Assembly (NCBI RefSeq): GCF_013364155.1 | Contig: NZ_CP054916.1 | Location: 7,780,001 to 7,844,000 of the forward strand | DNA length: 64,000 nt | From: Streptomyces sp. NA02950 | GTDB taxonomy: Bacteria > Actinomycetota > Actinomycetes > Streptomycetales > Streptomycetaceae | Reading direction: 5' to 3' | Shown: piece by piece, positions 1 through 64,000 of the stretch | Layout of the letters: the number at the start of each line of letters is the position of its first letter | Numbering within the stretch: the stretch's first letter is position 1 | Translations under genes and position numbers: made by a program | The notes under the pieces: generated by a model | What the model was told of the DNA's origin: nothing | Seen by the model: only the letters and a program-made list of their open reading frames with translations | Database searches by the model: none

Positions 1-1106
1 GCCTGGGTATGCAGCAGGCCCTCGGATCGTTTCTTGAGGTAGTAGTCCCTGGACGGACCGGGCCGCATCATCGCGGTCTGCGCGGCCAGGTAGAAGATGT
101 GTCGCAGGCGCCGGTTGTAGCGCTTGGGCCGGTGATAGTTGCCGCTGCGGCGGCCGGAGTCCCGCGCGACCGGGGCCAGGCCGGCGTGGGAGGCAAGTCG
201 GCCGGCATCGCGGTAGCCCGACAGGTCCCCGACGATGGCGACGAACTCGGCGCCGAGGATGGGCCCCATGCCGGGCATGGACTCGATGACCTCGGCGCGG
301 TCGTCGTCGCGGAAGGTTTCGCGGATCTCCCGGTCGTTGTCCTTGATCCGCTCGTCCAGCGTCAGCAGCTGGTGGGCGAGGTCGCAGACCAGCTTGGCAG
401 CCCGTTTCTCGCCGGGCAGCACGGTCATCTGGGACTGGGCGGCCTCCACCGCCTTGGTGGCCACGGTGTCGGCGCTTCGGACCTTGCGGCGTTCCAGCCA
501 GGTCGTCAGCCGCTTGACGCCGATCCGGCGGAGGGCTGCCGGGGTCTGGTACTCGGTCAGCATGACGATGGGCCCCTTGGCCGCGGAGTAGTCGAAGGCC
601 CGTTCCAGCGCGGGACAGATCCCGACCAGCAGGTCGCGGAGCCGGTTGATCAGTCTCACCCGGTCGGCGATCAGGTCGGCCCGGTAGTTGGTGAGCACCT
701 GGAGGGTGGTGACCAGCTCCGGGGGTGTGTTCAGCGGGGCGAAGTCCTTCGGGCGCATGCGGGCCTGGTCGGCGATGACACGGGCGTCCTTGGCGTCGGT
801 CTTGCCCTCCCCACGGTAGGCGCCGGACATACGGTTGACCGTCCGGCCGGGCACGTAGACCACCTGCTGGCCGTGGGCAATCAGCAGGGCCAGCAGCAGG
901 GTGGAGGCCCTGCCGGAGATATCCACCGCCCACCGCACTTCATCGGCCCGCTCACGGGCGGTGTCGATGAGGGCGAGAATCTGCGACTCGTCGTTGATCA
1001 CCTTCGTCGAGAAAAGTGTCTCGCCGTCGGCGTCGACCGCCACCGCCCAGTGATGCCCCTTGCCGGCGTCGATGCCGACCCATATCCGCGTGTGAGACGT
1101 GCTCAA
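1..1106 (-). CDS. IS110-family transposase (C-terminus beyond window edge)
   Basis: DEDD-type transposase of the IS110 family. Translating the minus strand from TTG at 1106 gives an N-terminal WVGIDAGKGHHWAVAVD segment (first catalytic Asp), the GKTDAKDA motif near residue 95, and a C-terminal Transposase_20 segment with MPGMGPILGAEFVA and RLASHAGLAPVARDSG. The frame is open to the window edge (about 368 codons); family members are near 400 residues, so only the end is missing. The TTG start is chosen because GGAG lies 8 nt upstream and the family N-terminus begins just after it. IS110 elements lack long terminal inverted repeats, so the element's ends cannot be fixed here. No frameshift is visible, so it may be active. 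Confidence 0.9.
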   Translation of the reverse strand, partial: MSTSHTRIWVGIDAGKGHHWAVAVDADGETLFSTKVINDESQILALIDTARERADEVRWAVDISGRASTLLLALLIAHGQQVVYVPGRTVNRMSGAYRGEGKTDAKDARVIADQARMRPKDFAPLNTPPELVTTLQVLTNYRADLIADRVRLINRLRDLLVGICPALERAFDYSAAKGPIVMLTEYQTPAALRRIGVKRLTTWLERRKVRSADTVATKAVEAAQSQMTVLPGEKRAAKLVCDLAHQLLTLDERIKDNDREIRETFRDDDRAEVIESMPGMGPILGAEFVAIVGDLSGYRDAGRLASHAGLAPVARDSGRRSGNYHRPKRYNRRLRHIFYLAAQTAMMRPGPSRDYYLKKRSEGLLHTQ

Positions 1107-1215
1107 ACTCGTTGCTCCGTTCCACCGTGACCAGCACCTTTCGTGGTCCGAGGAACACTCCGCCAACAGGTCCCTAACCAGCGATGACCGCAGTTCTCAA
1201 TCAGTGGTCGGAGCG

Positions 1216-1297
1216 TCCCGGAGGACCGGGCGGCCATTCCTTTCGAGCCACGAACGGCAACCCACCATCAGCCACACCCGGTCCTCCCGGACCGCCA
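1216..1297. repeat. Imperfect inverted repeat between the IS110 gene and the MFS gene
   Basis: A CCCGGAGGACCGGG-like arm at about 1216-1232 is matched by an imperfect reverse complement CCCGGTCCTCCCGG at about 1278-1291, with roughly 45 nt between them. It lies upstream of the MFS start at 1316. It could be a structured leader of that gene or part of the IS110 end. Function is not known. Confidence 0.35.
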
Positions 1298-1315
1298 ACA
1301 TTCTTAGGGACCTCC

Positions 1316-2713
1316 ATGACCGCAACCCTGGTGCCCCCGCTCCGCATCGGTAAGGCCGCTGTCGGGGCCCTCGGCATACTGGCAGTCGCCACCGGTGCCT
1401 TGGAGTCGGTGGTGACGCCGACGCTCCCGCTCCTGCAACGCGAGCTGGATATGAGTCCCGCCGAAGGAGCGTTACTCAGCATCGTGCTCCTCATCACCGG
1501 CGCGCTCGTCACACCGGTCGCGGGAAAGTTGGGCGACCGCTACGGCGGGAAACGGATTCTGATCCGGCTGATGGTGATGGTCTCGGCCGGTGGCCTGGTG
1601 TCCGCCCTGGCGCCGAACCTGCCCGTGCTGCTGCTCGGCCAGGTACTGCAGGGGGCGATGGTGGGTGCGCTGCCCCTGTCGTTCATCCTGGTGCGCGAAC
1701 ACCTCTCCGCGGGAGAGTCGAAGGTGGCCATCGGGGTGGTCAGCGGGTTGTTCGTCGGGGGCGGGATGGCGGGAACGCTGTCGGCCGGGCCCGTGGCGGA
1801 AGGGCTGTCCCGGCACTGGATGTTCGCACTGCCGACGTTCGCGGTCAGCGGGTCCACCATGCTTGTGAACAGGCTGATGCCGCATGATCCGCCACGTCGG
1901 CCGGACGACGCCGGGGTCGACTGGCCCGGCCTGGTTCTCTTGAGCGGGACGCTGGTCACGCTCGTGCTCGTGCTCGCGCTGGCGCCCGACATCGGCTCGC
2001 AGCCACTCGTGCTCGGGGCCCTCATCGTGGTGCTGGCCGCCTTCGTGACCGGATGGATCGCCGTTGAGCGTCGTGCGGCCTCGCCGATGGTCGATCTGCG
2101 CATGCTGACACGGCCCGCGATGTGGAAGCCGTGTGTGCTGACGTTCGTGATCTGCGTCGGTACCTCGGTGGCGGTCTATCTCGTCCCGCAGCTGTTCGCG
2201 GTGCCCGCCGACGAGTACGGATTCGGGGCCAGCGCCACCGAGATCGGCTTCTTCCTGCTGCCCGGCGCGGTGGCCGCGTCGCTGGCCGGACCGATCAGCG
2301 GGATCGGGGCGCGGCGTTACGGCTCGCGCGCCGTGGTCACCGCCGGAATCTTCCTCATGGCCACCGCCCTGATCGCCGTGGCGGCGGTGCACACCGAGAT
2401 CTGGCACCTCGTCATCGGCAAGGTGATGATCTCGCTCGCCAACGGCCTGTGCGTCACGGCGATGGTGACCAGCACCGCCACTTCCGTCGATCGAGGTGAC
2501 ACCGGCATCGCCACCAGCCTGGTCCTGGTGACTCGCGTGCTCGGCTACGCCGTGGGGGCGCAGATCGGTGGTGCGCTCCTCACGGCCGCGACCCCTTCCG
2601 GGTCGGATGTCCCGGCCGAATCGGCCTTCGTCACCGGCCTCGTCATAGCCGGCGCCGTCACGGCGCTGTCCCTGCTCGTCGCCCGCACCATGAGCAAAGG
2701 AGTCAAGGAATGA
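1316..2713 (+). CDS. MFS drug-efflux transporter (DHA2-like)
   Basis: Major facilitator superfamily exporter of 465 residues, inner membrane. It opens with a hydrophobic segment (GILAVATGALESVVTPTLPL) and has the MFS motif A GKLGDRYGGKRILI near residue 65, followed by regularly spaced hydrophobic segments, consistent with 12-14 helices of the EmrB/QacA type. The frame is open upstream to 1184, but ATG 1316 is preferred: AGGGA sits just upstream and the preceding 44 codons are Pro/Gly-rich and do not look like family sequence. The stop overlaps the ATG of the following monooxygenase (ATGA, 2710-2713), so the two are co-translated. Substrate cannot be predicted; pairing with a flavin monooxygenase suggests resistance or detoxification. 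Confidence 0.88.
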   Translation: MTATLVPPLRIGKAAVGALGILAVATGALESVVTPTLPLLQRELDMSPAEGALLSIVLLITGALVTPVAGKLGDRYGGKRILIRLMVMVSAGGLVSALAPNLPVLLLGQVLQGAMVGALPLSFILVREHLSAGESKVAIGVVSGLFVGGGMAGTLSAGPVAEGLSRHWMFALPTFAVSGSTMLVNRLMPHDPPRRPDDAGVDWPGLVLLSGTLVTLVLVLALAPDIGSQPLVLGALIVVLAAFVTGWIAVERRAASPMVDLRMLTRPAMWKPCVLTFVICVGTSVAVYLVPQLFAVPADEYGFGASATEIGFFLLPGAVAASLAGPISGIGARRYGSRAVVTAGIFLMATALIAVAAVHTEIWHLVIGKVMISLANGLCVTAMVTSTATSVDRGDTGIATSLVLVTRVLGYAVGAQIGGALLTAATPSGSDVPAESAFVTGLVIAGAVTALSLLVARTMSKGVKE

Positions 2714-3912
2714 TCCGCGACGGTCTGTTGAGACGCAAGGTCCTGATATCCGGGGCCGGCATCGCGGGGCCCGCCCTCGCGTTCTGGCTGAACCGCTACG
2801 GATGCGCGGTCACGGTGGTCGAGAAGGCGGGCGCACTTCGTGACGGTGGCTACCCCATCGACGTCCGCGGCACCGCGCTCGAGGTCGTCCGGAGGATGGG
2901 AATCCTGCCGCGACTGCGGGACGCGCACATCGACCTGCGTCGGCTGACCTTCCTCGACGGGGACGGCGGCGAGGTGGCCTCGGTCAACCCGTACACCCTC
3001 ACCGGCGGTGTCGCGGGACGGGACCTGGAGGTGCGGCGCGGGGACCTGACCGGCGCTCTCTACACGGCGGTCCGTGACGACGTGGAGTTCTTGTTCAACG
3101 ACTCCATCGATGCCCTCGACCAGTCGTCCGGTCACGGGGTCGACGTCACCTTCCGCGGGGGCGGCAGGCGTACGTTCGACATGGTGTTCGGTGCGGACGG
3201 TCTGCACTCACGTACCCGCGAGTTCCTGTTCGGCCCCGAAGAGCAGTTCCACCGGTACCTCGGCTACTGCTTCGCCGGGTTCACCATGCGCAACACCTTC
3301 GGGCTCTCCCACGAGACCATGATGTGGAACGCCCCGGGCAGGGCCGCGGCACTCTACGCCGTGGGGGACAACGACGACGTGCACGCCTTCCTGAACTTCG
3401 CCCACCCGGAACCGCCGTTCGAAGCGTTCCGGAACCCGACAGCCCAACGGGACCTGGTCGCCGCGGCCTTCGCCGACGCGGGATGGCAGGTCCCGGGCAT
3501 GCTCGCCGCCATGCGCGACGCGGATGACCTGTTCTTCGACGGGGTCGGCCAGATCCGCATGCCCCGCTGGTCCAGGGGCAGGGTCGCGCTGGTGGGCGAC
3601 GCCGCCTACGCGCCCTCGTTCCTCACCGGACAGGGCTCCAGCCTCGCGCTCGTCGGCGCGTACATGCTCGCCGGTTCCCTGGCCGACCGGGACCACGCCG
3701 CGGGCTTCGCTGCCTACGAACACAACACCCGTGAGTTCGTGACCGTGAACCAGGAGCAGGTCGGCGAGGGCGATGCCACACTCTTCCCGATCACCGCTCG
3801 GGCCCTGGAGCAGCGCAACGACATGCTGCGCCATCTCAGCGCCATGCCCTCCGCGGAGGGACGACCGGCCCATTCGGCCCTCACCCTGCCCGAATGCATG
3901 CCCATGACGTGA
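2710..3912 (+). CDS. FAD-dependent aromatic monooxygenase (TetX/PHBH-like)
   Basis: Class A flavoprotein hydroxylase of 400 residues, cytoplasmic. The N-terminal Rossmann fingerprint ISGAGIAGPALAFWLNRYG (residues about 13-31) binds the ADP part of FAD. The middle has the DG motif (VFGADGLHSRTR), and the C-terminal GDAAYAPSFLTGQGSSLAL near residue 297 is the second FAD-binding GD motif. Length fits FAD_binding_3 enzymes such as TetX or rifampin monooxygenase. Translation is coupled to the upstream exporter by ATGA overlap. Such enzymes hydroxylate aromatic or polyketide substrates with NAD(P)H and O2; an antibiotic-inactivating role is inference from the exporter pairing. Confidence 0.87.
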   Translation: MIRDGLLRRKVLISGAGIAGPALAFWLNRYGCAVTVVEKAGALRDGGYPIDVRGTALEVVRRMGILPRLRDAHIDLRRLTFLDGDGGEVASVNPYTLTGGVAGRDLEVRRGDLTGALYTAVRDDVEFLFNDSIDALDQSSGHGVDVTFRGGGRRTFDMVFGADGLHSRTREFLFGPEEQFHRYLGYCFAGFTMRNTFGLSHETMMWNAPGRAAALYAVGDNDDVHAFLNFAHPEPPFEAFRNPTAQRDLVAAAFADAGWQVPGMLAAMRDADDLFFDGVGQIRMPRWSRGRVALVGDAAYAPSFLTGQGSSLALVGAYMLAGSLADRDHAAGFAAYEHNTREFVTVNQEQVGEGDATLFPITARALEQRNDMLRHLSAMPSAEGRPAHSALTLPECMPMT

Positions 3913-4113
3913 GCCCGGGCATGCGCGAACGCGGAGTGAGCGGGTGAGCGACTCCGCCGGCGTCCTGGTGGTGGAGGCGATATCGACGGCTCGTCCGGGC
4001 CGGTTGCCCGGACTGCTGCAAGCGTCGCACTCAACCAGAGCCGGGGCCGCCCCTCGCGGAGTGCGCGGGCTGCCGCCGGTCCGCCGCGAGAAACGGTCGG
4101 CCGGCCGTCCCGA

Positions 4114-4142
4114 GGGGCGGCCCGGCGTCTGCGAGCCGCCCC
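4114..4142. terminator. Bidirectional terminator-like hairpin
   Basis: GGGGCGGC (4114-4121) pairs with GCCGCCCC (4135-4142) across a 13-nt loop. It lies between the monooxygenase ending at 3912 (+) and the SGNH hydrolase ending at 4157 (-), so it could stop transcripts from both sides. No U-run follows, which is common in Streptomyces. About 240 nt separate the two genes and nothing else was recognised there. Confidence 0.5.
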
Positions 4143-4156
4143 CTTGGACGGAGCCT

Positions 4157-5989
4157 TCAGTCCGTGGTGACGGCTCGGGCGGCCTCGGCCAGGACCGACC
4201 CGCCATCCTGACCGGTCATCACGACACGTGGCAGCCAGGGCCCCTTACGGTCGTAGGCATGGGTGACGGCGGCCTCGCTGGTCTCCTGCTGCGTACCGTC
4301 GCCGAAGTACCAGTGGTAGCGGTACCCGGCGGCGGGCGGCTTTCCGTCCACCGTCACCGACATGCGCACCTCGCTGCCGACATGCGCGTTCTCCGGGACG
4401 TTCAGCTGTGCCCCAGGTCCCCGCGGGGGGAGGCGGAACCACTCGCGAATACTCGGGTTGAGGAGAAAGGCATCGGCGTACTGTCGGGCGCCCTCGATGT
4501 CGGGGTGAGCGACCGCCGCGGTCAGACACTGCGCCGGAGTCGCGCTCAGCTCGGGGCAGGCCCGGGTGCGCAGCGGGAACGCCGGGTCGGTCACCGGAGT
4601 GCCCCAGACCTTGGAGTCACGGGTGAGAACGGCATTGTCCACGGTGAACAGTCCGTCGGCCGCGGTCGCGTACGGACCGTCCGCGGATGCCTCGTTGGCG
4701 GCGTCCGCCGCCTGACGGTAGGCGGCATTGGCCAGTTGTGTGTACTGCTCGTAGCGCTCGGCCACGTTGCCGAGGGCGCTCTTGCAGGCGGTCAGCCGTG
4801 CCCCGGTCACTCCAGGGCGCGAACAGGTCTTCACCGGGATAGGCGAAGTGCTGCGGCTCAGCGCGTAGTAGAAGTCGGCCACGATCACCTTCGGCCGTCC
4901 CGGCAGGGAGTGGGCTTTCTCGATGGCCGCCCGCATCCCTCGTCCGCCGTATCCGACCTTTGCGCCGCTGAAGTAGGGCACGTCCTTGGCCGGGTTCTCC
5001 GCCGCCGCGCCGATGCCGGAGCACTCGCGCTTCACTGCCTCGGGCAGGTTCTCCGAGCCGGGGGTGATGCCGACGCCGATGCCCAAGAAGGGATCGAGGT
5101 CGTTGATGCACCCGTTGATCACGACCAGATCGAGACCGTAGCCGCCCGCCCGCGCCTGGGCGCCCGCCTTCTCCAGTTGGCAGAACACATCCGGCATTTG
5201 CTGAGTGACCTCGCCGAACTCCATCTCCCCGTCGCCGTCCGGATCCTGCTTCTCCGTCGTGTCCAGACAGGCCGCGTCATCGTTGCCCGGGGGCAGCTCG
5301 GGTGCGTCGAGCACCGCTCCGGAGATCGAGTAGTCCATGTTCTGATGGCCCCGGCCGGTCTCGCGGCCGAGCAACTGACCTGTCAGATAGGGAAACTTTT
5401 GGTCGTGGTCCAGGCCCTGCCCCCAGACGACGGAGTCACCGACGGACGCCACCCGCACCGGGTCGCACCCCCGGCGTACCGTGTCCCGCCAGACCTTGCC
5501 ATAGCGGCCGGGCGCATGGCCCCCGGCCGTGGCGGCGATACGGGCGTCGACCCGCAAGGCGGTCTCGGTTGTGGGCACCCGGTCGAAGGGGATGGTGAAC
5601 TCCGCCGTGCCGACCTTGGCGGCCATGACGAGGCGCCCACCGGCCAGCTGCTCCCCACCGGCACGTACACGCCACTCCACGGTGGCTCCGGCCTTCGCCG
5701 CGGCGGGGTCGTAGACCTGCACCCGGCCGCGCACGGCTCCGCTGCACACCGGATTCGGCGTCAAGTCCACATCAAGGACCAGGGGGAACGCCGATCCCGG
5801 CAAGGCGCTGGTCTGCGCCGCTGCGGGGAGCCCGCTGAGCAACTGGCCGAGGAGTACGACGGCCGCGCCGACCGCCGCGAAACGCCTCGCCGCCAATGAG
5901 CGACGGGCCACTCCCGGCCCGCCGGGAACGGAACCCGCGCCGGTGCCCGCCCGCCTTGGCGCAACCCACCGCGACCACGCTGATTTCAC
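4157..5989 (-). CDS. Secreted SGNH/GDSL hydrolase with EF-hand-like loop and PKD domain
   Basis: Exported esterase/lipase-like protein of 610 residues. An N-terminal signal with arginine pairs (RRSLAARRFAAVGAAVVLLG) ends near residue 58 (AAA before QTS) and could be Tat-type. After a beta-rich region (about 60-175) comes block I GDSVVWGQG, with Ser186 as probable nucleophile, then the block III-like GCIND at 293-297 and an AHPD block near residue 455. Residues 249-260 read DPDGDGEMEFGE, a textbook 12-residue calcium-binding EF-hand loop, unusual here. The C-terminus holds a PKD fold (WYFGDGT then HAYDRKG). It stands alone on the minus strand. Substrate is unknown; cell-wall or extracellular polymer ester hydrolysis is plausible. 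Confidence 0.82.
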   Translation of the reverse strand: MKSAWSRWVAPRRAGTGAGSVPGGPGVARRSLAARRFAAVGAAVVLLGQLLSGLPAAAQTSALPGSAFPLVLDVDLTPNPVCSGAVRGRVQVYDPAAAKAGATVEWRVRAGGEQLAGGRLVMAAKVGTAEFTIPFDRVPTTETALRVDARIAATAGGHAPGRYGKVWRDTVRRGCDPVRVASVGDSVVWGQGLDHDQKFPYLTGQLLGRETGRGHQNMDYSISGAVLDAPELPPGNDDAACLDTTEKQDPDGDGEMEFGEVTQQMPDVFCQLEKAGAQARAGGYGLDLVVINGCINDLDPFLGIGVGITPGSENLPEAVKRECSGIGAAAENPAKDVPYFSGAKVGYGGRGMRAAIEKAHSLPGRPKVIVADFYYALSRSTSPIPVKTCSRPGVTGARLTACKSALGNVAERYEQYTQLANAAYRQAADAANEASADGPYATAADGLFTVDNAVLTRDSKVWGTPVTDPAFPLRTRACPELSATPAQCLTAAVAHPDIEGARQYADAFLLNPSIREWFRLPPRGPGAQLNVPENAHVGSEVRMSVTVDGKPPAAGYRYHWYFGDGTQQETSEAAVTHAYDRKGPWLPRVVMTGQDGGSVLAEAARAVTTD

Positions 5990-6222
5990 GCCAACGCCCC
6001 TTTCCTCGCTGCTCTTTCGGTCCGCTTGGAGTCAACTGAAATCCGCATCGGTAGGGATGATGGCAGTCGGGAGACCGGCATGGGCTGCGAGCGGTGTCCC
6101 ATACTGAGTGAGACTAATCACTTACCCGCAGTTATGGTCTGCCCCGCCTCCAGCACCAGGGCCCGGGTCATCCGGCCGACGGCCCGAAGCCGGTCACCCG
6201 TGGGCGCCCGACCGGCCGCTCG

Positions 6223-6384
6223 GTGCCGCCGGAGCTCGCCACCACCGTCTACAGCGCCGCGCAGGAGTCGTTGACCGATGCGCGCTGGCACGCGGAGGGG
6301 GCGACGCACATCGAGGTGCGGGTCGCGCCGCACCCCGAGGTGCCGGACCGCCTGGAGGTGTCGGTGACCGACGACGGCCACGGC
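6223..6384 (+). pseudogene. Relic of a NarL-type sensor histidine kinase
   Basis: A 54-codon stretch reads PPELATTVYSAAQESLTD, then a THIEVRV segment and VTDDGHG. This is the start of the ATPase domain of NarL/DesK-type kinases (usually LATTVYRIAQEALTNALRHA, ending at the DDG G1 box). The N-box Asn is replaced by Asp, and the dimerisation domain, catalytic lid and sensor are absent. Downstream sequence to 6581 looks unrelated. It is therefore a decayed fragment. Nothing else was recognised between 5990 and 6581. Confidence 0.55.
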
Positions 6385-6581
6385 CAGGGCCAGGGCGGGC
6401 CCATGGGCGGGGACCCGGCGGACGCGGCGAACATCCAGCGGAATCCGGCCGCACGCCACCGCGTCGAGATCGCCGCAGGGGCGTGGGAGACGGGCGTCCG
6501 CGAAGGCGAGGGGAGCGCCTGGCACTCCGGTGAGAGGGCCGGTTCTCGCGAGTGGACCAGGGACATGCGGGATGCGTGGCT

Positions 6582-7589
6582 TCACAACAGCCCGCCGCCC
6601 AACCCCTCCCGGTACTCGTTGGGGCTGACCCCCCGCACCCGCTTGAAGGTGCTGCTGAGCGAGAACGCGTCCGCGTAGCCGACGGTGCGGGCGATGCTGT
6701 CCAGGGTCTGACCCGGCTCGGTCAGCAGACCGGCGGCGAGGGTGATGCGCCACTGGGACAGATAGCTGATCGGGGGCCGGCCGACCAGGGTGTGGAAGCG
6801 GCGGGCGAATCCGGAGCGGGAGAGTCCGACGGTGTCGGCCAGTTTGCCGACGGTCCACGGGCGGGCCGGGTGCTGGTGCAGCAGTCGCAGCGCGTGCCCT
6901 ATGGCGGGGTCCGCCATGGCCCGGCGCCAACGCGGCGGTTCGCTGTCCTGCCGCTCCCACCACGTGCGCAGCGAGACCATGAACAGGAGGTCGAGCAGCC
7001 GGTCCAGGACCACGGACTGGACCGGTTCGGGGCGGTCGACCTCGGTGCCGACGAGTTCGAGGATCCCTTCGACACCGGTCGCGCCGGACAGCACCAGGAC
7101 CGGAGGCAGCGACTCCAGCAGCCATGGGGAAACATCGCCGGCGAATCGGTAGGCGCCCCGGATGAGGGCCGTGACCCCGTCGCGATCCGCCCGGTCGTCC
7201 GCCTCGCCGTGCCCATGGCCGCGCTCCCCGTGGGGCCGCTCGCTGGAGGTGCATCCCGCCGGGGTCCGCCGGCGGTCGCCCGCCCTGTCGAGGGGTTCGC
7301 CGGCCGGCGCGCACCGGTTCGGACCGTGGACGACGATGTGCGCCGGGGTGGCGGGGTGGTCGGCGAGGGTGTGCGGCTGCGGACCCCGGACGATGGCGAC
7401 ATCGCCGGCGTGCAGCCGCCTCGGCGGCTTGCCGTCCATGAGCAGCCAGGCGCTGCCTCGTACGACGGCCTGTATTGACACCGGCGCCGCGTCCGAGTAA
7501 CAGACAGACCACGGTGGTTGAACGATCGACCGTGCGACGGCGGCACCACGCGCCCTGGAATGCCGAAGTAAGTCCGCGAGCACATCCAC
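6582..7589 (-). CDS. AraC-family transcriptional regulator with cupin-type sensor domain
   Basis: Regulator of about 335 residues. The N-terminal half is a cupin_6-like ligand domain (ARSIVQPPWSVCYSDAAPVS, GDVAIVRGPQPH, AHIVVHGP). The C-terminal half carries two helix-turn-helix units (WTVGKLADTVGLSRSGFARR and LDSIARTVGYADAFSLSSTF) ending in the AraC signature with GVSPNEYR. The frame is open to 7775, but GTG 7589 is preferred: GGTGAG precedes it, VDVLADLLRHSRARG is the usual family N-terminus, and the longer starts would swallow a palindrome and a direct repeat that look like an operator. It is divergent from the NmrA-type gene, the likely target. Confidence 0.82.
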   Translation of the reverse strand: MDVLADLLRHSRARGAAVARSIVQPPWSVCYSDAAPVSIQAVVRGSAWLLMDGKPPRRLHAGDVAIVRGPQPHTLADHPATPAHIVVHGPNRCAPAGEPLDRAGDRRRTPAGCTSSERPHGERGHGHGEADDRADRDGVTALIRGAYRFAGDVSPWLLESLPPVLVLSGATGVEGILELVGTEVDRPEPVQSVVLDRLLDLLFMVSLRTWWERQDSEPPRWRRAMADPAIGHALRLLHQHPARPWTVGKLADTVGLSRSGFARRFHTLVGRPPISYLSQWRITLAAGLLTEPGQTLDSIARTVGYADAFSLSSTFKRVRGVSPNEYREGLGGGLL

Positions 7590-7601
7590 GGGCTCACCGT
7601 A

Positions 7602-7632
7602 GACGAACGCACGTGCGTATCGTGGACGAACG
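7602..7632. promoter_or_regulatory. Putative operator between the AraC regulator and the NmrA-type gene
   Basis: ACGCACGTGCGT (7607-7618) is a perfect 12-bp palindrome. GACGAACG occurs twice in direct orientation (7602-7609 and 7625-7632), 23 bp apart, about two helical turns, the spacing AraC-family dimers often use. The block lies between GTG 7589 (-) and ATG 7695 (+). The regulatory role is inferred from position and symmetry. Confidence 0.45.
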
Positions 7633-7694
7633 GACATGCCCGGTGGACGCTCAGCCATGCCATCGCGGGCCCGGTGTCCGGTTGGATCCGAGGC

Positions 7695-8523
7695 ATGACG
7701 CAAACCGTGACCGTCCTCGGGGGGACTGGCAAAACCGGGCGCCGCGTGGTCAGCAAGCTTCGCGTCGGAGGGCACACCGTCCGGCCCGTTTCGCGTTCGA
7801 CAGAGACCTCTTTCGACTGGCTGGACGATTCCACCTGGCAGAGCGCCCTGACCGGCGCGGACGCCGTGTATCTGGTGCCGCCGGCGCTGCCGAGCCAGCA
7901 GGTGGCCCTGGTGCCGGTTTTTGTGCGGCGGGCCGTCGATCTGGGTGTGCGGCGGCTGGTGCTGCTCTCCGCCCGGGGTATCGACCGCGCCGCGATTCCG
8001 GATGCGCTCACCTGTGAGGACGCGGTGCGCAACTCCGGGGTGGCGTGGACCGTGGTGCGTCCGGCGTGGTTCGCGCAGAACTTCAGCGAGGAGTTCTTCC
8101 AGCAGCAGGTGGTGCAGGGCGTGATCGCGGCGCCCGCGGGCGACGGCAAGGTCCCGTTCGTGGACGTCGAGGACATCGCCGAGGTCGCCGTCGCGGGTCT
8201 CACCGACGAGCGGGCGGATCTACGAGTTGAGCGGGCCCGAGGCGCTGTCGTTCGGCCAGGCCGCCGCGCTCATCGGCGAGGCACTGAACCGTCCGGTGCG
8301 CTTCCTCGACATCACGCCGGAGGAGTTCGTCGGCGGCGCCATCTCGTCCGGGTTGCCGGACGAGCACGCGGGGCTGCTCGCGGGCCTGTTCGAGGTGATC
8401 CGGAACGGGTGGGACGAGCGGTTGAGCGAGGGGGTGCAGCAGGCGCTGGGGCGGCCGCCCGCCGGTTTCAAGGCGTACGTCAACCGCTCCGCGGCCGAGG
8501 GCAAGTGGGGAGAACCGCGGTAA
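7695..8523 (+). pseudogene. NmrA/SDR-type NAD(P)-binding protein, frameshifted
   Basis: Atypical short-chain dehydrogenase of the NmrA/azoreductase type. MTQTVTVLGGTGKTGRRVV gives the GxxGxxG nucleotide site, followed by the conserved RPAWFAQNFSEEFF segment. Near 8205-8220 the coding frame changes: the first frame becomes Arg-rich nonsense, while GRIYELSGPEALSFGQAAAL continues the family sequence from about 8216 to the stop at 8523. One small deletion would explain it. Joined, the protein would be about 275 residues, normal for the family. It is either a real pseudogene or a sequencing error. The ATG at 7695 follows CGAGG. Confidence 0.75.
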
Positions 8524-8578
8524 GCAAAGGGGAACCTTGGTGACCAACGGGGGAATGTGGAAGGCCATGGGGGAGTGC

Positions 8579-9589
8579 ATGTCGCTGTCCGCGCGGATAG
8601 TCGATGTTGTCAGCTTTATGCCTGATCGAGTGGTCTCGAATGCCGAGCACTCGCACGGTGACGACGAATTGGCGGAGCACGCCTTTTTCCGGGGAGTCGC
8701 GGAGCGTCGCTTCGCCTCGCCGGAGTACTCGTCGGCGGATCTCGGGGTCCGTGCCGTACAGAAATTGCTCGACCGGACCGGAATGTCTGCGAGCGAGCTG
8801 GATCTCATCATCTACAGCTGCCAGTTCAATGACACGTTCTGGCCGGGTATCGGACCGGACGTCCAGGGCCGGGTCGGCGCGGACGGGGCGACGATCCTTC
8901 AGGTCGACACGAGCTGCTGTTCGTGGCTTTCCGGACTGCGTACGGCGCAGGCGTTCATCGAATCCGGGCAGCACCGGAACATCGTGGTGCTGACGGTGAC
9001 CAACTTCGTCTCACGGCTTCCCGAGTTCCAGCGCTCCACGCGCTCGCGGGTGCTCGGCGACGGAGCCACGGCGACCCTGCTGACGCCCGGAGACCCGTCC
9101 ATCCTCGCCGGGTTCGAGCGCTCGCACGGCGCGCACTACGGGCTGCTGCGCTTTGAACCCGACGTCGTGGACGGCGTGTTCAGGAACTACTGGGAGCGGG
9201 GCTGCGGTCCGATCACGGTCAATTTCACCCGTGAGCGGCTGGAGCTGCTGCGGGAGAACGCGCTGACGCTGGTGCCGGAGGCCGTGGCGCATGCGCTGAA
9301 ACAGGCCGGGGTGACGGCCGAGGACGTATCGCTGCTCATCACCCACCAGCCCAATGAGGAGTACATCGCGGAGTGGCGCCGGCGGTGCGGTATCGACAGA
9401 CCGCGCGCTCACGACACACTCGCCAAGTACGGCAATCTCTTTCACGGGTCGCTTCCGGTGACCCTCGCGGACGCCTTGGACCAGGGTCTTGTCCGGCAGG
9501 GCGATCTGCTCGCATTCGGCACGTTCTCCAACGGGGGCGACATGGTGAGTGCGATGACCGTGCGGTGGAACGGTAATCCGCAGACGTGA
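8579..9589 (+). CDS. KAS III-like (FabH-type) ketosynthase
   Basis: Thiolase-fold condensing enzyme of 336 residues. Catalytic residues are visible: Cys114 in VDTSCCSWLSGL, His256 in ITHQPNEEY and Asn286 in KYGNLFHGSLPVTL, the Cys-His-Asn set of FabH. The segments around them deviate from housekeeping FabH (CCSW rather than ACSG, GNLFHGS rather than GNTSSAS), so this is a secondary-metabolism starter or acyl-transfer enzyme. ATG 8579 is chosen because GGGGGAG is 4-10 nt upstream. It opens a same-strand run with an SRPBCC protein, a thiamine-diphosphate enzyme and an aminotransferase. It may condense or transfer an acyl group onto an amino-acid or keto-acid derived unit; the product is unknown. 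Confidence 0.85.
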   Translation: MSLSARIVDVVSFMPDRVVSNAEHSHGDDELAEHAFFRGVAERRFASPEYSSADLGVRAVQKLLDRTGMSASELDLIIYSCQFNDTFWPGIGPDVQGRVGADGATILQVDTSCCSWLSGLRTAQAFIESGQHRNIVVLTVTNFVSRLPEFQRSTRSRVLGDGATATLLTPGDPSILAGFERSHGAHYGLLRFEPDVVDGVFRNYWERGCGPITVNFTRERLELLRENALTLVPEAVAHALKQAGVTAEDVSLLITHQPNEEYIAEWRRRCGIDRPRAHDTLAKYGNLFHGSLPVTLADALDQGLVRQGDLLAFGTFSNGGDMVSAMTVRWNGNPQT

Positions 9590-9623
9590 ATGACGAATGA
9601 CGAATGACGAATGACGAATGACG
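9589..9623 (+). repeat. Five perfect tandem copies of AATGACG
   Basis: The heptamer AATGACG is repeated five times without interruption, starting at the last base of the ketosynthase stop codon. A GGGGGAG ribosome-binding site and the ATG of the next gene (9637) follow. Each unit contains an overlapping ATG and TGA (ATGA). A 7-nt unit is prone to slippage, and copy-number change would alter spacing and any stop/start coupling between the two genes. Confidence 0.95.
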
Positions 9624-9636
9624 GGGGAGCGACCTC

Positions 9637-10311
9637 ATGACAGCACCGTCCCACAACCGGCCACTGGACGGCGCGGACCTGCCCGCTCTGGATCTCGTGC
9701 GCTGTGAGAACACCAGCAGCGGCGACATCGAGAAACTGATGCGCGACATGACGAAGGAGACCTACTCCCACGAGGAGATATTCGGCCCGTACTGCTCGCT
9801 CGCCGAGTACATCGATGTGCCGTACGACGTGGTCTTCGAGTACTGCGCGAATGTGCACTCCCTCGAGGAGTGGACGTTCAGCATCCGGGATCTGTCGTAT
9901 GTCGGCGGCGGTCTGTACCGCGGTCGGGAGGCGATCCAGCCGAACACCGAGATCTTCGTCCGCGCGGACCCGCTCAAGGGCCCGGAGCACGGTCTCATCA
10001 ATTACCCGTGTGCCTGGGACCAGGGCCACGAACTGTGGATGCGCTACTACTTCACCGTCATCGACGCCACGCGGACGCTCAACCGGCCCGGCACGGTGGT
10101 CCTGTGGACCAACTGCAAGCATCCGTACTACGACCGCGCGGTCACCGACGTTCCCGAGTACATCCGCGCGGGCCGGGCCAGGACCGACCGCTACTGGGTC
10201 GGCGACATCTGGCCGCAATTCGATGCGATCCACAAGATCGAGACCCGGAACCTCAAGACCATTCTCGAGACCCGCTTCGGCGCCGGGACACAGATCACGC
10301 CCGCGGACTGA
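9637..10311 (+). CDS. SRPBCC-superfamily protein (cyclase/START-like)
   Basis: Soluble protein of 224 residues. The sequence EYIDVPYDVVFEYCANVHSL, then WTFSIRDL, and the closing amphipathic helix (DAIHKIETRNLKTILETRF) resemble the helix-grip fold of SRPBCC proteins, which bind hydrophobic ligands and include polyketide cyclases. It is rich in Tyr and Trp (for example HELWMRYYF, YWVGDIWPQF). GGGGGAG precedes ATG 9637. It sits between the KAS III-like and thiamine-diphosphate enzymes, so it probably binds, cyclises or rearranges their product. No catalytic residue can be named; an acyl-chain binding or aromatase role is a guess. Confidence 0.65.
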   Translation: MTAPSHNRPLDGADLPALDLVRCENTSSGDIEKLMRDMTKETYSHEEIFGPYCSLAEYIDVPYDVVFEYCANVHSLEEWTFSIRDLSYVGGGLYRGREAIQPNTEIFVRADPLKGPEHGLINYPCAWDQGHELWMRYYFTVIDATRTLNRPGTVVLWTNCKHPYYDRAVTDVPEYIRAGRARTDRYWVGDIWPQFDAIHKIETRNLKTILETRFGAGTQITPAD

Positions 10312-10344
10312 GCGGGCGGCAAGCACACGCGGGGGATCAGAGAA

Positions 10345-12123
10345 ATGCGCGTTTCCGATGCGCTCGTCATGCTCCTGCGCGACTGGGACACGAAGTATGT
10401 GTTCGGGGTCAGCGGAGCGAACATCGAACACCTTCATGATGCGATCCACCGGCTCGGGAAAGGGGAACTCCGGTCGGTGATGGCCCGCCGGGAGGACGGT
10501 GCGGCGTTCATGGCCGATGCCCGGGCGAGGGTGCACCGCACCCTGGGGGTCTGCTGTGCGACGTCGGGCGGGGCGATGATGAACCTCGGCGTAGGGCTCG
10601 CCGAGTCGTATGCCGAGTCCGTTCCCGTGCTGGCCCTGATCGGCCAGCCGCCCACCGCCCTGGAGGGCCGGGGCGCGTTCCAGGACTCGTCGGGCATCGG
10701 CCGTACGGTCGATGCGGAGGCGATGCTGGGCGCGATCACCAAGAAGGTCGTCAAGCTGGGCCCGCCGGAGACCTTCTGGCGTGATGTGCTCGACGCCGTA
10801 CGGACCGCGCTCAGCGGGCGGCCCGGGCCGGTGGCGGTCCTGGTACCGCGTGACGTGTTCGAGGCCGAGGTCGGGGACCGTCCCGACGGCTTCCCCGCGA
10901 CGCTCGCGGAGGTGGCGGAGCGCCCGACGTTCGATCGCGAGGCGGCGCGCACGCTCTTCGACGAGATACGCCGGGCGAAGCGGCCGGTCCTCGTGCTGGG
11001 GCACGGAGTGCGCAGGAGCGGCAACCCGTCGGCCGTGGTGCGGTTCGCCCGGCGTGCGGGGCTTCGCGTGGCGACCACGATGTCCGCGCGGGCGGAGTTT
11101 CCCAATGACGATCCGCGCTACCTCGGTGTGCTCGGTGTGGCCGGCCACAGCTCCGTGGCGGACACCGTGCTCGACGCCGACCTCGTGGTCGCCGTAGGCA
11201 CCGGGCTGAACACGATGACCCGCGGCCCGGTGCCGGAGCTGAACGGCGCGGCGGTGGCCGTGGTCAACCCCGACCCCGGTGAGGCCGTCCGGGCCGTCGC
11301 CCCGCGGATCGTCGTACGGGGTGATGCAGGCGTCACCTTCGAGCATCTGCTGCGGCTGTGGGACGCCGAGCCCTTCGAGGCGCCGGAGCCGGGCGCGTAC
11401 GAGCTTCGCCGGTTCCGGCCCCGGCTTGCGCCCCCGGTGCCGTCCCGGCCGCCCGGGAACGGTGCCGACGGCGACGATCTGCTCCAGAGCGAGGCGATCT
11501 CGCTGCTGACGGCGTACCTCCCCCGTGACGGTCATGTGGTGCTCGACGCCGGGAACTGCGCGTCGGCGGCCATCCACCTCTCCCATGTGCCGGCCGGCAG
11601 CACCTCGACGATCGCGCTCGGCATGGGCGGGATGGGCTACAGCCTGGCCGCCGCGGTCGGCGCGCAGCTGGGCTCGCCGTCCGGCACCCGCACCACCGTG
11701 CTGTGCGGTGACGGCGCCTTCCTGATGAACGGGCTCGAACTGCACACGGCCGTCGATCTGCGGCTCCCGGTGCTCTACGTCATCTTCAACAACAACATGC
11801 ACGGCATGTGCGCCACCCGCCAGCAGACGTTCTTCGAGTCGCGGATCGAGTGCGTCCAGTACGCACCGGTGGACATCGCCCAGGTGGCCCGCGGTCTGGG
11901 CCCGCCCGGCCGGCTGTGGGTCGGCAGCGCGGGCACGGCCGCGGAGCTGCGCGCCCGCCTCGCCGACTACCACGAGCGGCACCCGGACCGTCCCGGCGTC
12001 CTCGAACTCCGCATCCCCGCCGAGGAGATGCCACCGTTCACCGCGCTCCTGCCGTCGGACGAGCCGACCGTGCCGGTGCCGCGCGCGGCCGACGCGCCGG
12101 TCTGCGCGGCCGTCTCGTCGTAG
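10345..12123 (+). CDS. Thiamine-diphosphate enzyme (acetolactate synthase/decarboxylase-like)
   Basis: Three-domain ThDP enzyme of 592 residues. The N-terminal Pyr domain has the cofactor-activating Glu50 in MARREDGAAFMADARAR. A central domain follows (residues about 190-340), and the C-terminal PP domain holds the Mg-ThDP motif GDGAFLMNGLEL through FNNNMHG. Length matches acetolactate synthase, benzoylformate decarboxylase and phosphonopyruvate decarboxylase relatives; the exact reaction (decarboxylation or acyloin-type ligation of a 2-keto acid) cannot be read. No small regulatory subunit follows, which argues against a housekeeping acetolactate synthase. It is 33 nt after the SRPBCC gene, probably in one operon with the ketosynthase. 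Confidence 0.83.
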   Translation: MRVSDALVMLLRDWDTKYVFGVSGANIEHLHDAIHRLGKGELRSVMARREDGAAFMADARARVHRTLGVCCATSGGAMMNLGVGLAESYAESVPVLALIGQPPTALEGRGAFQDSSGIGRTVDAEAMLGAITKKVVKLGPPETFWRDVLDAVRTALSGRPGPVAVLVPRDVFEAEVGDRPDGFPATLAEVAERPTFDREAARTLFDEIRRAKRPVLVLGHGVRRSGNPSAVVRFARRAGLRVATTMSARAEFPNDDPRYLGVLGVAGHSSVADTVLDADLVVAVGTGLNTMTRGPVPELNGAAVAVVNPDPGEAVRAVAPRIVVRGDAGVTFEHLLRLWDAEPFEAPEPGAYELRRFRPRLAPPVPSRPPGNGADGDDLLQSEAISLLTAYLPRDGHVVLDAGNCASAAIHLSHVPAGSTSTIALGMGGMGYSLAAAVGAQLGSPSGTRTTVLCGDGAFLMNGLELHTAVDLRLPVLYVIFNNNMHGMCATRQQTFFESRIECVQYAPVDIAQVARGLGPPGRLWVGSAGTAAELRARLADYHERHPDRPGVLELRIPAEEMPPFTALLPSDEPTVPVPRAADAPVCAAVSS

Positions 12124-12141
12124 ACACGCCGACCCACCGAC

Positions 12142-12165
12142 CGCACCCACCCCGGTGCGGGTGCG
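12142..12165 (+). terminator. Hairpin after the thiamine-diphosphate gene
   Basis: CGCACCC (12142-12148) pairs with GGGTGCG (12159-12165) around a 10-nt loop, 19 nt after the stop. It could terminate or attenuate the upstream operon before the decayed oxidase and the aminotransferase gene. Confidence 0.4.
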
Positions 12166-12192
12166 CTCGCCCGCCCAAGGAGGGACGTTCCC

Positions 12193-12443
12193 ATGCGACA
12201 AATCTCCGGCGGCCACGGCGGCCCGATCACCATCGACCCCAAGGATCCCCGGGCGTTCGTCGCGGAGGCCGGCGCCGTGCTCAACGACCTCCACACCACC
12301 CTCTGCAAAGGGCGGGGTGTGCCCCTGCCCGAGGGGCCGTGCCCGAGCGTCGGCCTCGGCGGGCATGCGCCGGCGGCGGGTACACCGTCACCCGCCCGGG
12401 GGGCGTCTTCGGCCACGAGCCGTCGATCGCCCCGCCCGACTGA
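12193..12443 (+). pseudogene. Remnant of a FAD-linked oxidase (berberine-bridge/PCMH type)
   Basis: The frame from ATG 12193 (AAGGAGGGA just upstream) reads FVAEAGAVLNDLHTTL then VPLPEGPCPSVGLGGH, the FAD-binding PCMH segment usually seen as EAGATLxxLYxxL, PGGTCPTVGVGGH. After this the frame shifts, and AGGGYTVTRPGGVFGHEPS in another frame matches the following GGGYG-type segment before a stop at 12443. Only about 80 residues of a roughly 450-residue enzyme remain. A flavin oxidase step was probably once part of this cluster and has been lost. Confidence 0.65.
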
Positions 12444-12502
12444 CGGGCACGCCCGACGCGCCCAACGCCCTGCCACACGTCATCATCCACGGGGGACCAC
12501 CT

Positions 12503-13630
12503 ATGGCCACGACATTCCAGCTCAAGCCGGCGCTCGCGCAGCTGGCGCGGTACCGCGCCGGAGGCGTGGCGGTGCTGCGCCGCAGCCCGGAGCGCGGTAC
12601 GGGCCCGCTCGTCCAACTCGCCCAGAACGAGGGCAGCTACGGCCCGCTCCCCGCGGCCCAGGAGGCCATCCGGTTGGCACTCGCAGCCGGAAACCGCTAC
12701 CCCGAGGGCGACTACTCCGCCCTCCGCCGGGCCATCGCCGCCCACCACGACGTCCCCGAGGAGCGCGTCTTCGTCGCCGGCGGCACCACCGCGATCATGC
12801 ATTACCTCTCCCTCTGCCTCCTGGAGCCGGGGGACGAGGCGGTGTTCGGCCGCCCGAGCTTTCTCGCCTACCACCTGGAGACGCTCAAGATGGGGGCCAC
12901 TGCGGTCGGGGTCCCTCTCACCTCCGGCGGCTCCTTCGACACCGAGGCCATCCTCCGCGCCATCACCCCGCGCACGAAGATCGCCTACCTGGCCAACCCC
13001 AACAACCCGTCAGGGGGCCTGCTCACCCGCGCCGAGGTCGCCACCTTCCTCAACCGTCTTCCCGCCCATGTCGTCCCGGTCCTGGACGAGGCGTACTTCG
13101 AGTACGTCGACGGCCCGGACCACCCCGACGGCATCCGTGAATTCGCCGCCCCGGCCACCGGGGCGCACGCCCACCGCCTGGTGGTCCTGCGCACGTTCTC
13201 CAAGATCTACGGTCTCGCCGGCCTCCGCGTCGGCTACGCCGTCATGCCGCCCGAGCTCGTCCAGGCGGCCATGTCGGCCCAGGTCCCCTTCGAGGTCAAC
13301 ACCCTCGGCCTGGCCGCGGCCGAGGCATCCCTCACCCAGGACATCACGCACCGCCGGCAGGAGACGATCGCCCACCGCGAACTCCTCGCCGACGCCCTCA
13401 CCGGCCTCGGAATCCGCCATCTGCCCTCGGCCGGCAACTTCCTCCAGGCCCGCGTCGGCAACGCCGACACCGTCGCCGCCGAACTGGAACGCCACGGAAT
13501 CCTCGTACGCTCCCTCACCACCTGGGGCGCGCCCGACAGCGTACGCATCACGATCGGCACCCGCGCCGAACTCGATCACCTCATCGCGGCCCTGCCACGC
13601 ACGTCCTTCACCCGGCACCGACGGGGCTGA
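12503..13630 (+). CDS. HisC-like PLP aminotransferase
   Basis: Fold-type I aminotransferase of 375 residues, resembling histidinol-phosphate aminotransferase. Features are NRYPEGDYSALRRAIA, PNNPSGGLLTR, the Asp of VLDEAYFEYVDG that contacts the pyridine nitrogen, and Lys234 in RTFSKIYGLAGLRVGY, which forms the Schiff base with PLP. GGGGGA lies 8 nt before ATG 12503. The frame is open upstream but that part matches nothing. No other histidine biosynthesis gene is near, so it probably aminates a keto intermediate made by the adjacent ketosynthase/ThDP set, or makes the keto acid from an aromatic amino acid. Confidence 0.85.
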   Translation: MATTFQLKPALAQLARYRAGGVAVLRRSPERGTGPLVQLAQNEGSYGPLPAAQEAIRLALAAGNRYPEGDYSALRRAIAAHHDVPEERVFVAGGTTAIMHYLSLCLLEPGDEAVFGRPSFLAYHLETLKMGATAVGVPLTSGGSFDTEAILRAITPRTKIAYLANPNNPSGGLLTRAEVATFLNRLPAHVVPVLDEAYFEYVDGPDHPDGIREFAAPATGAHAHRLVVLRTFSKIYGLAGLRVGYAVMPPELVQAAMSAQVPFEVNTLGLAAAEASLTQDITHRRQETIAHRELLADALTGLGIRHLPSAGNFLQARVGNADTVAAELERHGILVRSLTTWGAPDSVRITIGTRAELDHLIAALPRTSFTRHRRG

Positions 13631-13788
13631 CCTCGAACTGGGGCGGATGCCGTGTCCGGCATGGTCACCCAGGTGCGTCCGCCACGGTCAGACGAGATGA
13701 ACGCGTGCTGCCGGGCCTTGCCGCTGTGCGATCCGGCCCGCGATCTGGGCGAACCGCGACCGCATCGTCACCCGGGAGACGCCCCCGC

Positions 13789-14143
13789 ATGACTACGCCA
13801 CCACCGCCACCTGAGGCGGAGCGGACTGATGGGTCACCCGTCCGGATCGGCGCTCTCGTTCCGCTGACTCGGCCTGGCTGGATCGAGGCGGGCCGCCACG
13901 TGCTCGCTGGACTGGAGCCGGCCGCTCGCGATGTCAATGACGCCGGCGGTATCGGCGGAAGACCACTCGAGCGCCCTCCTTCGTCGCCTTCGAGGGTTAC
14001 GACACGGTCGCCGTCCTCGCCGATGTGCTGCGTTCTCCCGCACGCCGGGCATCAGCGTCTGGCAATGGGCTCGGACGCCGATCCAAGTCGTTGGTCGAGA
14101 TCCGGCGGAACCCGATCGCTTGCGGATCCTGCACGCCGGCTGA
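13789..14143 (+). pseudogene. Decayed ABC-transporter substrate-binding protein (Leu/Ile/Val-type)
   Basis: From ATG 13789 the frame reads VRIGALVPLTRPGWIEAGRH and NDAGGIGGRPLE, the N-terminus of peripl_BP_6 amino-acid-binding proteins. It then jumps directly to SFVAFEGYDTVAVLADVLRS, normally near the C-terminus, and after a frame change to RTPGISVWQWA and a C-terminal DPAEPDRLRILHAG ending at TGA 14143. About two thirds of the gene (the central ligand-binding part) is missing, and there are at least two frame breaks. It is a clear internal-deletion pseudogene. The 158 nt between 13631 and 13788 hold nothing recognised. Confidence 0.7.
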
Positions 14144-14241
14144 GAGACCCTCGTCCTGGATACCGGCTTCCCTCTGCGGGGAGGCGGGTGTGCGAGCACG
14201 GGCGAGCCCAGCGCAGCGGTTTGCCGCGACCGCATTGTTGG

Positions 14242-14620
14242 TTAGGGTGGCGAGGAGAGGCTGATTCCGATGGCCTTGGCCAGGGTGGTGGACAAGCTGG
14301 CGAGTTCGGGGCCGCGCAGGCCGATGGCTCCCGCGCGGGCCAAGTCAGACACGACGGGGGGCTCGTTGGGCGACGGTGTGCGATGGGTCGTGCACGCGCT
14401 CATCGGCCCGGGTGGTGGTGGCCGCGACGATGCCGTTTCCGACCTGCCCGCGGGAGCCGAGGTACTGACGGGCATGGGCCGTGGCGCGCCCGGACTCACG
14501 GTCACCGGAGTCGTCCGTAAACAACGTCCAGCCGTCGTGGGGAGCGGTCGTCGGCGCGGGCATCAGCAGGTCGATCCGCCGGTCGGTGACCGACTCGTGG
14601 TCCCACGGGGACTGGGCCAT
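14242..14620 (-). pseudogene. Remnant of an IS701-type DDE transposase
   Basis: Minus-strand translation from 14620 gives SPWDHESVTDRRIDLL, WTLFTDDSGDRESGR, ARQYLGSRGQVGNGIVAATT and RADERVHDP. In IS701-family transposases this region reads IDDSGDRKDGTxTAHVxRQYLGxxGKxDNGIVxVTT, so the catalytic DDSGD core is recognisable. A stop follows at 14345; a second frame (down to 14242) may hold the C-terminal tail. N-terminal and middle parts are missing, so it is inactive. Confidence 0.65.
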
Positions 14621-14691
14621 GAGGTCAAGCTCCGGAACGCCATCTACCGGTCACGGCACAGCACCGTACGTCGACCGGACGCGGTGGGCGG

Positions 14692-15381
14692 GTGACCGGC
14701 CGGTCGGAGCAGCCCGCGGTGCTGCCCCCACCGCTGCGTGTGTGGCTCGGGCCGATCGCGGCCCTCGCCGCGCTGGTGGTCGTCGTGCTCGGAGTCGTGT
14801 ATGCCGACCACAGCCGGCCCGGCAGTGTGGACAGATGGATCGTCCAGCCGACGGCGGACAGTGTGCGGCCGCCGTGCCGGAACGTCGCTCTGACCATCGA
14901 CTTCTTGGGGGAGCCCGCCGGAGCGGCGGTGTTGGTCGTGGCCGCCGTGGCAGGCTGCCTGCTGCTTCGGCGTCCTCGCGCGGCGGTGTTCGTCGTTGCC
15001 GGGACGGGCATCTCCGTGGTGACGGCGACGCTGCTCAAGTCCTTGGTGGGACGCACTATCCACGGCGCCGACAACCTGTCCTATCCGAGCGGGCACACCG
15101 CCTTCGCCACCGCGCTCGCCCTCGCGACGGCGCTGCTCGCGACCGGCCGGCTCCGCCTCGGCGGGACGGCCGCCACATCACTCGTGCTCGCCGCGGCGTT
15201 GGTGGCCGGCGCCGCGATGGGATGGGCGCAGGTTGCCCTGGGCGCGCACTACCCGACCGACGTCCTCGGCGGCTGGTGCACCGCGCTGGCCCTGGTCCCG
15301 GCGTCCGCGTGGCTGGTCGACAGCACGGCCGACCGGCTGGTCGATCGGATGGCCGACGCCGGTCGGCAGGAGCGTCGCTGA
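14692..15381 (+). CDS. PAP2-family membrane phosphatase
   Basis: Integral-membrane phosphatase of 229 residues, probably acting on a lipid or undecaprenyl pyrophosphate. The three PAP2 catalytic blocks are visible: KSLVGRTIHG (variant of KxxxxxxRP), YPSGHTAFATA (PSGH) and ALGAHYPTDVLGGW (SRxxxxxHxxxD-like, with the Ser-Arg not conserved). Five to six hydrophobic segments alternate with these. Start is GTG at 14692. It ends 7 nt before the convergent end of the polysaccharide operon, so a role in recycling the lipid carrier for that polysaccharide is possible but not shown. Confidence 0.83.
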   Translation: MTGRSEQPAVLPPPLRVWLGPIAALAALVVVVLGVVYADHSRPGSVDRWIVQPTADSVRPPCRNVALTIDFLGEPAGAAVLVVAAVAGCLLLRRPRAAVFVVAGTGISVVTATLLKSLVGRTIHGADNLSYPSGHTAFATALALATALLATGRLRLGGTAATSLVLAAALVAGAAMGWAQVALGAHYPTDVLGGWCTALALVPASAWLVDSTADRLVDRMADAGRQERR

Positions 15382-15388
15382 CGTCACG

Positions 15389-16750
15389 TCACACCAAGCG
15401 GCGGAATACGGGCTTCACCGGCCGTCCGGCCAGCCAGGGGGTGGGGTCAGCGTCGTCAAGTGCCTTCCGGTACACCGCACATGCCTGGGCCACCACCTCG
15501 ACGGTGCGGTCGATGTCGGCGTCGGTGAGGGCGCTGCTCACCACGAACGACGGGGCCAGCACCCCGCCCGCGAGGAGCCTGCGCAGGAACAGGGTGCGGT
15601 ACCGCTGCGACGGCCGGCGGTTCTCGTCGAGGGTGGCGAAGACCAGGTTGCTGGCCCGGCCCCGGACGACGATGTGGTGGCCGACGCCCATGCCGGCCGC
15701 GGCGTCGCGGACACCGGCGGCCAACCGCTCGCCGAGGGCGTGCAGCCGCGCGGTGACGCCCTCTTCGACATAGGTGGTCTGCACGGCCATCGCGGCTGCC
15801 AGGGAATGTGTTTCCGCACCGTGCGTGGTGGACAGCAGGAACACCCGGTCGCCGGAGTGACGCAACCCGCCCCGCTCCATCAGTTCGCGGCGCCCGGCCA
15901 GCGCGGAGACGGCGAACCCGTTGCCCAGCGCCTTGCCGAACGTGGAGAGGTCGGGGACGACGCCGTACAGACCCTGGGCGCCTGCCTCGGACCAGCGGAA
16001 GCCGGTGATCATCTCATCGAAGATCAGTACGCAGCCGTGCCGGTCGGCCAGCTCGCGCAGACCGGCGAGGTACCCGGGCGCCGGCTCGGTGTGGGTGGCG
16101 GGTTCGAGGATCAGGCAGGCGACCTCGTCCTGGTACCGGGTGAGCAGCTCCTCCGTGGCGGCCAGGTCCCCGTAAGGGAACGCCACCGTGAGCTCGTTGG
16201 TCACCGCCGGAACACCGGCGGACATCGGTGTGGTGCCGATGAACCAGTCGTCGACGGAGAAGAACGGATGGTCGGCGCAGATGGCCACCCTCGGACGCCC
16301 GGTGGCGGCGCGGGCGAGGCGCACCGCGGCGGTGGTGGCGTCGGAGCCGTTCTTCGCGAACTTCACCATCTCCGCGGTCGGCACCGTGGCCAGGAAGCGT
16401 TCCGCGGCTTCGACCTCCACGATGGACGGCCGGACGAAGTTGCTGCCGCGGTCGAGTTCCCGCCGCACCGCCTCGATCACCCGTGGGTGGGCGTGGCCGA
16501 GGCTGACCGACCGCAGTCCGGACCCGTACTCGATGTAGCGGTTGCCGTCGATGTCCCACACGTGGGCACCGCGGCCGTGGCTGATGACCGGGGCCAGGTT
16601 CTCGGGGTACTGGTCGTCGCCCTTGGCGTAGGTGTGCGCGCCCCCGGGGATCAGGGCGTGCAGTCGCTCGTTCGCCGCCCGTGACCGGGGCAGGAGGAAC
16701 TCCTCGGTCCCTTCGGTGTGTTCGGTGTCCACCCCGACCTCACTTCTCAC
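15389..16750 (-). CDS. Class III aminotransferase (glutamate-1-semialdehyde aminomutase-like)
   Basis: PLP enzyme of 453 residues. It shows HVWDIDGNRYIEYGSGLR, the NGSDATTAAVRLARAATGR segment that binds the cofactor phosphate, IFDEMITGFRW (Asp-Glu near the PLP nitrogen) and Lys273 in LSTFGKALGNGFAVSAL. It resembles GSA aminomutase but lies far from haem genes, as the last gene of the polysaccharide operon. Such homologues in sugar clusters aminate keto-sugars or related side chains. Its start overlaps the end of the RmlC-like gene by 11 nt. The substrate is inferred to be a keto-sugar or a small acid that decorates the polymer. Confidence 0.84.
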   Translation of the reverse strand: MRSEVGVDTEHTEGTEEFLLPRSRAANERLHALIPGGAHTYAKGDDQYPENLAPVISHGRGAHVWDIDGNRYIEYGSGLRSVSLGHAHPRVIEAVRRELDRGSNFVRPSIVEVEAAERFLATVPTAEMVKFAKNGSDATTAAVRLARAATGRPRVAICADHPFFSVDDWFIGTTPMSAGVPAVTNELTVAFPYGDLAATEELLTRYQDEVACLILEPATHTEPAPGYLAGLRELADRHGCVLIFDEMITGFRWSEAGAQGLYGVVPDLSTFGKALGNGFAVSALAGRRELMERGGLRHSGDRVFLLSTTHGAETHSLAAAMAVQTTYVEEGVTARLHALGERLAAGVRDAAAGMGVGHHIVVRGRASNLVFATLDENRRPSQRYRTLFLRRLLAGGVLAPSFVVSSALTDADIDRTVEVVAQACAVYRKALDDADPTPWLAGRPVKPVFRRLV

Positions 16751-17291
16751 GTTGCTTCAGGACCTCGGCGAGGCTCGGCGCCGCCCGGTCCCGCTGGGAC
16801 ATCGATGTGACCGGCAGCGGCCAGGCAATGGCGAGCTCCGGGTCGTCGAAGGCGATGGTGACGTCCTCGGCCGGATCGTGCGGGCGGTCGATCCGGTACG
16901 AGGTGTCGGCGGTCTCGGTCAGCGCCTGGAAGCCGTGCGCGCATCCCGCCGGGATGTACAGGGTCACCTGCGTCTCGCCGGACAGCTCGAAGAAGGCCCG
17001 GTTGCGGTAGGTCGGCGAGTCGGGCCGAAGGTCCACGACGACGTCGAAGATCCTCCCGTACGAGCACCGAACGAGCTTGGCCTCACCGGCGCCCGAGCGC
17101 AGGTGCAGGCCGCGCAGCACGCCGCGGACCGAGCGGGACACGCTGTCCTGGACGAAGGCGCCCGGGTCGAGCCCCACCGAGCGGACCACGTCGGCGTCGA
17201 AGGTGCGGCAGAAGAAACCGCGCTCATCGGCGTACGGCGTCGGCTCGAACAGGTACGTCCCGTGGATGGCCGGGACTTCGGTCGCCTTCAT
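16740..17291 (-). CDS. rmlC: RmlC-like dTDP-4-keto-6-deoxyhexose 3,5-epimerase
   Basis: Cupin-type sugar epimerase of 183 residues, the normal RmlC length. Catalytic landmarks are RGLHLR (His base), RCSYGRIFDVVVDLRPDSPTY and IPAGCAHGFQALTETAD. The matching rmlA, rmlB and rmlD genes are absent here, while a CDP-glucose-forming enzyme is present, so the substrate may be a CDP- rather than dTDP-sugar. The start codon overlaps the stop of the pyruvyltransferase gene (17288-17291). Confidence 0.87.
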   Translation of the reverse strand: MKATEVPAIHGTYLFEPTPYADERGFFCRTFDADVVRSVGLDPGAFVQDSVSRSVRGVLRGLHLRSGAGEAKLVRCSYGRIFDVVVDLRPDSPTYRNRAFFELSGETQVTLYIPAGCAHGFQALTETADTSYRIDRPHDPAEDVTIAFDDPELAIAWPLPVTSMSQRDRAAPSLAEVLKQREK

Positions 17292-18520
17292 GGTGCCTCC
17301 CGCAGGGCGTGGGCGTGGTCGGTCGCCGGGAACAGGGCCGTGGTCAACTCGGCGAATTGGTCCTGCAGCTGCCGGGCAGCGGCCACGTTCCGCTCGGTGA
17401 GGGTCTGCCGCAGCTCGGCCGATCGCTTCTCCAGCGCCCGGAACTGCTCGAGCAGCCGATCGGCGTCGACCTCGCGCGCCGGGTGGCAGTACGCGCCGAG
17501 ACCCATCCGCTCCATGAGCGCGTCGCTCTTCGCCGCGTAGCTGAGCGCCAGCGCCGGTGTGCCGGTCTTCAGCGCGCAGATCAGGTTGTGGTATCGGACC
17601 GCCACCACGGTGTCGGCGGCGGCCATCTCGTCCATCAGGTCGGCCAGCGAGGCCGGCTCGGCCGCGGTGACCAGAGGCGAGTCCACCGCGTCGAGGATCG
17701 CTGCGACCACCGACGCGTCGCAGATGTCGCCGGTGAGCAGCCGGACCGGTCTGCCCTCCTCGACCAGCGTGCGCACGAACCGGGTCGTCCCGTCGAGATA
17801 GCGCCGGTAGATCTCCTCGGCCCGGTCGCGGTCGTCATTGCCCCCGTGGAAGTCCATGACACCGACGCAGACCGGGCCCGGCGCACCGGAGGGCTCGCTC
17901 GCCCGCGGTGCGGGCAGGGAGAACGCGAGGTCCGGGTAGACCTTGTCGCGCGCGGTGTCCACGCCCATCGCCCGCATCGCGTCACGGGACTGGTCGTCCC
18001 GGTAGGACCGGTACGCGGCCAGCCGTCCCGACCAGCGCACCAGGGCCCGGGTCGGCCGGTTGCGGATCTCGGCGGCCCCGACGCCGACCAGCGCGACCCG
18101 GGTGCGCAGCAGCCGGCCGCTCGCGCAGAGCAGGAACAGCGCGTACGGGAAGCCCCACGGCCGCAGCGGCAGCGTGGCCTCCAGGACTCCCATGCCCGGG
18201 ACGATCACCACGTCGTGCCGGCGCACCCAGGCGGCGGTGCGGAACACGTCGACGAGTTTGCCCAGACCCTTCCCCACGATCGCGCCCGCGCGCGAGGCGG
18301 TCCGGTACTCCCCGCGGTACCAGTGCAGCCGGGTCGCGGGAATCCCGAACCGGGCCGTGACGGCCTCGGGCCCGCCGCACAGCGCGTCCACGGCCGCCTC
18401 CGGGTGCCGCTGCCTCAGGTACCCGAGCACGGCCTCCAGCGACCCGTCGTTGCCGAGATTGCCGGAGCCGAGCAGGCCGAACACCCCGACGCGTACCTGG
18501 GCTCTGTCCGCGGACGTCAT
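17288..18520 (-). CDS. Polysaccharide pyruvyl transferase
   Basis: Protein of 410 residues of the PS_pyruv_trans family, which adds pyruvate ketals to sugars using phosphoenolpyruvate. Characteristic are GVFGLLGSGNLGNDGSLEAV at the N-terminus and the C-terminal RYHNLICALKTGTPALALSYAAK segment (conserved R.H and G.P then Y..K). The modification would give the polymer extra negative charge. It overlaps both neighbours by 4 nt (ATGA-type coupling). Confidence 0.85.
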   Translation of the reverse strand: MTSADRAQVRVGVFGLLGSGNLGNDGSLEAVLGYLRQRHPEAAVDALCGGPEAVTARFGIPATRLHWYRGEYRTASRAGAIVGKGLGKLVDVFRTAAWVRRHDVVIVPGMGVLEATLPLRPWGFPYALFLLCASGRLLRTRVALVGVGAAEIRNRPTRALVRWSGRLAAYRSYRDDQSRDAMRAMGVDTARDKVYPDLAFSLPAPRASEPSGAPGPVCVGVMDFHGGNDDRDRAEEIYRRYLDGTTRFVRTLVEEGRPVRLLTGDICDASVVAAILDAVDSPLVTAAEPASLADLMDEMAAADTVVAVRYHNLICALKTGTPALALSYAAKSDALMERMGLGAYCHPAREVDADRLLEQFRALEKRSAELRQTLTERNVAAARQLQDQFAELTTALFPATDHAHALREAP

Positions 18521-19464
18521 GCCTGCCTTCCCTCACGGCCGGCGACCAGGGCGTCGACGGAGACGCTGAGCCGGTCCGGACCGACCGGGGCACGGTCCTC
18601 GACCCGCTCGCCGGCGCCCGGCCGGACCCGGCTGGTCATCCATGCGGCCAGGTGGCGGTAGCACGCCCGCCGGTCGGCCGCGGGCAACGGCGCCCGCCGG
18701 ATCGCCGAGGCGAAGCCCCAGACGTACTCGGCGAGCAGCCGGGGCGTCGGGTGCAGCAGGCCGGCGCGGCGCGGGTCGAGGTTGACGCACCGGGAGCGCT
18801 TGGAGGGGTTCGCCCGCTCGGCGCGGGTGGGGTGGTCGCGGCGGAAGTACAGCAGCTCCGGCACCTGGTGGAAGGGCCCGTGCAGGGTGATCTCGGCGAC
18901 ATACGTGCGGTCCGCGTGGTGGTAGCTGTCCATCGGCTTCACCCGGCGCAGCATGTCGGTCCGCATGACCCCGTAGAAGTCGTCGCCGCCGGGCTCGAAC
19001 AGCAGACTGCGGAAGCGCTCCGGCGCGTGCGGCGAGTCGGTGGCGAGCGTGTACTCGTAGGGGACCTTCACCTTGCCGTCGCCGTCGATGACCGCCTGGC
19101 CGGTGTGCGCGAGGATCATCTCCGGCCGCTCGTCGAGTGCCTCCACGCACAGCCGCAGCAGGTCCCGGCCGTACAGATCGTCGTGCGAGGCCCACTTGAA
19201 CAGCTCGCCGCGGGACTCGGCGAGCACATGGTTGTGGTTCGGTGTGGCGCCGATGTTCCGGGGCAGCCGGATGTACCGGATGCGCGAGTCCTTCGCCGCG
19301 TATCGGCGGCAGATGTCCTCGGTCCCGTCGGCCGAGGCGTTGTCGGAGATGACCAGCTCGAAGTCCTCGTAGGTCTGGCCGAGCAGGGCGTCGAGCGACT
19401 CGGCCAGGTACTTCTCGCCGTTGTACACGGGCAGGCCGATGCTCAGCCTGGGTTGCGCGGTCAT
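18517..19464 (-). CDS. Family 2 glycosyltransferase
   Basis: GT-A glycosyltransferase of 315 residues. The N-terminus reads SIGLPVYNGEKYLAESLDAL, ELVISDNASADGTEDICRRY, and a DxD-like site KWASHDDLYGRDLL near residue 95. The C-terminal 100 residues are Arg-rich and amphipathic, a usual membrane-association region. It adds one sugar to the lipid-linked repeat unit; donor and acceptor cannot be read. It overlaps the flippase and pyruvyltransferase genes by 4 nt each. Confidence 0.87.
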   Translation of the reverse strand: MTAQPRLSIGLPVYNGEKYLAESLDALLGQTYEDFELVISDNASADGTEDICRRYAAKDSRIRYIRLPRNIGATPNHNHVLAESRGELFKWASHDDLYGRDLLRLCVEALDERPEMILAHTGQAVIDGDGKVKVPYEYTLATDSPHAPERFRSLLFEPGGDDFYGVMRTDMLRRVKPMDSYHHADRTYVAEITLHGPFHQVPELLYFRRDHPTRAERANPSKRSRCVNLDPRRAGLLHPTPRLLAEYVWGFASAIRRAPLPAADRRACYRHLAAWMTSRVRPGAGERVEDRAPVGPDRLSVSVDALVAGREGRQA

Positions 19465-20759
19465 GACGTCCTCACTTCGCGGATCGGTTCTTGAACGTGC
19501 TCACGCAGGGCGGCCCGCAATTGCAGCCACCACACGGCCGAACCGCTGACGGTCGCGGCCGCGACGCCCCAGGCCGAGCCGACCGCCTCGGCGGCGGCCG
19601 CACCGCCGAGCCCGCCGCCGACGTAGCAGGCGGAGGCGAACAACTGGCAGCGCAGGCCGCGCCGGGCCGCGCCGAGCGCGCGCAGCCCGGCCGCCGCGCC
19701 GGTGCCGAGGCCCGCCCCGGCGACGCCGAGGCTGATCGGCACGATGAGCTGAGAGGCGGAGTGCCAGACGTCGCCGAGCACCATCTCGCCGAGCCGGCCG
19801 GGCATCAGCAGCAGGGCCGAGCCCCAGAGCAGCGCGCCGGCGGCCTGCCCGCCGCCCAGCAGGAGGCAGAACCTGCCGAGCCGGTGCGGGGCCCGCCGTA
19901 GCACCCGTGCCGCCTCCGGGACGGTGACCAGCGAAAGCCCCATGAGCACGGCCAGGAAGGGGCCGAGCAGCAGCTCGGCGCCCCGCACCGCGCCCACCGC
20001 GCCGACCCCGACGATCGCGCCGAGCCCGTACGCCCGCAGCTGGCTCGCGCCGCTGAGGCTGACGTTCTCGACCAGGTACCGGTAGCCGAGATCGCGCTGT
20101 TCGCGAAGCCACGCGCGCGCCCGGGTCATCCGGGGCCGGATGCCGGACTGGAGGTAGCCGTACCCCGCGGCCACCGTGGCGGACGCGCCCCAGGCGAGCA
20201 CGAAAGCGGCCACGCTGCCCACACGGGCTGCCACCACCATGGCCGGGACGAGCGCGACGCCCCACACGAGGTCGTTGAGACACGCCTTCCGCCCGGTGCC
20301 GGCGGCGAAGAACGCGTACCGCCAGGCGTCCTGGAGCAGCAGCCCCGGCAGCATGACGCCGAGGCAGACGAACGCGGGCCCCAGGCGACCGCCGAGACCG
20401 AGCCCGGCCACCAGACACGCCGCGCCGATGGCGGATCCGACGCCGAGTGCGGTCCCGGTCGACCGGGCCACCGCCCCGCGCCAGGACGCGTCCGGCACAC
20501 CGCTGAAGCGCACCACGAGCGGGTCGGTGGCAAGGCCGCGGGAGACGTTGAGCACCACGCCGTAGGTCACCCAGGCCAGGCTGAAGACGCCGAACGCGGT
20601 CACCCCCAGCGAGCGGGCCACGTAGATGCCCACCGCGAAGTTGCTCATGCTGGAGGCCGCCTGGTCGGCCAGGCCCCAGGACAGCCTGCCGAGGAGGGCC
20701 CGCCGGGCGGATCCGGCCGGTGGCGTCGTCTTCTCCCCTTCGGCGGTCATCGGCGTCAT
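19461..20759 (-). CDS. Wzx-like polysaccharide flippase (MATE/MOP superfamily)
   Basis: Integral membrane protein of 432 residues with about 12 hydrophobic segments, beginning LLGRLSWGLADQAASSMSNF, the N-terminus typical of lipopolysaccharide-type flippases. It would move the undecaprenyl-linked repeat unit across the membrane. Start ATG 20759 overlaps the upstream stop (ATGA). A second in-frame ATG lies three codons later. A longer open frame extends to 21854 but is antisense noise over the upstream gene. Confidence 0.82.
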   Translation of the reverse strand: MTPMTAEGEKTTPPAGSARRALLGRLSWGLADQAASSMSNFAVGIYVARSLGVTAFGVFSLAWVTYGVVLNVSRGLATDPLVVRFSGVPDASWRGAVARSTGTALGVGSAIGAACLVAGLGLGGRLGPAFVCLGVMLPGLLLQDAWRYAFFAAGTGRKACLNDLVWGVALVPAMVVAARVGSVAAFVLAWGASATVAAGYGYLQSGIRPRMTRARAWLREQRDLGYRYLVENVSLSGASQLRAYGLGAIVGVGAVGAVRGAELLLGPFLAVLMGLSLVTVPEAARVLRRAPHRLGRFCLLLGGGQAAGALLWGSALLLMPGRLGEMVLGDVWHSASQLIVPISLGVAGAGLGTGAAAGLRALGAARRGLRCQLFASACYVGGGLGGAAAAEAVGSAWGVAAATVSGSAVWWLQLRAALREHVQEPIREVRTS

Positions 20760-22030
20760 GTCTTGATCAGCCCGGCGCCGTGCAGGGCGTCGGCCGCGAC
20801 GGCGACGGTGTCGAACGGCAGCCCGGACCGCTCGGCGACGTCCAGCAGGCTGTGCTCGCCGTCGGAGAGGCTGAGCACCCAGAGCATGGCCATCTGGGCC
20901 TGCTTCGCGTCGCTGCGGCCGCCGAGCGACTCGTACAACCCGCGTCGGCCCAGCTGTGGTTCGCCGTAGGGGCTGAGGTTCACGTACCGCCGGTTGCGGT
21001 CGAGCACGGCGAACGCCTCGCGGCAGACGGCGAGCGTGTCCGCCATCGCCTCCGGGGTGACGAAGTCCGGGTTGTCCGCCGAGGTGTGGTACTCGGGGTA
21101 CCCGGCGTACGGGGTCCGGCTGAGCGAGCCCACCCCGAGATCGAACCCGGGCGAGCAGTACTGCCGCTCGTCGTAGCCGTACGGGGTGAACTCGCTGACC
21201 TCGTGGGGTCGTTCGGATGCGGCAAGGACGTGCCGCATCACCCGGTCGATCTCCGCGTCGCCGCGTCTGCTCTTCTTGTACGTCAGCTGGCCCGAGTCGC
21301 CGGCGCAGGCCAGCACGAGGCCGTGCTTGACCCGTTCCACCCGCTCCGCGTTGCGGGCCAGCCAGGTGATCGCCCCGATGGTGCCGGGCGCGTAGATGAA
21401 CCGGTAGGTGTAGTACGGCGTCTGCTGTGCCAGCGCCCGGGCCAGGAACGTCGCCACCGCGATGCCGGCCAGGTTGTCGTTGGCCAGCGACGGGTGGCAG
21501 ACGTGGCAGGAGACGATCACCTCGTCCGGGACCTGACCGGCAATCACATGCTCGGCGTAGGTGAGGTGGCCGTCTTCGAGCGTGGAGTCGACGCGTACCT
21601 CGTAGTCGCCGTCCGGCAGCGCGTCCAAGGTCTCCTGGGCCAGGCAGAAGCCCCACTCCGGCTGGTAGTAGCTGGTGCGGTACGGAACCCAACTCGGGTG
21701 GTCCGGCAGGGTGTGCAGGTGCGCGCGCAGCTCGGACAGCGGCATGGTGGCCGACACCGGCACGCTGTAGCCGAGCACGTGCAGGCTGGACGCGGCGAAG
21801 TCGACGACCCGGTGGCCGGCGGTGTCGGCGACGTAGGCGTCCCGGATGTTCCACTCCTGCGGCACCGTCCAGTCCAGCACCTGTGTCCCGGTCGGTACCT
21901 CGTGCACGTGCAGCGGGACGTACTCGCCGACGATCTCCAGGGTGGCGCGCACTCCGTCGCCGGTGATGCTCCGGCAGAGCGGGTACAGCCGCTCCACCAG
22001 CGTGTGCATCTCTGCGCCGACCGCGGTCAT
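20756..22030 (-). CDS. DUF4910 aminopeptidase-like protein with winged helix
   Basis: Protein of 424 residues. An M28-type zinc-peptidase fold is suggested by SCHVCHPSLANDNLAGIAV (candidate His/Asp metal ligands), LACAGDSGQLTYKKS and EYHTSADNPDFV (late His ligand). The C-terminal 70 residues (EHSLLDVAERSGLPFDTVAV) look like a winged helix. DUF4910 proteins recur in surface-sugar clusters next to CDP-sugar genes, but no reaction is established to my knowledge; hydrolysis of an amide on a sugar intermediate fits the fold. Start ATG 22030 is chosen because it overlaps the SDR stop (ATGA); the longer frame adds only Arg-rich residues. Confidence 0.8.
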   Translation of the reverse strand: MTAVGAEMHTLVERLYPLCRSITGDGVRATLEIVGEYVPLHVHEVPTGTQVLDWTVPQEWNIRDAYVADTAGHRVVDFAASSLHVLGYSVPVSATMPLSELRAHLHTLPDHPSWVPYRTSYYQPEWGFCLAQETLDALPDGDYEVRVDSTLEDGHLTYAEHVIAGQVPDEVIVSCHVCHPSLANDNLAGIAVATFLARALAQQTPYYTYRFIYAPGTIGAITWLARNAERVERVKHGLVLACAGDSGQLTYKKSRRGDAEIDRVMRHVLAASERPHEVSEFTPYGYDERQYCSPGFDLGVGSLSRTPYAGYPEYHTSADNPDFVTPEAMADTLAVCREAFAVLDRNRRYVNLSPYGEPQLGRRGLYESLGGRSDAKQAQMAMLWVLSLSDGEHSLLDVAERSGLPFDTVAVAADALHGAGLIKT

Positions 22031-23052
22031 CCGCGCCGCCGCAGGGTGGCGTCGACGGTGTCGGCCTCGGATGCCGCGCGCAGCACGGCGAGGCGGGTGA
22101 AGCGCCGCTCGAAGTCCTCCCGGGTCAGCCCGAACGTCCGGTAGGCGTCGGCGAGTTCGAGGGCGCCCCGCTTCACCGTCCACTCGCAGTCGAAGCCGGG
22201 TATCGCGGCGCGGAACCGGGAGAAGTCCACCCGGTACGACCGCGGATCGGCACCGGTCTCCCCGGTGATCACCACCTTCGCGCCGGACACCGCCTCGGCG
22301 ACCTGTTCCGCTATCTCGGCGACCGTGACGTTGTTGGTCTCGCTGCCGATGTTGAACGCCCGGTCGTGCACCGCTTCGCGCGGCGCGGTGAGCGCGGCCG
22401 TGAAGGCGCGTGCGATGTCGGCGGCGTGCACCAGCGGGCGCCAGGGGGTGCCGTCGGACAGCACCAGCACCTCGCCGGACAGGAGGGCGTGGCCCACCAG
22501 GTTGTTGAGCACGATGTCGGCGCGCAGCCGGGGCGAGTAGCCGAAGGCGGTGGCGTTGCGCATGAACACCGGGCTGAAGTCGCCGTCGGCGAGCGCGTGC
22601 AGGTCGTCCTCCACTCGCACCTTGGACTCCGCGTACGGCGTCACCGGGCGCAGCGGGGCGTCCTCGGTCACCAACTCGTCGCCGCCGGCGGCGCCGTAGA
22701 CCGAGCAGGTCGACGCGTACAGGAAGCGCCGCACTCCGGCGTCGCGGGCCAGCCGGGCCAGCCGTACGGACGCGTGGTGGTTGATGTCGTAGGTGAGCTC
22801 CGGCGCCAGCGATCCCAGCGGGTCGTTGGAGAGCGCGGCCAAGTGGATCACGGCGTCCACCCCGGCCACGTGGTCGGCCGTGACGTCGCGCAGGTCCACC
22901 CGCGGCCCCGGCGGGTCCGCGGGCGCCGGGCCCAGCACGCAGTCGGCGAACAGGCCGGCGTCAAGACCGACGACCTCGTGCCCGGCGGCCGCGAGGACCG
23001 GGGCCATCACGGTGCCCAGGTAGCCCTGATGTCCGGTCAGCAGTACGCGCAA
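22027..23052 (-). CDS. SDR-family NAD-dependent sugar epimerase/dehydratase
   Basis: Extended short-chain dehydrogenase of 341 residues. The NAD site is TGHQGYLGTVMAPVLAAAGH; LSNDPLG follows; the catalytic set is STCSVYG and YAESK (YxxxK), and NIGSETNNVTV is the usual C-terminal substrate segment. It belongs to a subgroup found with glucose-1-phosphate cytidylyltransferase and DUF4910 genes. It could be the dehydratase or epimerase acting on the CDP-sugar, since no separate CDP-glucose 4,6-dehydratase is present. It is 3 nt after the PIG-L stop and overlaps the DUF4910 gene by 4 nt. Confidence 0.86.
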   Translation of the reverse strand: MRVLLTGHQGYLGTVMAPVLAAAGHEVVGLDAGLFADCVLGPAPADPPGPRVDLRDVTADHVAGVDAVIHLAALSNDPLGSLAPELTYDINHHASVRLARLARDAGVRRFLYASTCSVYGAAGGDELVTEDAPLRPVTPYAESKVRVEDDLHALADGDFSPVFMRNATAFGYSPRLRADIVLNNLVGHALLSGEVLVLSDGTPWRPLVHAADIARAFTAALTAPREAVHDRAFNIGSETNNVTVAEIAEQVAEAVSGAKVVITGETGADPRSYRVDFSRFRAAIPGFDCEWTVKRGALELADAYRTFGLTREDFERRFTRLAVLRAASEADTVDATLRRRG

Positions 23053-23055
23053 GGT

Positions 23056-23703
23056 TCAACCCCCCAGGTTGAGCGTGAGTTTGGTGACGGCGAACGCCTC
23101 GGCGTAGCGCGCGTGGCATTCGATGCCGCGGATCCGGGCAAGACCGAGGAAGGCCTCGCGGTCGTACCAGGGCCGGTGCCGCTGCGAGGGGTAGTGCTCC
23201 TGCAGCAGCCGTACCTTCTGTTCGGCGATCTCCGGCGACAGCGGCTGGTACGCCGCCGGACGGCCGAGATCGCCGTCCCACTTGACGATCTCGTAGCCGA
23301 GCACGAGGTGGTCGCGGAACGCGGTGGGCAGCAGCCGCGCCAGGCCGCGGTGATCCTGGTGCGCGTCATCGGTACGCGGCGCAAGGACCAGATCCGGGTC
23401 GGTCTGCACGCGCAGCTCCTCGACCGCGGCCTTGGCCTCGTCCCAGTGTGCGGGCATCCGGCCGTCCGGCAGCTTGAGCACGGTCAGCCGCAGGTCGGCG
23501 CCCGGGCAGAAGGCGGCCAGCGCGGCCCGCTCCTCCCGCTCCCGCTCACTGCCGCCGCCGGAGAGCACCAGGGCGTCGACGCGGATACCCGGTCGCGCGA
23601 GGCACAGCGTCAGCAGCGTGCCGCCGGCGCCGATGGCGATGTCGTCGCAGTGCGCGCCCACCGCGACGATCCGGTCCAGGGGCCTGGCCCCGAGCCGGAT
23701 CAC
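23056..23703 (-). CDS. PIG-L family deacetylase
   Basis: LmbE-like zinc N-deacetylase of 215 residues. The metal site is AVGAHCDDIAIGAGGTL (AHxDD) plus DDAHQDHRGL (HxxH). Members deacetylate N-acetyl sugars such as GlcNAc-inositol. Start is GTG 23703, which overlaps the cytidylyltransferase stop (GTGA); the longer frame upstream is antisense noise. In this operon it probably exposes a free amine on a nucleotide- or lipid-linked amino sugar. Confidence 0.85.
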   Translation of the reverse strand: MIRLGARPLDRIVAVGAHCDDIAIGAGGTLLTLCLARPGIRVDALVLSGGGSEREREERAALAAFCPGADLRLTVLKLPDGRMPAHWDEAKAAVEELRVQTDPDLVLAPRTDDAHQDHRGLARLLPTAFRDHLVLGYEIVKWDGDLGRPAAYQPLSPEIAEQKVRLLQEHYPSQRHRPWYDREAFLGLARIRGIECHARYAEAFAVTKLTLNLGG

Positions 23704-24500
23704 GCCCTCGCTCCGGTACTCGCGCTGTCCCGCTCCCACACGGCCCACGGGCGGTCGCCCCGGGCGTACGCGTCGTCGAGCGCGGCCCGCTCCTTCACGG
23801 TGTCGGTCGGCTTCCAGAAGCCACGGTGCTGGTGCGCCACCAGTCGGCCGCGCTTGGCCAGTCGGGCGCATCCGTCAGCGACCAGGTCCCCGTTCTCCGG
23901 GATGTGGTCGAAGACCTCCTGGCGGAGCACGAAGTAGCCGCCGTTCTCCCACAGCGGCAGTTCGCTCACCGCGGTGATGCCCCCCACCAGGCCGTCCTCG
24001 CCCAGCTCCACACAGTGGAACGAGGACTGCGGCGGCACCACCATCATCGACGCACCGGCGTCCCGCCGGGCGAACCGGTCGATCATCTCCGGCAGCGGGG
24101 CATCGGTGAGCACATCGGCGTAGTTGGCGAGGAACATCTCGTCGCCGTCCAGGTGGTGCCGCACCCGGCGCAGCCGCTCCCCGATCGGTGACTCGATGCC
24201 GGTCTGCGCGAACGTGATCGTCCAGTCGGCGATATCGGTGGACAGCAGCTCGGTCCGCCCGCCCCGCAGCACGAAGTCGTTGGACGTCGTCTCCTCGTAG
24301 TTGAGGAAGAAGTTCTTGATGTGGTGCGCCCCGTACCCGAGGCACAGAATGAACTCCGTGTGCCCGAAGTGCGCGTAGTAGCGCATGACGTGCCAGATCA
24401 GCGGACGCGGGCCGACCATCGCCATCGGCTTGGGCACGTCGTCGGAGGCGCCGTTGCGCATCCGCATCCCGTAACCGCCGCAGAACAGTACGACCTTCAT
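23700..24500 (-). CDS. rfbF: Glucose-1-phosphate cytidylyltransferase
   Basis: Nucleotidyltransferase of 266 residues that makes CDP-glucose from CTP and glucose-1-phosphate. It starts MKVVLFCGGYGMRMR, the RfbF variant of the nucleotide-binding loop, followed by PKPMAMVGPRPLIWHVMRYY, LANYADVLTD and FWKPTDTVKERAALDD, all close to RfbF. It overlaps both neighbours by 4 nt. It defines the sugar made here as CDP-activated and should feed the SDR, C-methyltransferase and aminotransferase. Confidence 0.9.
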   Translation of the reverse strand: MKVVLFCGGYGMRMRNGASDDVPKPMAMVGPRPLIWHVMRYYAHFGHTEFILCLGYGAHHIKNFFLNYEETTSNDFVLRGGRTELLSTDIADWTITFAQTGIESPIGERLRRVRHHLDGDEMFLANYADVLTDAPLPEMIDRFARRDAGASMMVVPPQSSFHCVELGEDGLVGGITAVSELPLWENGGYFVLRQEVFDHIPENGDLVADGCARLAKRGRLVAHQHRGFWKPTDTVKERAALDDAYARGDRPWAVWERDSASTGARA

Positions 24501-25732
24501 GCCTTGACCTCGACAATGCTCAGTTCCGGGATGGGGAGGACCAGTCGGCCGCCCCAGTCGTGCACGAAGGACAGCTGCTCGACCAGCTCGGCCCGCAGGT
24601 TCCACGGGAGGACGAGCACGTAGTCCGGTCTGTCGGCGGCTATCCGCTCGGGCGGCAGGATCGGGATGCGGGTGCCCGGGGTGAACCTGCCGTGCTTGTA
24701 GGGGTTGCGGTCGACCGTGTACGGGAGCAGGTCGGGCCGGATGCCACAGTGGTTGAGCAGGGTGTTGCCCTTGCCCGGGGCGCCGTAGCCGACGACCGTC
24801 TCGCCCCGCTCGGCCGCCTCGATGAGGAACCGCAGCAGGTCCCGGCGCACCTTGGCCACCCGGGCGGAGAACTCGGTGTACCCGGACAGCTCCTGCAGCC
24901 CGGCGGCCTTCTCCCGGTCCAGCACGTCGGCCACCCGGCGGCTCGGCTCGCCGGCCACCTCGGCCGGGCGGGCCCACAGCCGGATGGAACCGCCGTGTGT
25001 GGGCAGCAGTTCGACGTCCACGAGCGCGAGTCCGCCGCTCGCCAGCGCCCGGGTCGCGGAGGCGACCGTGTAGTACTGGAAGTGCTCGTGGTAGATCGTG
25101 TCGTACTGGTTCTCCTCGATCAGGGTCAGCAGGTGCTGCACCTCGATGGAGACCCAGCCGTCGTCGGCGACCAGGGCGCGCAGCCCCCGGGTGAACCCGA
25201 CCACGTCGGGGATGTGCGCGTACACGTTGTTGGCCACGACCAGGTCCGCCGGGCCGTGCTCGGCGCGGACGGCCGAGCCGGTCGCCGGATCCAGGAACTC
25301 CGTGAGCGTGGGCACACCCGCGTCCCGCGCCGCGGCGCCGACGTTCACCGACGGCTCGATGCCGAGGCAGCGGATCCCCCGGTCCACCACGTGCCTCAGC
25401 AGGTACCCGTCGTTGCTCGCGACCTCGACCACGAAGGCGTCGGGGCCGAGACCCACCCGCTGTACGGCGTCGGCGACGAACGTGCGCGCGTGCTCCACCC
25501 AGGAGGTCGAGTACGAGGAGAAGTACGCGTACTCCTTGAACGTCTCCTCCGGCGTGATCAGCGGAGGGATCTGCGCGAGCCAGCAGTCGGTGCAGACCCG
25601 CAGATGCAGCGGGTACGCGGGTTCCGGCTGGTCCAGTTGGTCCGCGGCGAGAAAGCTCTCACATGGTGGCGTCGCCCCGAGATCGACGACGCTCGCCATC
25701 GCTTCCGAGCCGCAGAGTCGGCATCGTGTCAT
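24497..25732 (-). CDS. Sugar C-methyltransferase (TylCIII/EvaC-like)
   Basis: SAM-dependent methyltransferase of 411 residues with the three parts typical of nucleotide-sugar C-3 methyltransferases. The N-terminus is a zinc-binding domain (CRLCG near residue 4, CTDCW near 47). The central SAM domain has VVEVASNDGYLLRHVVDRG and YHEHFQYYT (catalytic His region). The C-terminal domain has VGYGAPGKGNTLLNHCGI. It methylates a 4-keto sugar carbon, giving a branched sugar. A 61-nt gap separates it from the upstream GT4 gene, one of the larger gaps in this operon. Confidence 0.88.
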   Translation of the reverse strand: MTRCRLCGSEAMASVVDLGATPPCESFLAADQLDQPEPAYPLHLRVCTDCWLAQIPPLITPEETFKEYAYFSSYSTSWVEHARTFVADAVQRVGLGPDAFVVEVASNDGYLLRHVVDRGIRCLGIEPSVNVGAAARDAGVPTLTEFLDPATGSAVRAEHGPADLVVANNVYAHIPDVVGFTRGLRALVADDGWVSIEVQHLLTLIEENQYDTIYHEHFQYYTVASATRALASGGLALVDVELLPTHGGSIRLWARPAEVAGEPSRRVADVLDREKAAGLQELSGYTEFSARVAKVRRDLLRFLIEAAERGETVVGYGAPGKGNTLLNHCGIRPDLLPYTVDRNPYKHGRFTPGTRIPILPPERIAADRPDYVLVLPWNLRAELVEQLSFVHDWGGRLVLPIPELSIVEVKA

Positions 25733-25793
25733 CTACTGTCCCCATCCCCCCGCTCGCGTGGGTGCCCCCTCCGCGAGCCAGTGCTTTTGTCCC

Positions 25794-27017
25794 CTACCGG
25801 CGGCGGGCTGTCCCCGCCCCGCCGGACCGACCCGCGATCGCGGTGCGGTACCCCTCCTCCAGGCGCTCCAGCCCGACGGCCGGGCTGAAGTCCCGTTCGT
25901 AACGGCGCCGGGCCGCCTGGCCCATCTCCCGGTTGCGGGCCTGGTCGGCCGTGATCCGGCGCAGGCAGGACGCGAGCGAGGCGGGCTCGCCCGGCCGGTG
26001 CAGCAGTCCAGTCACTCCGTCCTCGACAAGTTCGACGAAGGCGCCGTGACCGGCGGCGACGGCCGGGACCCCCGCCGCCATCGCCTCCACGACCACCAGG
26101 CCGAACGCCTCCAGCCACGTGGAGGGAGCCACCACGGCGACCGACCGCGCGAGGGCCTTCCGGCACTCCGCCGGGTCGTACAGGCCGACGTACCGCACGT
26201 CGTCCCGGCCCGCCGCCCAGGCGGCCACCTCTCGCTCCAGTGGCCCCGCGCCGGCGACCACGAGCGGCACGCCCACACCGCCGTCGGCGGCGATCCCGTC
26301 CCACGCGGCCATGAGCAGCCGCACGCCCTTGGCCTCCGCGAGCCGGCCGAGATAGAGCAGATGCTCACCGACGCCCTCTCGGCACGTGCCCGGCTCCGGG
26401 ACGAAGTTGTGCTTCACCGCCAGTCGCTCGGCCGGCATGCCGGCCCGCACCAGGACATCGCGCTGCGCCGCGGAGATGCAGAAGAACCGCTCCACGCCGG
26501 ACCACCACCGCCGCCGGTTGACCGACAGGCTGACCGCCAGCGGCACCGTCGCCAGCCGGGAGCTCCGGTAGCAGCCGTGCCGGACGGCGGGCAGCGGCGC
26601 GGACCCGACGCACTCGGTGCACGGCCGGCCGTTCCGCTGAAGTGTGCCGGGCGGGCAGACCTGGGTGTAGTTGTGCAGGGTGGCGACGGCGGGCACACCG
26701 GCGTCGGCGCAGGCGGCCAGCACCGCGGGCGACAGGAGCGGGAAGACGTTGTGGATGTGCACCACGTCCGGCCGATGGTCGCGAAGCCGGGCGGCGAGCT
26801 CCGCGCGGACCGCCGGGTTCCACGGCACCAGCAGCGGTACCGCGGCCTTGCCCAGCAGGGACCGGGCGGCGATGTCGTCACTGCGCCGCTCGAACACCTC
26901 GACCCGGTGGCCTGCCCCGCGCAGCAGTGCCACCTCCTGGTCGACGACCTTGTTCTCCCCGCTCGGCTGCGCCGAGGCGTAGCGGTTGTGCACTACGAGG
27001 ACGTGAACGCCGTGCAT
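25794..27017 (-). CDS. Family 4 glycosyltransferase
   Basis: GT-B retaining glycosyltransferase of 407 residues. The N-terminal domain reads VLVVHNRYASAQPSGENKVV then HIHNVFPLLSP; the C-terminal domain has HLLYLGRLAEAKGVRLL and the nucleotide-sugar motif STWLEAFGLVVVEAMAAG (E-x7-E). Cysteines in VCPPGTLQRNGRPCTEC are shared by a subgroup of polysaccharide GT4 enzymes. Start ATG 27017 follows GGAGGTGACC and lies 2 nt after the polymerase stop. A longer open frame to 27938 is antisense noise. Confidence 0.87.
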   Translation of the reverse strand: MHGVHVLVVHNRYASAQPSGENKVVDQEVALLRGAGHRVEVFERRSDDIAARSLLGKAAVPLLVPWNPAVRAELAARLRDHRPDVVHIHNVFPLLSPAVLAACADAGVPAVATLHNYTQVCPPGTLQRNGRPCTECVGSAPLPAVRHGCYRSSRLATVPLAVSLSVNRRRWWSGVERFFCISAAQRDVLVRAGMPAERLAVKHNFVPEPGTCREGVGEHLLYLGRLAEAKGVRLLMAAWDGIAADGGVGVPLVVAGAGPLEREVAAWAAGRDDVRYVGLYDPAECRKALARSVAVVAPSTWLEAFGLVVVEAMAAGVPAVAAGHGAFVELVEDGVTGLLHRPGEPASLASCLRRITADQARNREMGQAARRRYERDFSPAVGLERLEEGYRTAIAGRSGGAGTARRR

Positions 27018-27019
27018 GG

Positions 27020-28270
27020 TCAGGTCACCTCCGATCTCCGGGCCCATCGCGGGATGTGTTGTCGAGGGACGTCGGGCACCGAGAGGGGAGTGGCCGCGGC
27101 AGGTGCCGCCAACAGTGAGGCGGCCACGGCGAGATGCAGCAGATACGGCGAGGCGTCGCCAAGACCGGCCTCGGTGTACGACGCGATCGCGCAGTAGCTG
27201 ATCAGGAAGATCGCGCAGGCCCTCGACAGCGATGGTGGCCGCAGCAACGCGACGCCGCCCAGCACGATGATGATCGCCGCCACCAAGGCGACGCCGGTCA
27301 TACCCTGCTCGTGGTAAACGGCCAGCCAGCTGTTGTCGATCGGCAGCCCGCCGAACGACTTGTCGCCCAGGCCCATGCCGAACAACTCCTCCGAGGTGGT
27401 CCGGGGGGCTGCGAGGAGGGCGTCCCAGACCTTGGCCCGACCGGTGAGACTGGAGAAGTTCTCCTTGCTCTGTCCGCGCAGGAACCACGCCTGTAGCGCG
27501 GAGGCGAACGCCACCGCGGCCACCATGGCGCACAGCACCGCCCAGGCGAAGAACCGGCGGGCGGCGGCGCTGGTCAGGACGAGCGAGCCGATCGCCACCA
27601 CCAGCCCGATGAGCAGGCCGAGCGTGGCCGTCCGGGTATGGGTCAACGCGAGCAGGACGAGTGACGGCACGATGACCACCGCCGCGCTGCCCTTGGTGGT
27701 CCGGCGGCCCAGTACGAGCAGCACGGTGAGCCCGATGATCACCGCGGCGTACTGTCCGATCTGCGGCGGAGTGAGCGGCCACAACGCGCCGACCAGCCGC
27801 CCGCCGTAGAGCTCGGGCATGGCGGCGCCCGGCGAGATGAGCAGGCCGGCGGCCACCGACCCGAGCACCGCGAAGTACATCCGGATGTGGCGCCGGACGA
27901 ACGTCAGGCCGCCGTCCCACCAGCGGCTGAGCAGCCACAGCGTGCCGACGAAGAGAGCCAGCCGGGCGCAGCGGAACAGCGCGCCGAACCCGGACTCCAG
28001 GTTCGCGCTGGAGATCACGCTCGACACCAGCAGCAGGGTGAGCAGGAACACGAAGGCGCTGGCTCGGATGCGCAGCCGGAGATTGACCGCGAGCGCCAGC
28101 GCGAACGCGGCGACCAGGGCGCCCATGGTGACCATCTGGATGAGGGAGCGGGGCAGCGGGATGATGGTCTTCGCCCCCGCGGAGCCGAGCGTGTTGAGGA
28201 CCAGCAGCCCCCAGACTGTCCCGACGACCTTCGACGTGTGGTCCGTGTGGTCCGTGTGGTCTGGGCTCAT
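27020..28270 (-). CDS. O-antigen polymerase/ligase-like membrane protein
   Basis: Polytopic membrane protein of about 416 residues with 10 or more hydrophobic segments and a large loop (residues about 270-330) holding GRAKVWDALLAAP and LPIDNSWLAVYHEQGMTG, a pattern typical of Wzy_C/O-antigen ligase proteins. It probably polymerises repeat units on the outer face of the membrane. ATG 28270 is one base after the upstream stop; an in-frame GTG at 28279 is an alternative. The N-terminus encodes three Asp-His-Thr triplets, from a 9-nt tandem repeat near 28230-28258. Confidence 0.82.
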   Translation of the reverse strand: MSPDHTDHTDHTSKVVGTVWGLLVLNTLGSAGAKTIIPLPRSLIQMVTMGALVAAFALALAVNLRLRIRASAFVFLLTLLLVSSVISSANLESGFGALFRCARLALFVGTLWLLSRWWDGGLTFVRRHIRMYFAVLGSVAAGLLISPGAAMPELYGGRLVGALWPLTPPQIGQYAAVIIGLTVLLVLGRRTTKGSAAVVIVPSLVLLALTHTRTATLGLLIGLVVAIGSLVLTSAAARRFFAWAVLCAMVAAVAFASALQAWFLRGQSKENFSSLTGRAKVWDALLAAPRTTSEELFGMGLGDKSFGGLPIDNSWLAVYHEQGMTGVALVAAIIIVLGGVALLRPPSLSRACAIFLISYCAIASYTEAGLGDASPYLLHLAVAASLLAAPAAATPLSVPDVPRQHIPRWARRSEVT

Positions 28271-28271
28271 C

Positions 28272-29792
28272 TCAACCACCGTCCCGTGCGCGGAAGGTGC
28301 TGCCCGCGTCCTGCTGGTACGGCGTACCCTGCCACTGCCCGGAGTCGAGTATCCGGCTCGGGTCGTGGGCGACGAATTTCCATGGTCCGAGGTAGACGTT
28401 GTCGTGCCAGCGGTTGTGCTGCTTGCGGGTGATCGCCTCGGCCACCCGCTCGCCCTGGTACGGCGACCAGTCCGGATAGGTGCCGTAGTTGGCCAGCACC
28501 GCCATTCGGTCGCACTTCACCGTGCAGTCGACGACGGACTTGTCCAGCACGAAGCGGTTGCCGTGGATGTCCACCCGCTGCGTCTTCCACCGGCAGGCGG
28601 CGTAGAGCGGTGCGGTGGCGATGGCCGGCTGTGCGCAGCGGTCGGTGTTCTTCACCAGCAACGTGCAGTCACCGGACGAGGTGTTGGCCGGGCTGTTGCA
28701 GAACCGGTCGGCGTTTTCCCACAGGATGATTCCGGACCAGTTGTTCTCCAGCACGTTCCGGTAGATCTCGATCTTGTCCGTGCGGGCTCGGATCCGTGGT
28801 TCGCCGCCGGACTCGGACAGGTAGATGGTCGCGAGCGGGAAGGGGTCGCCGCGGTCGGCGTACCTGCGGCCCTCGACCCAGTTGTTCCGCCGGATCGTGT
28901 TCTTCCGGATGACCGCGTTGTAGCTGGTCTCATAGATCAGCGCGGCGCCGTCGTTGGCCTCGAGCACGTTGTCCTCGATGCGGAAGTCGTTGTTGTTGGT
29001 GTCCGCCCATAACCCGGCTCCGCGGTTGTCGTGCACCCAGTTGCCGCGTACGTCGGCGCCGTTGACGGCCCAGAACTTGACGCCTCCGGTGCAGCCGCAG
29101 CCCTTCCGCCGCCGCTCCCAGTCGCCGGTGTTGTTGCCCACGATCTCGTTGCCCTCGACCACCAGGCCGCTGATACGGCCGTCGGCCTTGTACGCGTTCA
29201 TGCCGTACTGACCGTTGCCGCGCAGGCAGCTGGCGCGGACCCGCTGGCGGGCACCGGCCATCAGCCCGGCGCCGGAGTTGTGCTGGATCGTCGCGTGCTC
29301 GATCACCCACCCGTCGGCCGAGTCATGGTTGACCACGCCCTCGTTCTGCGGCGCGACGAAACCCTGCACGGTCAGATAGCGGATGGTGACGTCGCGGGCG
29401 GTGCCGCCGAACGCGTACTGGTTGGTCTTCCGGCCGTCGAGCACCGCGCCTGGCGCGCCGAGGTAGCTGTTCCCCTCCTTGGGGATGACCTGGGCGTAGC
29501 GGTCCGGCTCGAGCCGGTGCTTGCCCGGTCGAAGCCAGAACGTGGTGTTCGCAGGGCTGCTCTTGGTCTTCGCAGCCAGGTCACCGGCGACCGCGGGGTC
29601 GACCGTCACCGCGCCCGCCGGTGCCTTCGCCGGACCGGCCGCGGGCTTGGCGCACACCCGGGCCACGGACGTGGATGGCGCGGCGGTCGGTTTTGGCCGC
29701 GCGCCCGGTGTGCTCTCACAGCCGGCCGCCGCCAGCAGGGCCAGCGCCAGCGGTGCCGCCGCCAACGCCCAGTGCCGCCTCTTGGTCCCCAC
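28272..29792 (-). CDS. Right-handed parallel beta-helix lipoprotein
   Basis: Exported protein of 506 residues. GTG start, then a lipoprotein signal with lipobox LLAAAGC (Cys near residue 25). After a Pro/Ala-rich linker come the repeated beta-helix rungs (IRYLTVQGF, IEHATIQHNSGAGL, ISGLVVEGNEIVGNNTGDW, VRGNWVHDNRGAGLW and IRKNTIRRNN), the fold of pectate lyases and alginate C5-epimerases. It may epimerise, cleave or bind the polymer outside the cell. No catalytic residues can be fixed. It lies 8 nt after the heparinase gene. Confidence 0.83.
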   Translation of the reverse strand: MGTKRRHWALAAAPLALALLAAAGCESTPGARPKPTAAPSTSVARVCAKPAAGPAKAPAGAVTVDPAVAGDLAAKTKSSPANTTFWLRPGKHRLEPDRYAQVIPKEGNSYLGAPGAVLDGRKTNQYAFGGTARDVTIRYLTVQGFVAPQNEGVVNHDSADGWVIEHATIQHNSGAGLMAGARQRVRASCLRGNGQYGMNAYKADGRISGLVVEGNEIVGNNTGDWERRRKGCGCTGGVKFWAVNGADVRGNWVHDNRGAGLWADTNNNDFRIEDNVLEANDGAALIYETSYNAVIRKNTIRRNNWVEGRRYADRGDPFPLATIYLSESGGEPRIRARTDKIEIYRNVLENNWSGIILWENADRFCNSPANTSSGDCTLLVKNTDRCAQPAIATAPLYAACRWKTQRVDIHGNRFVLDKSVVDCTVKCDRMAVLANYGTYPDWSPYQGERVAEAITRKQHNRWHDNVYLGPWKFVAHDPSRILDSGQWQGTPYQQDAGSTFRARDGG

Positions 29793-29800
29793 GCGCCCCC

Positions 29801-31786
29801 CTAGCCGCGGAACCTGAGTACGGTGGTGAACTCCCCCAACAGCGCAGTGCCGTCGGTGAAGCCGGTGCCGACCAGCGCGGTGGTGGGTTCCTTGCGTCCG
29901 AAGCCGGCGGAGTACCAGCCCAGCGGTGGGTCACTCTCGCCGCGATGCGCCCGCCAGCACAGCTGCCCGGGCAGGTCGAGCGCCGCGGAGCGGTCCTCGC
30001 CGTCCCGGGTCCAGGTGAGCACTGCCCGGTTCCCCACCAGGTCCGCGGCGATCGCCGGGCCGAGGTGGAACGCCAGGCGCACGGCCCGGCGCGGGCCGCG
30101 CACCTCGTCCACCACCCTCAGCTCGTGGCTCGCGGCCGTCAGCTCCACCCGGCGGCGGTGCGCGGAGGGCTGGTAACCGTCGTGCTCGGCGCACCAGCGT
30201 GCTGTCCCCCCGTCGGAGGCGTCGGATGTGTCCGCGGCCAGGACGCGGCTGCGGGCATGCCGGGTCCACAGGAACGGGCCGCCGGAGACGGACTGGTCAC
30301 CGCCGTCCAGTTGCAGGGTGTTGTGGCCGAGGGTCGACCGGAAGTACTGCCGCCACTCGGGCTGCCCGTGGTAGCAGAACGTCCCCGGGTCGGCCAGCAC
30401 GTCGACCCCGTCGTGCCGGACCTCCACGGACAGCGCGTCCGCGTGAGCATGCGCGGCGATGGACAGGAATCCGTGCGGACCACCGTCGCAGCGGCACCAG
30501 ATCTCTTCCGGACCACGCAGGATGGTGAGCCCTGCGTCGGCGAAGTGCGTCGGTCGGCTTGCCGGGCGGGTCACGTCCGGTGCGGTTCCCTTTTCCGCGT
30601 ACGGCCGGATGAGCGCGGCCAGCAGCGGGGTGCGCACATCGGTCCCGGTCACCGCCGGCCACCAGGCGAGCCGGCCGAACACGGCGTCCCCGGTGGCCAG
30701 CAGCGAGGCCCAGCGGTCGGTGCCCGCGCCGTCCACGACCAGACCGTGCCCGTCGTCCGCGTCCCCCTGACGCGGCGGCCGCAACCGGCTGTCCACGATG
30801 GCCGCGAGCGCGTCGGTCATCCGCAGCAGCACCAGCCGGACCGACGCGGGGACCGGCACGCCGGCGGTATCCGCCTCGGCCACCGCGGCCAGGCCGAGCT
30901 CCAGCACCAGTCCGTGGTACTCGGTGGCCAGCTCGCGGTTGAGCCCGGAGTCGAAGGTGTTGCCGCGCAGATGCCGCTCCAGCGACCGCAGCGCGTCGGC
31001 TCGCAGACGCGCCGAGGAGGGGAACCACCCGAACGCGCAGGCCGCGGCCAACTGCCCGGCGGCCTCGGCGATGACGTGGTTGTTCGCCGAAGACCCCCGG
31101 CTGGGGAAGGCGGCCAGCCAGCGCTGGTGGTGCCAGATCTGGTTCAGCGCCACCGGGTTGTCCTCGAACAGCCCGGCCGCGCCCGGCCAGCCGTCGAGCA
31201 GCCGGCGGATCCACACCCAGGACAGCAGCCGGATCCCCAGCTCGATGCCGCTGGTCCAGTGCACTCCGCGCAGCGGCGCGTTGGCCGCCCACCAGGACCG
31301 CAGGTGCTCAGCCGCTCGCTCGGCGTACCGCTCGTCCCCGGTGATCGCGTAGGCGGCGGCGAGCACGGTGAGGTACTGATGCCGGGACAGCTCCCAGATC
31401 TGCTTGATGTCCCCGACCGCGTCCTCGTTCCGGTAGGGCACGTCGAAGGCGTAGCCCCACGGAGCCCGGCGCCCGGTCTTCGGGTCGTACCACCAGTCCG
31501 GGTCGGCCAGGTCGTCGCGGTCCACCCCGAAATACTCGGCGTGCCCGGCCATCAGCCGGTCCGCCTCGGCGATGAGCCGTTTCGCGGCGTCCGGTGGCAC
31601 CGCGGCGATCGCCCCTGCGGGCAGTACCGCGGTGAACCGGGCGCCGGTCACGCTCGGGCAGTCCGGCCGCGCCGACCGCCACCGCCGTCTGCGCACCGCG
31701 TCGCCCATCCGGCCGCCGACCTCCCGCGGTCCCATCCGGGACAGCCGCCGCAGGTACCAGCCCGGACTCCCCGAGCTCACCGTCAT
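29801..31786 (-). CDS. Heparinase II/III-family protein
   Basis: Protein of 661 residues with an all-alpha (alpha/alpha toroid) N-terminal half (for example HWTSGIELGIRLLSWVWIRRL, SSANNHVIAEAAGQL) and a beta-sandwich C-terminal Hepar_II_III domain (HAHADALSVEVRHDGVDVLADPGTFCYHG). The HxHxD-like HAHADALS is the conserved catalytic/metal region. Family members are polysaccharide lyases, but homologues inside actinobacterial biosynthetic operons lack signal peptides, as here, and may act as cytoplasmic transferases or modifiers. Start overlaps the bi-domain oxidoreductase stop by 4 nt. Confidence 0.84.
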   Translation of the reverse strand: MTVSSGSPGWYLRRLSRMGPREVGGRMGDAVRRRRWRSARPDCPSVTGARFTAVLPAGAIAAVPPDAAKRLIAEADRLMAGHAEYFGVDRDDLADPDWWYDPKTGRRAPWGYAFDVPYRNEDAVGDIKQIWELSRHQYLTVLAAAYAITGDERYAERAAEHLRSWWAANAPLRGVHWTSGIELGIRLLSWVWIRRLLDGWPGAAGLFEDNPVALNQIWHHQRWLAAFPSRGSSANNHVIAEAAGQLAAACAFGWFPSSARLRADALRSLERHLRGNTFDSGLNRELATEYHGLVLELGLAAVAEADTAGVPVPASVRLVLLRMTDALAAIVDSRLRPPRQGDADDGHGLVVDGAGTDRWASLLATGDAVFGRLAWWPAVTGTDVRTPLLAALIRPYAEKGTAPDVTRPASRPTHFADAGLTILRGPEEIWCRCDGGPHGFLSIAAHAHADALSVEVRHDGVDVLADPGTFCYHGQPEWRQYFRSTLGHNTLQLDGGDQSVSGGPFLWTRHARSRVLAADTSDASDGGTARWCAEHDGYQPSAHRRRVELTAASHELRVVDEVRGPRRAVRLAFHLGPAIAADLVGNRAVLTWTRDGEDRSAALDLPGQLCWRAHRGESDPPLGWYSAGFGRKEPTTALVGTGFTDGTALLGEFTTVLRFRG

Positions 31787-33972
31787 CGCGCCCTCGCCAA
31801 CGTCACCGGCGCGCCGCCGGCCAGGCCGGCCTGCACGGCGAGGGTGGCCGCCGTGGTGGCGACCAGCGATTCCAGCGGCACCGGCATCGGCCCGCCGGTC
31901 CGCACGGCCTTGATGAACGCGGACAGCTCGGCGGACTGGCCCTTGTCCCGGGCCTTGGGCAGCCGCGAGCTGACCCAGCGCTGAGGGCCGTACACGGCGG
32001 CGCGGACGAAGTCGTCGAGCCGCAGCACCTTGCCGTCCGCGATCAGGTCCAGCGTCTCCTTGGGGAAACCGGGCGATCCGGTGGTGACGTAAGCGATGGT
32101 GGCGGTGGACCCATCCGGGTAGCGCAGCACGACCTGTAGATCCTCATTGCCGGGCGTGGCGACCGCGTACACCGAGACCGGGTCGGCCTCGAGCAGCCAG
32201 CTCGCCGTGTCGATGAAGTGCCCGCCCTCGCCGGCGAACCGCGTGCCCTCGGTGCCCTGCCGGAGGTACCAGCTGCCGTGCTCGAGGCGGCCCGCGTTGA
32301 CCAGGTAGCGGAGGCTCGCCGGACCGGTCCGGGCGCCGAACCGCTTCCTGGCCTCCTGCAACAGCGGCGCGAACCGGCGGTTGAAGCCCACTTGGAGCCG
32401 GTCGTTGCCGGACTCCTCCACCGCCGCGAGCACGCCGGACAGCTCGTCCTGGTTCAGTGCCAACGGCTTCTCCACGAACACCGCCTTGCCGGCCCGCAGC
32501 GCCCTTTGGGTCAGTTCGGCGTGCGAGCTGTGGCGGGTGACCACGAACACCGCGTCGATGGACGGGTCGCCGAGCACGGCGTCGAGATCGGTGGTCGCCT
32601 CGGCGAAGCCGAACTTCCGCTTCGCGTTGGCCGCGGACAGCGCCGTCGTGGTGACGACCGTGGCCAGCTCGACGCCGTCGCGCCGTTCCAGGTGCGGCAG
32701 CAGCATCGACGTCGCGTAGTTTCCCGCGCCGACGAACGCCAGCCGCACCGACGCATTGGCGTACCGGGCCCGGGTGGATACTCCGCCGCCGCGTCGCACC
32801 GCGGGCACGGCCACCACCGGGGCCTCCGCTTCCACGGCGTGGTCGGGGTGCCCGGGATACCGGAACAGCACGGCCACGGCCTTCAGGTCGCCGTCCTTCA
32901 GTCGCTGGTACGTCTCGACGGCGTCAGCGAAGTCGGCTGTGTGGGAGACCAGGGGCTCCACGTCCACGCGGCCGCGGGCGAGGAGATCGAGGAAACACGC
33001 CAGGTTGCGGCGCTCGGTCCAGCGCACATAGCCGATCGGGTAATCCCGGCCCTCGAGCTCGTACTCCGGGTCGTAGCGCCCGGGGCCGTAGGAGCGGGAG
33101 AACCGGACGTCGAGCTCTTTCTCGTAGTACGCGTTCCACGGCAGATCCAGGCGGCACTTGCCGATGTCGACGACCCGGCCGCGGTCCCGGCTCAACCGGG
33201 CGGCCAGCTCGACGGGCTGGTTGCTGCCGCCGCCGGCGGCCAGGTACACCTGGTCCACGCCGTGACCGCCGGTGAGCTCGGCGACGGAGTTCTCCACGGC
33301 CGCGGAGGCGGGATCGCCGCAGGCCGCCGCGCCCAGGCGCTCGGCGAGCTCGCAGCGCACCGGGTCGGGATCGACCCCGATGACGCGGACCCCCGAGGCG
33401 GCAAGGAGCTGCACCACCAACTGCCCGATCAGCCCGAGGCCGATGACCAGCGCCACGTCGCCGAGTTGCGGCTCGCCGCGGCGGACGCCCTGCATCGCGA
33501 TCGACCCGACGGTGCCGAAGGCCGCGTGGCGCGGCGCGAGGCCGTCCGGCACCGGGGTGTAGAGGTTCTTCGGCACCCAGTTCAGCTCGGCGTGCAGCGC
33601 GTGCTCGTTGCCGGCGCAGGCCACCAGGTCGCCGGCCTTCACATCGTCGATCCCGGTGCCGACCTGCTCGACCACCCCGCACAGCGAGTAACCCAGCGGC
33701 GTGTACGAGTCCAGCTTGCCCATCACCTTGCGGTAGGTGGCGGGCAGCCCGTTGGTGGCCACGCTCTGCACGACCTTGGCCACCTGGTCCGGCCGGGAAC
33801 GGGCCTTGCCCAGCATCGACATGCCGGCCTCGGACACCTTCATGAGCTCGGTCCCGGTGGATATCAGCGAGTAGGCGGTGCGGACCAGCACACCGCCCGG
33901 CTTGCACCCCGGTACCGGCACCTCGAGCACCGCCAGCTCGCCGTTCTTGTAGTTCTGAACAACCTGTTTCAC
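31783..33972 (-). CDS. Bi-domain oxidoreductase (MDR alcohol dehydrogenase fused to Gfo/Idh/MocA)
   Basis: Fusion of 729 residues. Residues about 1-360 are a medium-chain dehydrogenase (ALVIGLGLIGQLVVQLLAAS as Rossmann site). Residues about 395-729 are a Gfo/Idh/MocA oxidoreductase (LAFVGAGNYATSMLLPHLE, then FVEKPLALNQDEL with the EKP motif, and HFIDTASWLLEADP). Such fusions are known from surface-polysaccharide clusters and oxidise or reduce sugar intermediates. GTG 33972 is preferred because GAGGA precedes it and MKQVVQNYKNGELAVLEVP is the family N-terminus. It sits between the asparagine synthase and heparinase genes, a recurrent gene order. Confidence 0.87.
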   Translation of the reverse strand: MKQVVQNYKNGELAVLEVPVPGCKPGGVLVRTAYSLISTGTELMKVSEAGMSMLGKARSRPDQVAKVVQSVATNGLPATYRKVMGKLDSYTPLGYSLCGVVEQVGTGIDDVKAGDLVACAGNEHALHAELNWVPKNLYTPVPDGLAPRHAAFGTVGSIAMQGVRRGEPQLGDVALVIGLGLIGQLVVQLLAASGVRVIGVDPDPVRCELAERLGAAACGDPASAAVENSVAELTGGHGVDQVYLAAGGGSNQPVELAARLSRDRGRVVDIGKCRLDLPWNAYYEKELDVRFSRSYGPGRYDPEYELEGRDYPIGYVRWTERRNLACFLDLLARGRVDVEPLVSHTADFADAVETYQRLKDGDLKAVAVLFRYPGHPDHAVEAEAPVVAVPAVRRGGGVSTRARYANASVRLAFVGAGNYATSMLLPHLERRDGVELATVVTTTALSAANAKRKFGFAEATTDLDAVLGDPSIDAVFVVTRHSSHAELTQRALRAGKAVFVEKPLALNQDELSGVLAAVEESGNDRLQVGFNRRFAPLLQEARKRFGARTGPASLRYLVNAGRLEHGSWYLRQGTEGTRFAGEGGHFIDTASWLLEADPVSVYAVATPGNEDLQVVLRYPDGSTATIAYVTTGSPGFPKETLDLIADGKVLRLDDFVRAAVYGPQRWVSSRLPKARDKGQSAELSAFIKAVRTGGPMPVPLESLVATTAATLAVQAGLAGGAPVTLARAR

Positions 33973-33989
33973 CCGAAGTCCTCTTGTCT

Positions 33990-35924
33990 CTACGCCGTCA
34001 AGGGGGAGTTCTGGCCGGACCCGGAGGTCGCGCCGCGATACCAGTACTCGAGGGTCAGCACATGCCACAGATGCTTGGAGAAGTCCCGCTGCCCCGCGGC
34101 GTCCTCGGCGACGAGCCGCGCCAGCGCGTCGCGGCGCAGGAAGCCGGAGCGGACGAGCATGCCGTCGTTCACCACCTCGCGCACCAGCGGTGCCAGATCC
34201 CGGCTCATCCAGGCGCGCAGCGGGGCGCTGAACAGGCCCTTGGGCCGGTACACGATCTCCCGGGGCAGGATCGAGCCGGCCGCCTCCTTGAGGACGGCCT
34301 TGCCCTGCCGTCCGACGATCTTGCGATTGCCCGGCACGGCGAACGCCGCCTTCACCACCTCGACGTCCACATACGGCACCCGCACCTCGGTCGACGCGGC
34401 CATGCTCGACCGGTCCGTGTACGTGAGGTTCAGGCCCGGCAGGAACATCCGGGCGTCGCCCAGGCACATGCGGTTGACGAAGTCGTCGAGGTCATTGTCC
34501 TGGTAGATGTCCGCATGCTCCCTCAGCACGTCCTCGACCGTCCCGGCCAGGTCCGGATCGACCAGGGCGAGCAGCTCGTCCTGGTCGTACATGGTGTAAC
34601 TGCGCCGGAACGCGGTCTCCTCCGGCAGATCGGCGAAGGAGAGGAACCGCTTCGCGAAGCGCACCGACCGGTACCCCCGGCGGGCCGTGGCGACCGGCAG
34701 CCGGTCCACGGTCGCGGACAGGCCGCGCCGCAGGGGCCGCGGGATGCGCTGGTAGCGCAGCGCGAGCAGGTTGGCCAGGTGCTTGCGGTAACCGGCGAAC
34801 AGCTCATCGGCACCCATCCCCGAGAGCATCACCTTGACCCCGGCCTCCCGGGCGGCCGAGCAGATCAGGAACGTGTTGATCGCGGCGGGGTCGCCGATCG
34901 GCTCGTCCAGGTGGTACGTCATCCGCGGCAGCAGGTCGAGCACATTCGGGGCGATCTCGATCTCGTGCAGGTCGACGCCGAACCGCTCGGCCACCTGCCG
35001 GGCGTAGCGCAGGTCGTCCGGCATCGCCTCGAACCTGGCGTCCTCGGCGCGGAACCCGATCGTGTAAGCGGAGATCCCAGGCTGGTGGCGGGCCGCCAGC
35101 GCGGTCAGATAGCTGGAGTCGAGACCGCCGGAGAGGAAGGTCGCCACGGGTACGTCGGAGAGCATATGCCGCCGGGTCGACTCCTCGACGATGGCGGCCA
35201 GGTCCGGCTGTTCACCGCTCCGGGCCCGCTCCCGGGCCTCGGCGGCGACGTCCTTCAGGTTCCAGTACCGGCCGCGCTCCACCCGGCCGTCGGCCCGGCA
35301 CCTGAGCCAGCTCCCCGGCGGCAGCTTCTCCGCCTCGCGGAACGCGCAGCGCGAGTCCGGCACCCAGTAGTACAACAGCGAGGCCACCAGCGCCGTATGG
35401 TCCACTTCCAGCGACCCGCCGGTCACGGCGGCGAGCGCCTTGAGTTCGGAGGCGAACACCAGACCCTCGCCGCGCCGGAGCAGGAACAGCGGCTTGATGC
35501 CCAGCTGGTCGCGGGCGAGCACCAGGTCACCGGTTCGCTCGTCGAAGATCGCGAACGCGAACATGCCGCGCAGCCGGGGCAGGCAGTCCGTCCCCCAGCG
35601 CCGCCAGGCCTCGAGGACCACCTCGGTGTCGGAGGTACCGCGGAAGCGCACCCCCGCGGCCGTCAGCTCGGCACGCAGTTCGGGCGCGTTGTACAGCTCG
35701 CCGTTGTACGTCAGGGCGAGGCCGCCCGAGACCATCGGCTGGGCGCCGGTCCCGGACAGGTCGATGATGGCCAACCGACGGTGCCCGAGGTGCACTTCGC
35801 CGCCACCGGCGGAGTGGCTGTACCGGCCCGCCGCGTCCGGACCGCGGTGGGCGAGGGTATCGGTGAGCCGGTCGGTCACGACCTTCCCGTCCGGCCATCG
35901 GTACGTGCCTGCGATGCCACACAT
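33990..35924 (-). CDS. asnB: Asparagine synthase (glutamine-hydrolysing)-like amidotransferase
   Basis: Class II amidotransferase of 644 residues. The N-terminal glutaminase domain begins MCGIAGTYRW with Cys2 as nucleophile and has LAHRGPDAAG and YNGELYNAPELR. The synthetase domain has the PP-loop FLSGGLDSSYLTAL and LSGMGADELFAGYRKHLANL. In polysaccharide operons such proteins amidate uronic acid carboxyls or related groups, which would fit the upstream nucleotide-sugar 6-dehydrogenase. It is 17 nt before the bi-domain oxidoreductase and 3 nt after the Wzz-like gene. Confidence 0.9.
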   Translation of the reverse strand: MCGIAGTYRWPDGKVVTDRLTDTLAHRGPDAAGRYSHSAGGGEVHLGHRRLAIIDLSGTGAQPMVSGGLALTYNGELYNAPELRAELTAAGVRFRGTSDTEVVLEAWRRWGTDCLPRLRGMFAFAIFDERTGDLVLARDQLGIKPLFLLRRGEGLVFASELKALAAVTGGSLEVDHTALVASLLYYWVPDSRCAFREAEKLPPGSWLRCRADGRVERGRYWNLKDVAAEARERARSGEQPDLAAIVEESTRRHMLSDVPVATFLSGGLDSSYLTALAARHQPGISAYTIGFRAEDARFEAMPDDLRYARQVAERFGVDLHEIEIAPNVLDLLPRMTYHLDEPIGDPAAINTFLICSAAREAGVKVMLSGMGADELFAGYRKHLANLLALRYQRIPRPLRRGLSATVDRLPVATARRGYRSVRFAKRFLSFADLPEETAFRRSYTMYDQDELLALVDPDLAGTVEDVLREHADIYQDNDLDDFVNRMCLGDARMFLPGLNLTYTDRSSMAASTEVRVPYVDVEVVKAAFAVPGNRKIVGRQGKAVLKEAAGSILPREIVYRPKGLFSAPLRAWMSRDLAPLVREVVNDGMLVRSGFLRRDALARLVAEDAAGQRDFSKHLWHVLTLEYWYRGATSGSGQNSPLTA

Positions 35925-35927
35925 GTC

Positions 35928-37457
35928 CTACCGCGCCTCCTGGTCGCTGTCCGGGACCCGTGCCGCCCACATCGGCAGCCGCTCCGTCCGCCGCCCGCCC
36001 GTCCCGTTCTGTCGGGCCAGCCGCTCGTTCTGGCCGCGCAGCGCGGTGTGCGGCCCGTCCCACACAGTGCCGTCGGTCCGGTCACGCGGATCGGGGTCGA
36101 TCAGCACCACACCGATCACCGGAATGAGCTGGTCCGCGAGTTGCCGCGCCACGGTGTGCAGCCATGCGGCGCTGCCGTGCCCGGCACGTACGACGAGCAC
36201 GGTCTGGGTGCCGAGGTACTGGAGGTCGGTCCACGCCGTGCCGGGCGCGACCGAGCCGACGCCGAGCCGGCGCACCTGCCGCGGCATGGCCGCGGCACGC
36301 TCGCCGCTGACCACGGCCGGGTCTCCTGGCCGCCGGCGGCTGTTGGCGAGCTGCGGGCCGGGCAGACCATCGACGATGACCACTGGCCCCTCCGCCGCCA
36401 GCGCCCTGGCGACGTTCAGGGCGATCACGCTCGTGCTGTGCGCACAGCCCAGTTCCAGCAGCGACACCGGTTCCGCGGAGCGGCGCACGGTACGGGCCAG
36501 GGACGTGGTGAGCCTTATCCGTGCCGCGCGGATCCGTCGGCGCTGCCAGAGCCTTGTCGACCGGCGGGGCACACGGCGCAGCTCCGCGATGACCGAGGCG
36601 CCGAGGTTCGCCGCGATCTCCCGGCGCAGCACGGGGCGGTCCGCCACCACCGCGCCGACCGCGGCCACCGCGAGCCCGAGGACGAGCCCGAGGAGGAGCC
36701 CGATCGCCGCGTTGGTGGCAGCGGCCTCGGGCAGGGAGTGTCTCACCGCGCGCGGGGCGTCCACGATCTGTGTGCCGACGAGGAGCTTGGGCGTGCCGAC
36801 GCGCGCCTCCTCGGCGCGCTGGTCGAAATCGGCGATCCGCGAGGTGAGTTCGGCCCGGCGGGCGAAGAGCGACTCGATGCCCGCCGACGCCTTCGGGTCG
36901 CTCTCCGGTGACCGGTCTCCGATCGCCTTGTTGACCTTGGCGAGTTGGTTTCGCATACGGTCACGCTGGTCGAGCAGAGCCTTGGCCTCGGCCTTCGCGG
37001 CTTCCCGCATCCGCTTCACATGGTCCGCGACGAACGCGTCGGCCAGCGCCTTGGCCCGGGTCACCGCTTCCGCGTCGCTGTCAGCCGTCACATTGATCTG
37101 CAACAGGTTGTTGGTCAAGCCGATGGCCCGGTAGTCCTGCATGAAGTCCTCCGGTGTTTCCGGGGAGTCGAGGGACCGCAGGGCCTTGTCGGCGATGCGC
37201 GTGGTGTGCAGCAGCGCGACATCGGTGCGGATCAGCGTTCCGGGGTCGTTCGGCTGGTCCTCCTGATGCGTGACCAGGACCTTGGTCACCGCGGTCGGCG
37301 GCGAGGGCAGCAGGACCGCCGCCGCCACGCCGACGAGCAGCCCCAGCAGCGCCAGGGAGCACCAGAGGCGGCGCCGCCTCCGCACCGCCACCACCAGCGC
37401 CTGCAAATCAAGGAGCGGAGCGGCGGCCGACGCCTCCGAAGTCCTGCCCGTCGTCAC
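35928..37457 (-). CDS. Wzz-type polysaccharide co-polymerase with degenerate kinase domain (second copy)
   Basis: Membrane protein of 509 residues. A first transmembrane helix (WCSLALLGLLVGVAAAVLL) is followed by the Wzz periplasmic domain with coiled-coil character (residues about 110-200) and a second helix (AAIGLLLGLVLGLAVAAVGAVVA). The C-terminal 220 residues resemble the Wzc/CpsD ATPase fold (SVIALNVARALAAEGPVVIVDG) but the Walker A lysine loop is absent and there is no Tyr-rich tail, so kinase activity is unlikely. Start is GTG 37457, overlapping the upstream stop (GTGA). It probably controls chain length. Confidence 0.82.
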   Translation of the reverse strand: MTTGRTSEASAAAPLLDLQALVVAVRRRRRLWCSLALLGLLVGVAAAVLLPSPPTAVTKVLVTHQEDQPNDPGTLIRTDVALLHTTRIADKALRSLDSPETPEDFMQDYRAIGLTNNLLQINVTADSDAEAVTRAKALADAFVADHVKRMREAAKAEAKALLDQRDRMRNQLAKVNKAIGDRSPESDPKASAGIESLFARRAELTSRIADFDQRAEEARVGTPKLLVGTQIVDAPRAVRHSLPEAAATNAAIGLLLGLVLGLAVAAVGAVVADRPVLRREIAANLGASVIAELRRVPRRSTRLWQRRRIRAARIRLTTSLARTVRRSAEPVSLLELGCAHSTSVIALNVARALAAEGPVVIVDGLPGPQLANSRRRPGDPAVVSGERAAAMPRQVRRLGVGSVAPGTAWTDLQYLGTQTVLVVRAGHGSAAWLHTVARQLADQLIPVIGVVLIDPDPRDRTDGTVWDGPHTALRGQNERLARQNGTGGRRTERLPMWAARVPDSDQEAR

Positions 37458-38851
37458 ACCGAACCTCCCCTCGCGTCGTCGCCAACCGCCATCGCCGGCG
37501 TGGCGTGACGCGGAGCATGGCCCGCGGTCCGCGACGAACGGGCCCGGACCGTGCCGGCGAGGACGATGCCAACGACCTCGTGCTTGGCGTCCGCACACGC
37601 CTCGGCGATGCCGGCGAGCTCCCCCGCGGTCCAGCTGCCCGCGCTCAGCACGACCAGGGCACCGGACTCGTCGCCGCGGTCCGGCACCATCGGCTGGGAC
37701 ACCGAAACCCCCACCACCCGCAGCATGGGGTATCCCCCGCTCGAAGAGGTGGGGGAAGGATCGCTCTCGGCCTCGGCGGCGAGCTGCCCGGCGGCCCGGC
37801 GGGCGATCTCGTCGCCGTCCGGGACGACAACCAGCAGCCGCTGGGGGGCCGACGCCTGGTCCCGGAGGCGGGCGCACACCCGCCGGTAGCGGATCTGCCT
37901 GCTGGCCTCGTCGCCGGACGTCTGCGGGGTCGGTATGTCCCACCGGATGTCGACGCCCAGCAGCCGGCGGACCCGGGCCCACGGGCCACGGTCTTCCGGC
38001 CGGTGCGCGCGCCGTTCACCAGGTACGTCGACGGTACCCAGCAGCACCGAGCCCAGCGCCGCGGCGATCTCCGGTTGGGTGCGCAGCCGGCGGCTCATCC
38101 GTGCGGCGGTGAGATGGCCGATGACCGCGAGCAGGAAGAACAGCAGCGCCCCGGCGACGATGAGCTGCGTCCTCGTCGGTGGTGCCTCGCCGGCCGGCCG
38201 GGCCGCCGGCCCCATGACGACCATGTTGGCCTTGGTGGCAGCCGGGTCGGCCTCGTCCAGCTTGCTGATGGCCTCCTGCATGGAGGTACGCAGCTTCTCG
38301 AGCTCGGTGCGGGTCTGCACGCCCTCCACGGTCTGCCCCGGATCGGCCGCGTCGGCCAGCTCGGTGATGCGGCGGCTGGTCTGCACCACCATCTGCTGTA
38401 GCTCCTCGAGCTGCGCCGCCGCTTCGGGATCGGTGTTGTCGTCCACGATCCGCGCGGCGAATGTGACGAACTGCTGGGCCACCTGGTCGGAGAGTTGCTG
38501 TGCGCGCTCCGGTGTCTCGGCCGTGCCCGAGATCTTGATGATGTTCCCGTCGGTGCCTTTGGCGCTCACCCGATCCCGCAGCTCGCTGCCGCTGACCCCG
38601 GTCCAGCCGAGCGTGGCGGCCGCGCGGTCGACCACCACCGAACTGGTCGCGATCTCCGTCTGCGTCAGCAGCTCGCGCTCCTCCCACGCCCCCGGCAGCA
38701 GTACCGACGCCGACGTCGTGTAGCGCGGCGGAAACAGCAAAGAAGTGCCGTATCCGACGAGCGCACCCACCACGGCGAGGAGGGTGAGCAGCCGCCAGCG
38801 CCGGCGGATAATCCGCCCGATCGTGACCAGGCGTATCGGGTCATCGCTCAA
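37454..38851 (-). CDS. Wzz-type polysaccharide co-polymerase (first copy)
   Basis: Membrane protein of 465 residues. N-terminal helix (LLTLLAVVGALVGYGTSLLF), Wzz domain with coiled-coil stretch (AAQLEELQQMVVQTSRRITEL), second helix (LIVAGALLFFLLAVIGHLTAA), then a cytoplasmic region with RLLVVVPDGDEIARRAAGQL and GALVVLSAGSWTAGELAGI. As in its neighbour, the ATPase core appears without a Walker A motif. Two adjacent Wzz-like proteins with inactive nucleotide-binding domains suggest a heteromeric chain-length regulator. Its ATG overlaps the stop with the downstream partner and shares an ATGA junction with the GT4 gene. Confidence 0.82.
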   Translation of the reverse strand: MSDDPIRLVTIGRIIRRRWRLLTLLAVVGALVGYGTSLLFPPRYTTSASVLLPGAWEERELLTQTEIATSSVVVDRAAATLGWTGVSGSELRDRVSAKGTDGNIIKISGTAETPERAQQLSDQVAQQFVTFAARIVDDNTDPEAAAQLEELQQMVVQTSRRITELADAADPGQTVEGVQTRTELEKLRTSMQEAISKLDEADPAATKANMVVMGPAARPAGEAPPTRTQLIVAGALLFFLLAVIGHLTAARMSRRLRTQPEIAAALGSVLLGTVDVPGERRAHRPEDRGPWARVRRLLGVDIRWDIPTPQTSGDEASRQIRYRRVCARLRDQASAPQRLLVVVPDGDEIARRAAGQLAAEAESDPSPTSSSGGYPMLRVVGVSVSQPMVPDRGDESGALVVLSAGSWTAGELAGIAEACADAKHEVVGIVLAGTVRARSSRTAGHAPRHATPAMAVGDDARGGSV

Positions 38852-40113
38852 CGGCGCGGCCTCCGCCCTGCCCGGTCCGGGGCGCCCGCCGACACCGGAG
38901 CGTGGTCGCGGCAGGCGGCGGCGTAGGCGGCGAGCAGCGACGCTTGCGAGTTCCGCCAGGAGAGCGACCCGCTGATCCGCTCCTGGCCGATCTTGCCCAT
39001 GTGGGCCCGCTTCTCCGGATCGTCCAGCAGCAGCGCGATGAGCTCGGCGAACTCGGCTTCGTCGTTGGCGGACGCGTAGACGGCGGCGTCACCGGCGGAG
39101 ACTCGCGCCTCCCGGAGGTCGAACGAGACGATCGGCCGGCCCATCACCATGTACTCCAGGACCTTGTTCATGGTCGACACGTCATTGAGCGGATTGCGCG
39201 GGTCGGGGGAGAGGCACACGTCCGCGGTGGACAGGTAGCGCACCAGATCGGCGTCCGGTACGCGCCCGGTGAACTGCACCTGCTCCGAGAGCCCGAGCCG
39301 CCGGGAGAGCTCCACCATCGCGTCGAAGGTGTCGCCGGCGCCGACGAACACCGCGTGCCAGTCGGTCCGCCCGAGGTCGTCGCGCAGTTTCGCGAGGGCT
39401 CGCAGGGCGTAGTCGACGCCGTCCTGCGGGCCCATGACGCCGAGGTAGCACAGCAGATGAGGCTTGCCGCGCTTCAGCTCGGGCTCGGGCGGTACGGGGT
39501 GGAACCGGTCGATGTCGGGCGCGCTGCGCACCACGAAAACGTCCGCCGGTCGTCGACCGCCACGGCGCACCGCGACGTCCCGGTAGCTCTCGTTCGTGGC
39601 GAGCACGACGTCCGCGGCCCGGTAGGTCCGCCGTTCCAATGCGCACACGGCGCGGTAGAGCAGATCCTTGCCGCGGCCGAACCGGGAGAGGTACAGCTCG
39701 GGTACCAGGTCGTGTTGGTCGAAGACGAACCGCGTGCCGCGCCGCTTCAGCAACAGCGCCGGCAGGAACAGCAGGTCGGGCGGATTGCAGGCGTGGACCA
39801 CATCGACCGGGCCGACCTTCCGGGCCAGCCGGACCGTATGCCACAACGCCGATCCGTACTCGCGCAGGTAGCCGGTCGGCCCTCCGGTGGCCGCGCGCAA
39901 CGGGTAGCGGTGGATCCGCACCCCGTCGACCTCCGCCTCCAACTCCGTGTCCCGCTTGGTCCCTTGGGGGCAGATGACGTTCACCTTCCAGCCCGCGTCG
40001 CGCAGCGTCGTGCACTCCTGCCACACCCGCCGGTCGAACGGCACCGACAGGTTCTCCACCAGGATCAGCGCGCGACGGCCCGGACCGTGGCCGCTGGTCG
40101 TGTCACCAGGCAA
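38848..40113 (-). CDS. Family 4 glycosyltransferase
   Basis: GT-B glycosyltransferase of 421 residues of the WcaI/PelF-like group. N-terminal ILVENLSVPFDRRVWQECTT is a signature of this subgroup; HACNPPDLLFLPALLLKR follows. The C-terminal half contains LLCYLGVMGPQDGVDYALRA and NDVSTMNKVLEYMVMGRPIV with the conserved Lys-Glu. It likely adds the second sugar after the initiating phosphotransferase. It overlaps the dehydrogenase stop by 11 nt and the Wzz start by 4 nt. Confidence 0.88.
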   Translation of the reverse strand: MPGDTTSGHGPGRRALILVENLSVPFDRRVWQECTTLRDAGWKVNVICPQGTKRDTELEAEVDGVRIHRYPLRAATGGPTGYLREYGSALWHTVRLARKVGPVDVVHACNPPDLLFLPALLLKRRGTRFVFDQHDLVPELYLSRFGRGKDLLYRAVCALERRTYRAADVVLATNESYRDVAVRRGGRRPADVFVVRSAPDIDRFHPVPPEPELKRGKPHLLCYLGVMGPQDGVDYALRALAKLRDDLGRTDWHAVFVGAGDTFDAMVELSRRLGLSEQVQFTGRVPDADLVRYLSTADVCLSPDPRNPLNDVSTMNKVLEYMVMGRPIVSFDLREARVSAGDAAVYASANDEAEFAELIALLLDDPEKRAHMGKIGQERISGSLSWRNSQASLLAAYAAACRDHAPVSAGAPDRAGRRPRR

Positions 40114-41428
40114 GGCCCATGTACCCCGGTTCGGCCCGGCGCGCCTCGGCGTCGGGAAGGCGGACGAGGTCGACGATCAACGGTCCGCCGCCCTGGGGCA
40201 GCGCCGAGAGGACGGCCGGATCCTTGGTCCCGACCAGGCACACCTCGGCGTGGTCGAGCACCTCGTCGACGGAGTCCGCGAGCAGTTGCGCGAGGTGCGG
40301 CAGCCGGGTCTCGATGTACTCGCGGTTCGCGCCGAGCAGCCGGGACAGGCTCACATTGGCGTCGTAGATCTTCAGGTCGTACCCCTTGCCGAAGAGTCGC
40401 TCCGCCAGCTCGACGAGCGGGCTCTCACGGAGGTCGTCGGTGCCGGGTTTGAACGACAGCCCGAACAGGCCCACCCGGCGCTTGCCGGCCCGTTCGACCA
40501 GCTCCACCGCGCGCTGTAGATGGTCGGCGTTGGAGGGCAGCACGTGGGACAGGATGGGCACCGAGACATCGGCCCGCTGCGCCGCGTGGACCAGGCTGCG
40601 CAGGTCCTTGGGCAGGCAGGAGCCTCCGAAGGCGAAGCCGGGCCGCAGGTAGGCGGGGCTGATGTTCAGCTTGCGGTCGGCCAGGAACACGTCCATCACC
40701 TGGTGGGAGTCCACCCCGAGCGCCTGGCACACCGCGCCCAGCTCGTTCGCGAAGCCGATCTTGAGGCCGTGGAACGCGTTGTCCGCGTATTTGATCGCCT
40801 CGGCCGTCGGGACCGGCACCCGGAACACCTCGCCGGGCAAGCCGTCGTACAGCGCCATCACCGCATCACCGCTTGCCGGGTCGAGCTCGCCGATGACGGT
40901 CTTGGGCGGGTCGAAGAAGTCCCGCACGCTCGTGCCCTCGCGCAGGAACTCCGGGTTGACCGCGACCCCGATGTCCACTCCGGCCGTGCCGCCGACGTAT
41001 TTCTCCAGAAGCGGTACCAGCAGGTTCAGACAGGTGCCCGGGAGCATGGTGCTGCGGAACACGACGGTGTGCCGGCCCCCCTGCTCGGCCCCCTCGGCCA
41101 GCGCGGCGCCGATCTGCTCGGTGACGCGTTCCAAGTACGTGGTGCACAGGCTGCCGTTGGGCTCGGACGGTGTGCCCACGCAGACCAGCGACACCTCGCT
41201 GCCCATGATCGCCTCGCGGACGTCGCCGGTGGCGCGTAACGCTCCGGTCCGCACGACGTCGGCGATGAGCTCGCCGATCCGCTCCTCGACCACCGGGGCC
41301 TTGCCGTCGTTGACCAGGTCGACCTTCACCTGGTTCACGTCCACCCCGATGACCTCGTGACCCATGCCGGCCAGACACGCGGCCGACACGCAGCCCACAT
41401 AGCCGAGCCCGAAAACGCTGACTCTCAT
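40103..41428 (-). CDS. Nucleotide-sugar 6-dehydrogenase (GDP-mannose/UDP-glucose type)
   Basis: Dehydrogenase of 441 residues that oxidises an NDP-hexose to the uronic acid with two NAD+. It begins MRVSVFGLGYVGCVSAACLA (Rossmann site). NPEFLREGTSVRDFFDPPKT, catalytic Cys271 in FGGSCLPKDLRSL, and GLSFKPGTDDLRESP match AlgD-type GDP-mannose dehydrogenase (Cys268 in Pseudomonas) more closely than UDP-glucose dehydrogenase, though the donor is not certain. ATG 41428 is preserved by GGAGG about 10 nt upstream. It supplies uronate, consistent with the lyase/epimerase-like proteins and the amidotransferase in this operon. Confidence 0.88.
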   Translation of the reverse strand: MRVSVFGLGYVGCVSAACLAGMGHEVIGVDVNQVKVDLVNDGKAPVVEERIGELIADVVRTGALRATGDVREAIMGSEVSLVCVGTPSEPNGSLCTTYLERVTEQIGAALAEGAEQGGRHTVVFRSTMLPGTCLNLLVPLLEKYVGGTAGVDIGVAVNPEFLREGTSVRDFFDPPKTVIGELDPASGDAVMALYDGLPGEVFRVPVPTAEAIKYADNAFHGLKIGFANELGAVCQALGVDSHQVMDVFLADRKLNISPAYLRPGFAFGGSCLPKDLRSLVHAAQRADVSVPILSHVLPSNADHLQRAVELVERAGKRRVGLFGLSFKPGTDDLRESPLVELAERLFGKGYDLKIYDANVSLSRLLGANREYIETRLPHLAQLLADSVDEVLDHAEVCLVGTKDPAVLSALPQGGGPLIVDLVRLPDAEARRAEPGYMGLAW

Positions 41429-41501
41429 GACCCGTTCCTCCCCCCAGGCAGGCCCTCCGGGCCTGCGGTCCGCGCGCGGGCCGGACGATGACCTCCGCGC
41501 A

Positions 41502-43025
41502 TCAGTAGGCCCCCTGCCCGTAGACCACCGCACGCAGCGTCTTCCACAAGATCACTGTGTCCAGGGCGAGCGACCAGTCCTCCACGTACCGCAGGTCCAG
41601 CCGGACCGCCTCCTCCCACGACAGGTCGCTGCGTCCGCTGATCTGCCACAGGCCGGTGAGTCCGGGCTTGACCAGCAGCCGGCGCCGGATGTCCGGGCCG
41701 TACGCAGCGGTTTCCTCCGGTAGCGGAGGCCGCGGACCGACGAGCGACATCGATCCGGTGAGCACGTTGAAAAGCTGCGGGAGCTCATCGATCGAGTACC
41801 GGCGCAGCACTGCTCCCACCCGGGTCACCCGCGGATCCCGGCGGAGCTTGAACAGCAGGCCGGCGCCCTCGTTGCGGTCGGCCAGCTCGGCACGTGCCCC
41901 GTCAGCCCCGGCGACCATGGTGCGGAACTTGAGAATGGTGAACTCGCGGCCGTCCTTGCCGACCCTGCGCTGGCGGTAGAACGCCCCACCCCGGCTGTCC
42001 ACCAGCACGAGCAGTCCGACGAACACCATCAGCGGCGCGAACAGCATCAGCAGGATCGCCGCGCCCATCCGGTCGACGACCCCTTTGACCGCCCGGCGGC
42101 CCCCGGTGAAGGTCGGCATGCTGACCCGCAGCAGCGGGATCCCGAGCACCGCGTCGATGTGCAGCCGCGGGCTGGCCACTTCCATCAGCACGGGGGCCAC
42201 GACCATCTCGGCCTCGCTGCCTTCCAGGCTCCAGGCAAGCCGTTGCAGCCGGTCCGGTGACCAATGCGGATCCGGTGTGATCGCGACGACTCGGTAGCCG
42301 TCGCGGTGGACGTGGCCCGCGACGTCCGTCAGTCGGCCGACGACCGGCACTCCGTCCAGTTGGTCACCGTCGAGCCCGAGACCGTCCGTCGTGCACACGG
42401 CGTCCACCCGCCAGCCGAGGTGCGGGAACTTGCGGGTTCGGGTGATCAGGTCGCGCACGGTGGCCAGGCTCCCGGCAGCGAGCACCGGTCGCAGGCACCG
42501 TCCTTCCTTCCGCTGTTTGTGCAGCCAGAGGCGCAGCAGATACCGCGCGGTCATGGTGACGAGCGCGATCGCGGGGATCGCGACGAAGATCCAGAGCTTG
42601 ATGTTGCGCGAGGTGAGGGCGATGCCGCCGAGCGCCAGTACGACGGTCGCCGTGAACAGCGCGCGTCCGAGCCGGCGGAATTCCTCGGCGCCCTGGCCGA
42701 GCACGGCCGGAGCCCATGACCGGCTCACCGCAAGCGCCCCCAGCACCAGCAGCTCGGTGCCGAACGCGAGAATTCCCCACTTCTCGTGCCAGTTGGCCGC
42801 GTCCCGGGCCCCGAAGAAGTTGCCGATCGCCGCCACCACGAAGGCGGTGGCCACGGTGTCGCTGGTGATCACGGTACGGCGGTACCGCTGCTCCCAATCG
42901 ATCGCGGGTTGGCTGATTGCCTCGTTCGCCAGACGCTCGCGCGCCGACGGAAACGGGCTGACTAATACCCCTTTCCGCACAGACCCCCCCCAGGTCCCCA
43001 GTGGTTCGACGTGTTCGCCTAACAC
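41502..43025 (-). CDS. Polyprenyl-phosphate sugar-1-phosphate transferase (initiating enzyme)
   Basis: Membrane protein of 507 residues of the WbaP/PssY type. Four N-terminal helices are followed by a CoA-binding-like domain (LAAGSLATVRDLITRTR) and the catalytic C-terminus with KGVVDRMGAAILLMLFAPLM, FYRQRRVGKDGREFTILKFR, DELPQLFNVLTGSMSLVGPR and KPGLTGLWQISGRSDLSWEE. It transfers the first sugar phosphate to undecaprenyl phosphate. GTG 43025 is preferred: GGGAGGGACA precedes it and it is the first start inside a duplicated ribosome-binding-site repeat. The upstream frame to 43259 is repeat-derived Gly/Arg sequence. The next gene begins 73 nt after its stop. Confidence 0.87.
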   Translation of the reverse strand: MLGEHVEPLGTWGGSVRKGVLVSPFPSARERLANEAISQPAIDWEQRYRRTVITSDTVATAFVVAAIGNFFGARDAANWHEKWGILAFGTELLVLGALAVSRSWAPAVLGQGAEEFRRLGRALFTATVVLALGGIALTSRNIKLWIFVAIPAIALVTMTARYLLRLWLHKQRKEGRCLRPVLAAGSLATVRDLITRTRKFPHLGWRVDAVCTTDGLGLDGDQLDGVPVVGRLTDVAGHVHRDGYRVVAITPDPHWSPDRLQRLAWSLEGSEAEMVVAPVLMEVASPRLHIDAVLGIPLLRVSMPTFTGGRRAVKGVVDRMGAAILLMLFAPLMVFVGLLVLVDSRGGAFYRQRRVGKDGREFTILKFRTMVAGADGARAELADRNEGAGLLFKLRRDPRVTRVGAVLRRYSIDELPQLFNVLTGSMSLVGPRPPLPEETAAYGPDIRRRLLVKPGLTGLWQISGRSDLSWEEAVRLDLRYVEDWSLALDTVILWKTLRAVVYGQGAY

Positions 43026-43060
43026 TGTCCCTCCCCCCGGGAGGCCCCCGCCCCCCGCAC
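43019..43060 (-). CDS. Possible 13-codon leader peptide overlapping the operon's first start codon
   Basis: GTG 43060 is preceded by GGGGAGGAACA and opens a frame MRGAGASRGEGQC that stops at TAG 43021-43019, four bases beyond the GTG (43025-43023) of the initiating transferase. The stop/start overlap would allow translational coupling. It arises because the 35-nt repeat is not a multiple of three. Expression is not shown; this is an inference from the sequence. Confidence 0.35.
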   Translation of the reverse strand: MRGAGASRGEGQC

Positions 43061-43131
43061 TGTTCCTCCCCTCGGGAGGCCCCCGCCCCCCGCGCCGCGC
43101 CGTTCCTTCCGCGGAGGGCCCCCGCCCCCCG
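43023..43131 (-). repeat. Three direct repeats carrying hairpin, ribosome-binding site and GTG
   Basis: Two adjacent 35-nt units (43023-43057 and 43058-43092) differ at only two positions; a third, more diverged unit follows at about 43098-43131. On the operon's strand each of the first two ends in a purine-rich GGAGG site and a GTG, and each contains an inverted repeat (CCTCCC/GGGAGG around three bases) that would fold the ribosome-binding site into a stem. The third unit has lost the GTG (GCG). The arrangement suggests translational control of the polysaccharide operon. Confidence 0.85.
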
Positions 43132-43345
43132 GTGCATGACATGTCGGCTGTCTCAGAGCTACGTGAACAACCCCCACTGGCGGCAGCGGACTCGCATGTC
43201 CTGCCGGACTCTCGAGGTGCACGGGGCCCGTCGAAACCTCGGGTGCTCCCCACACCCAAGGCCCTCTCCCGGGCTCCAAGAATTGATCAGGACCTATAGA
43301 TCATTACGGGTCGGCTCGTCTCCGAACAGCTGAAGCACGGTCAAT
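43132..43345 (-). promoter_or_regulatory. Upstream region of the polysaccharide operon, probable promoter area
   Basis: This stretch separates the leader repeats from the transposase relic and has lower GC than its surroundings between about 43275 and 43345. On the minus strand it contains TTGACC (43339-43334), TAATGATCTATAGG (about 43310-43297) and the palindrome-like TGATC/GATCA pair. These could supply promoter or operator elements for the 27-kb operon, but no clearly spaced -35/-10 pair can be assigned. Confidence 0.3.
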
Positions 43346-43499
43346 CTAGACCATCGGCGGGCCAGTATGAAGAGATGATGTGTGTAATTTGTGCCCAAAC
43401 TTTGACTGGATCCACCGATGGGTGGCCGCCTACGGGGTGCCTTGCCGCCACCGCGTGCTCCAGCGGCCCGCCCGGCCTGCGTCGCTCGAACATCCGGGT

Positions 43500-43885
43500 C
43501 GGTGCTGTGAGCTGCGGCGATACCATTGCTTCGGGCAGCCCGCGGTACTCGTTGAGCAGCCCGCCGAGGACGGGCCGTCGTTCGTTTCCGTGGGCCTGGA
43601 TGTCAGCGCCGTTGGCCGGATGGTTGCTGCCGGAACGGCGTGGAAGGCGCTGGTGTACTTGCTGTCCCGGTCGCGGAGGAGGAACCGCGGGGAGTCCATC
43701 CGGCACCGCGGGTGGGCAGATGTCCCGCCAACGTTCCCGCGGGACCGGCCGGTAAAGGACGGCGAGCCGGATTCGGTCGCCGGGCTCGCAGCGGACTCGG
43801 GCGATGTGGCAGCGCAACACCGCGCTCTCGTGCCGCAACGCCAAGACCTGCGCATCCTTGGCCAGCGGCTGCGCGGCACGGCAGC
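43500..43885 (-). pseudogene. Relic of an integrase-core (IS3/IS481-like) transposase
   Basis: Minus-strand frames contain KDAQVLALRHESAVLRCHIA and VPRERWRDI, matching the LRHQLAVLRR and LPRxRW segments near the N-terminus of rve-type transposases. In a second frame FLLRDRDSKYTSAFHAV matches the catalytic FLIRDRDSKFTAAFDAV segment. Back in the first frame ERRPVLGGLLNEYRGL matches the C-terminal end. Most of the catalytic core is deleted and at least two frame changes are needed, so it is inactive. Confidence 0.65.
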
Positions 43886-43908
43886 GAGCACCCGAATGGT
43901 GGGATGTC

Positions 43909-44289
43909 TCAGCCGCGTATGGTCACGCCGTGGTTCGTACGCAGTCGGCGCAGCTCCCACAGGGAGAGCCCGGTCACCGATAGCGGGCCGCCGAACAGGG
44001 AGCAGAACTGGGCCCACAGTGGCCCGTTGGGCATGCCGCTCCCGGTCAGGTCGAAGACGGCGATGATCCAGACCATCACCACGGTGATCACGGCCGGCAG
44101 CCCGGCGTGCACAGAGGCGGTGTTGGAGGCGGAGCGGGCGACGTAGGCCGAGGCCAGGAAGAAGAACGGCAGCCCCCACAGCACGAACGCGAGCGCGGGG
44201 ACGGCGGCCACGATACGCCCCCGCCCTGACAGAGGTCGCGTGTCGGGCGCCGGCACGGCTGGTCGCGCGACCATGACTCCAGCGTCCAC
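43909..44289 (-). CDS. Small membrane protein of unknown function
   Basis: Predicted 126-residue protein with three hydrophobic stretches (AAVPALAFVLWGLPFFFLAS, AVITVVMVWIIAVFDLTG and a weaker one near SLFGGPLSVTGLSLW). No family is recognised. It lies between the transposase relic and a gene-free stretch, with no clear partner. A second ATG five codons in is an alternative start. The coding call rests on hydrophobic pattern and codon bias only. Confidence 0.5.
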   Translation of the reverse strand: MDAGVMVARPAVPAPDTRPLSGRGRIVAAVPALAFVLWGLPFFFLASAYVARSASNTASVHAGLPAVITVVMVWIIAVFDLTGSGMPNGPLWAQFCSLFGGPLSVTGLSLWELRRLRTNHGVTIRG

Positions 44290-44329
44290 CCGCCCGCCGC
44301 CGGCCGCGTCCGGACGGCGATGTCATCCC

Positions 44330-44929
44330 TCACCGGGCGAGCCCCGGCGCCACATCCTGGAAGATCTCCCACAACCCGTCCGGCACCGGTCGCTCAACTC
44401 CCCCCATGCGCGGACATTGAGCCACGGCCGATCACGACACCGTCCACGGACACCTCTCCAGCAGCGCCGACCGCACGGGTGCCGTTGAATTGCCCCCTTT
44501 CGACGGCTGTTTGCCGAAGCCCGTGTGGCCCACCGCCGTGGGTTACCCCCGCAGCCGCGGATCGCAGGCCGGGCGGTCCAGCGCCGTCCGGCTCATCGGA
44601 TCCTGGCCGCCCGCTGCGAAATGACACGCGCCTCCGGGACTCGCCCCGAAGGAACTCGCGCGGGCCGTCACGTGGCGGCGCGCTTCCCCGGGAGCCGTGG
44701 CCGACGTGTGCGCGCAACCCGCGGAGGAGACACGAGGGAAGACGTACCGCACTCCTACCTGAGTAGCAGTGCACCCTCCCACCAAAGGCCCTCTTGCGAC
44801 GGCGGTACGGATCGACCCTGCCGCGGGCGCTTGCACACACGACCCGCCACGCATGGGATGAGACCCGAAAGCGGCGGACGGCGGCAGCCTCCGTCGGTCA
44901 CCGCCCGCGTCTGACGGGAGTCGCTCTCC
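44330..44929. other. 600-base stretch without a recognised gene
   Basis: Several short open frames exist on both strands but none has a recognisable motif, a convincing ribosome-binding site or similarity to neighbours. The stretch contains the promoter region of the exporter that starts at GTG 44930 (GGGAG about 10 nt upstream). No RNA gene or strong hairpin was seen. Confidence 0.4.
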
Positions 44930-46426
44930 GTGTCCACACAGATTGGCCCTGATCAGCCGAAACCGGAGCCTGCGCGGTCACTCCCGGAGTCGGCGGTGGT
45001 CGTCACACCGCAGAAGCTGGGCCTGTCGCTGGTGGTCCTCTCGGTGGCCGCGTTCGTCGCCGGACTCGACCTGTTCATCGTCAACGTGGCCTTCGACGCC
45101 ATCAGCCAGGACTTCGACGGCGCCACGCTGTCGGATCTCTCCTGGGTGCTCAATGGCTACGCGATCGTCTTTGCCGCACTCCTGGTGCCCCTCGGCCGGT
45201 TGTCCGATCGCCTCGGGCGCAAGCGCGTATTCCTGCTCGGCCTGGCGCTCTTCACCGCCGCCTCCGCCGCCTGCGCCACCGCGACCGGCCTGTGGGCACT
45301 GGTCGCTTTCCGGGTGCTCCAGGCCGTGGGGGCGGCGGCGTTGACCCCGGCAAGTCTCGGCCTGCTGCTCTCGGTCTTCCCGCCGGAGAGGCGACAGGGC
45401 GCGGTGCGGGTGTGGTCCGCCAGCGCCGCGCTGGCCGCCGCGGCGGGCCCCGTCTTCGGGGGGCTGCTGGTCAGCGCGTCATGGCGGTGGGTGTTCCTGG
45501 TCAACATCCCGGTCGGAGTGCTGGCCCTGCTGGTGGCCGTCCGGATCCTGCCCGAGTCGCGGGAGGAGCGGGCACGCCGACTGCCGGACCTGATCGGGAC
45601 CGGTCTGCTGACGGCCTCCATCGGGCTGCTGGCGCTCGGCCTCGTGAAGATCAACGAGTGGTCCGCGGCGCGGACGTCCGTCCTGCTGGCCGGCGCGGTC
45701 GCCGGGATCGCGGTGTTCTGGTTCCGTTCGCAGCGCCACCCCTCTCCGGTGGTCGAACCGGCACTTCTGCGCGTACGGGCGTTCGCCTGGTCGAATCTCG
45801 CCGCGCTCGCCTTCACCGCGGCGTTCGCGGCGAACCTGCTGACCGCGATTCTGTGGATGCAGCAGGTGTGGCACTACTCCCCGCTGCGGACCGGTCTCGG
45901 CATCGCCCCGGGGCCCCTCATGGTTCCGCTCGCGGCGATCGTCGCCGGAAAGCTGGTGACGCGCTTCACACCGGGTGCGGTCACCGCGCTCGGCTGCCTG
46001 ATCTGCACCATCGGGGTGGTGATGCTGACGCTCAGCATCGGCCGGACCCCGCACTACGCCACCGAGCTGCTCCCCGGCTGGTTGATCGGCGGTGCCGGGG
46101 TCGGCTTCGCACTTCCGACGATTCTGGCGTCGGCCACGTCGGACCTGCCGGAGTCCCGGTTCTCCACCGGCAGCGCCGTGGTCAACATGAGCCGACAGAT
46201 CGGCAGCGTGCTGGGGATCAGCGTGCTGGTCGCGATCCTCGGCACTCCGCTCACCTACGACGAGACGCATCGAGCCTTCGTCCACGCCTGGATCGCGATC
46301 GACGTGCTCATGCTGCTCGGTGCCGTGACGGCCCTGGGAATGACACCGCGGCCCGCCGCACAGCGGACTTCCGGCGGGCCCGCCGAAGAGCTCGAAGACC
46401 ACTTATTGCGAAGGGAAACCTCATGA
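44930..46426 (+). CDS. MFS transporter, DHA2 (14-helix) family
   Basis: Exporter of 498 residues in the inner membrane. After a 28-residue hydrophilic N-terminus come SLVVLSVAAFVAGLDLFIVN (helix 1 with the DHA2 Asp), LNGYAIVFAALLVPLGRLSDRLGRKRVFLLG (motif A) and AASWRWVF-like LVSASWRWVFLVNIPVGVLA, as in EmrB/QacA drug:H+ antiporters. Start is GTG. It overlaps the following di-iron enzyme by ATGA (46423-46426), so it belongs to the lipid pathway and probably exports its product or confers self-resistance. Confidence 0.88.
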   Translation: MSTQIGPDQPKPEPARSLPESAVVVTPQKLGLSLVVLSVAAFVAGLDLFIVNVAFDAISQDFDGATLSDLSWVLNGYAIVFAALLVPLGRLSDRLGRKRVFLLGLALFTAASAACATATGLWALVAFRVLQAVGAAALTPASLGLLLSVFPPERRQGAVRVWSASAALAAAAGPVFGGLLVSASWRWVFLVNIPVGVLALLVAVRILPESREERARRLPDLIGTGLLTASIGLLALGLVKINEWSAARTSVLLAGAVAGIAVFWFRSQRHPSPVVEPALLRVRAFAWSNLAALAFTAAFAANLLTAILWMQQVWHYSPLRTGLGIAPGPLMVPLAAIVAGKLVTRFTPGAVTALGCLICTIGVVMLTLSIGRTPHYATELLPGWLIGGAGVGFALPTILASATSDLPESRFSTGSAVVNMSRQIGSVLGISVLVAILGTPLTYDETHRAFVHAWIAIDVLMLLGAVTALGMTPRPAAQRTSGGPAEELEDHLLRRETS

Positions 46427-47616
46427 GCGGTAAACGCGTTGTCTTTGTCGACTGTCTGCCGGGAGTCACTCTCGATGAGCAGCTGTCCCTGGCTCGCTTC
46501 GGAGAGATCGGCCTCGACCGGTCCCGGCCGGACACCTTCGAACGCTATCTGCACGAACTCGAGCCGGGCACTGAGCTGGCCGCCGCCTACATAGGGGGCA
46601 GCGGAACCTCGATACCCACAGCGGTACGAAAGCTGCGCGGTATGGCGCAGTTCACCAAGACCCGGGTGTACGTCGTCGGCGACGCCGCGGGCGGGCCCGT
46701 TCCCGGCTGGGCCGAGGCGCTGGACGTGGAGGACATCCTGGCCCCGGCAGCCTTCGACGGCTTCGGCTTCACCGACACGCTCGAGATAGGTCTGCGGGCC
46801 TACCACTCGCTGATCCTCGACCCGCTCTACACCGACTTCTATCTCGACATGACCTGGAACAAGATCTTCGACTGGTTCGAGACCACCCGCTGGGACTGGC
46901 GCGAGCTCGACCTCGATCGTCTCAACCCCGAGCTGATGAGCCCGGAGGAGGTCGACTTCCTCACCGAGGCCGCCATCATCGAGTTCGGCACGCTGCCCGG
47001 CGCACACAACTTCCTGCGCGAGTGGGAGGGGGAGACCAGCTTCTCCTCCTGGGCGCTGAGCTGGGGTGCGGAAGAGGCCCGGCATTCGCTGGTACAGGCC
47101 CGCTGCCTGGACAAGATGGGCATCAAGGTCCGTTCCAAGCACGCGCTGTACAAGCGCGAGCCGTACCCGATCGGCGACACCCGGGCCGGCACCCTCACGA
47201 TGAACATCATCTCCGAGGCCCGCGCCGCGGAGCTGTACCGGTGCCTCGCGGCCGAGACCAAGGAGCCGGTCGTCCGGGGAATCTGGAAGCTGCTCGGCCG
47301 TGACGAGTCCCGGCACGCCCGCGCGTTCTTCGTCTTCACGCAGGAACTGTGCGACAGCAACCGGGAGAGCCAGATCGCCGCGCTCAAGATGGCGTACGTC
47401 TGGCTGGCCGACCGCAGCGAGGGCCTCAAGCACCCGGCCGGACACTTCTATCCGCACTCCACCTCCGCAAAGGGCATACGCCGGATCGAGATGATCAAGG
47501 ACGATGCCACCGATGCGGCCGACGCCAAGGTCCTGCAGATGGTGCGGCGCCTGGTCGAGGACGACTCGATCGAGTCGGCCAGGGACATCAAGGGCAAGCT
47601 CCGCTCGCTCATATAG
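46423..47616 (+). CDS. Soluble di-iron desaturase-like enzyme with N-terminal extra domain
   Basis: Protein of 397 residues. The region after residue 130 is a ferritin-like bundle of the acyl-ACP desaturase type: Glu187 in TEAAIIEFG, E218-x-x-H221 in GAEEARHSL, Glu265 or Glu270 in SEARAAELY, and E295-x-x-H298 in GRDESRHARAFF. That is the full four-carboxylate, two-histidine di-iron set. The first 125 residues (KRVVFVDCLPGVTLDEQLSL, TRVYVVGDAAGGPVPGW) form a separate alpha/beta-looking domain not typical of plant-type desaturases. With an ACP and acyl-AMP ligase downstream, the likely substrate is an acyl-ACP, to be desaturated or hydroxylated. Translation is coupled to the exporter. Confidence 0.82.
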   Translation: MSGKRVVFVDCLPGVTLDEQLSLARFGEIGLDRSRPDTFERYLHELEPGTELAAAYIGGSGTSIPTAVRKLRGMAQFTKTRVYVVGDAAGGPVPGWAEALDVEDILAPAAFDGFGFTDTLEIGLRAYHSLILDPLYTDFYLDMTWNKIFDWFETTRWDWRELDLDRLNPELMSPEEVDFLTEAAIIEFGTLPGAHNFLREWEGETSFSSWALSWGAEEARHSLVQARCLDKMGIKVRSKHALYKREPYPIGDTRAGTLTMNIISEARAAELYRCLAAETKEPVVRGIWKLLGRDESRHARAFFVFTQELCDSNRESQIAALKMAYVWLADRSEGLKHPAGHFYPHSTSAKGIRRIEMIKDDATDAADAKVLQMVRRLVEDDSIESARDIKGKLRSLI

Positions 47617-47786
47617 CACCCGGTTATGTGGTCTGTGCTGTTCCATGATGTTTTCGACCAGAAGACGTGTGCAATTTCCGCCGTCGCACGCCTCCTGACG
47701 TCGCGCCAACAGGCTCACGAGACATCAGCAGCCTCCCAGTCGACACCGCCGCGCCGCGAAAGCGCCTGACTTGAGGAGCGAGAGGT

Positions 47787-48293
47787 TTGCCGGAGTCAGC
47801 CTCTATCGATTCTGAGAGCGACAACCCATCCAATTGCTTCGGCTGCGCCCAGCACAATCCCATCGGTCTGCGCCTGGTCTTCGAGAAGAACGGAAACGGA
47901 TTCGCCACGCGGCTCACTCTCGGTGTCGACTACGAGTCGTTTCCGGGGGTCATCCACGGCGGAATCGTCGCCACGATTCTGGATGAGACCCTCGCTCAGG
48001 CCGTGTACCGGGCCGGGTTGGTCTCGGCGTTCACCGCCGGTCTGCGCATCCGTTACGGAAGGCCTATGGAGACCGGGGTCGAATACACCGCACACGCCGA
48101 GATCACCAAACGGGACGAGCACTCGGTGCGAGCGTCCGGCCAGATCCTGCACGGTCGTGATCTCGTGGCGGCAGCGGACGGCACCTTCCATCTGCTCACC
48201 GACAAGGTGCTGGTCGAGCACGGCCGACACCTGCCGAACAGACTCGTCACGGCACTTCGCATCGCCAACGGAACCGCTGCACAGGGGGAATGA
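47787..48293 (+). CDS. Hotdog-fold thioesterase (PaaI-like)
   Basis: Protein of 168 residues. NCFGCAQHNPIGLRLVFE is the start of a common hotdog thioesterase subgroup, and SFPGVIHGGIVATILDETLA has the conserved HGG and catalytic Asp/Glu helix. It may release the acyl chain from the ACP or act as a lyase/Michael-addition enzyme as some hotdog proteins in isonitrile lipid pathways do. Start is TTG 47787 with GGAG about 10 nt upstream. The 170-nt gap before it, relatively AT-rich at its left side, may hold a second promoter. Confidence 0.8.
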   Translation: MPESASIDSESDNPSNCFGCAQHNPIGLRLVFEKNGNGFATRLTLGVDYESFPGVIHGGIVATILDETLAQAVYRAGLVSAFTAGLRIRYGRPMETGVEYTAHAEITKRDEHSVRASGQILHGRDLVAAADGTFHLLTDKVLVEHGRHLPNRLVTALRIANGTAAQGE

Positions 48294-48299
48294 ACAACC

Positions 48300-48548
48300 A
48301 TGGACACCAGCAAACAGATCCTTGGCATCATCGCCGAGGAACTCCAGGTCAGTGCTGATGAGCTGGCGCCCGATCAGTACTTTCGCGCCCTGCCCAACGT
48401 CGATTCGATGCGCGTACTCCAGATCATCCTGAAAACCGAGAAGGCCTTCGACATCGAGATCGAGGACGACGTCACGTTCCGGATCCAGACCATCGGTGAA
48501 TTCCAGACCCTGGTCGAGGACCTCCGTCGGCAGCGAGCCGCGGCGTGA
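48300..48548 (+). CDS. Acyl carrier protein
   Basis: Stand-alone ACP of 82 residues. Ser36 in LPNVDSMRVLQII is the phosphopantetheine attachment site (DSM in place of DSL). The flanking acidic helices (FDIEIEDDVTFRIQT) are typical. It starts 6 nt after the thioesterase stop and its own stop overlaps the ATG of the acyl-AMP ligase (48545-48548). It should carry the acyl chain loaded by that ligase and present it to the di-iron enzyme. Confidence 0.9.
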   Translation: MDTSKQILGIIAEELQVSADELAPDQYFRALPNVDSMRVLQIILKTEKAFDIEIEDDVTFRIQTIGEFQTLVEDLRRQRAAA

Positions 48549-50221
48549 ATCTGGTCCAGGCGCTCGCCGAGGTGGCGAACCGCGGAACAGGCCACGGCCT
48601 GCGCCTGTTCCGCGGCGATGAGGAGGCCGAACGCGTCACCTACGGCGAACTGTATGCCGATGCCGGAAGGCTGGCGTGCGGCCTCCTGGAGCGCGGGGTC
48701 CGGCAGGGCGAGCGGGTGGCCATTGCGCTGCCCACCTCGATCGACTTCGCCAGAGCGTTCTTCGGTGTGCTGGCGGCCGGTGCGGTGCCGGTGCCACTGC
48801 CACCGCCGGTCCGCTTCGCCTCGCTGGACATCCACCTCAGCCGGATCGCCCTGGCGATGCGTCAGTCGAAGGTGCGCGTGGTGCTGTCCGACAGCACCCT
48901 GGGACGCTTGATGGGGCCGGTGCTCGGCGGTGCCGACGGCGAGTTCGAGGTCCTCGACACCGCGCTGGTGCGGGCCGCCGGCACGGAGTACGCCGACGTG
49001 CCGGACGAAGCTCCCGGACTCGTCCAGTACACCTCGGGCACCAGCCAGGAACCGAAAGGCGTGGTACTGAGCCATGCCAATCTGCTCGCGAACGTCGCGG
49101 CGATCACCAAGGGGCTCGACGTCACCGACGCGGAGGTGTGCTGCAACTGGCTGCCGCTCTTCCATGACATGGGGCTGATCGGCACCCTGCTCACCCCGGT
49201 GTTCAACGGCGCCGAGGCCCTCCTGCTCCCGCCGGAGGACTTCCTCAGGGATCCCGGCCGCTGGCTGCGCATCATCAGCGGATACCACGGGACCGCCACG
49301 ACAGCACCCAACTCCGGCTATCTGCACGCGCTGCGCAAGGTCCCCGCCGACAAGGTGCATGGACTCGACCTGTCCCGCTGGCGGGTCGCGCTCAATGGCG
49401 CGGAGGCCATCGACCCGGGCATGATGCGCCGGTTCTCCGAGCACTTCGCCCCGGCCGGCTTCCACGGCTCGGCCTTCCTTCCGGTGTACGGCCTGGCCGA
49501 AGGCAGCCTCGCGGTGACCTTCGCACCACTGGGACGCCGCTCGGCCAAGACCATCTGGGTACGGCGGGAGCCGCTCGCGGACGGCGTGGTGGAGCCGGTG
49601 TCCCCGGAAGCCGGCGACACCGCATCCGCCCGGGAACTCGTCTCGGTCGGCGTCCCGGTGGCGAACACCGAGGTCCGGCTGGTCGATGACGACGGAGCCG
49701 TACTCTCCGGCGAGGCCCGCGTGGGCGAGATCCAGATCCGCGGTGACTCGGTGATGCGCGCCTACGAGGCCGACGAGGCGGCCACCCGGGCCACCGTCCA
49801 CGCGGGAGGCTGGGTGTCCACCGGCGATGTGGCGCTCCGGCGTGACGGCGAGCTCTTCATCGTGGGCCGCACAAAAGAAATGATCATCATATTCGGCCAG
49901 AATTACCACGCCAGCGATATCGAGTCGGTGGCCGGCCGGGTACCGGGTGTGGCGAACAACGCGGTCCTGGCGATGGCGGTGGCAACAGCCGACGGTGAAG
50001 GGCTGGCGCTGGTCGCGGAGACCAAGGAGGCCGATCCGGCGGTGCGGGCCCAACTCGTCGGGCAGCTCAGGCATGCCGTTTCCGATGCCATCGGAATCTC
50101 TCCGCACGACGTCATTCTGGTCAGAAGAGGTACCTTGCCGCGCACCTCGAGCGGAAAACTGCAACGGTACGGTACGGAAGCCCTGGTGACGGCTGAGGAC
50201 GGGGACGGGGCCAGTAGATGA
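48545..50221 (+). CDS. Fatty acyl-AMP ligase (FAAL)
   Basis: ANL-superfamily adenylating enzyme of 558 residues. Core motifs are VQYTSGTSQEPKGVVLSHAN (P-loop, residues about 160-179), NWLPLFHDMGLIG (about 201-213), VYGLAEGSLAVTF (about 314-326) and the C-terminal GRTKEMIIIFGQNYHASDIE and LPRTSSGKLQR with the catalytic Lys. HDMGLIG and YGLAEGSL are hallmarks of FAALs, which pass acyl-adenylates to an ACP rather than CoA. The stop overlaps the region of the next gene's possible upstream ATG. It loads a free fatty acid on the adjacent ACP. Confidence 0.9.
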   Translation: MNLVQALAEVANRGTGHGLRLFRGDEEAERVTYGELYADAGRLACGLLERGVRQGERVAIALPTSIDFARAFFGVLAAGAVPVPLPPPVRFASLDIHLSRIALAMRQSKVRVVLSDSTLGRLMGPVLGGADGEFEVLDTALVRAAGTEYADVPDEAPGLVQYTSGTSQEPKGVVLSHANLLANVAAITKGLDVTDAEVCCNWLPLFHDMGLIGTLLTPVFNGAEALLLPPEDFLRDPGRWLRIISGYHGTATTAPNSGYLHALRKVPADKVHGLDLSRWRVALNGAEAIDPGMMRRFSEHFAPAGFHGSAFLPVYGLAEGSLAVTFAPLGRRSAKTIWVRREPLADGVVEPVSPEAGDTASARELVSVGVPVANTEVRLVDDDGAVLSGEARVGEIQIRGDSVMRAYEADEAATRATVHAGGWVSTGDVALRRDGELFIVGRTKEMIIIFGQNYHASDIESVAGRVPGVANNAVLAMAVATADGEGLALVAETKEADPAVRAQLVGQLRHAVSDAIGISPHDVILVRRGTLPRTSSGKLQRYGTEALVTAEDGDGASR

Positions 50222-50247
50222 CCTTGGCACAGACCGGAGGTAACACG

Positions 50248-50775
50248 ATGACCGATGCCCCCAGGACACCGGAGGAGCTCACCGCGACCGAGCGCGAGGA
50301 ACTTCTGCGCCGCTCGTGGATGGCCACCGACGGCCTCTGGTACTACCAGACCGCGACCAAGAGCGGCATCGATGGTGCCAACGAGGCCAACATCCAAGTG
50401 GTGCGCGAGTTCGGGCGTCAGGAGATGGTCCGCCTGATGCGCGGTCTGGGCATCGAGAAGGTCGAAACCCTCGAGCAGTACCGGCGCCTGTTCCAGGCGG
50501 CGGTGGATCTCTACCTCGGCTCGCTGTTCGCGGCGGAGGAGTCGTTCGAGGACCGCACCCAGCATCTGAAGGTATCCACGTGCTTCGCCTACAAAGGAGT
50601 CAAACGCGCCGGCATCGAGAAGGACTATCACTGCGGTCCGGGGGAGCGCCTGACGGGCTGGCTTCAGGCGATGGACCTGCCGGCCGAGATCGATCCCGGT
50701 GTGGGCCTGTGCCAGATGGCCCACACGGGTTCCTGCGGCTACCGGCTCACAGTCGACCTGCCGCGCGAATCCTGA
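50248..50775 (+). CDS. Small Cys-containing protein, possibly DUF6125/ATC-hydrolase-like
   Basis: Protein of 175 residues. It has a helical N-terminal part with SWMATDGLWYYQTATKSG and NIQVVREFGRQEMVRLMRGL, and a C-terminal part with KVSTCFAYKGVKRAGIEK, DYHCGPGERLTGWLQAM and GLCQMAHTGSCGYRLTVD, giving four cysteines. The pattern recalls DUF6125 and L-2-amino-thiazoline-4-carboxylate hydrolase-like proteins; the assignment is from memory and tentative. ATG 50248 is chosen because GGAGGT is 7 nt upstream; an earlier ATG (50218) overlaps the ligase stop. As the last gene of the lipid operon it may act on the finished acyl group or an amine partner. Confidence 0.65.
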   Translation: MTDAPRTPEELTATEREELLRRSWMATDGLWYYQTATKSGIDGANEANIQVVREFGRQEMVRLMRGLGIEKVETLEQYRRLFQAAVDLYLGSLFAAEESFEDRTQHLKVSTCFAYKGVKRAGIEKDYHCGPGERLTGWLQAMDLPAEIDPGVGLCQMAHTGSCGYRLTVDLPRES

Positions 50776-50810
50776 GGACCCGCTCGGCACCTTCACGGCC
50801 GACCACGGAG

Positions 50811-51464
50811 CTATGGATAGGGCTCCAGGATCCCCGCCTCCTGGGCCCGGCGGATCGCATCCACCCGGGACGTGGCTCCGAGCTTCCGGTAGATGTTCGT
50901 CAGATGCCGTTTGACGGTCGTCTCGGCCAGGAACAGAGCTGCCGCGGTCTCCGCGTTGCTGTGTGCCTGGGCGACATGCCGCAGCACCTCGACCTCCCGG
51001 GCGGACAGGAGCGGCGCCCTGGAGCCGGGCCGGTCGAGTGCCTTGAGCATGTCCCGGGAAATGGAGAGATGGATCCGGTCCGGGGCGGCGATCACCGAAC
51101 GGATCGCGATGAGCAACTCCCGGGTGGATACGGACTTCAGGAGGTAGGCGGCAGCACCATCATCGATCAGTTGCCTGAGCAGTACGGGGTCGTCGTGCAT
51201 CGTCAGCACGATGCAGTGCGTCTGAGGGCAGTGTCGGTGGATCTCCCGAATGGTGTCGCGGATCCCCGGCCCCGGCATCTGCACGTCGAGCAGCGCGATG
51301 CCGGGACGATGCCGCCGGGCGAGCGTGACGGCGTCGATTCCGCTCTCGCCCTGGGCAACGACATGGAGCCAGTCCTCTTGCGCGAGGAGATCGGCCAGCA
51401 GCTCCCGGAAGAGCGTGTGATCATCCACCACGATCAGCTCTGTCATGACGTGGCTGTCAGCCAT
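50811..51464 (-). CDS. NarL/LuxR-type response regulator
   Basis: Two-domain regulator of 217 residues. The receiver has LIVVDDHTLF (acidic pocket), Asp60 as phosphoacceptor in IALLDVQMPGPG, and Lys in AAYLLKSVSTRELL. The LuxR-type helix-turn-helix is at about 150-210 (LLSAREVEVLRHVAQAHSNA, ETTVKRHLTNIYRKLGATSR). It follows the kinase stop by 3 nt. A second ATG at 51446 is possible. It converges on the lipid operon and may regulate it. Confidence 0.9.
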   Translation of the reverse strand: MADSHVMTELIVVDDHTLFRELLADLLAQEDWLHVVAQGESGIDAVTLARRHRPGIALLDVQMPGPGIRDTIREIHRHCPQTHCIVLTMHDDPVLLRQLIDDGAAAYLLKSVSTRELLIAIRSVIAAPDRIHLSISRDMLKALDRPGSRAPLLSAREVEVLRHVAQAHSNAETAAALFLAETTVKRHLTNIYRKLGATSRVDAIRRAQEAGILEPYP

Positions 51465-51467
51465 CGG

Positions 51468-52556
51468 TCACGAGGTGACCAGGGGGATGGACACACGGAC
51501 CGTCGTGCCGCTCCCCACCGAGCTGCGGATGGTGCAGATGCCTCCGAGCAGTTCGGTCCGCTCGTGGATCGAAGTGATCCCGTCGTGCCGCGCTTTCCAG
51601 ACTGTGTCCATGTCGAACCCCGTTCCATTGTCGGAAACCGAGGCATGGACGGCCGACTCCGATACATGCAGCCTGATCCGTATCCGCTTCGGCGCGGAGT
51701 GCCGCAGCGCGTTCTTGACCGCCTCGCGCAGCATGTAGTACAGCTCCTCCGCCACCGGCTCGGGTACCGCGAGGATGTCCCCCGTCACCGTGAGACTGAC
51801 CTCCACGCCATCCGGAGCGGCGGACTCCAGAAACTGGCCGAGGGAACGCTCCAGGTCCGAGTAGGAGACCGAATCCCGCAGTTCCCCCGAGAGCTCGCTG
51901 ATGGCGTGAAGAGCCTCGCGGAGCGTGTGCTCCACCGATCGCAACTTCGTCCGGGTGAGCCCGGGATCGCGGTCGAGCTCATCCTCGCACTGCTCCAGAC
52001 CGAGCAGCGCCACCAGGACGTCATGAGAGACCCGGTCGTGCAGATCCCGTGCGAGCCGGCGGCGTTCGTCGAGATGAGAACTGTGGATCTTCTCGCGCAG
52101 GAACTTGATGTACCCGACGCAGCCGAGCGCGATCTGAGTCATCACCGCGTCGTGAAGGGTCAGCGCGAGATCGAGCACCGCCTCGGGGGCGGGCGCTTCC
52201 GGGAGGGCCTCGCGCACCAGCACCGGCAGTGTCAGCTCGTAGAACAGACCGGCGGCGCGTACGGTCTCGGTCGGATGGATCTCGAGCGAGGCCCGCTTCG
52301 AGCTGAAGTCGGCCGCGCTGCGCAGTGTTTCCTCGCTCGGTTCGATGCGCTGCCGGAGACCGGACCGGGCACCGCGGCCGAGGTCGTGCAACAGCAGCTC
52401 AACCTGCCTGGCCAGCAGCGCGCTCAACGTCGCCTCGCTGACCAGGGGACTGTCGGCCGATATCAGCCGCTCGAAGAATTGATCAGTGATTCTCGCCCGC
52501 ACTTCTTGAGATAAGTCGGACGCTCCCATACGCCAATCCGCTGCGCTGGACACCAT
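51468..52556 (-). CDS. Cytoplasmic NarL-type sensor histidine kinase
   Basis: Kinase of 362 residues without any transmembrane helix. The N-terminal 150 residues are all-helical and of unknown sensor type. HisKA_3 begins DERRRLARDLHDRVSHDVLV with His near residue 173. The ATPase domain has EAVKNALRHSAPKRIR (N box) and VSDNGTGFDMD (G1 box), then GSGTTVRVSIPL. ATG 52556 is preferred because GGGGGAG lies 5 nt upstream; GTG 52562 is in frame just before. It forms an operon with the response regulator and must sense an intracellular cue. Confidence 0.87.
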   Translation of the reverse strand: MVSSAADWRMGASDLSQEVRARITDQFFERLISADSPLVSEATLSALLARQVELLLHDLGRGARSGLRQRIEPSEETLRSAADFSSKRASLEIHPTETVRAAGLFYELTLPVLVREALPEAPAPEAVLDLALTLHDAVMTQIALGCVGYIKFLREKIHSSHLDERRRLARDLHDRVSHDVLVALLGLEQCEDELDRDPGLTRTKLRSVEHTLREALHAISELSGELRDSVSYSDLERSLGQFLESAAPDGVEVSLTVTGDILAVPEPVAEELYYMLREAVKNALRHSAPKRIRIRLHVSESAVHASVSDNGTGFDMDTVWKARHDGITSIHERTELLGGICTIRSSVGSGTTVRVSIPLVTS

Positions 52557-52980
52557 AGCCACTCCCCCGCTTCGTCGCCTAGCAGCGCATTCGCCATGCT
52601 ATGTGCGGCCCAGTCTAGCGCCGCCGGGTTTGCGTCTGACAGTGTTCGCGCCTGTCCGGCGGATCATGAGCGGTGTCGCGGCCGGATCGCTGCGACGGTG
52701 ACGGTGGCGTGGGAGTCCCCGTCCCGGAGGGCGGCTGTCGAGCGTAGCGGTCCCAAGGCCCCCGCAGGCTGCCCCTCTCCGCATGGGACCCCGACCCGGG
52801 GGAGGGGGCGACACGGTTGCACTCCGCCGGGAGCCGTCCTTGAGGTCCGCGAAGACGTCTGGGGACGTGATATCAGGAAACCGTCCCGGCTGCCCGGGGA
52901 TTCACCCACCTTAAAGGTGTTGTTCTCGCACCCATGAACATGAAGGAGGAACTGGGGATATTGTTCCCGCGGCAAGTGCG
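52557..52980. other. 424-base stretch without a recognised gene
   Basis: Holds the promoter region of the kinase gene (right of 52560) and the 3' side of the membrane protein ending at 52981. A short palindrome-like CACCTTAAAGGTG lies near 52908-52920. Open frames here have no motif or credible start. No RNA gene was recognised. Confidence 0.4.
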
Positions 52981-53826
52981 TCACCGGCGTGGGACTTTCC
53001 CGAGAGGAGGGTCGGCGATGAGACGCAACCTCACAACGGCGACCAGCGCTCCGGCGCCTATAGGTATGACTGGCCAATACACGGGCCCGTTCCCGAAGGC
53101 CGCGCACACGATGAGTACCGCTATCTCCGCCAGACCGACGAGGAATCCGGACCAGAAGGCTCCGAGCCGGTCCTCCCGCGTGAGCCGAACCCCGTTGCTC
53201 CTGCTCGTCATGTACGTCCGCGCGGACACGGCCAGCGCGATCAGGTAGGCCATGATCGGCGGATACAGCACGAACAGTGTCCCGTCCAGCGCCGCGACGT
53301 GCCAGCCGGGCCACACGTCGCGCTCCCCGATCTCCACGACCCGCCCGTGCCACAGTCCCACCTCGACCTGCTGGCCTCTCGTGAGCTCATGCATGGCGTC
53401 GTACCCGACATCGTCGACGGTCTTCAGCTCCTTGCCCAATCGCAGTTCGACCGCGTAGGTGTGGGAGGTGAACGGCCTTTCGCCGCCGTCCTGACCGCCG
53501 CCCGTTTGTCCGGACCTCGTGTGGGATGCCGTGTCCACCACGACGGCCCACGTCTTCCGCAATGACCCGGCTGACCGCGCGTGTGCGATGGCGGTCTCCT
53601 GGTAGGTGCGTCCGGCGAGCAGGAGAACCAAGACCGTCACGGCGAGGTGGAACACCGCGCGGCCGATGCGTCCGCCCACACGCTTGACTGCACTGGTCTC
53701 CAAGAGGCCCCCGGGATCCGGCACATCGACAGACAGGTGAGATGCCCCTGCGCGTGAAGCCGTACACGCCTCGGGGAGTGCGGTGCCCAGCTCGAAAACC
53801 AGTGGAGCAGCGCCGCTGTGCGCCAT
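52981..53826 (-). CDS. Membrane protein of unknown function
   Basis: Predicted 281-residue protein. An N-terminal cytoplasmic stretch of about 55 residues is followed by a helix (AVFHLAVTVLVLLLAG), an extracytoplasmic part of about 100 residues (TWAVVVDTASHTRSG, ELRLGKELKTVDDVGYDAMH, VEIGERDVWPGW) and then helices LFVLYPPIMAYLIALAVSA, FLVGLAEIAVLIVCAAF and VYWPVIPIGAGALVAVVRL. It resembles uncharacterised actinobacterial DUF3592-like proteins. ATG 53826 is the likely start, because the frame beyond it is antisense to the DUF1062 gene. It is divergent from that gene across about 150 nt. Confidence 0.68.
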   Translation of the reverse strand: MAHSGAAPLVFELGTALPEACTASRAGASHLSVDVPDPGGLLETSAVKRVGGRIGRAVFHLAVTVLVLLLAGRTYQETAIAHARSAGSLRKTWAVVVDTASHTRSGQTGGGQDGGERPFTSHTYAVELRLGKELKTVDDVGYDAMHELTRGQQVEVGLWHGRVVEIGERDVWPGWHVAALDGTLFVLYPPIMAYLIALAVSARTYMTSRSNGVRLTREDRLGAFWSGFLVGLAEIAVLIVCAAFGNGPVYWPVIPIGAGALVAVVRLRLIADPPLGKVPRR

Positions 53827-53973
53827 TACCGTGCTGCCGGACCAAGTCGTCTGGTCAAGGACGTGCCGTTGTACACCGTGTGAGACCTCCCGAGCGCTGA
53901 TTCGTCGCGCGTCGCGCATATGCGCCGCGCTGCTTTTTGCTGCGGACTTCTCACTGAAACCGGTGTACCTTCT

Positions 53974-54522
53974 GTGCTCAAAACCTGGGTGGTCATGCCC
54001 ACCTGCCTGCCCCTCGTTCTCCGCCGTTGCCACATGTGCGCGTCCGAACGCTTCCGGGCAAACGGTAAATTCCGCGTCAACGCCAACCACAAGCTCATCG
54101 ACGCCTGGCTCCTGGCGCTCTGTACCACTTGCGGAGAAACCACAAAGCTCACGGTCCTGGAGCGGATGAACGTGCGCTCCATACGACCCGAGCTGTTGGA
54201 CCGGATGCATGACAACGACCCTGGCCTGACAGCCGAGCTGCTCCAGGATCCGGTCGTGCGGCGCCGTAATCGCATCGCCCTCGACTGGGACAACGCCTGG
54301 TGCCTCGACACCGTCGGACCGGCTCACCTGGACCGCGAGGTGATCGATGTCTCGGTCCGCTTCGCGGCGCGGATCCCCGTCCGGCCGGTGCGACTGATCG
54401 CTGAAGGCTGCGGTCTCTCGCGGGCCGAGGTCGAGAGACTGATCACGGAGGGGAAGCTCGTTTCGGCAGTCCGGCTGAGCGGCAAGCTCTCCGGCGACTT
54501 CACCTTCACGCTCAAGCGCTGA
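53974..54522 (+). CDS. DUF1062 family protein
   Basis: Protein of 182 residues. It begins VLKTWVVMPTCLPLVLRRCH and has cysteine pairs in RRCHMCASERF and LCTTCGETTKL that could bind zinc, followed by the conserved NGKFRVNANHKLIDAWLLAL and RLIAEGCGLSRAEVERLITE segments of DUF1062. Length is normal for the family. GTG 53974 is preferred over the ATG at 53920 because it coincides with the family N-terminus. The function of DUF1062 is not established; it is followed by a strong terminator, so it is monocistronic. Confidence 0.85.
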   Translation: MLKTWVVMPTCLPLVLRRCHMCASERFRANGKFRVNANHKLIDAWLLALCTTCGETTKLTVLERMNVRSIRPELLDRMHDNDPGLTAELLQDPVVRRRNRIALDWDNAWCLDTVGPAHLDREVIDVSVRFAARIPVRPVRLIAEGCGLSRAEVERLITEGKLVSAVRLSGKLSGDFTFTLKR

Positions 54523-54537
54523 GCCCTTCCCTCGGGA

Positions 54538-54575
54538 CCGGGACCTGTCCGGCAAGACCCGCCGGACAGGCCCGG
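54538..54575 (+). terminator. Strong hairpin terminator after the DUF1062 gene
   Basis: CCTGTCCGGC (54544-54553) pairs perfectly with GCCGGACAGG (54561-54570) around a 7-nt loop, and CCGGG (54538-54542) with CCCGG (54571-54575) extends the stem past a single bulged A. It begins 16 nt after the stop codon and separates this gene from the NTPase unit. Confidence 0.8.
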
Positions 54576-54719
54576 GCCGGGGTGCGTCGCGCTCCGCACC
54601 CTCGCAGGCTCGAACGAGACGGCCGTGCCTCCTCTCGTGATGCCAACGGCGCCAAGGCGTCCGATGCGGATATCCGGTTTCTCCTTCACGCCCGTACGAG
54701 ATCGCGGCACCATGAAGGT

Positions 54720-55211
54720 GTGAGAAGAAGAACGCGCGTTGTGGTGGGGGCCGTTGCCGTCGTCTGCGCCGTGATGTCGGTGGGGCTGGTGGTGTTGGTC
54801 GTCGTCAGGGATCTGAACACCGCAGGACAGGCAGCGGGCATTGTGGGGAGCGTGGCCAGCCTGGCGGCACTCGTGCTTGCCCTTTACGCTCTCCACCACC
54901 CCCCGGCCGCGCCCGTTCCCGGAACGGGGGACGATGCCGGGGCCCAGTCCTCGACCGGGCCGCGCTCAGTCGTCACCGGCGGCAGCATCGGCCGGGCCGT
55001 CACAGGGGACAACAACCGTCTCTCCGGATCCGCGCCCGAACCGCCTGAACCGCACACACCGTCCGTGCCGCCGGGGCAGAGCGGGAGCGGCGGCGACGAG
55101 GGTGCGCCCGCGCCCGGAACGCCAGGCGTCCCGCGAGCGGGAGAACGTGCCGTCAGCGCGGGAGGCGACATCGGTGAGGTCGTCACCGGGGACGGAAACA
55201 CTCTCGCATGA
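54720..55211 (+). CDS. Small two-helix membrane protein with GD(G/N)N motifs
   Basis: Predicted 163-residue protein. Two helices (VVVGAVAVVCAVMSVGLVVLV and AGIVGSVASLAALVLALYAL) form a hairpin, followed by a Pro/Gly/Ser-rich tail. The tail holds two copies of a motif: VVTGGSIGRAVTGDNN and VSAGGDIGEVVTGDGN. The same motif (IIGGDAGTVVTGDGN) occurs in the next protein. Start is taken as GTG 54720 because the helices begin right after; a longer frame reaches 54582. The stop overlaps the ATG of the NTPase gene (55208-55211), so the pair is translationally coupled. Function is unknown; a membrane anchor or partner for the NTPase is inferred. Confidence 0.72.
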   Translation: MRRRTRVVVGAVAVVCAVMSVGLVVLVVVRDLNTAGQAAGIVGSVASLAALVLALYALHHPPAAPVPGTGDDAGAQSSTGPRSVVTGGSIGRAVTGDNNRLSGSAPEPPEPHTPSVPPGQSGSGGDEGAPAPGTPGVPRAGERAVSAGGDIGEVVTGDGNTLA

Positions 55212-58200
55212 CTCCCGGTCTGCCATGGCCGAGAAAGAACACCACCTCCGCCGGCCCGCACCAGGCGTCCGACTCCCCGCCCGGCACGGCACAGACGAGT
55301 GGGCGAACCGGGGCGCTCGGCCGGTCCTCGGTGTCCGGGTACGAGGACACAACAGGGACCGGCCGGTCAGCCGAAAACGTGCCGAAGAGCGGTGAGCGGT
55401 CGGTCATCATCGGGGGCGATGCCGGCACCGTCGTCACCGGCGACGGCAACACGGTCATCACGGCCGGGAAAAAGGTGCCCTCGCATCTGCGCGACCCCGC
55501 GCGGTGGCCGGTCGCCGGGGCCTGGGGAGCCCTGGCCGCGGGAGCCCACCGCGCACGACCCGACGCCGCCAACGACGCCGTTCCGCCGTACATCCCCCGC
55601 GATATCGACATCGAGCTGCGACGGCGCCTGGCGGCGGCCGGGCGTGACGGCGGGATGGTTCTGGTGCTGGGGGACTCGACAGCGGGCAAGACCCGTGCGG
55701 CCCATGCGGCTCTCCAGGCCGAACTCCCCGAACACCGCGTCTTCGCCCCGCCCGTCGGCACCGATCTACCGGCGGCGGTCCAGGTGATCGAGCGCACGGG
55801 CACCGCGTGTGTGGTGTGGCTGGACGACGTGCAGCGGTATTTCGGCCCTGGCGGGCTCGATCCGACGCTCCTGGCGGAGGGGGAGCGGCTGCGGCTGCCG
55901 ATTCTGGCAACGATGCGCACCAGCCAGTACGAGATCTACACCCGCGCCGACGAGCACCCTCCGGCCATGGACCGAACGGCGCGGCCGACCGTGGATCTGG
56001 GGGCGCGCGTGCTGAACCTGGTGCAGCCGATCGAGGTGGCCCGTGTCTGGAGCGAGGAGGAGCTGGAGCGGGCGCGGCAGAGTCAGGACGCGCGGATCGT
56101 CGAGGCCACCGTGCACCACGGGTCATACGGCATCGCGGAGTACCTCGCCGCCGGTCCCGCGCTGCTCGCGGAGTGGCGGCGTGCCTGGCGTCCGGGCGGG
56201 CACCCACGGGGCGCGGCCCTCGTCGCTGCCGCCGTCGATCTGGCAAGGACCGGGCTGCGTTCGCCGTACCGGACCACTGTGCTCACCGAGCTGCACAGCC
56301 ACTATCTGAACGAACAGGGCGGCCCGCGGCTGCGGCCCGAGCCCCTGGAACAGGCCCTGGAATGGGCGAGCCGACTCCGCTACGGCGCCGCCAGCCCGCT
56401 GATCCCCGCGGAAGCGGCGGACGGCGGCGGGCACGGCGGCGCAGGTGACCGTGCGGAGGGGGTCTGGGAGGTGTTCGACTACCTCACCGAGCACACCGCA
56501 GGCCCCGTACCCGAGGTCGTCTGGAACACCGCACTGGCCGGCGCGGCCGATGACGACGAGCGCGTCACCATCGGCTTCTACGCCTACCGGAACGGTGTCG
56601 CGGACGTGGCCGAGACGGCCCTGCGGCCCGCAGCGGCGGCCGGAACCCGCTATGCGGCCAACAACCTCGGCATTCTGCTCTCCGACGCCGGGCGCATAGA
56701 GGAAGCCGAAGAACTGTTGCGGTCCGCAGTGGAGGCAGGGGACCGCCAGGCGACGAACACCCTGGGCACTGTGCTCTGCCAGGCCGGACGCTGGGAGGAA
56801 GCCGAGACCGTCCTGCGCTCCGCGGCCGACGCCGGACACCCCACGGCCGCCTGCAACCTCGCCATCCTGCTGCGCAACGCCGGCCGCACCGAGGAGGCCG
56901 AAGCGCTCTACGCCGCCGCGGCCGACGCCGGGGACACCGACGCCGCCTTCAGCCTCGGCGATCTCCTCCACCGAGCCGGACGCTGGGAGGAAGCCGAGAC
57001 CGCCCTGCGTTCCGCGGCCGACGCCGGGCACAAGACAGCGGCCGCCGCCCTCGGTGCCCTGCTCCATGAAACCGGCCGTACCGAGGAAGCCGAAGCCCTC
57101 CTCCGCCCCCTCGCCGAATCGGGCGATGAGGCCGCCCTCAACAACCTCGGCAATGTCCTCAACGACATCGGACGGACAGCGGAGGCCGAACAATTCTACC
57201 GTTCCGCGGCCGACGCGGGGAACACCTACGCCGCCGTCAATCTCGGCGCTCTCCTCGGCCGCACCGGCCGCGTCGAGGAAGCCGAAGCCGCCCTCCGGCC
57301 CTTGACCGAGGCCGGCGACACAGCCGCGGCCAGCAGCCTCGGCCTCCTGCTCTGGGACGTGGGCCGCGCCGACGAAGCCGAACCTCTCCTGCGGACCGCG
57401 GTCGATGCCGGCATCCTCCACGCCGCCTCCAACCTCGGGGCCCTCCTTCATGAGACAGGACGCGAGAACGAGGCCATGGCCGTGTGGCGCCCCGCGGCCG
57501 AAGCCGGACAGCCGGGTGCTGCCCACAACCTCGGTACCGCGCTGTGGAGGGCGGGACGCCTCAAGGAAGCCGAGCCCTTTCTGCGCGCCGCGGCGGAATC
57601 CGGGCACAGCGAAGCCGCCAACAGTCTGGGGCTCCTCTGCGTCCAGAGCGGACGCATCGCCAAGGCGGAACGCGTCTGGCGCGCCGCGGCCGAGGCCGGA
57701 GACATCGCCGCCACCACCAACCTGGGCAAGCTGTTGACCGACACCGGACGCGCCGAGGAAGCCGAACCCCTCCTGCGGACCGCAGCCGACATGGGCGCCC
57801 CTGAAGCCGCGAACAACCTTGGCGTACTGCTCCACGGAGCCGGCCGCCTCGACGAAGCCGAATCCGCGCTTCGTGCAGCAGCCGACGGCAACCACCTCGC
57901 CGCCCACAACAACCTCGGCATCCTCCTGCGCCAGACCGGACGCACCGAGGAGGCGGAGACCTGCTTCCGCACCGCGGCTGACGCCGGACACATCGACGCC
58001 GCGCACAACCTCGGCAATCTGCTCACCGACACGGGACGGGCCGAGGAGGCCGAGGCTGTCCTGCGTACCGCAGCCGATGCCGGACACGTCCCCGCCTCGT
58101 ACAACCTCGGCCGCCTGCTTCAGGAAGCAGGCAGCACCAAACAGGCGCGGCTGTACCTCCGTACCGCCGCTGATGCCGGGCACACGGACGCCACCTACCG

Positions 58201-58408
58201 GCTCGGCAACCTGCTTGACCAGGCCGGACGCACAAAGAAGGCCGAGGAGCTCTACCGCGCCGCCGTCACCGGGGGACACCCCGAAGCCGCCCGCACACTC
58301 GCCGACCTGCTCCGCCGGACGGGCCGGGCACGGGAGGCCGGGGAACTGGAACGGAAGGTGTCTCGGGCAGGGCGTTCAGCGGCGAGGGGAGTCTTCGGCC
58401 GGCTGTGA
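55208..58408 (+). CDS. P-loop NTPase with GDGN motif and long TPR/Sel1-like repeat domain
   Basis: Large protein of 1066 residues. Residues about 1-60 are disordered; 64-85 hold SVIIGGDAGTVVTGDGN. The NTPase part (about 130-430) has Walker A VLGDSTAGKTRAAHAAL and Walker B ACVVWLDDVQRYF with a likely sensor ATMRTSQYEIY. From about residue 478 come seventeen full repeats of exactly 32 residues (consensus AxNLGxLLxxxGRxEEAExx then LRxAADAGH) plus a partial one, forming a superhelical scaffold. The layout matches STAND-like NTPases used in signalling and anti-phage defence, but no effector domain is visible in the chain. The coupled small membrane protein may fill that role. Confidence 0.85.
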   Translation: MTPGLPWPRKNTTSAGPHQASDSPPGTAQTSGRTGALGRSSVSGYEDTTGTGRSAENVPKSGERSVIIGGDAGTVVTGDGNTVITAGKKVPSHLRDPARWPVAGAWGALAAGAHRARPDAANDAVPPYIPRDIDIELRRRLAAAGRDGGMVLVLGDSTAGKTRAAHAALQAELPEHRVFAPPVGTDLPAAVQVIERTGTACVVWLDDVQRYFGPGGLDPTLLAEGERLRLPILATMRTSQYEIYTRADEHPPAMDRTARPTVDLGARVLNLVQPIEVARVWSEEELERARQSQDARIVEATVHHGSYGIAEYLAAGPALLAEWRRAWRPGGHPRGAALVAAAVDLARTGLRSPYRTTVLTELHSHYLNEQGGPRLRPEPLEQALEWASRLRYGAASPLIPAEAADGGGHGGAGDRAEGVWEVFDYLTEHTAGPVPEVVWNTALAGAADDDERVTIGFYAYRNGVADVAETALRPAAAAGTRYAANNLGILLSDAGRIEEAEELLRSAVEAGDRQATNTLGTVLCQAGRWEEAETVLRSAADAGHPTAACNLAILLRNAGRTEEAEALYAAAADAGDTDAAFSLGDLLHRAGRWEEAETALRSAADAGHKTAAAALGALLHETGRTEEAEALLRPLAESGDEAALNNLGNVLNDIGRTAEAEQFYRSAADAGNTYAAVNLGALLGRTGRVEEAEAALRPLTEAGDTAAASSLGLLLWDVGRADEAEPLLRTAVDAGILHAASNLGALLHETGRENEAMAVWRPAAEAGQPGAAHNLGTALWRAGRLKEAEPFLRAAAESGHSEAANSLGLLCVQSGRIAKAERVWRAAAEAGDIAATTNLGKLLTDTGRAEEAEPLLRTAADMGAPEAANNLGVLLHGAGRLDEAESALRAAADGNHLAAHNNLGILLRQTGRTEEAETCFRTAADAGHIDAAHNLGNLLTDTGRAEEAEAVLRTAADAGHVPASYNLGRLLQEAGSTKQARLYLRTAADAGHTDATYRLGNLLDQAGRTKKAEELYRAAVTGGHPEAARTLADLLRRTGRAREAGELERKVSRAGRSAARGVFGRL

Positions 58409-58521
58409 GGGGTTGTCCTGGGTGCTGTGGCGAGCTCCGCGGCCAAGTCGTCCCGTTCGATGACGAGTTCGTGATTAGACTCGGTGATCAGTGTGTCGAC
58501 TGATGGATCAAAGGAGATGGA

Positions 58522-58722
58522 ATGAGGCAGCCTCCCTTCGCTGCTCTGTCCACCGCGCTTGCGAGTCTTGGGACGGTGCTGGGCTTGTTCACGGTCCAGT
58601 TGCGCGCGGACGGTTACGAGCAGTACGTCGAGTCCATGGCCAACGCCAGTGTCGTGATGTGGATCACGGCCTGCCTGACGGTCGTGACGTGGATCCGCTA
58701 CCGGGAGACAAACTCGAACTGA
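58522..58722 (+). CDS. 66-residue membrane protein
   Basis: Short protein MRQPPFAALSTALASLGTVL... with two hydrophobic segments (AALSTALASLGTVLGLFTVQ and SVVMWITACLTVVTWI) joined by an Asp/Glu/Tyr-containing loop (RADGYEQYVESMA). A strong GGAGAT ribosome-binding site lies 7 nt before ATG 58522 and a strong terminator follows its stop. No family is recognised. It is 113 nt after the NTPase gene on the same strand and could be a third member of that unit. Confidence 0.7.
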   Translation: MRQPPFAALSTALASLGTVLGLFTVQLRADGYEQYVESMANASVVMWITACLTVVTWIRYRETNSN

Positions 58723-58734
58723 GCTCCACGGGTG

Positions 58735-58771
58735 CCGACCGGCGCCGGGCATCCGGCCCGGCGCCGGTCGG
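58735..58771. terminator. Perfect 16-bp bidirectional terminator hairpin
   Basis: The 16 bases at 58735-58750 (starting CCGACCGGCG) are exactly complementary to those at 58756-58771 around a 5-nt loop. It lies 12 nt after the 66-residue protein (+) and 20 nt before the end of the lectin fragment (-), so it probably terminates both. Confidence 0.85.
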
Positions 58772-58791
58772 GTGCGGGGAGGGCGTTCGGC

Positions 58792-59106
58792 TCAGCGGGG
58801 CATCTGCTCCCAGCTCTCATCCGGCGTGCCGTTGCACGCGTACTGGATCACCCCGGCACCGTCATCGAGGTGCGAGGCGGCTGCCATGCACGTGCCCGGG
58901 TATGTGTTGCGTACGAAGTAGCCCGTCCTGCCGTTGGAGTCCGTGGTCTCCTCGAAGACCCAGCGCTCGTCCCGGGCGTTGTTGCAGCCCCACTGGATGA
59001 CGGGGGCGCCGTTCCCGGTCTTGCCGCCGCCGCCCGCGCACCGGGCACTGTAGGAGTTGCGCAGGTAGACGCTGTGGTCGGCCGCCCTGGGCTTGAGAGA
59101 GAACAC
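58792..59106 (-). pseudogene. Truncated ricin-type beta-trefoil lectin domain
   Basis: About 104 codons read SVYLRNSYSARCAGGGGKTG, NGAPVIQWGCNNARDERWVF, then YFVRNTYPGTCMAAASH and GVIQYACNGTPDESWEQM. The repeated QWxC/QxxC...W pattern is that of RICIN carbohydrate-binding subunits. Only about two of three trefoil subunits remain and there is no signal peptide, although such lectins are normally secreted. GTG 59106 could start it but no ribosome-binding site is seen. Probably the 3' remnant of a secreted protein. Confidence 0.6.
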
Positions 59107-59139
59107 GGAGCGGCGATGCAGACTCCTTGGGGAGCACCA

Positions 59140-59671
59140 TTGAGCGGCCCACCACCTCCTCCACCGCACATCGGCAAAGGACTTGCGGCCTCGGCGCGTC
59201 TGGTACGTGGTCGCCGCGGTGCTGGGGCTCGTACTGGCTGGTGTCGGTGCCACCGTCCTCGTGGTGGGGGTGAAGAGCACCGCGGACTCGATCGACACCG
59301 CCCACAGCTTCTCCAGCGGCGAGCCGCAAGAGTTCACATTCGTTCAAGGGGCGCCAAGGCAGATATACGTCTCCCAGTCCATGAAGGGCCACGTCGAGTG
59401 TGCGATCCCGGAGATGCGGTCCGGATCGATGAGGCACCCGAGCACCAGCCTCGAGGTCACGGCCGGGTCGCGCACGTGGGAGCGCATCTTCGAGGTGGAG
59501 CCCGGCGGCAGCGGCACACACACTCACCTGCACCTCAGAGCGGTCGGGCGCCGAGTTCTCGGTGGGGGACGACCCCCATTCCACCGTCGGCGGCTCGCCA
59601 CCATGTGGCCTCCTGGGGCCCACCGCCCTCTGGTTCCAACGCCGTGGCCCGCGCCCGGGCCACGGCCCTGA
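59140..59671 (+). pseudogene. Small membrane-anchored exported protein with two frameshifts
   Basis: TTG 59140, preceded by GGGGAG, opens LSGPPPPPPHIGKG. An extra T near 59184 moves the frame; the sequence then continues LRPRRVWYVVAAVLGLVLAG (helix), VKSTADSIDTAHSFSSGEP, and FEVEPGGSGT. Near 59517 the frame is lost again, and TLTCTSERSGAEFSVGDDP appears in another frame. Joined, these give the pattern of a common Streptomyces protein with a proline-rich N-terminus, one helix and a beta-rich exported domain. The two changes make it a pseudogene unless they are sequencing errors. Confidence 0.6.
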
Positions 59672-59677
59672 TGGCGA

Positions 59678-60583
59678 TCAGACGCGGTCGGCTGCGATCA
59701 GGACGTACTGGAAGGAGCCGTCCTTGTAGGAGTTGATGAACGCTTCTTCAATGCCGGTGACCAGTGAGGACGTGGCCCGCAGCTCCCAGTAGGGCAGGGT
59801 CGCGGGAGTGAGATCGATGACGGCATGCGGTACGAGACGGTTGTCGGCCATGGCGCGCAGGTATTCCCGACGGGAGTGGATGTTGCACTCGAAGTGCGCG
59901 TTGATCTGGGAGACGTACTTCGAGGGCTGGCCGTAACGCGGGTTCCAGCAGCCGGTGATGGTCACGTAGCGGCCGCCGACCGCGAGGATGCGGGAGTGCT
60001 CGGCGAAGAGGTCGTGCAGGTCGACGTACATGCTCGACTCGTTGTTCCACGAGGCCGCGGCCCGCCCGGTCTCGAAGGGCGTATCGAGCATGTTGCAGAC
60101 GCGGGCGTGGACATGGTCCTCGATGCCGAGTTCGCGGGCACGCTGGTTGGCGAAGTCGGCCTGCTTGGCCGACAGTGTGACGCCCTCGACCCCGCACCCG
60201 AAGCGCTGGTGGGCCATGACCATCGAGCCGCCGCGGCCGCAGCCGGCGTCCACGAGCGTGTCGTCGCCCTCAATGGGGCCGAGATGGTCCAGGAGGAGTT
60301 CGGCCTGTGCCGACTCCAGGCGGTGGAGCTCGGCGATCAGCTTCTTCTCATATGTGCTGTCGGTGGCGTCGCCGAGGGCGGTGTGGTCGACGTCCCCGAT
60401 CCCGTAGTGGTGGTGGTAAAGGCCGTCGACATCGCCGAGACGCAGGTTCACGGGCCTGGCCTCGCGGTCCCAGTAGCGGGCGATGTCCCCCTGGTAGGGC
60501 GTCACCGGGGCCGGGATGAACACGGAAGTGGCGGCGGTGGCGACGTCGGCGCTGAGTTCGGTGCTGGTCACAGATAAGTCCAT
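59678..60583 (-). CDS. Geranyl diphosphate 2-C-methyltransferase
   Basis: SAM-dependent enzyme of 301 residues that methylates geranyl diphosphate at C-2, the first step of 2-methylisoborneol synthesis. The SAM site is TLVDAGCGRGGSMVMAHQRF; AAASWNNESSMYVDLHDLFA and VTITGCWNPRYGQPSKYVSQ are typical of this family. ATG 60583 is chosen over upstream starts as it gives the family N-terminus MDLSVTSTELSADVATA. It begins 5 nt after the terpene synthase stop. It is cytoplasmic, whereas the synthase is expected to be inside the encapsulin shell. Confidence 0.93.
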   Translation of the reverse strand: MDLSVTSTELSADVATAATSVFIPAPVTPYQGDIARYWDREARPVNLRLGDVDGLYHHHYGIGDVDHTALGDATDSTYEKKLIAELHRLESAQAELLLDHLGPIEGDDTLVDAGCGRGGSMVMAHQRFGCGVEGVTLSAKQADFANQRARELGIEDHVHARVCNMLDTPFETGRAAASWNNESSMYVDLHDLFAEHSRILAVGGRYVTITGCWNPRYGQPSKYVSQINAHFECNIHSRREYLRAMADNRLVPHAVIDLTPATLPYWELRATSSLVTGIEEAFINSYKDGSFQYVLIAADRV

Positions 60584-60588
60584 TCCTC

Positions 60589-61884
60589 TTACCAGAAATC
60601 GGGCAGGCTGTAGCGAAAGGTGTTGGTCTGGTGCCAGTAGTGGTTGCCGTCGACCCACACGGCCACGCCCCGCAGAAAGCGCTGCAGGCTCGGGACGGGG
60701 CAGGCGGTGGCCACGGCTGCGGCTTCGGTCTCGAAGGCGTGCATGAGGTCGTTGTGGACCTCGACCGCCTTCAGATAGGCATCGCGGTCGGAGAGACCCT
60801 CACGCTCGGCGATCACCACGGGCAGGTTCAGATGCCGTCCGGGGCTGGCGAGTTCCTTCGTATACGAGTACAGGTCGTTCACGATGGTCGTGGCGTTCCC
60901 GGCGAGGGCGATGACCCGCTGCACGGCGGGCTGAGCGTGCAGGTCGGCCGGCAGTTCGTAGCCACCGACGGCGTCGGTGATGGTGGGGCAGGGGCGGAAG
61001 TTGTTGAACTGGCGCATCGCCAGGTATTCCCACACCTCGGGAATGTGGTCCGTCTCGGCCCAGGCGGCCTCGGCGAGGTACCCCATGTGCAGCCGGGCCA
61101 TGTCGTGCCGGAACCGGTCGGCCTGGGAGGGGGTGGTCAGCTGGACGAAATACTCCATGGCGGAGCGGTAGGCGCGTCGAGGCGCGTCCGAAAGGAGCGA
61201 CTCCGCCCACAGCGGCTGATACTCCTCCGTCGTATGCAGGGGGTCGAGTGCGGTGTGCGCCAGCAGAAGGCGTCCGCCGAGGCCGATCGGCGAGCCTCCG
61301 TGGTCCTCGCAGTAGCAGTCGTCCACCGCGTTCTCGGCCACCATCAGGCGCGTGGCGAGCATCACGTGGTCGACGGTGGGAGCGTCCGGATGGCAGGCGA
61401 CCATGTAGCGCCCCACGGCGAAGCCGTCGAACTGATCCTCCCAGTCCTCGGGGTACAGGTCGACCTCGTCCAATGCCCAGGCCTTGATCCTGCGACTGAC
61501 CTCCTCCACCCGCACGGGGTCGGGCTCCGGCACCGGGTGGTGGTAGAGGCCCGGGATCGGGGTGCCTTCCGCCGGAGCCGCCGGCGGCTCCAGCGGCGTA
61601 GGCCGCTCCGCGCGCCGGGCCAGGTTCAGGCTTGCCGTGCCCAGACCGCTGGGGCCGCGCAGGATCCGTTCCAGGCCGACGCGGGGTGTCCGCGCCCCGG
61701 CGGCGGGGATCTCGACGGGCGGCGGGGCGGGCAAGGGAGGCGCAAGGTGCCGGGAGGCGATGGCGGTCTTGATGTCGCGGGCGCGGGCGGCGGCCTCGGC
61801 GAGGACGTACGGCCCGGAGCGGGAGGCGGTCGCGGGGCGGCCCGATGGGCTCGATGGGGGAGGCGAAGGCTCAGGGGCGGGCAT
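60589..61884 (-). CDS. 2-Methylisoborneol synthase
   Basis: Class I terpene synthase of 431 residues that cyclises 2-methylgeranyl diphosphate. The metal motifs are DDCYCED (Asp-rich) and NDLYSYTKE (NSE triad); the C-terminus ends FRYSLPDFW with the conserved Arg-Tyr pair. The first 110 residues are Pro/Ala-rich and look disordered, with GPSGLGTASLNLARR near residue 78; in the characterised Streptomyces system such an N-terminal region is the encapsulin cargo-loading segment. ATG 61884 has GAGGAG 6 nt upstream; a nearby ATG at 61890 is out of frame. Confidence 0.93.
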   Translation of the reverse strand: MPAPEPSPPPSSPSGRPATASRSGPYVLAEAAARARDIKTAIASRHLAPPLPAPPPVEIPAAGARTPRVGLERILRGPSGLGTASLNLARRAERPTPLEPPAAPAEGTPIPGLYHHPVPEPDPVRVEEVSRRIKAWALDEVDLYPEDWEDQFDGFAVGRYMVACHPDAPTVDHVMLATRLMVAENAVDDCYCEDHGGSPIGLGGRLLLAHTALDPLHTTEEYQPLWAESLLSDAPRRAYRSAMEYFVQLTTPSQADRFRHDMARLHMGYLAEAAWAETDHIPEVWEYLAMRQFNNFRPCPTITDAVGGYELPADLHAQPAVQRVIALAGNATTIVNDLYSYTKELASPGRHLNLPVVIAEREGLSDRDAYLKAVEVHNDLMHAFETEAAAVATACPVPSLQRFLRGVAVWVDGNHYWHQTNTFRYSLPDFW

Positions 61885-62025
61885 CCATGGCTCCTCGGTG
61901 GGGTGGGTGACTGTCCCGGATCCCGGGCGTGCCCGGCCGGTCCGGAGAGAGGCCGGTCCGGAGAGAGGCCGGTCCGTCGTAGCCGCCGGGGTGCGCCCGG
62001 TCCTCCGGTCGTGGCTGAGGCGGCA

Positions 62026-63438
62026 CTAGTCGTGGCTGCGGGCGATCTGCACGTTCTCCAGCACACCGAGCGCGTCCGGTACCAGGACGGCGGCGGAGTA
62101 GTAGGTGCTGACGAGGTAGGAGATGATCGACCTTTCGTCGATGCCCATGAAGCGCACCGACAGCCCCGGTTCGTACTCCTCCGGAAGACCGGTCTTGCGC
62201 AGACCGATGACGCCCTGGTTGTCCTCTCCGGTGCGCATGACCAGGACCGAGCTGGTGTTCTCTTTGGTGATGGGGATCTTGTTGCAGGGCAGGATCGGGA
62301 CCCCGCGCCAGGCCGGGACCTGTTGTCCGCCGAGGTCGACGTGGTTCGGGTAGAGGCCACGGGAGTTGAACTCACGCCCGATCGCAGCGATCGTCCTCGG
62401 GTGGGCGAGGAAGAACTTGGAGCCGCGGCGGCGGCACAGCAGCTCGTCGAGGTCGTCCGGGGTGGGCGGACCGGAGTGGGTCTGGATGCGCTGCTTGAAG
62501 TCGGCGTTGTGGAGCAGACCGAACTCCCGGTTGTTGATCAGCTCGTGCTCCTGGCGCTCGCGCAGTGCCTCGATGACGAGCCTGAGCTGTTCCTCGGTCT
62601 GGTCCATCGGGTCGTTGTAGAGGTCGGCGACCCTCGTGTGGATCCTCAGAACGGTCTGCGCGACGGAGAGTTCGTACTCGCGCGGCTTCAGCTCGTAGTC
62701 GACGAACGTACCGGGCAGCGCGGGTTCGCCGGTGTGACCGGCCGACAAGGCGATCTCGGCCTCGCCGCGGCGGTTCCGCCGTCGGCCGAGAAGCGAACGG
62801 AACTCCCGGACGTGGTCCTGGAGGCCGGGCGCCGCGGACAGCGCGGCGTCGAAGTCGGCGCGGTCCAGGGTGAGCAGGGTGCCGGCGGTCTCGGCGGTGG
62901 CGGTGCAGGCCCACCGGGCCCCCGAGTCCAACAGAACGTCCTCACCGAACCGGTCGCCGTCGGCCAGTACGGCAACGGTGGTCTCGTCGCCGTACTTGCC
63001 CACGGAGGTCTGCCGGACGCGGCCGTGGGCGATCAGGTGCAACTGCTCGGCGGGTGCACCGCGCACGACCAGCGTTTCGCCCGCACGGAAGTCGCGTTGG
63101 ACACACCGGTCGGCGATCGCGGTCAGCACCTCCACGTCCTCGAAGCCACGCAGCAGGGCCAGTTCGCCGAGCTCGCGGGGGATCACCCGTACGTCGGCAC
63201 CGTCCTGGACGAACTCGACGCGCCCATCGCCGACGGTGTGACTCAGCCGACGGTTCACCCGGTAGGTGCCGCCTCCGACCTCAACCCAGGGAAGTGTCCG
63301 CAGCAGCCAGCGAGAGGTGATCCCCTGCATCTGCGGGGCGGACTTGGTCGTGGTGGCGAGGTTGCGGGCGGCCGCCGTGCTCAGGCTCGACTGCCGAGGC
63401 GGCTCCAGCGGTGCTCCCGGGCCGGTGTCAACTGTCAT
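62026..63438 (-). CDS. Family 2B encapsulin shell protein with cyclic-nucleotide-binding domain
   Basis: HK97-fold shell protein of 470 residues (EshB-like). The N-arm (about 1-85) has [20 protein letters not shown]; residues about 92-215 are an inserted Crp-type cNMP-binding domain ([59 protein letters not shown]); the rest is the capsid core ([19 protein letters not shown] through [20 protein letters not shown] and [20 protein letters not shown]). Such shells enclose 2-methylisoborneol synthase in Streptomyces. ATG 63438 has AAGGAGAG about 9 nt upstream; the longer frame adds Arg-rich noise. It is 141 nt before the synthase gene. Confidence 0.92.
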
Positions 63439-63599
63439 CGGGCGAGCTCTCCTTCGAAAGGGCGGTGTCTGGCGTGCGTGCATGTCGCCGGGAAAGGAGG
63501 GGGCAAACATCCAGGAATCGTTCAGATCCCCAGGAACGCTAGCGGCTCGTGTGCCCAGTCGGCCCTGTTGGGACATTGACATTAACTCGATAAGATGAT

Positions 63600-63614
63600 C
63601 TTGCGCTGCGCAAG
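63600..63614. promoter_or_regulatory. Perfect palindrome upstream of the encapsulin operon
   Basis: CTTGCGCTGCGCAAG is a 7-bp inverted repeat around one base, 162 nt upstream of the encapsulin start and next to an AT-rich stretch (CATTAACTCGATAAGATGAT, 63579-63600 area) that stands out in this GC-rich DNA. This looks like an operator and promoter for the 2-methylisoborneol operon. No regulator gene is adjacent in the window. Confidence 0.45.
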
Positions 63615-64000
63615 GTTTGCCCGGGTGGTCGATAGACCGCAGACGCGATCGTGAGCGCGCTCGGGCTCGGCGCCGAGGCGTGGGGTCCGCGATCGGCGAA
63701 GGACTGCGCATCGACGGCGCCCATGTCCGAAACCGATGGGCTGGGACCAGCTCGCCGTCTCATTCACGGTGCTGTGTGCGGCTGTTGGTGGGTGCCTGCG
63801 AGCCGGCGCCGCCCCGATGGCGGCCACCAGGAGGGCTCGCCGAAAGAACCGCGTGACGTGTTTCGGGTCGCTCCGGCCATCCGGAGCACCCGTCAGATCA
63901 CGTCGCCGGGCGCCGGATGCGACAAAGGCGTGCCGCACGAGTGCATCGGTGGCGGCCGGCAGCGAAGTGTCAGGCCGACGGTGAGGAGGACGGCCGCCCG
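63615..64000. other. Right-edge stretch without a recognised gene
   Basis: Open frames on both strands (for example 63736-63984 plus and 63582-63938 minus) show no motif, no clear ribosome-binding site and Arg-rich composition typical of chance frames in GC-rich DNA. A gene continuing past the right edge cannot be excluded. Confidence 0.35.

Follow-up and report, generated by a model that had tools for sequence, protein, structure and literature searches.

Organization of the Predicted Operon

Six genes lie on the + strand between positions 44930 and 50775 of the window, by which we mean the whole 64,000-nucleotide stretch of Streptomyces DNA that was analyzed. In order, they encode an MFS exporter of the DHA2 type, a di-iron enzyme, a PaaI-type hotdog protein, an acyl carrier protein (ACP), a fatty acyl-AMP ligase (FAAL), and a DUF6125 protein (Table 1). 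All six occupy the sites assigned to them in an earlier sequence-only reading of this DNA, and their families are matched by Pfam. The ATG of the di-iron gene overlaps the exporter stop codon by 4 bases, and overlaps of the same length join FAAL to ACP and the DUF6125 reading frame, as opened at 50218, to FAAL. The only sizeable intergenic gap is that of 170 bp between the di-iron and hotdog genes (47617–47786), a spacing that ranges from −4 to 187 bp across 11 relatives possessing both genes. A scan of 44400–51600, covering promoters of the sigma-70 type only, returned 0 promoter-like and 2 terminator-like sites, with no excess over shuffled sequences.

Table 1. Features of the predicted operon and its downstream neighbors, in window coordinates.
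Feature	Position	Strand	Family match or remark
DHA2-type MFS exporter, 498 aa	44930..46426	+	MFS_1 3.7e-51, 174.5 bits (Pfam)
Di-iron acyl-ACP-desaturase relative, 397 aa	46423..47616	+	Rubrerythrin 25.5 bits, FA_desaturase_2 23.4 bits (Pfam)
PaaI/THEM4-type hotdog protein, probable thioesterase, 168 aa, TTG start	47787..48293	+	4HBT 5.6e-9, 36.6 bits
Acyl carrier protein, 82 aa	48300..48548	+	PP-binding 1.5e-9, 38.4 bits
Fatty acyl-AMP ligase, 558 aa	48545..50221	+	AMP-binding 4.5e-65, 220.4 bits
DUF6125 protein, 175 aa	50248..50775	+	ORF opens 50218; DUF6125 2.6e-7, 31.2 bits
LuxR-type response regulator, possible linked regulator	50811..51464	-	Response_reg 2.4e-20, GerE 2.7e-18
HisKA_3 sensor kinase, presumed to pair with the LuxR-type regulator	51468..52562	-	HisKA_3 1.5e-11

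The pair of a LuxR-type regulator and a HisKA_3 kinase adjoins four of the eight loci of the window type; L029, one of the eight, ends before the regulator. The set had been described as free of polyketide synthase (PKS) and nonribosomal peptide synthetase (NRPS) genes, which is right locally: in a Pfam search of the genome, the nearest PF00109 ketosynthase match starts ~46 kb downstream of the operon, and the nearest other AMP-binding match lies ~82 kb downstream. A stand-alone ketoacyl-synthase-III-like protein is encoded within the window at 8537–9589, ~35 kb upstream of the operon. Isonitrile lipid clusters include a TauD-like iron oxygenase. The absence of such an enzyme, also claimed before, is confirmed by the genome-wide distribution of seven TauD matches, none of them within 880 kb of the operon, and an isonitrile-lipid assignment was rejected on that ground. 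Neither a ferredoxin nor a rubredoxin was detected by Pfam among the six genes.

A Divergent Relative of Acyl-ACP Desaturases

The di-iron enzyme consists of an N-terminal domain (residues ~1–135) without a family match and a C-terminal ferritin-like di-iron domain. Rubrerythrin and FA_desaturase_2 (PF03405) are the only Pfam families matching it at E ≤0.01, both marginally (cut-offs of 22.8 and 22.7 bits, respectively, against the scores in Table 1). FA_desaturase_2 matches 28 of 28 family members at E ≤10 (best 1.4e-8). The candidate ligands, E187, E218xxH221, E265, and E295xxH298, are kept in 121–122 of 122 aligned proteins, an alignment that contains the best 120 of at least 186 relatives, the 186 coming from the 8000 best candidates scored, and that lacks L045, whose di-iron protein escaped the gene calling.

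Alignment to the solved desaturase DesA2 (1za0; E 1.6e-5) brings both ExxH motifs and E265 into register, with E187 falling outside the match. Likewise, hhalign to the genome's typical desaturase, L080, places LPxxH and both ExxH motifs in register at a probability of 21 and an E-value of 0.001, with E265 five residues off the corresponding Glu and E187 unaligned to any Glu; E187 is assigned as a ligand by conservation and position only. By sequence, the enzyme belongs among the relatives of acyl-ACP desaturases, as a divergent one with a predicted ligand set of the 2-His/4-carboxylate type. The marginal FA_desaturase_2 match and the register of the ExxH motifs with 1za0 agree with the soluble, ferritin-type desaturase relative proposed in the sequence-only reading. 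The family is marked by the motifs TLPGAHNF and WGAEE[AS]RH.

To the eye, the N-terminal domain seemed persuasively similar to receiver (REC) domains. Against a REC profile (27 domains), the best real score was 3.2 bits and the best shuffled score 7.3 bits, with an hhalign probability below 1. One of five N-terminal pieces, that of L026 from Pseudomonas, matches KaiA_N (0.0013; 19.3 bits, below the cut-off of 27), and PDB searches with two of these domains gave nothing usable.

The Ligase, the Carrier Protein, and Their Partners

Near full-length similarity places the 558-residue ligase nearer to FAALs than to CoA ligases. The fatty acyl-adenylate ligase 3pbk matches residues 28–541 at 9e-71, and the top PDB chain, 7r7e, labelled a polyketide synthase, covers residues 21–546, whereas the matches to 4-coumarate and benzoate CoA ligases in the PDB search are fragmentary. 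The best NCBIfam model is the fatty acyl-AMP ligase NF006624, at 418.2 bits, below its cut-off of 600. The attachment serine of the ACP lies in VDSMR and is kept in 18 of 18 aligned proteins. Family membership supports the predicted logic of fatty-acid activation and ACP loading.

The hotdog protein, which carries HGG...LDE and NCFGC motifs, is probably a thioesterase; eight solved relatives were found at E ≤0.01, five of them labelled as thioesterase superfamily. The exporter scores 226.5 bits against TIGR00711 (cut-off 230.2). It is present in all eight window-type loci and was found in 0 of the other 12 of the 20 loci compared.

The last gene product had been called simply a Cys-rich protein; it does hold four conserved cysteines, and the family name then missing is DUF6125. 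Its start is more likely the ATG at 50248 than that at 50218: this second ATG stands behind GGAGG, and the window's protein as it stands in the database (P0121) has 175 residues. The four cysteines, C122, C139, C165, and C173 as numbered from 50218, are kept in 119, 120, 118, and 117 of 121 aligned proteins, respectively (the best 120 of 122 matches, the window's own included). The protein is the sole DUF6125 match in the genome. Searching the DUF6125 alignment against the PDB revealed no relative (best E 0.17), and no account of the family was found in open-licence papers. As a guess, the probable role of this four-Cys protein is that of metal-binding accessory, redox partner, or last tailoring enzyme.

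Recurrence of the Gene Set

The neighborhood search for FAAL, ACP, and this di-iron family proposed in the sequence-only reading recovers the trio in 19 of 20 loci, and the remaining locus (L025) stops at the record end just after the ACP gene. FAAL is present in 19 loci, and the ACP was located in 18 by tblastn, in L025 by reading, and in L026 by Pfam. The hosts are Streptomyces, myxobacteria, Rokubacteria, and Pseudomonas. Gene calling relied on a simple GC3 criterion, and the calls include spurious ORFs. Excluded from the counts were L027 and L028 (25–26% over residues 212–348 only), L048 (E 2.5e-13), and L030–L033, L040, and L049, which belong to genomes already counted as judged by matching coordinates and sequence. 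Because several of the loci counted are closely related (L009/L029, L045/L046, and L013/L015/L018/L019), the counts do not all represent independent events; with several loci so related, the recurrence of this gene order in 19 of the 20 nonetheless indicates that the set reflects more than chance. Distances over 18 loci correlate between di-iron enzyme and FAAL (Mantel r 0.96), di-iron enzyme and ACP (0.83), and FAAL and ACP (0.91), with 0 of 5000 permutations for each. The di-iron, ACP, and FAAL genes are a real conserved unit.

Four architectures recur around this unit, some with P450s and methyltransferases. A hotdog gene is present in 12 of the 20 loci and was not found in eight (six Streptomyces loci with a P450 and a methyltransferase, and two Rokubacterial loci), so that hydrolysis by a hotdog protein would not be universal. 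Both Rokubacterial loci have a phosphopantetheinyl transferase between ACP and FAAL. L012 carries five of the six genes, with no DUF6125 gene found.

A distant class (L037–L039 and L045–L047) shares FAAL, hotdog protein (six of six loci), ACP, and di-iron enzyme with the window set and adds a CMAS methyltransferase together with another di-iron enzyme. Its di-iron protein keeps the window-type ligand residues in five of five aligned members; unlike the window enzyme, it is shorter, lacks the N-terminal domain, and has Q at position 217. In L039, the class-4 di-iron 1 protein matches Ferritin_2 (1.5e-5) and not FA_desaturase_2 at E ≤0.01, and the second di-iron protein is a clearer FA_desaturase_2 match (4.1e-17).

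A Model for Fatty Acid Oxidation and Its Alternatives

With the gene set, the candidate ligand residues, and the conserved linkage established for the operon, a model can be proposed in which it forms a self-contained pathway for an oxidized free fatty acid. As expected from its family, FAAL would convert a free fatty acid to acyl-AMP and load the acyl group onto the phosphopantetheine of the adjoining ACP. The di-iron enzyme would bind the acyl-ACP and oxidize an unactivated C–H using O2 and two electrons, the hotdog thioesterase would hydrolyze the modified acyl-ACP, and the MFS protein would export the product. A double bond is the likeliest outcome of the oxidation, with hydroxylation second, because the ligands are of the 2-His/4-carboxylate type and acyl-ACP desaturases are the nearest tested relatives. 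We give this pathway as a whole roughly an even chance of being correct.

The same pathway could instead hydroxylate or epoxidize the acyl-ACP, a variant that we consider rather unlikely though it deserves weight. According to excerpts of PMC12101540, most non-heme di-iron hydroxylases use a 2-His/4-carboxylate site, which the window ligand set fits equally, and P450s beside 8 of the 20 loci make oxidized fatty acids a fitting theme. Desaturation is favored by the acyl-ACP desaturases being the nearest solved relatives by sequence and by the alignment of the di-iron profile with the genome's own L080.

It is distinctly unlikely that a PKS or NRPS elsewhere receives the operon's modified acyl-ACP in trans, the hotdog protein removing wrong acyl groups only. 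The genome does contain 79 PF00109 and 121 AMP-binding matches, and distant relatives of the set adjoin a 2295-aa ORF (L039) and another ORF (L038) that, on reading, look PKS-like and ketoacyl-synthase-III-like, respectively. Against such a role, an exporter belongs to the set in every window-type locus, and no PKS or NRPS was seen by eye in the flanks of the window-type loci L009, L010, L012, and L020. Improbable, too, is a route to an ester, amide, or thio-compound through a second building block, with the hotdog or DUF6125 protein working on it as acyltransferase or hydrolase: ATC_hydrolase is matched by 3 of 19 DUF6125 members (best 1.5e-4), but not by the window member, and no obvious source of such a building block is encoded by the six genes. 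The amide product suggested in the sequence-only reading is supported by none of them.

AurF-like N-oxygenation of an amine-bearing substrate is highly improbable and was rejected on motifs and families: the N-oxygenase profile (PF11583) does pick up 19 of the 28 members at E ≤10 (best 3.5e-6), yet the window member scores 13.3 bits against a curated cut-off of 29.6, an amine gene is absent from the six, and the third His of the 3-His sites of AurF and CylC (excerpts of PMC12101540) is replaced by Leu in 121 of 122 proteins (best 120 of at least 186 relatives). Least probable of all is CylC-like halogenation, for although CylA/CylB/CylC is the nearest described set of FAAL, ACP, and ferritin-like di-iron enzyme (excerpts of PMC12101540 and PMC8406957), the QExxH and HxxDExxH signature of the dimetal halogenase (PMC12101540) is absent, position 217 being E in 122 of 122 and position 291 L in 121 of 122, with one gap (again the best 120 of at least 186), and the reading was rejected on these motifs.

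Relation to Known Lipid Pathways

No published description of the gene set was found in the open-licence literature, in line with the earlier statement that it was not recognized as described; a subscription paper could hold one. Among individual enzymes, the soluble acyl-ACP desaturases (PF03405; DesA2 1za0) share with the window enzyme the ferritin-like domain, the ExxH / E / ExxH pattern, and, by family, a predicted acyl-ACP substrate. The window enzyme differs in its extra N-terminal domain, its strong divergence, and the FAAL and ACP encoded alongside.

We take IPR005804 to be a membrane-type desaturase family. JamB-type fatty acid desaturases belong to IPR005804 (excerpts of PMC8406139), whereas the window enzyme is ferritin-like; with Rubrerythrin and FA_desaturase_2 as its only matches at E ≤0.01, a JamB-type assignment was rejected. 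The parallel with JamABC drawn in the sequence-only reading holds for the FAAL and dedicated ACP; that reading missed CylA/CylB/CylC (PMC12101540) and the thioesterase-bearing polyyne clusters (PMC8406139). As excerpted, the latter source describes JamABC and polyyne clusters with FAAL, ACP, and desaturase, the polyyne clusters also with a thioesterase, as in the operon. Such clusters have three desaturases, whereas the operon has one desaturase candidate and no rubredoxin; in 10 actinobacterial genomes a P450 replaces the thioesterase and rubredoxin (PMC8406139).

In the AFC-BC11 cluster of Burkholderia, AfcN and AfcD, both putative acyl-ACP desaturases, likewise accompany a FAAL, AfcA; the cluster differs in that its product is an NRPS lipopeptide (excerpts of PMC12186527). 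The role of the desaturases there is unsettled, because deletion of AfcN abolished production and deletion of AfcD left it unchanged (PMC12186527). Mechanistically closest are the cyanobacterial CylA/CylB/CylC and NocO halogenase cassettes, in which FAAL and ACP accompany a ferritin-like di-iron enzyme that functionalizes an unactivated carbon of a fatty acid bound to the ACP; in CylC-bearing type I PKS clusters a PKS lies downstream of the CylC gene (excerpts of PMC12101540 and PMC8406957). The operon has the hotdog protein, DUF6125 protein, and exporter instead, and its enzyme lacks the CylC signature.

More generally, and more tentatively than the pathway itself, FAAL, ACP, and a soluble di-iron enzyme of the desaturase type, bearing an N-terminal domain of its own that is perhaps a pseudo-receiver, may constitute a further general cassette that functionalizes fatty acids on a dedicated carrier, a possibility that we hold to be somewhat short of probable. 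The cassette would extend across phyla and at least four contexts: exporter and DUF6125, the latter as a new redox or tailoring partner; P450s and methyltransferase; outside Streptomyces, phosphopantetheinyl transferase or hydrolase; and the distant class with its cyclopropane-type methyltransferase and second di-iron enzyme. If the pathway model is right, the operon would provide a six-gene system, with five proteins predicted to be soluble, for selectively oxidized free fatty acids, and DUF6125, a family of unknown function, would gain a metabolic context. The TLPGAHNF / WGAEE[AS]RH family would mark lipid pathways that, because they lack PKS and NRPS genes, may escape searches based on such genes, and the cassette would stand beside JamABC for alkynes and CylABC for halogens.

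Operon organization and genomic setting

The window covers bases 7780001–7844000 of contig 1 of the 9.77-Mb genome. In order, the products of the six-gene operon match the Pfam families MFS_1 (exporter), Rubrerythrin and FA_desaturase_2 (di-iron enzyme, both matches marginal), 4HBT (hotdog protein), PP-binding (ACP), AMP-binding (fatty acyl-AMP ligase, FAAL), and DUF6125. Four-base overlaps occur at the MFS/di-iron, ACP/FAAL, and FAAL/DUF6125 joints, and the hotdog and ACP genes are separated by 6 bases; the sole larger gap, 170 bp, lies between the di-iron and hotdog genes. The opposite strand carries polysaccharide-type genes upstream, as judged by eye, and a LuxR-type regulator with a HisKA_3 kinase downstream.

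The operon does not adjoin an assembly line. In a genome search, the nearest PF00109 ketosynthase match and the nearest other AMP-binding match were found ~46 kb and ~82 kb downstream, respectively, which upholds the claim of the sequence-only reading that no PKS or NRPS accompanies the operon. A stand-alone ketoacyl-synthase-III-like protein within the window, ~35 kb upstream, shows no sign of belonging to it. The operon FAAL, one of 121 AMP-binding matches in the genome, adjoins the ACP and the genome's only DUF6125 match. Because the typical acyl-ACP desaturase of the genome (L080; E 3.1e-69) is located elsewhere, the operon di-iron enzyme is not the housekeeping desaturase.

Features of the window
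Feature	Position	Strand	Remarks
Six-gene operon	44930–50775	+	all genes in the same direction
Ketoacyl-synthase-III-like protein, 224-aa protein, acetolactate-synthase-like TPP enzyme, in a row	8537–12123	+	possibly another small pathway; no Pfam or NCBIfam match at 1e-5 for the 224-aa protein
Long series of sugar/polysaccharide-type genes	15389–43142	-	by eye
Glutamate-1-semialdehyde-aminomutase-type protein	15389–16750	-	NF004856, 717 bits
209-aa ORF preceding the TPR-repeat protein	within 54582–58408	+	four-base overlap with the latter
Large TPR-repeat protein, 1066 aa	within 54582–58408	+	
Geranyl diphosphate 2-C-methyltransferase	59678–60583	-	NF041943, 481.8 bits (cut-off 400); enzyme of the 2-methylisoborneol pathway

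Recurrence and architecture of the gene set

In a protein search, the di-iron enzyme had 186 relatives at E <= 0.001, of which the best 120 were listed; all 12 named records with 61–89% identical proteins are from Streptomyces. A two-motif scan of one genome per species yielded 20 loci, 18 of them strong, and these 18, a locus added from a genus sample (L029), and the window form the 20 loci compared here. They span Streptomyces, a Deltaproteobacterial record, two Rokubacteria, Pyxidicoccus, Sorangium, and Pseudomonas entomophila. The genes are demonstrably linked: the ACP was found in 18 loci by tblastn and in the other two by reading (L025) and Pfam (L026), and the FAAL in 19, with the L025 record stopping directly after its ACP. 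The hotdog protein is present in 12 of the 20, the MFS exporter in eight, and DUF6125 in seven (window, L009, L010, L011, L017, L020, L023), a count that L029, whose record stops inside the FAAL, and L022, whose record starts just before the di-iron gene, may yet raise.

Where all three core proteins are present (18 loci), their pairwise distances correlate between di-iron enzyme and FAAL (0.96), FAAL and ACP (0.91), and di-iron enzyme and ACP (0.83), values that related species inflate, though the loci cross a wide taxonomic range; each was equalled in 0 of 5000 permutations. The full-length di-iron family is rare, occurring in 5 of 392 genus, 3 of 394 family, and 1 of 346 phylum genomes, with the window's own genome included each time.

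Four architectures emerge from the 20 loci and six distant ones, with Pfam run on representatives. The first, that of the window (eight loci), comprises MFS, di-iron, hotdog, ACP, and FAAL genes followed by DUF6125 (6 of 7 judgeable loci); a regulator and kinase adjoin in four of the eight and a P450 in two. The second is a separate Streptomyces cluster type (L013–L016, L018, L019) with alpha/beta hydrolase, P450, di-iron, ACP, FAAL, and methyltransferase genes, the methyltransferase match at L014 being only 26%. Three of these six loci have a second P450, two (L014, L016) are short records, and no hotdog gene was found in any of them. The third, outside Streptomyces (six loci), takes the form di-iron, hotdog, ACP, FAAL (L021, L024, L026, and L025, cut off by the record end) or, in the Rokubacterial L022 and L023, di-iron, ACP, phosphopantetheinyl transferase, FAAL. 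At L026, from P. entomophila, additional thioesterase-like ORFs, judged by reading, flank the cassette to either side (8990–9394 and ~13530–14056). The fourth, distant architecture has a di-iron protein of 260–290 aa, and FAAL, di-iron 1, hotdog, ACP, CMAS methyltransferase, and di-iron 2 each occur in 6 of 6 loci. By eye, a PKS-like ORF is seen at L039 and a ketoacyl-synthase-III-like ORF at L038, both of this class.

The di-iron enzyme

The candidate metal ligands are demonstrably conserved. In an alignment of 122 full-length proteins (the best 120 of 186 from the database, the window, and L026), E187, E217, E218, and H298 are invariant, H221, E265, D294, and E295 are kept in 121 with one gap, and H195 is kept in 121 and is D in one. 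CylC-type halogenases are described as having QExxH and HxxDExxH motifs and a 3-His site (PMC12101540). In the family studied here, E replaces the CylC Q and L its extra His; in the distant class the CylC-like Q is present and Ala replaces the extra His (5 of 5 aligned). Because that His is absent from both, the site is best read as a putative 2-His/4-carboxylate type. Acyl-ACP desaturases use such a site. Most di-iron hydroxylases are assigned one in the CylC paper (PMC12101540).

FA_desaturase_2 matches 28 of 28 members (best 1.4e-8) and AurF 19 of 28 (best 3.5e-6), with E up to 10. With the solved desaturase DesA2 (1za0; E 1.6e-5), E265 and the two ExxH motifs line up and E187 falls outside the match; with L080, hhalign aligns LPxxH and both ExxH motifs (E 0.001, probability 21), leaving E265 displaced by five residues from its counterpart Glu and E187 unaligned. 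The link to desaturases is therefore real but modest. The extra domain at residues 1–135 matches no known family. To the eye it looks like a degenerate receiver; comparisons with REC profiles were negative, and KaiA_N, a pseudo-receiver, matched weakly one of five N-terminal pieces, that of L026.

Partner proteins and proposed pathway

The ACP attachment Ser is kept in 18 of 18 proteins. Most of the FAAL is covered by matches to solved fatty acyl-adenylate ligases; CoA ligases match it in pieces only. Five of eight solved relatives of the hotdog protein are labelled thioesterase superfamily, and HGG...DE is present in the members read. In DUF6125, four Cys are kept among 121 proteins (C122 in 119, C139 in 120, C165 in 118, C173 in 117; database members are the best 120 of 122), and this conservation suggests a putative metal site. 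A guess, prompted by the rubredoxin that polyyne clusters carry (PMC8406139), is that DUF6125 might act as electron donor.

As family membership predicts for every catalytic step, the FAAL would convert fatty acid and ATP through acyl-AMP to acyl-ACP, which the di-iron enzyme would oxidize with O2 and two electrons; desaturation is ranked above hydroxylation, because the nearest sequence relatives are desaturases. The hotdog protein would then release the free oxidized fatty acid for export by the MFS protein, and the neighbouring two-component pair perhaps controls the pathway.

Comparison with known systems

The sequence-only reading did not recognise the set as described, and we likewise found no description of the operon in the open-licence literature. 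A FAAL and an ACP combined with an oxidative enzyme that works on the carrier-bound chain are an established arrangement, as in JamABC and polyynes (PMC8406139), in CylABC/NocO (PMC12101540, PMC8406957), and in AFC-BC11, where AfcA stands alongside putative acyl-ACP desaturases (PMC12186527). The dob cluster, whose AurF/CmlI-like enzyme works on a free acid, is not close to the operon (PMC13061610). The operon shares the working logic of the JamABC, polyyne, CylABC/NocO, and AFC-BC11 systems, but its enzyme lacks what defines JamB and CylC. The bolder reading, that it represents a further cross-phylum cassette, is tentative and somewhat doubtful; we regard the operon as a variant on the known FAAL, ACP, and oxidative-enzyme cassettes, set apart by its di-iron enzyme.
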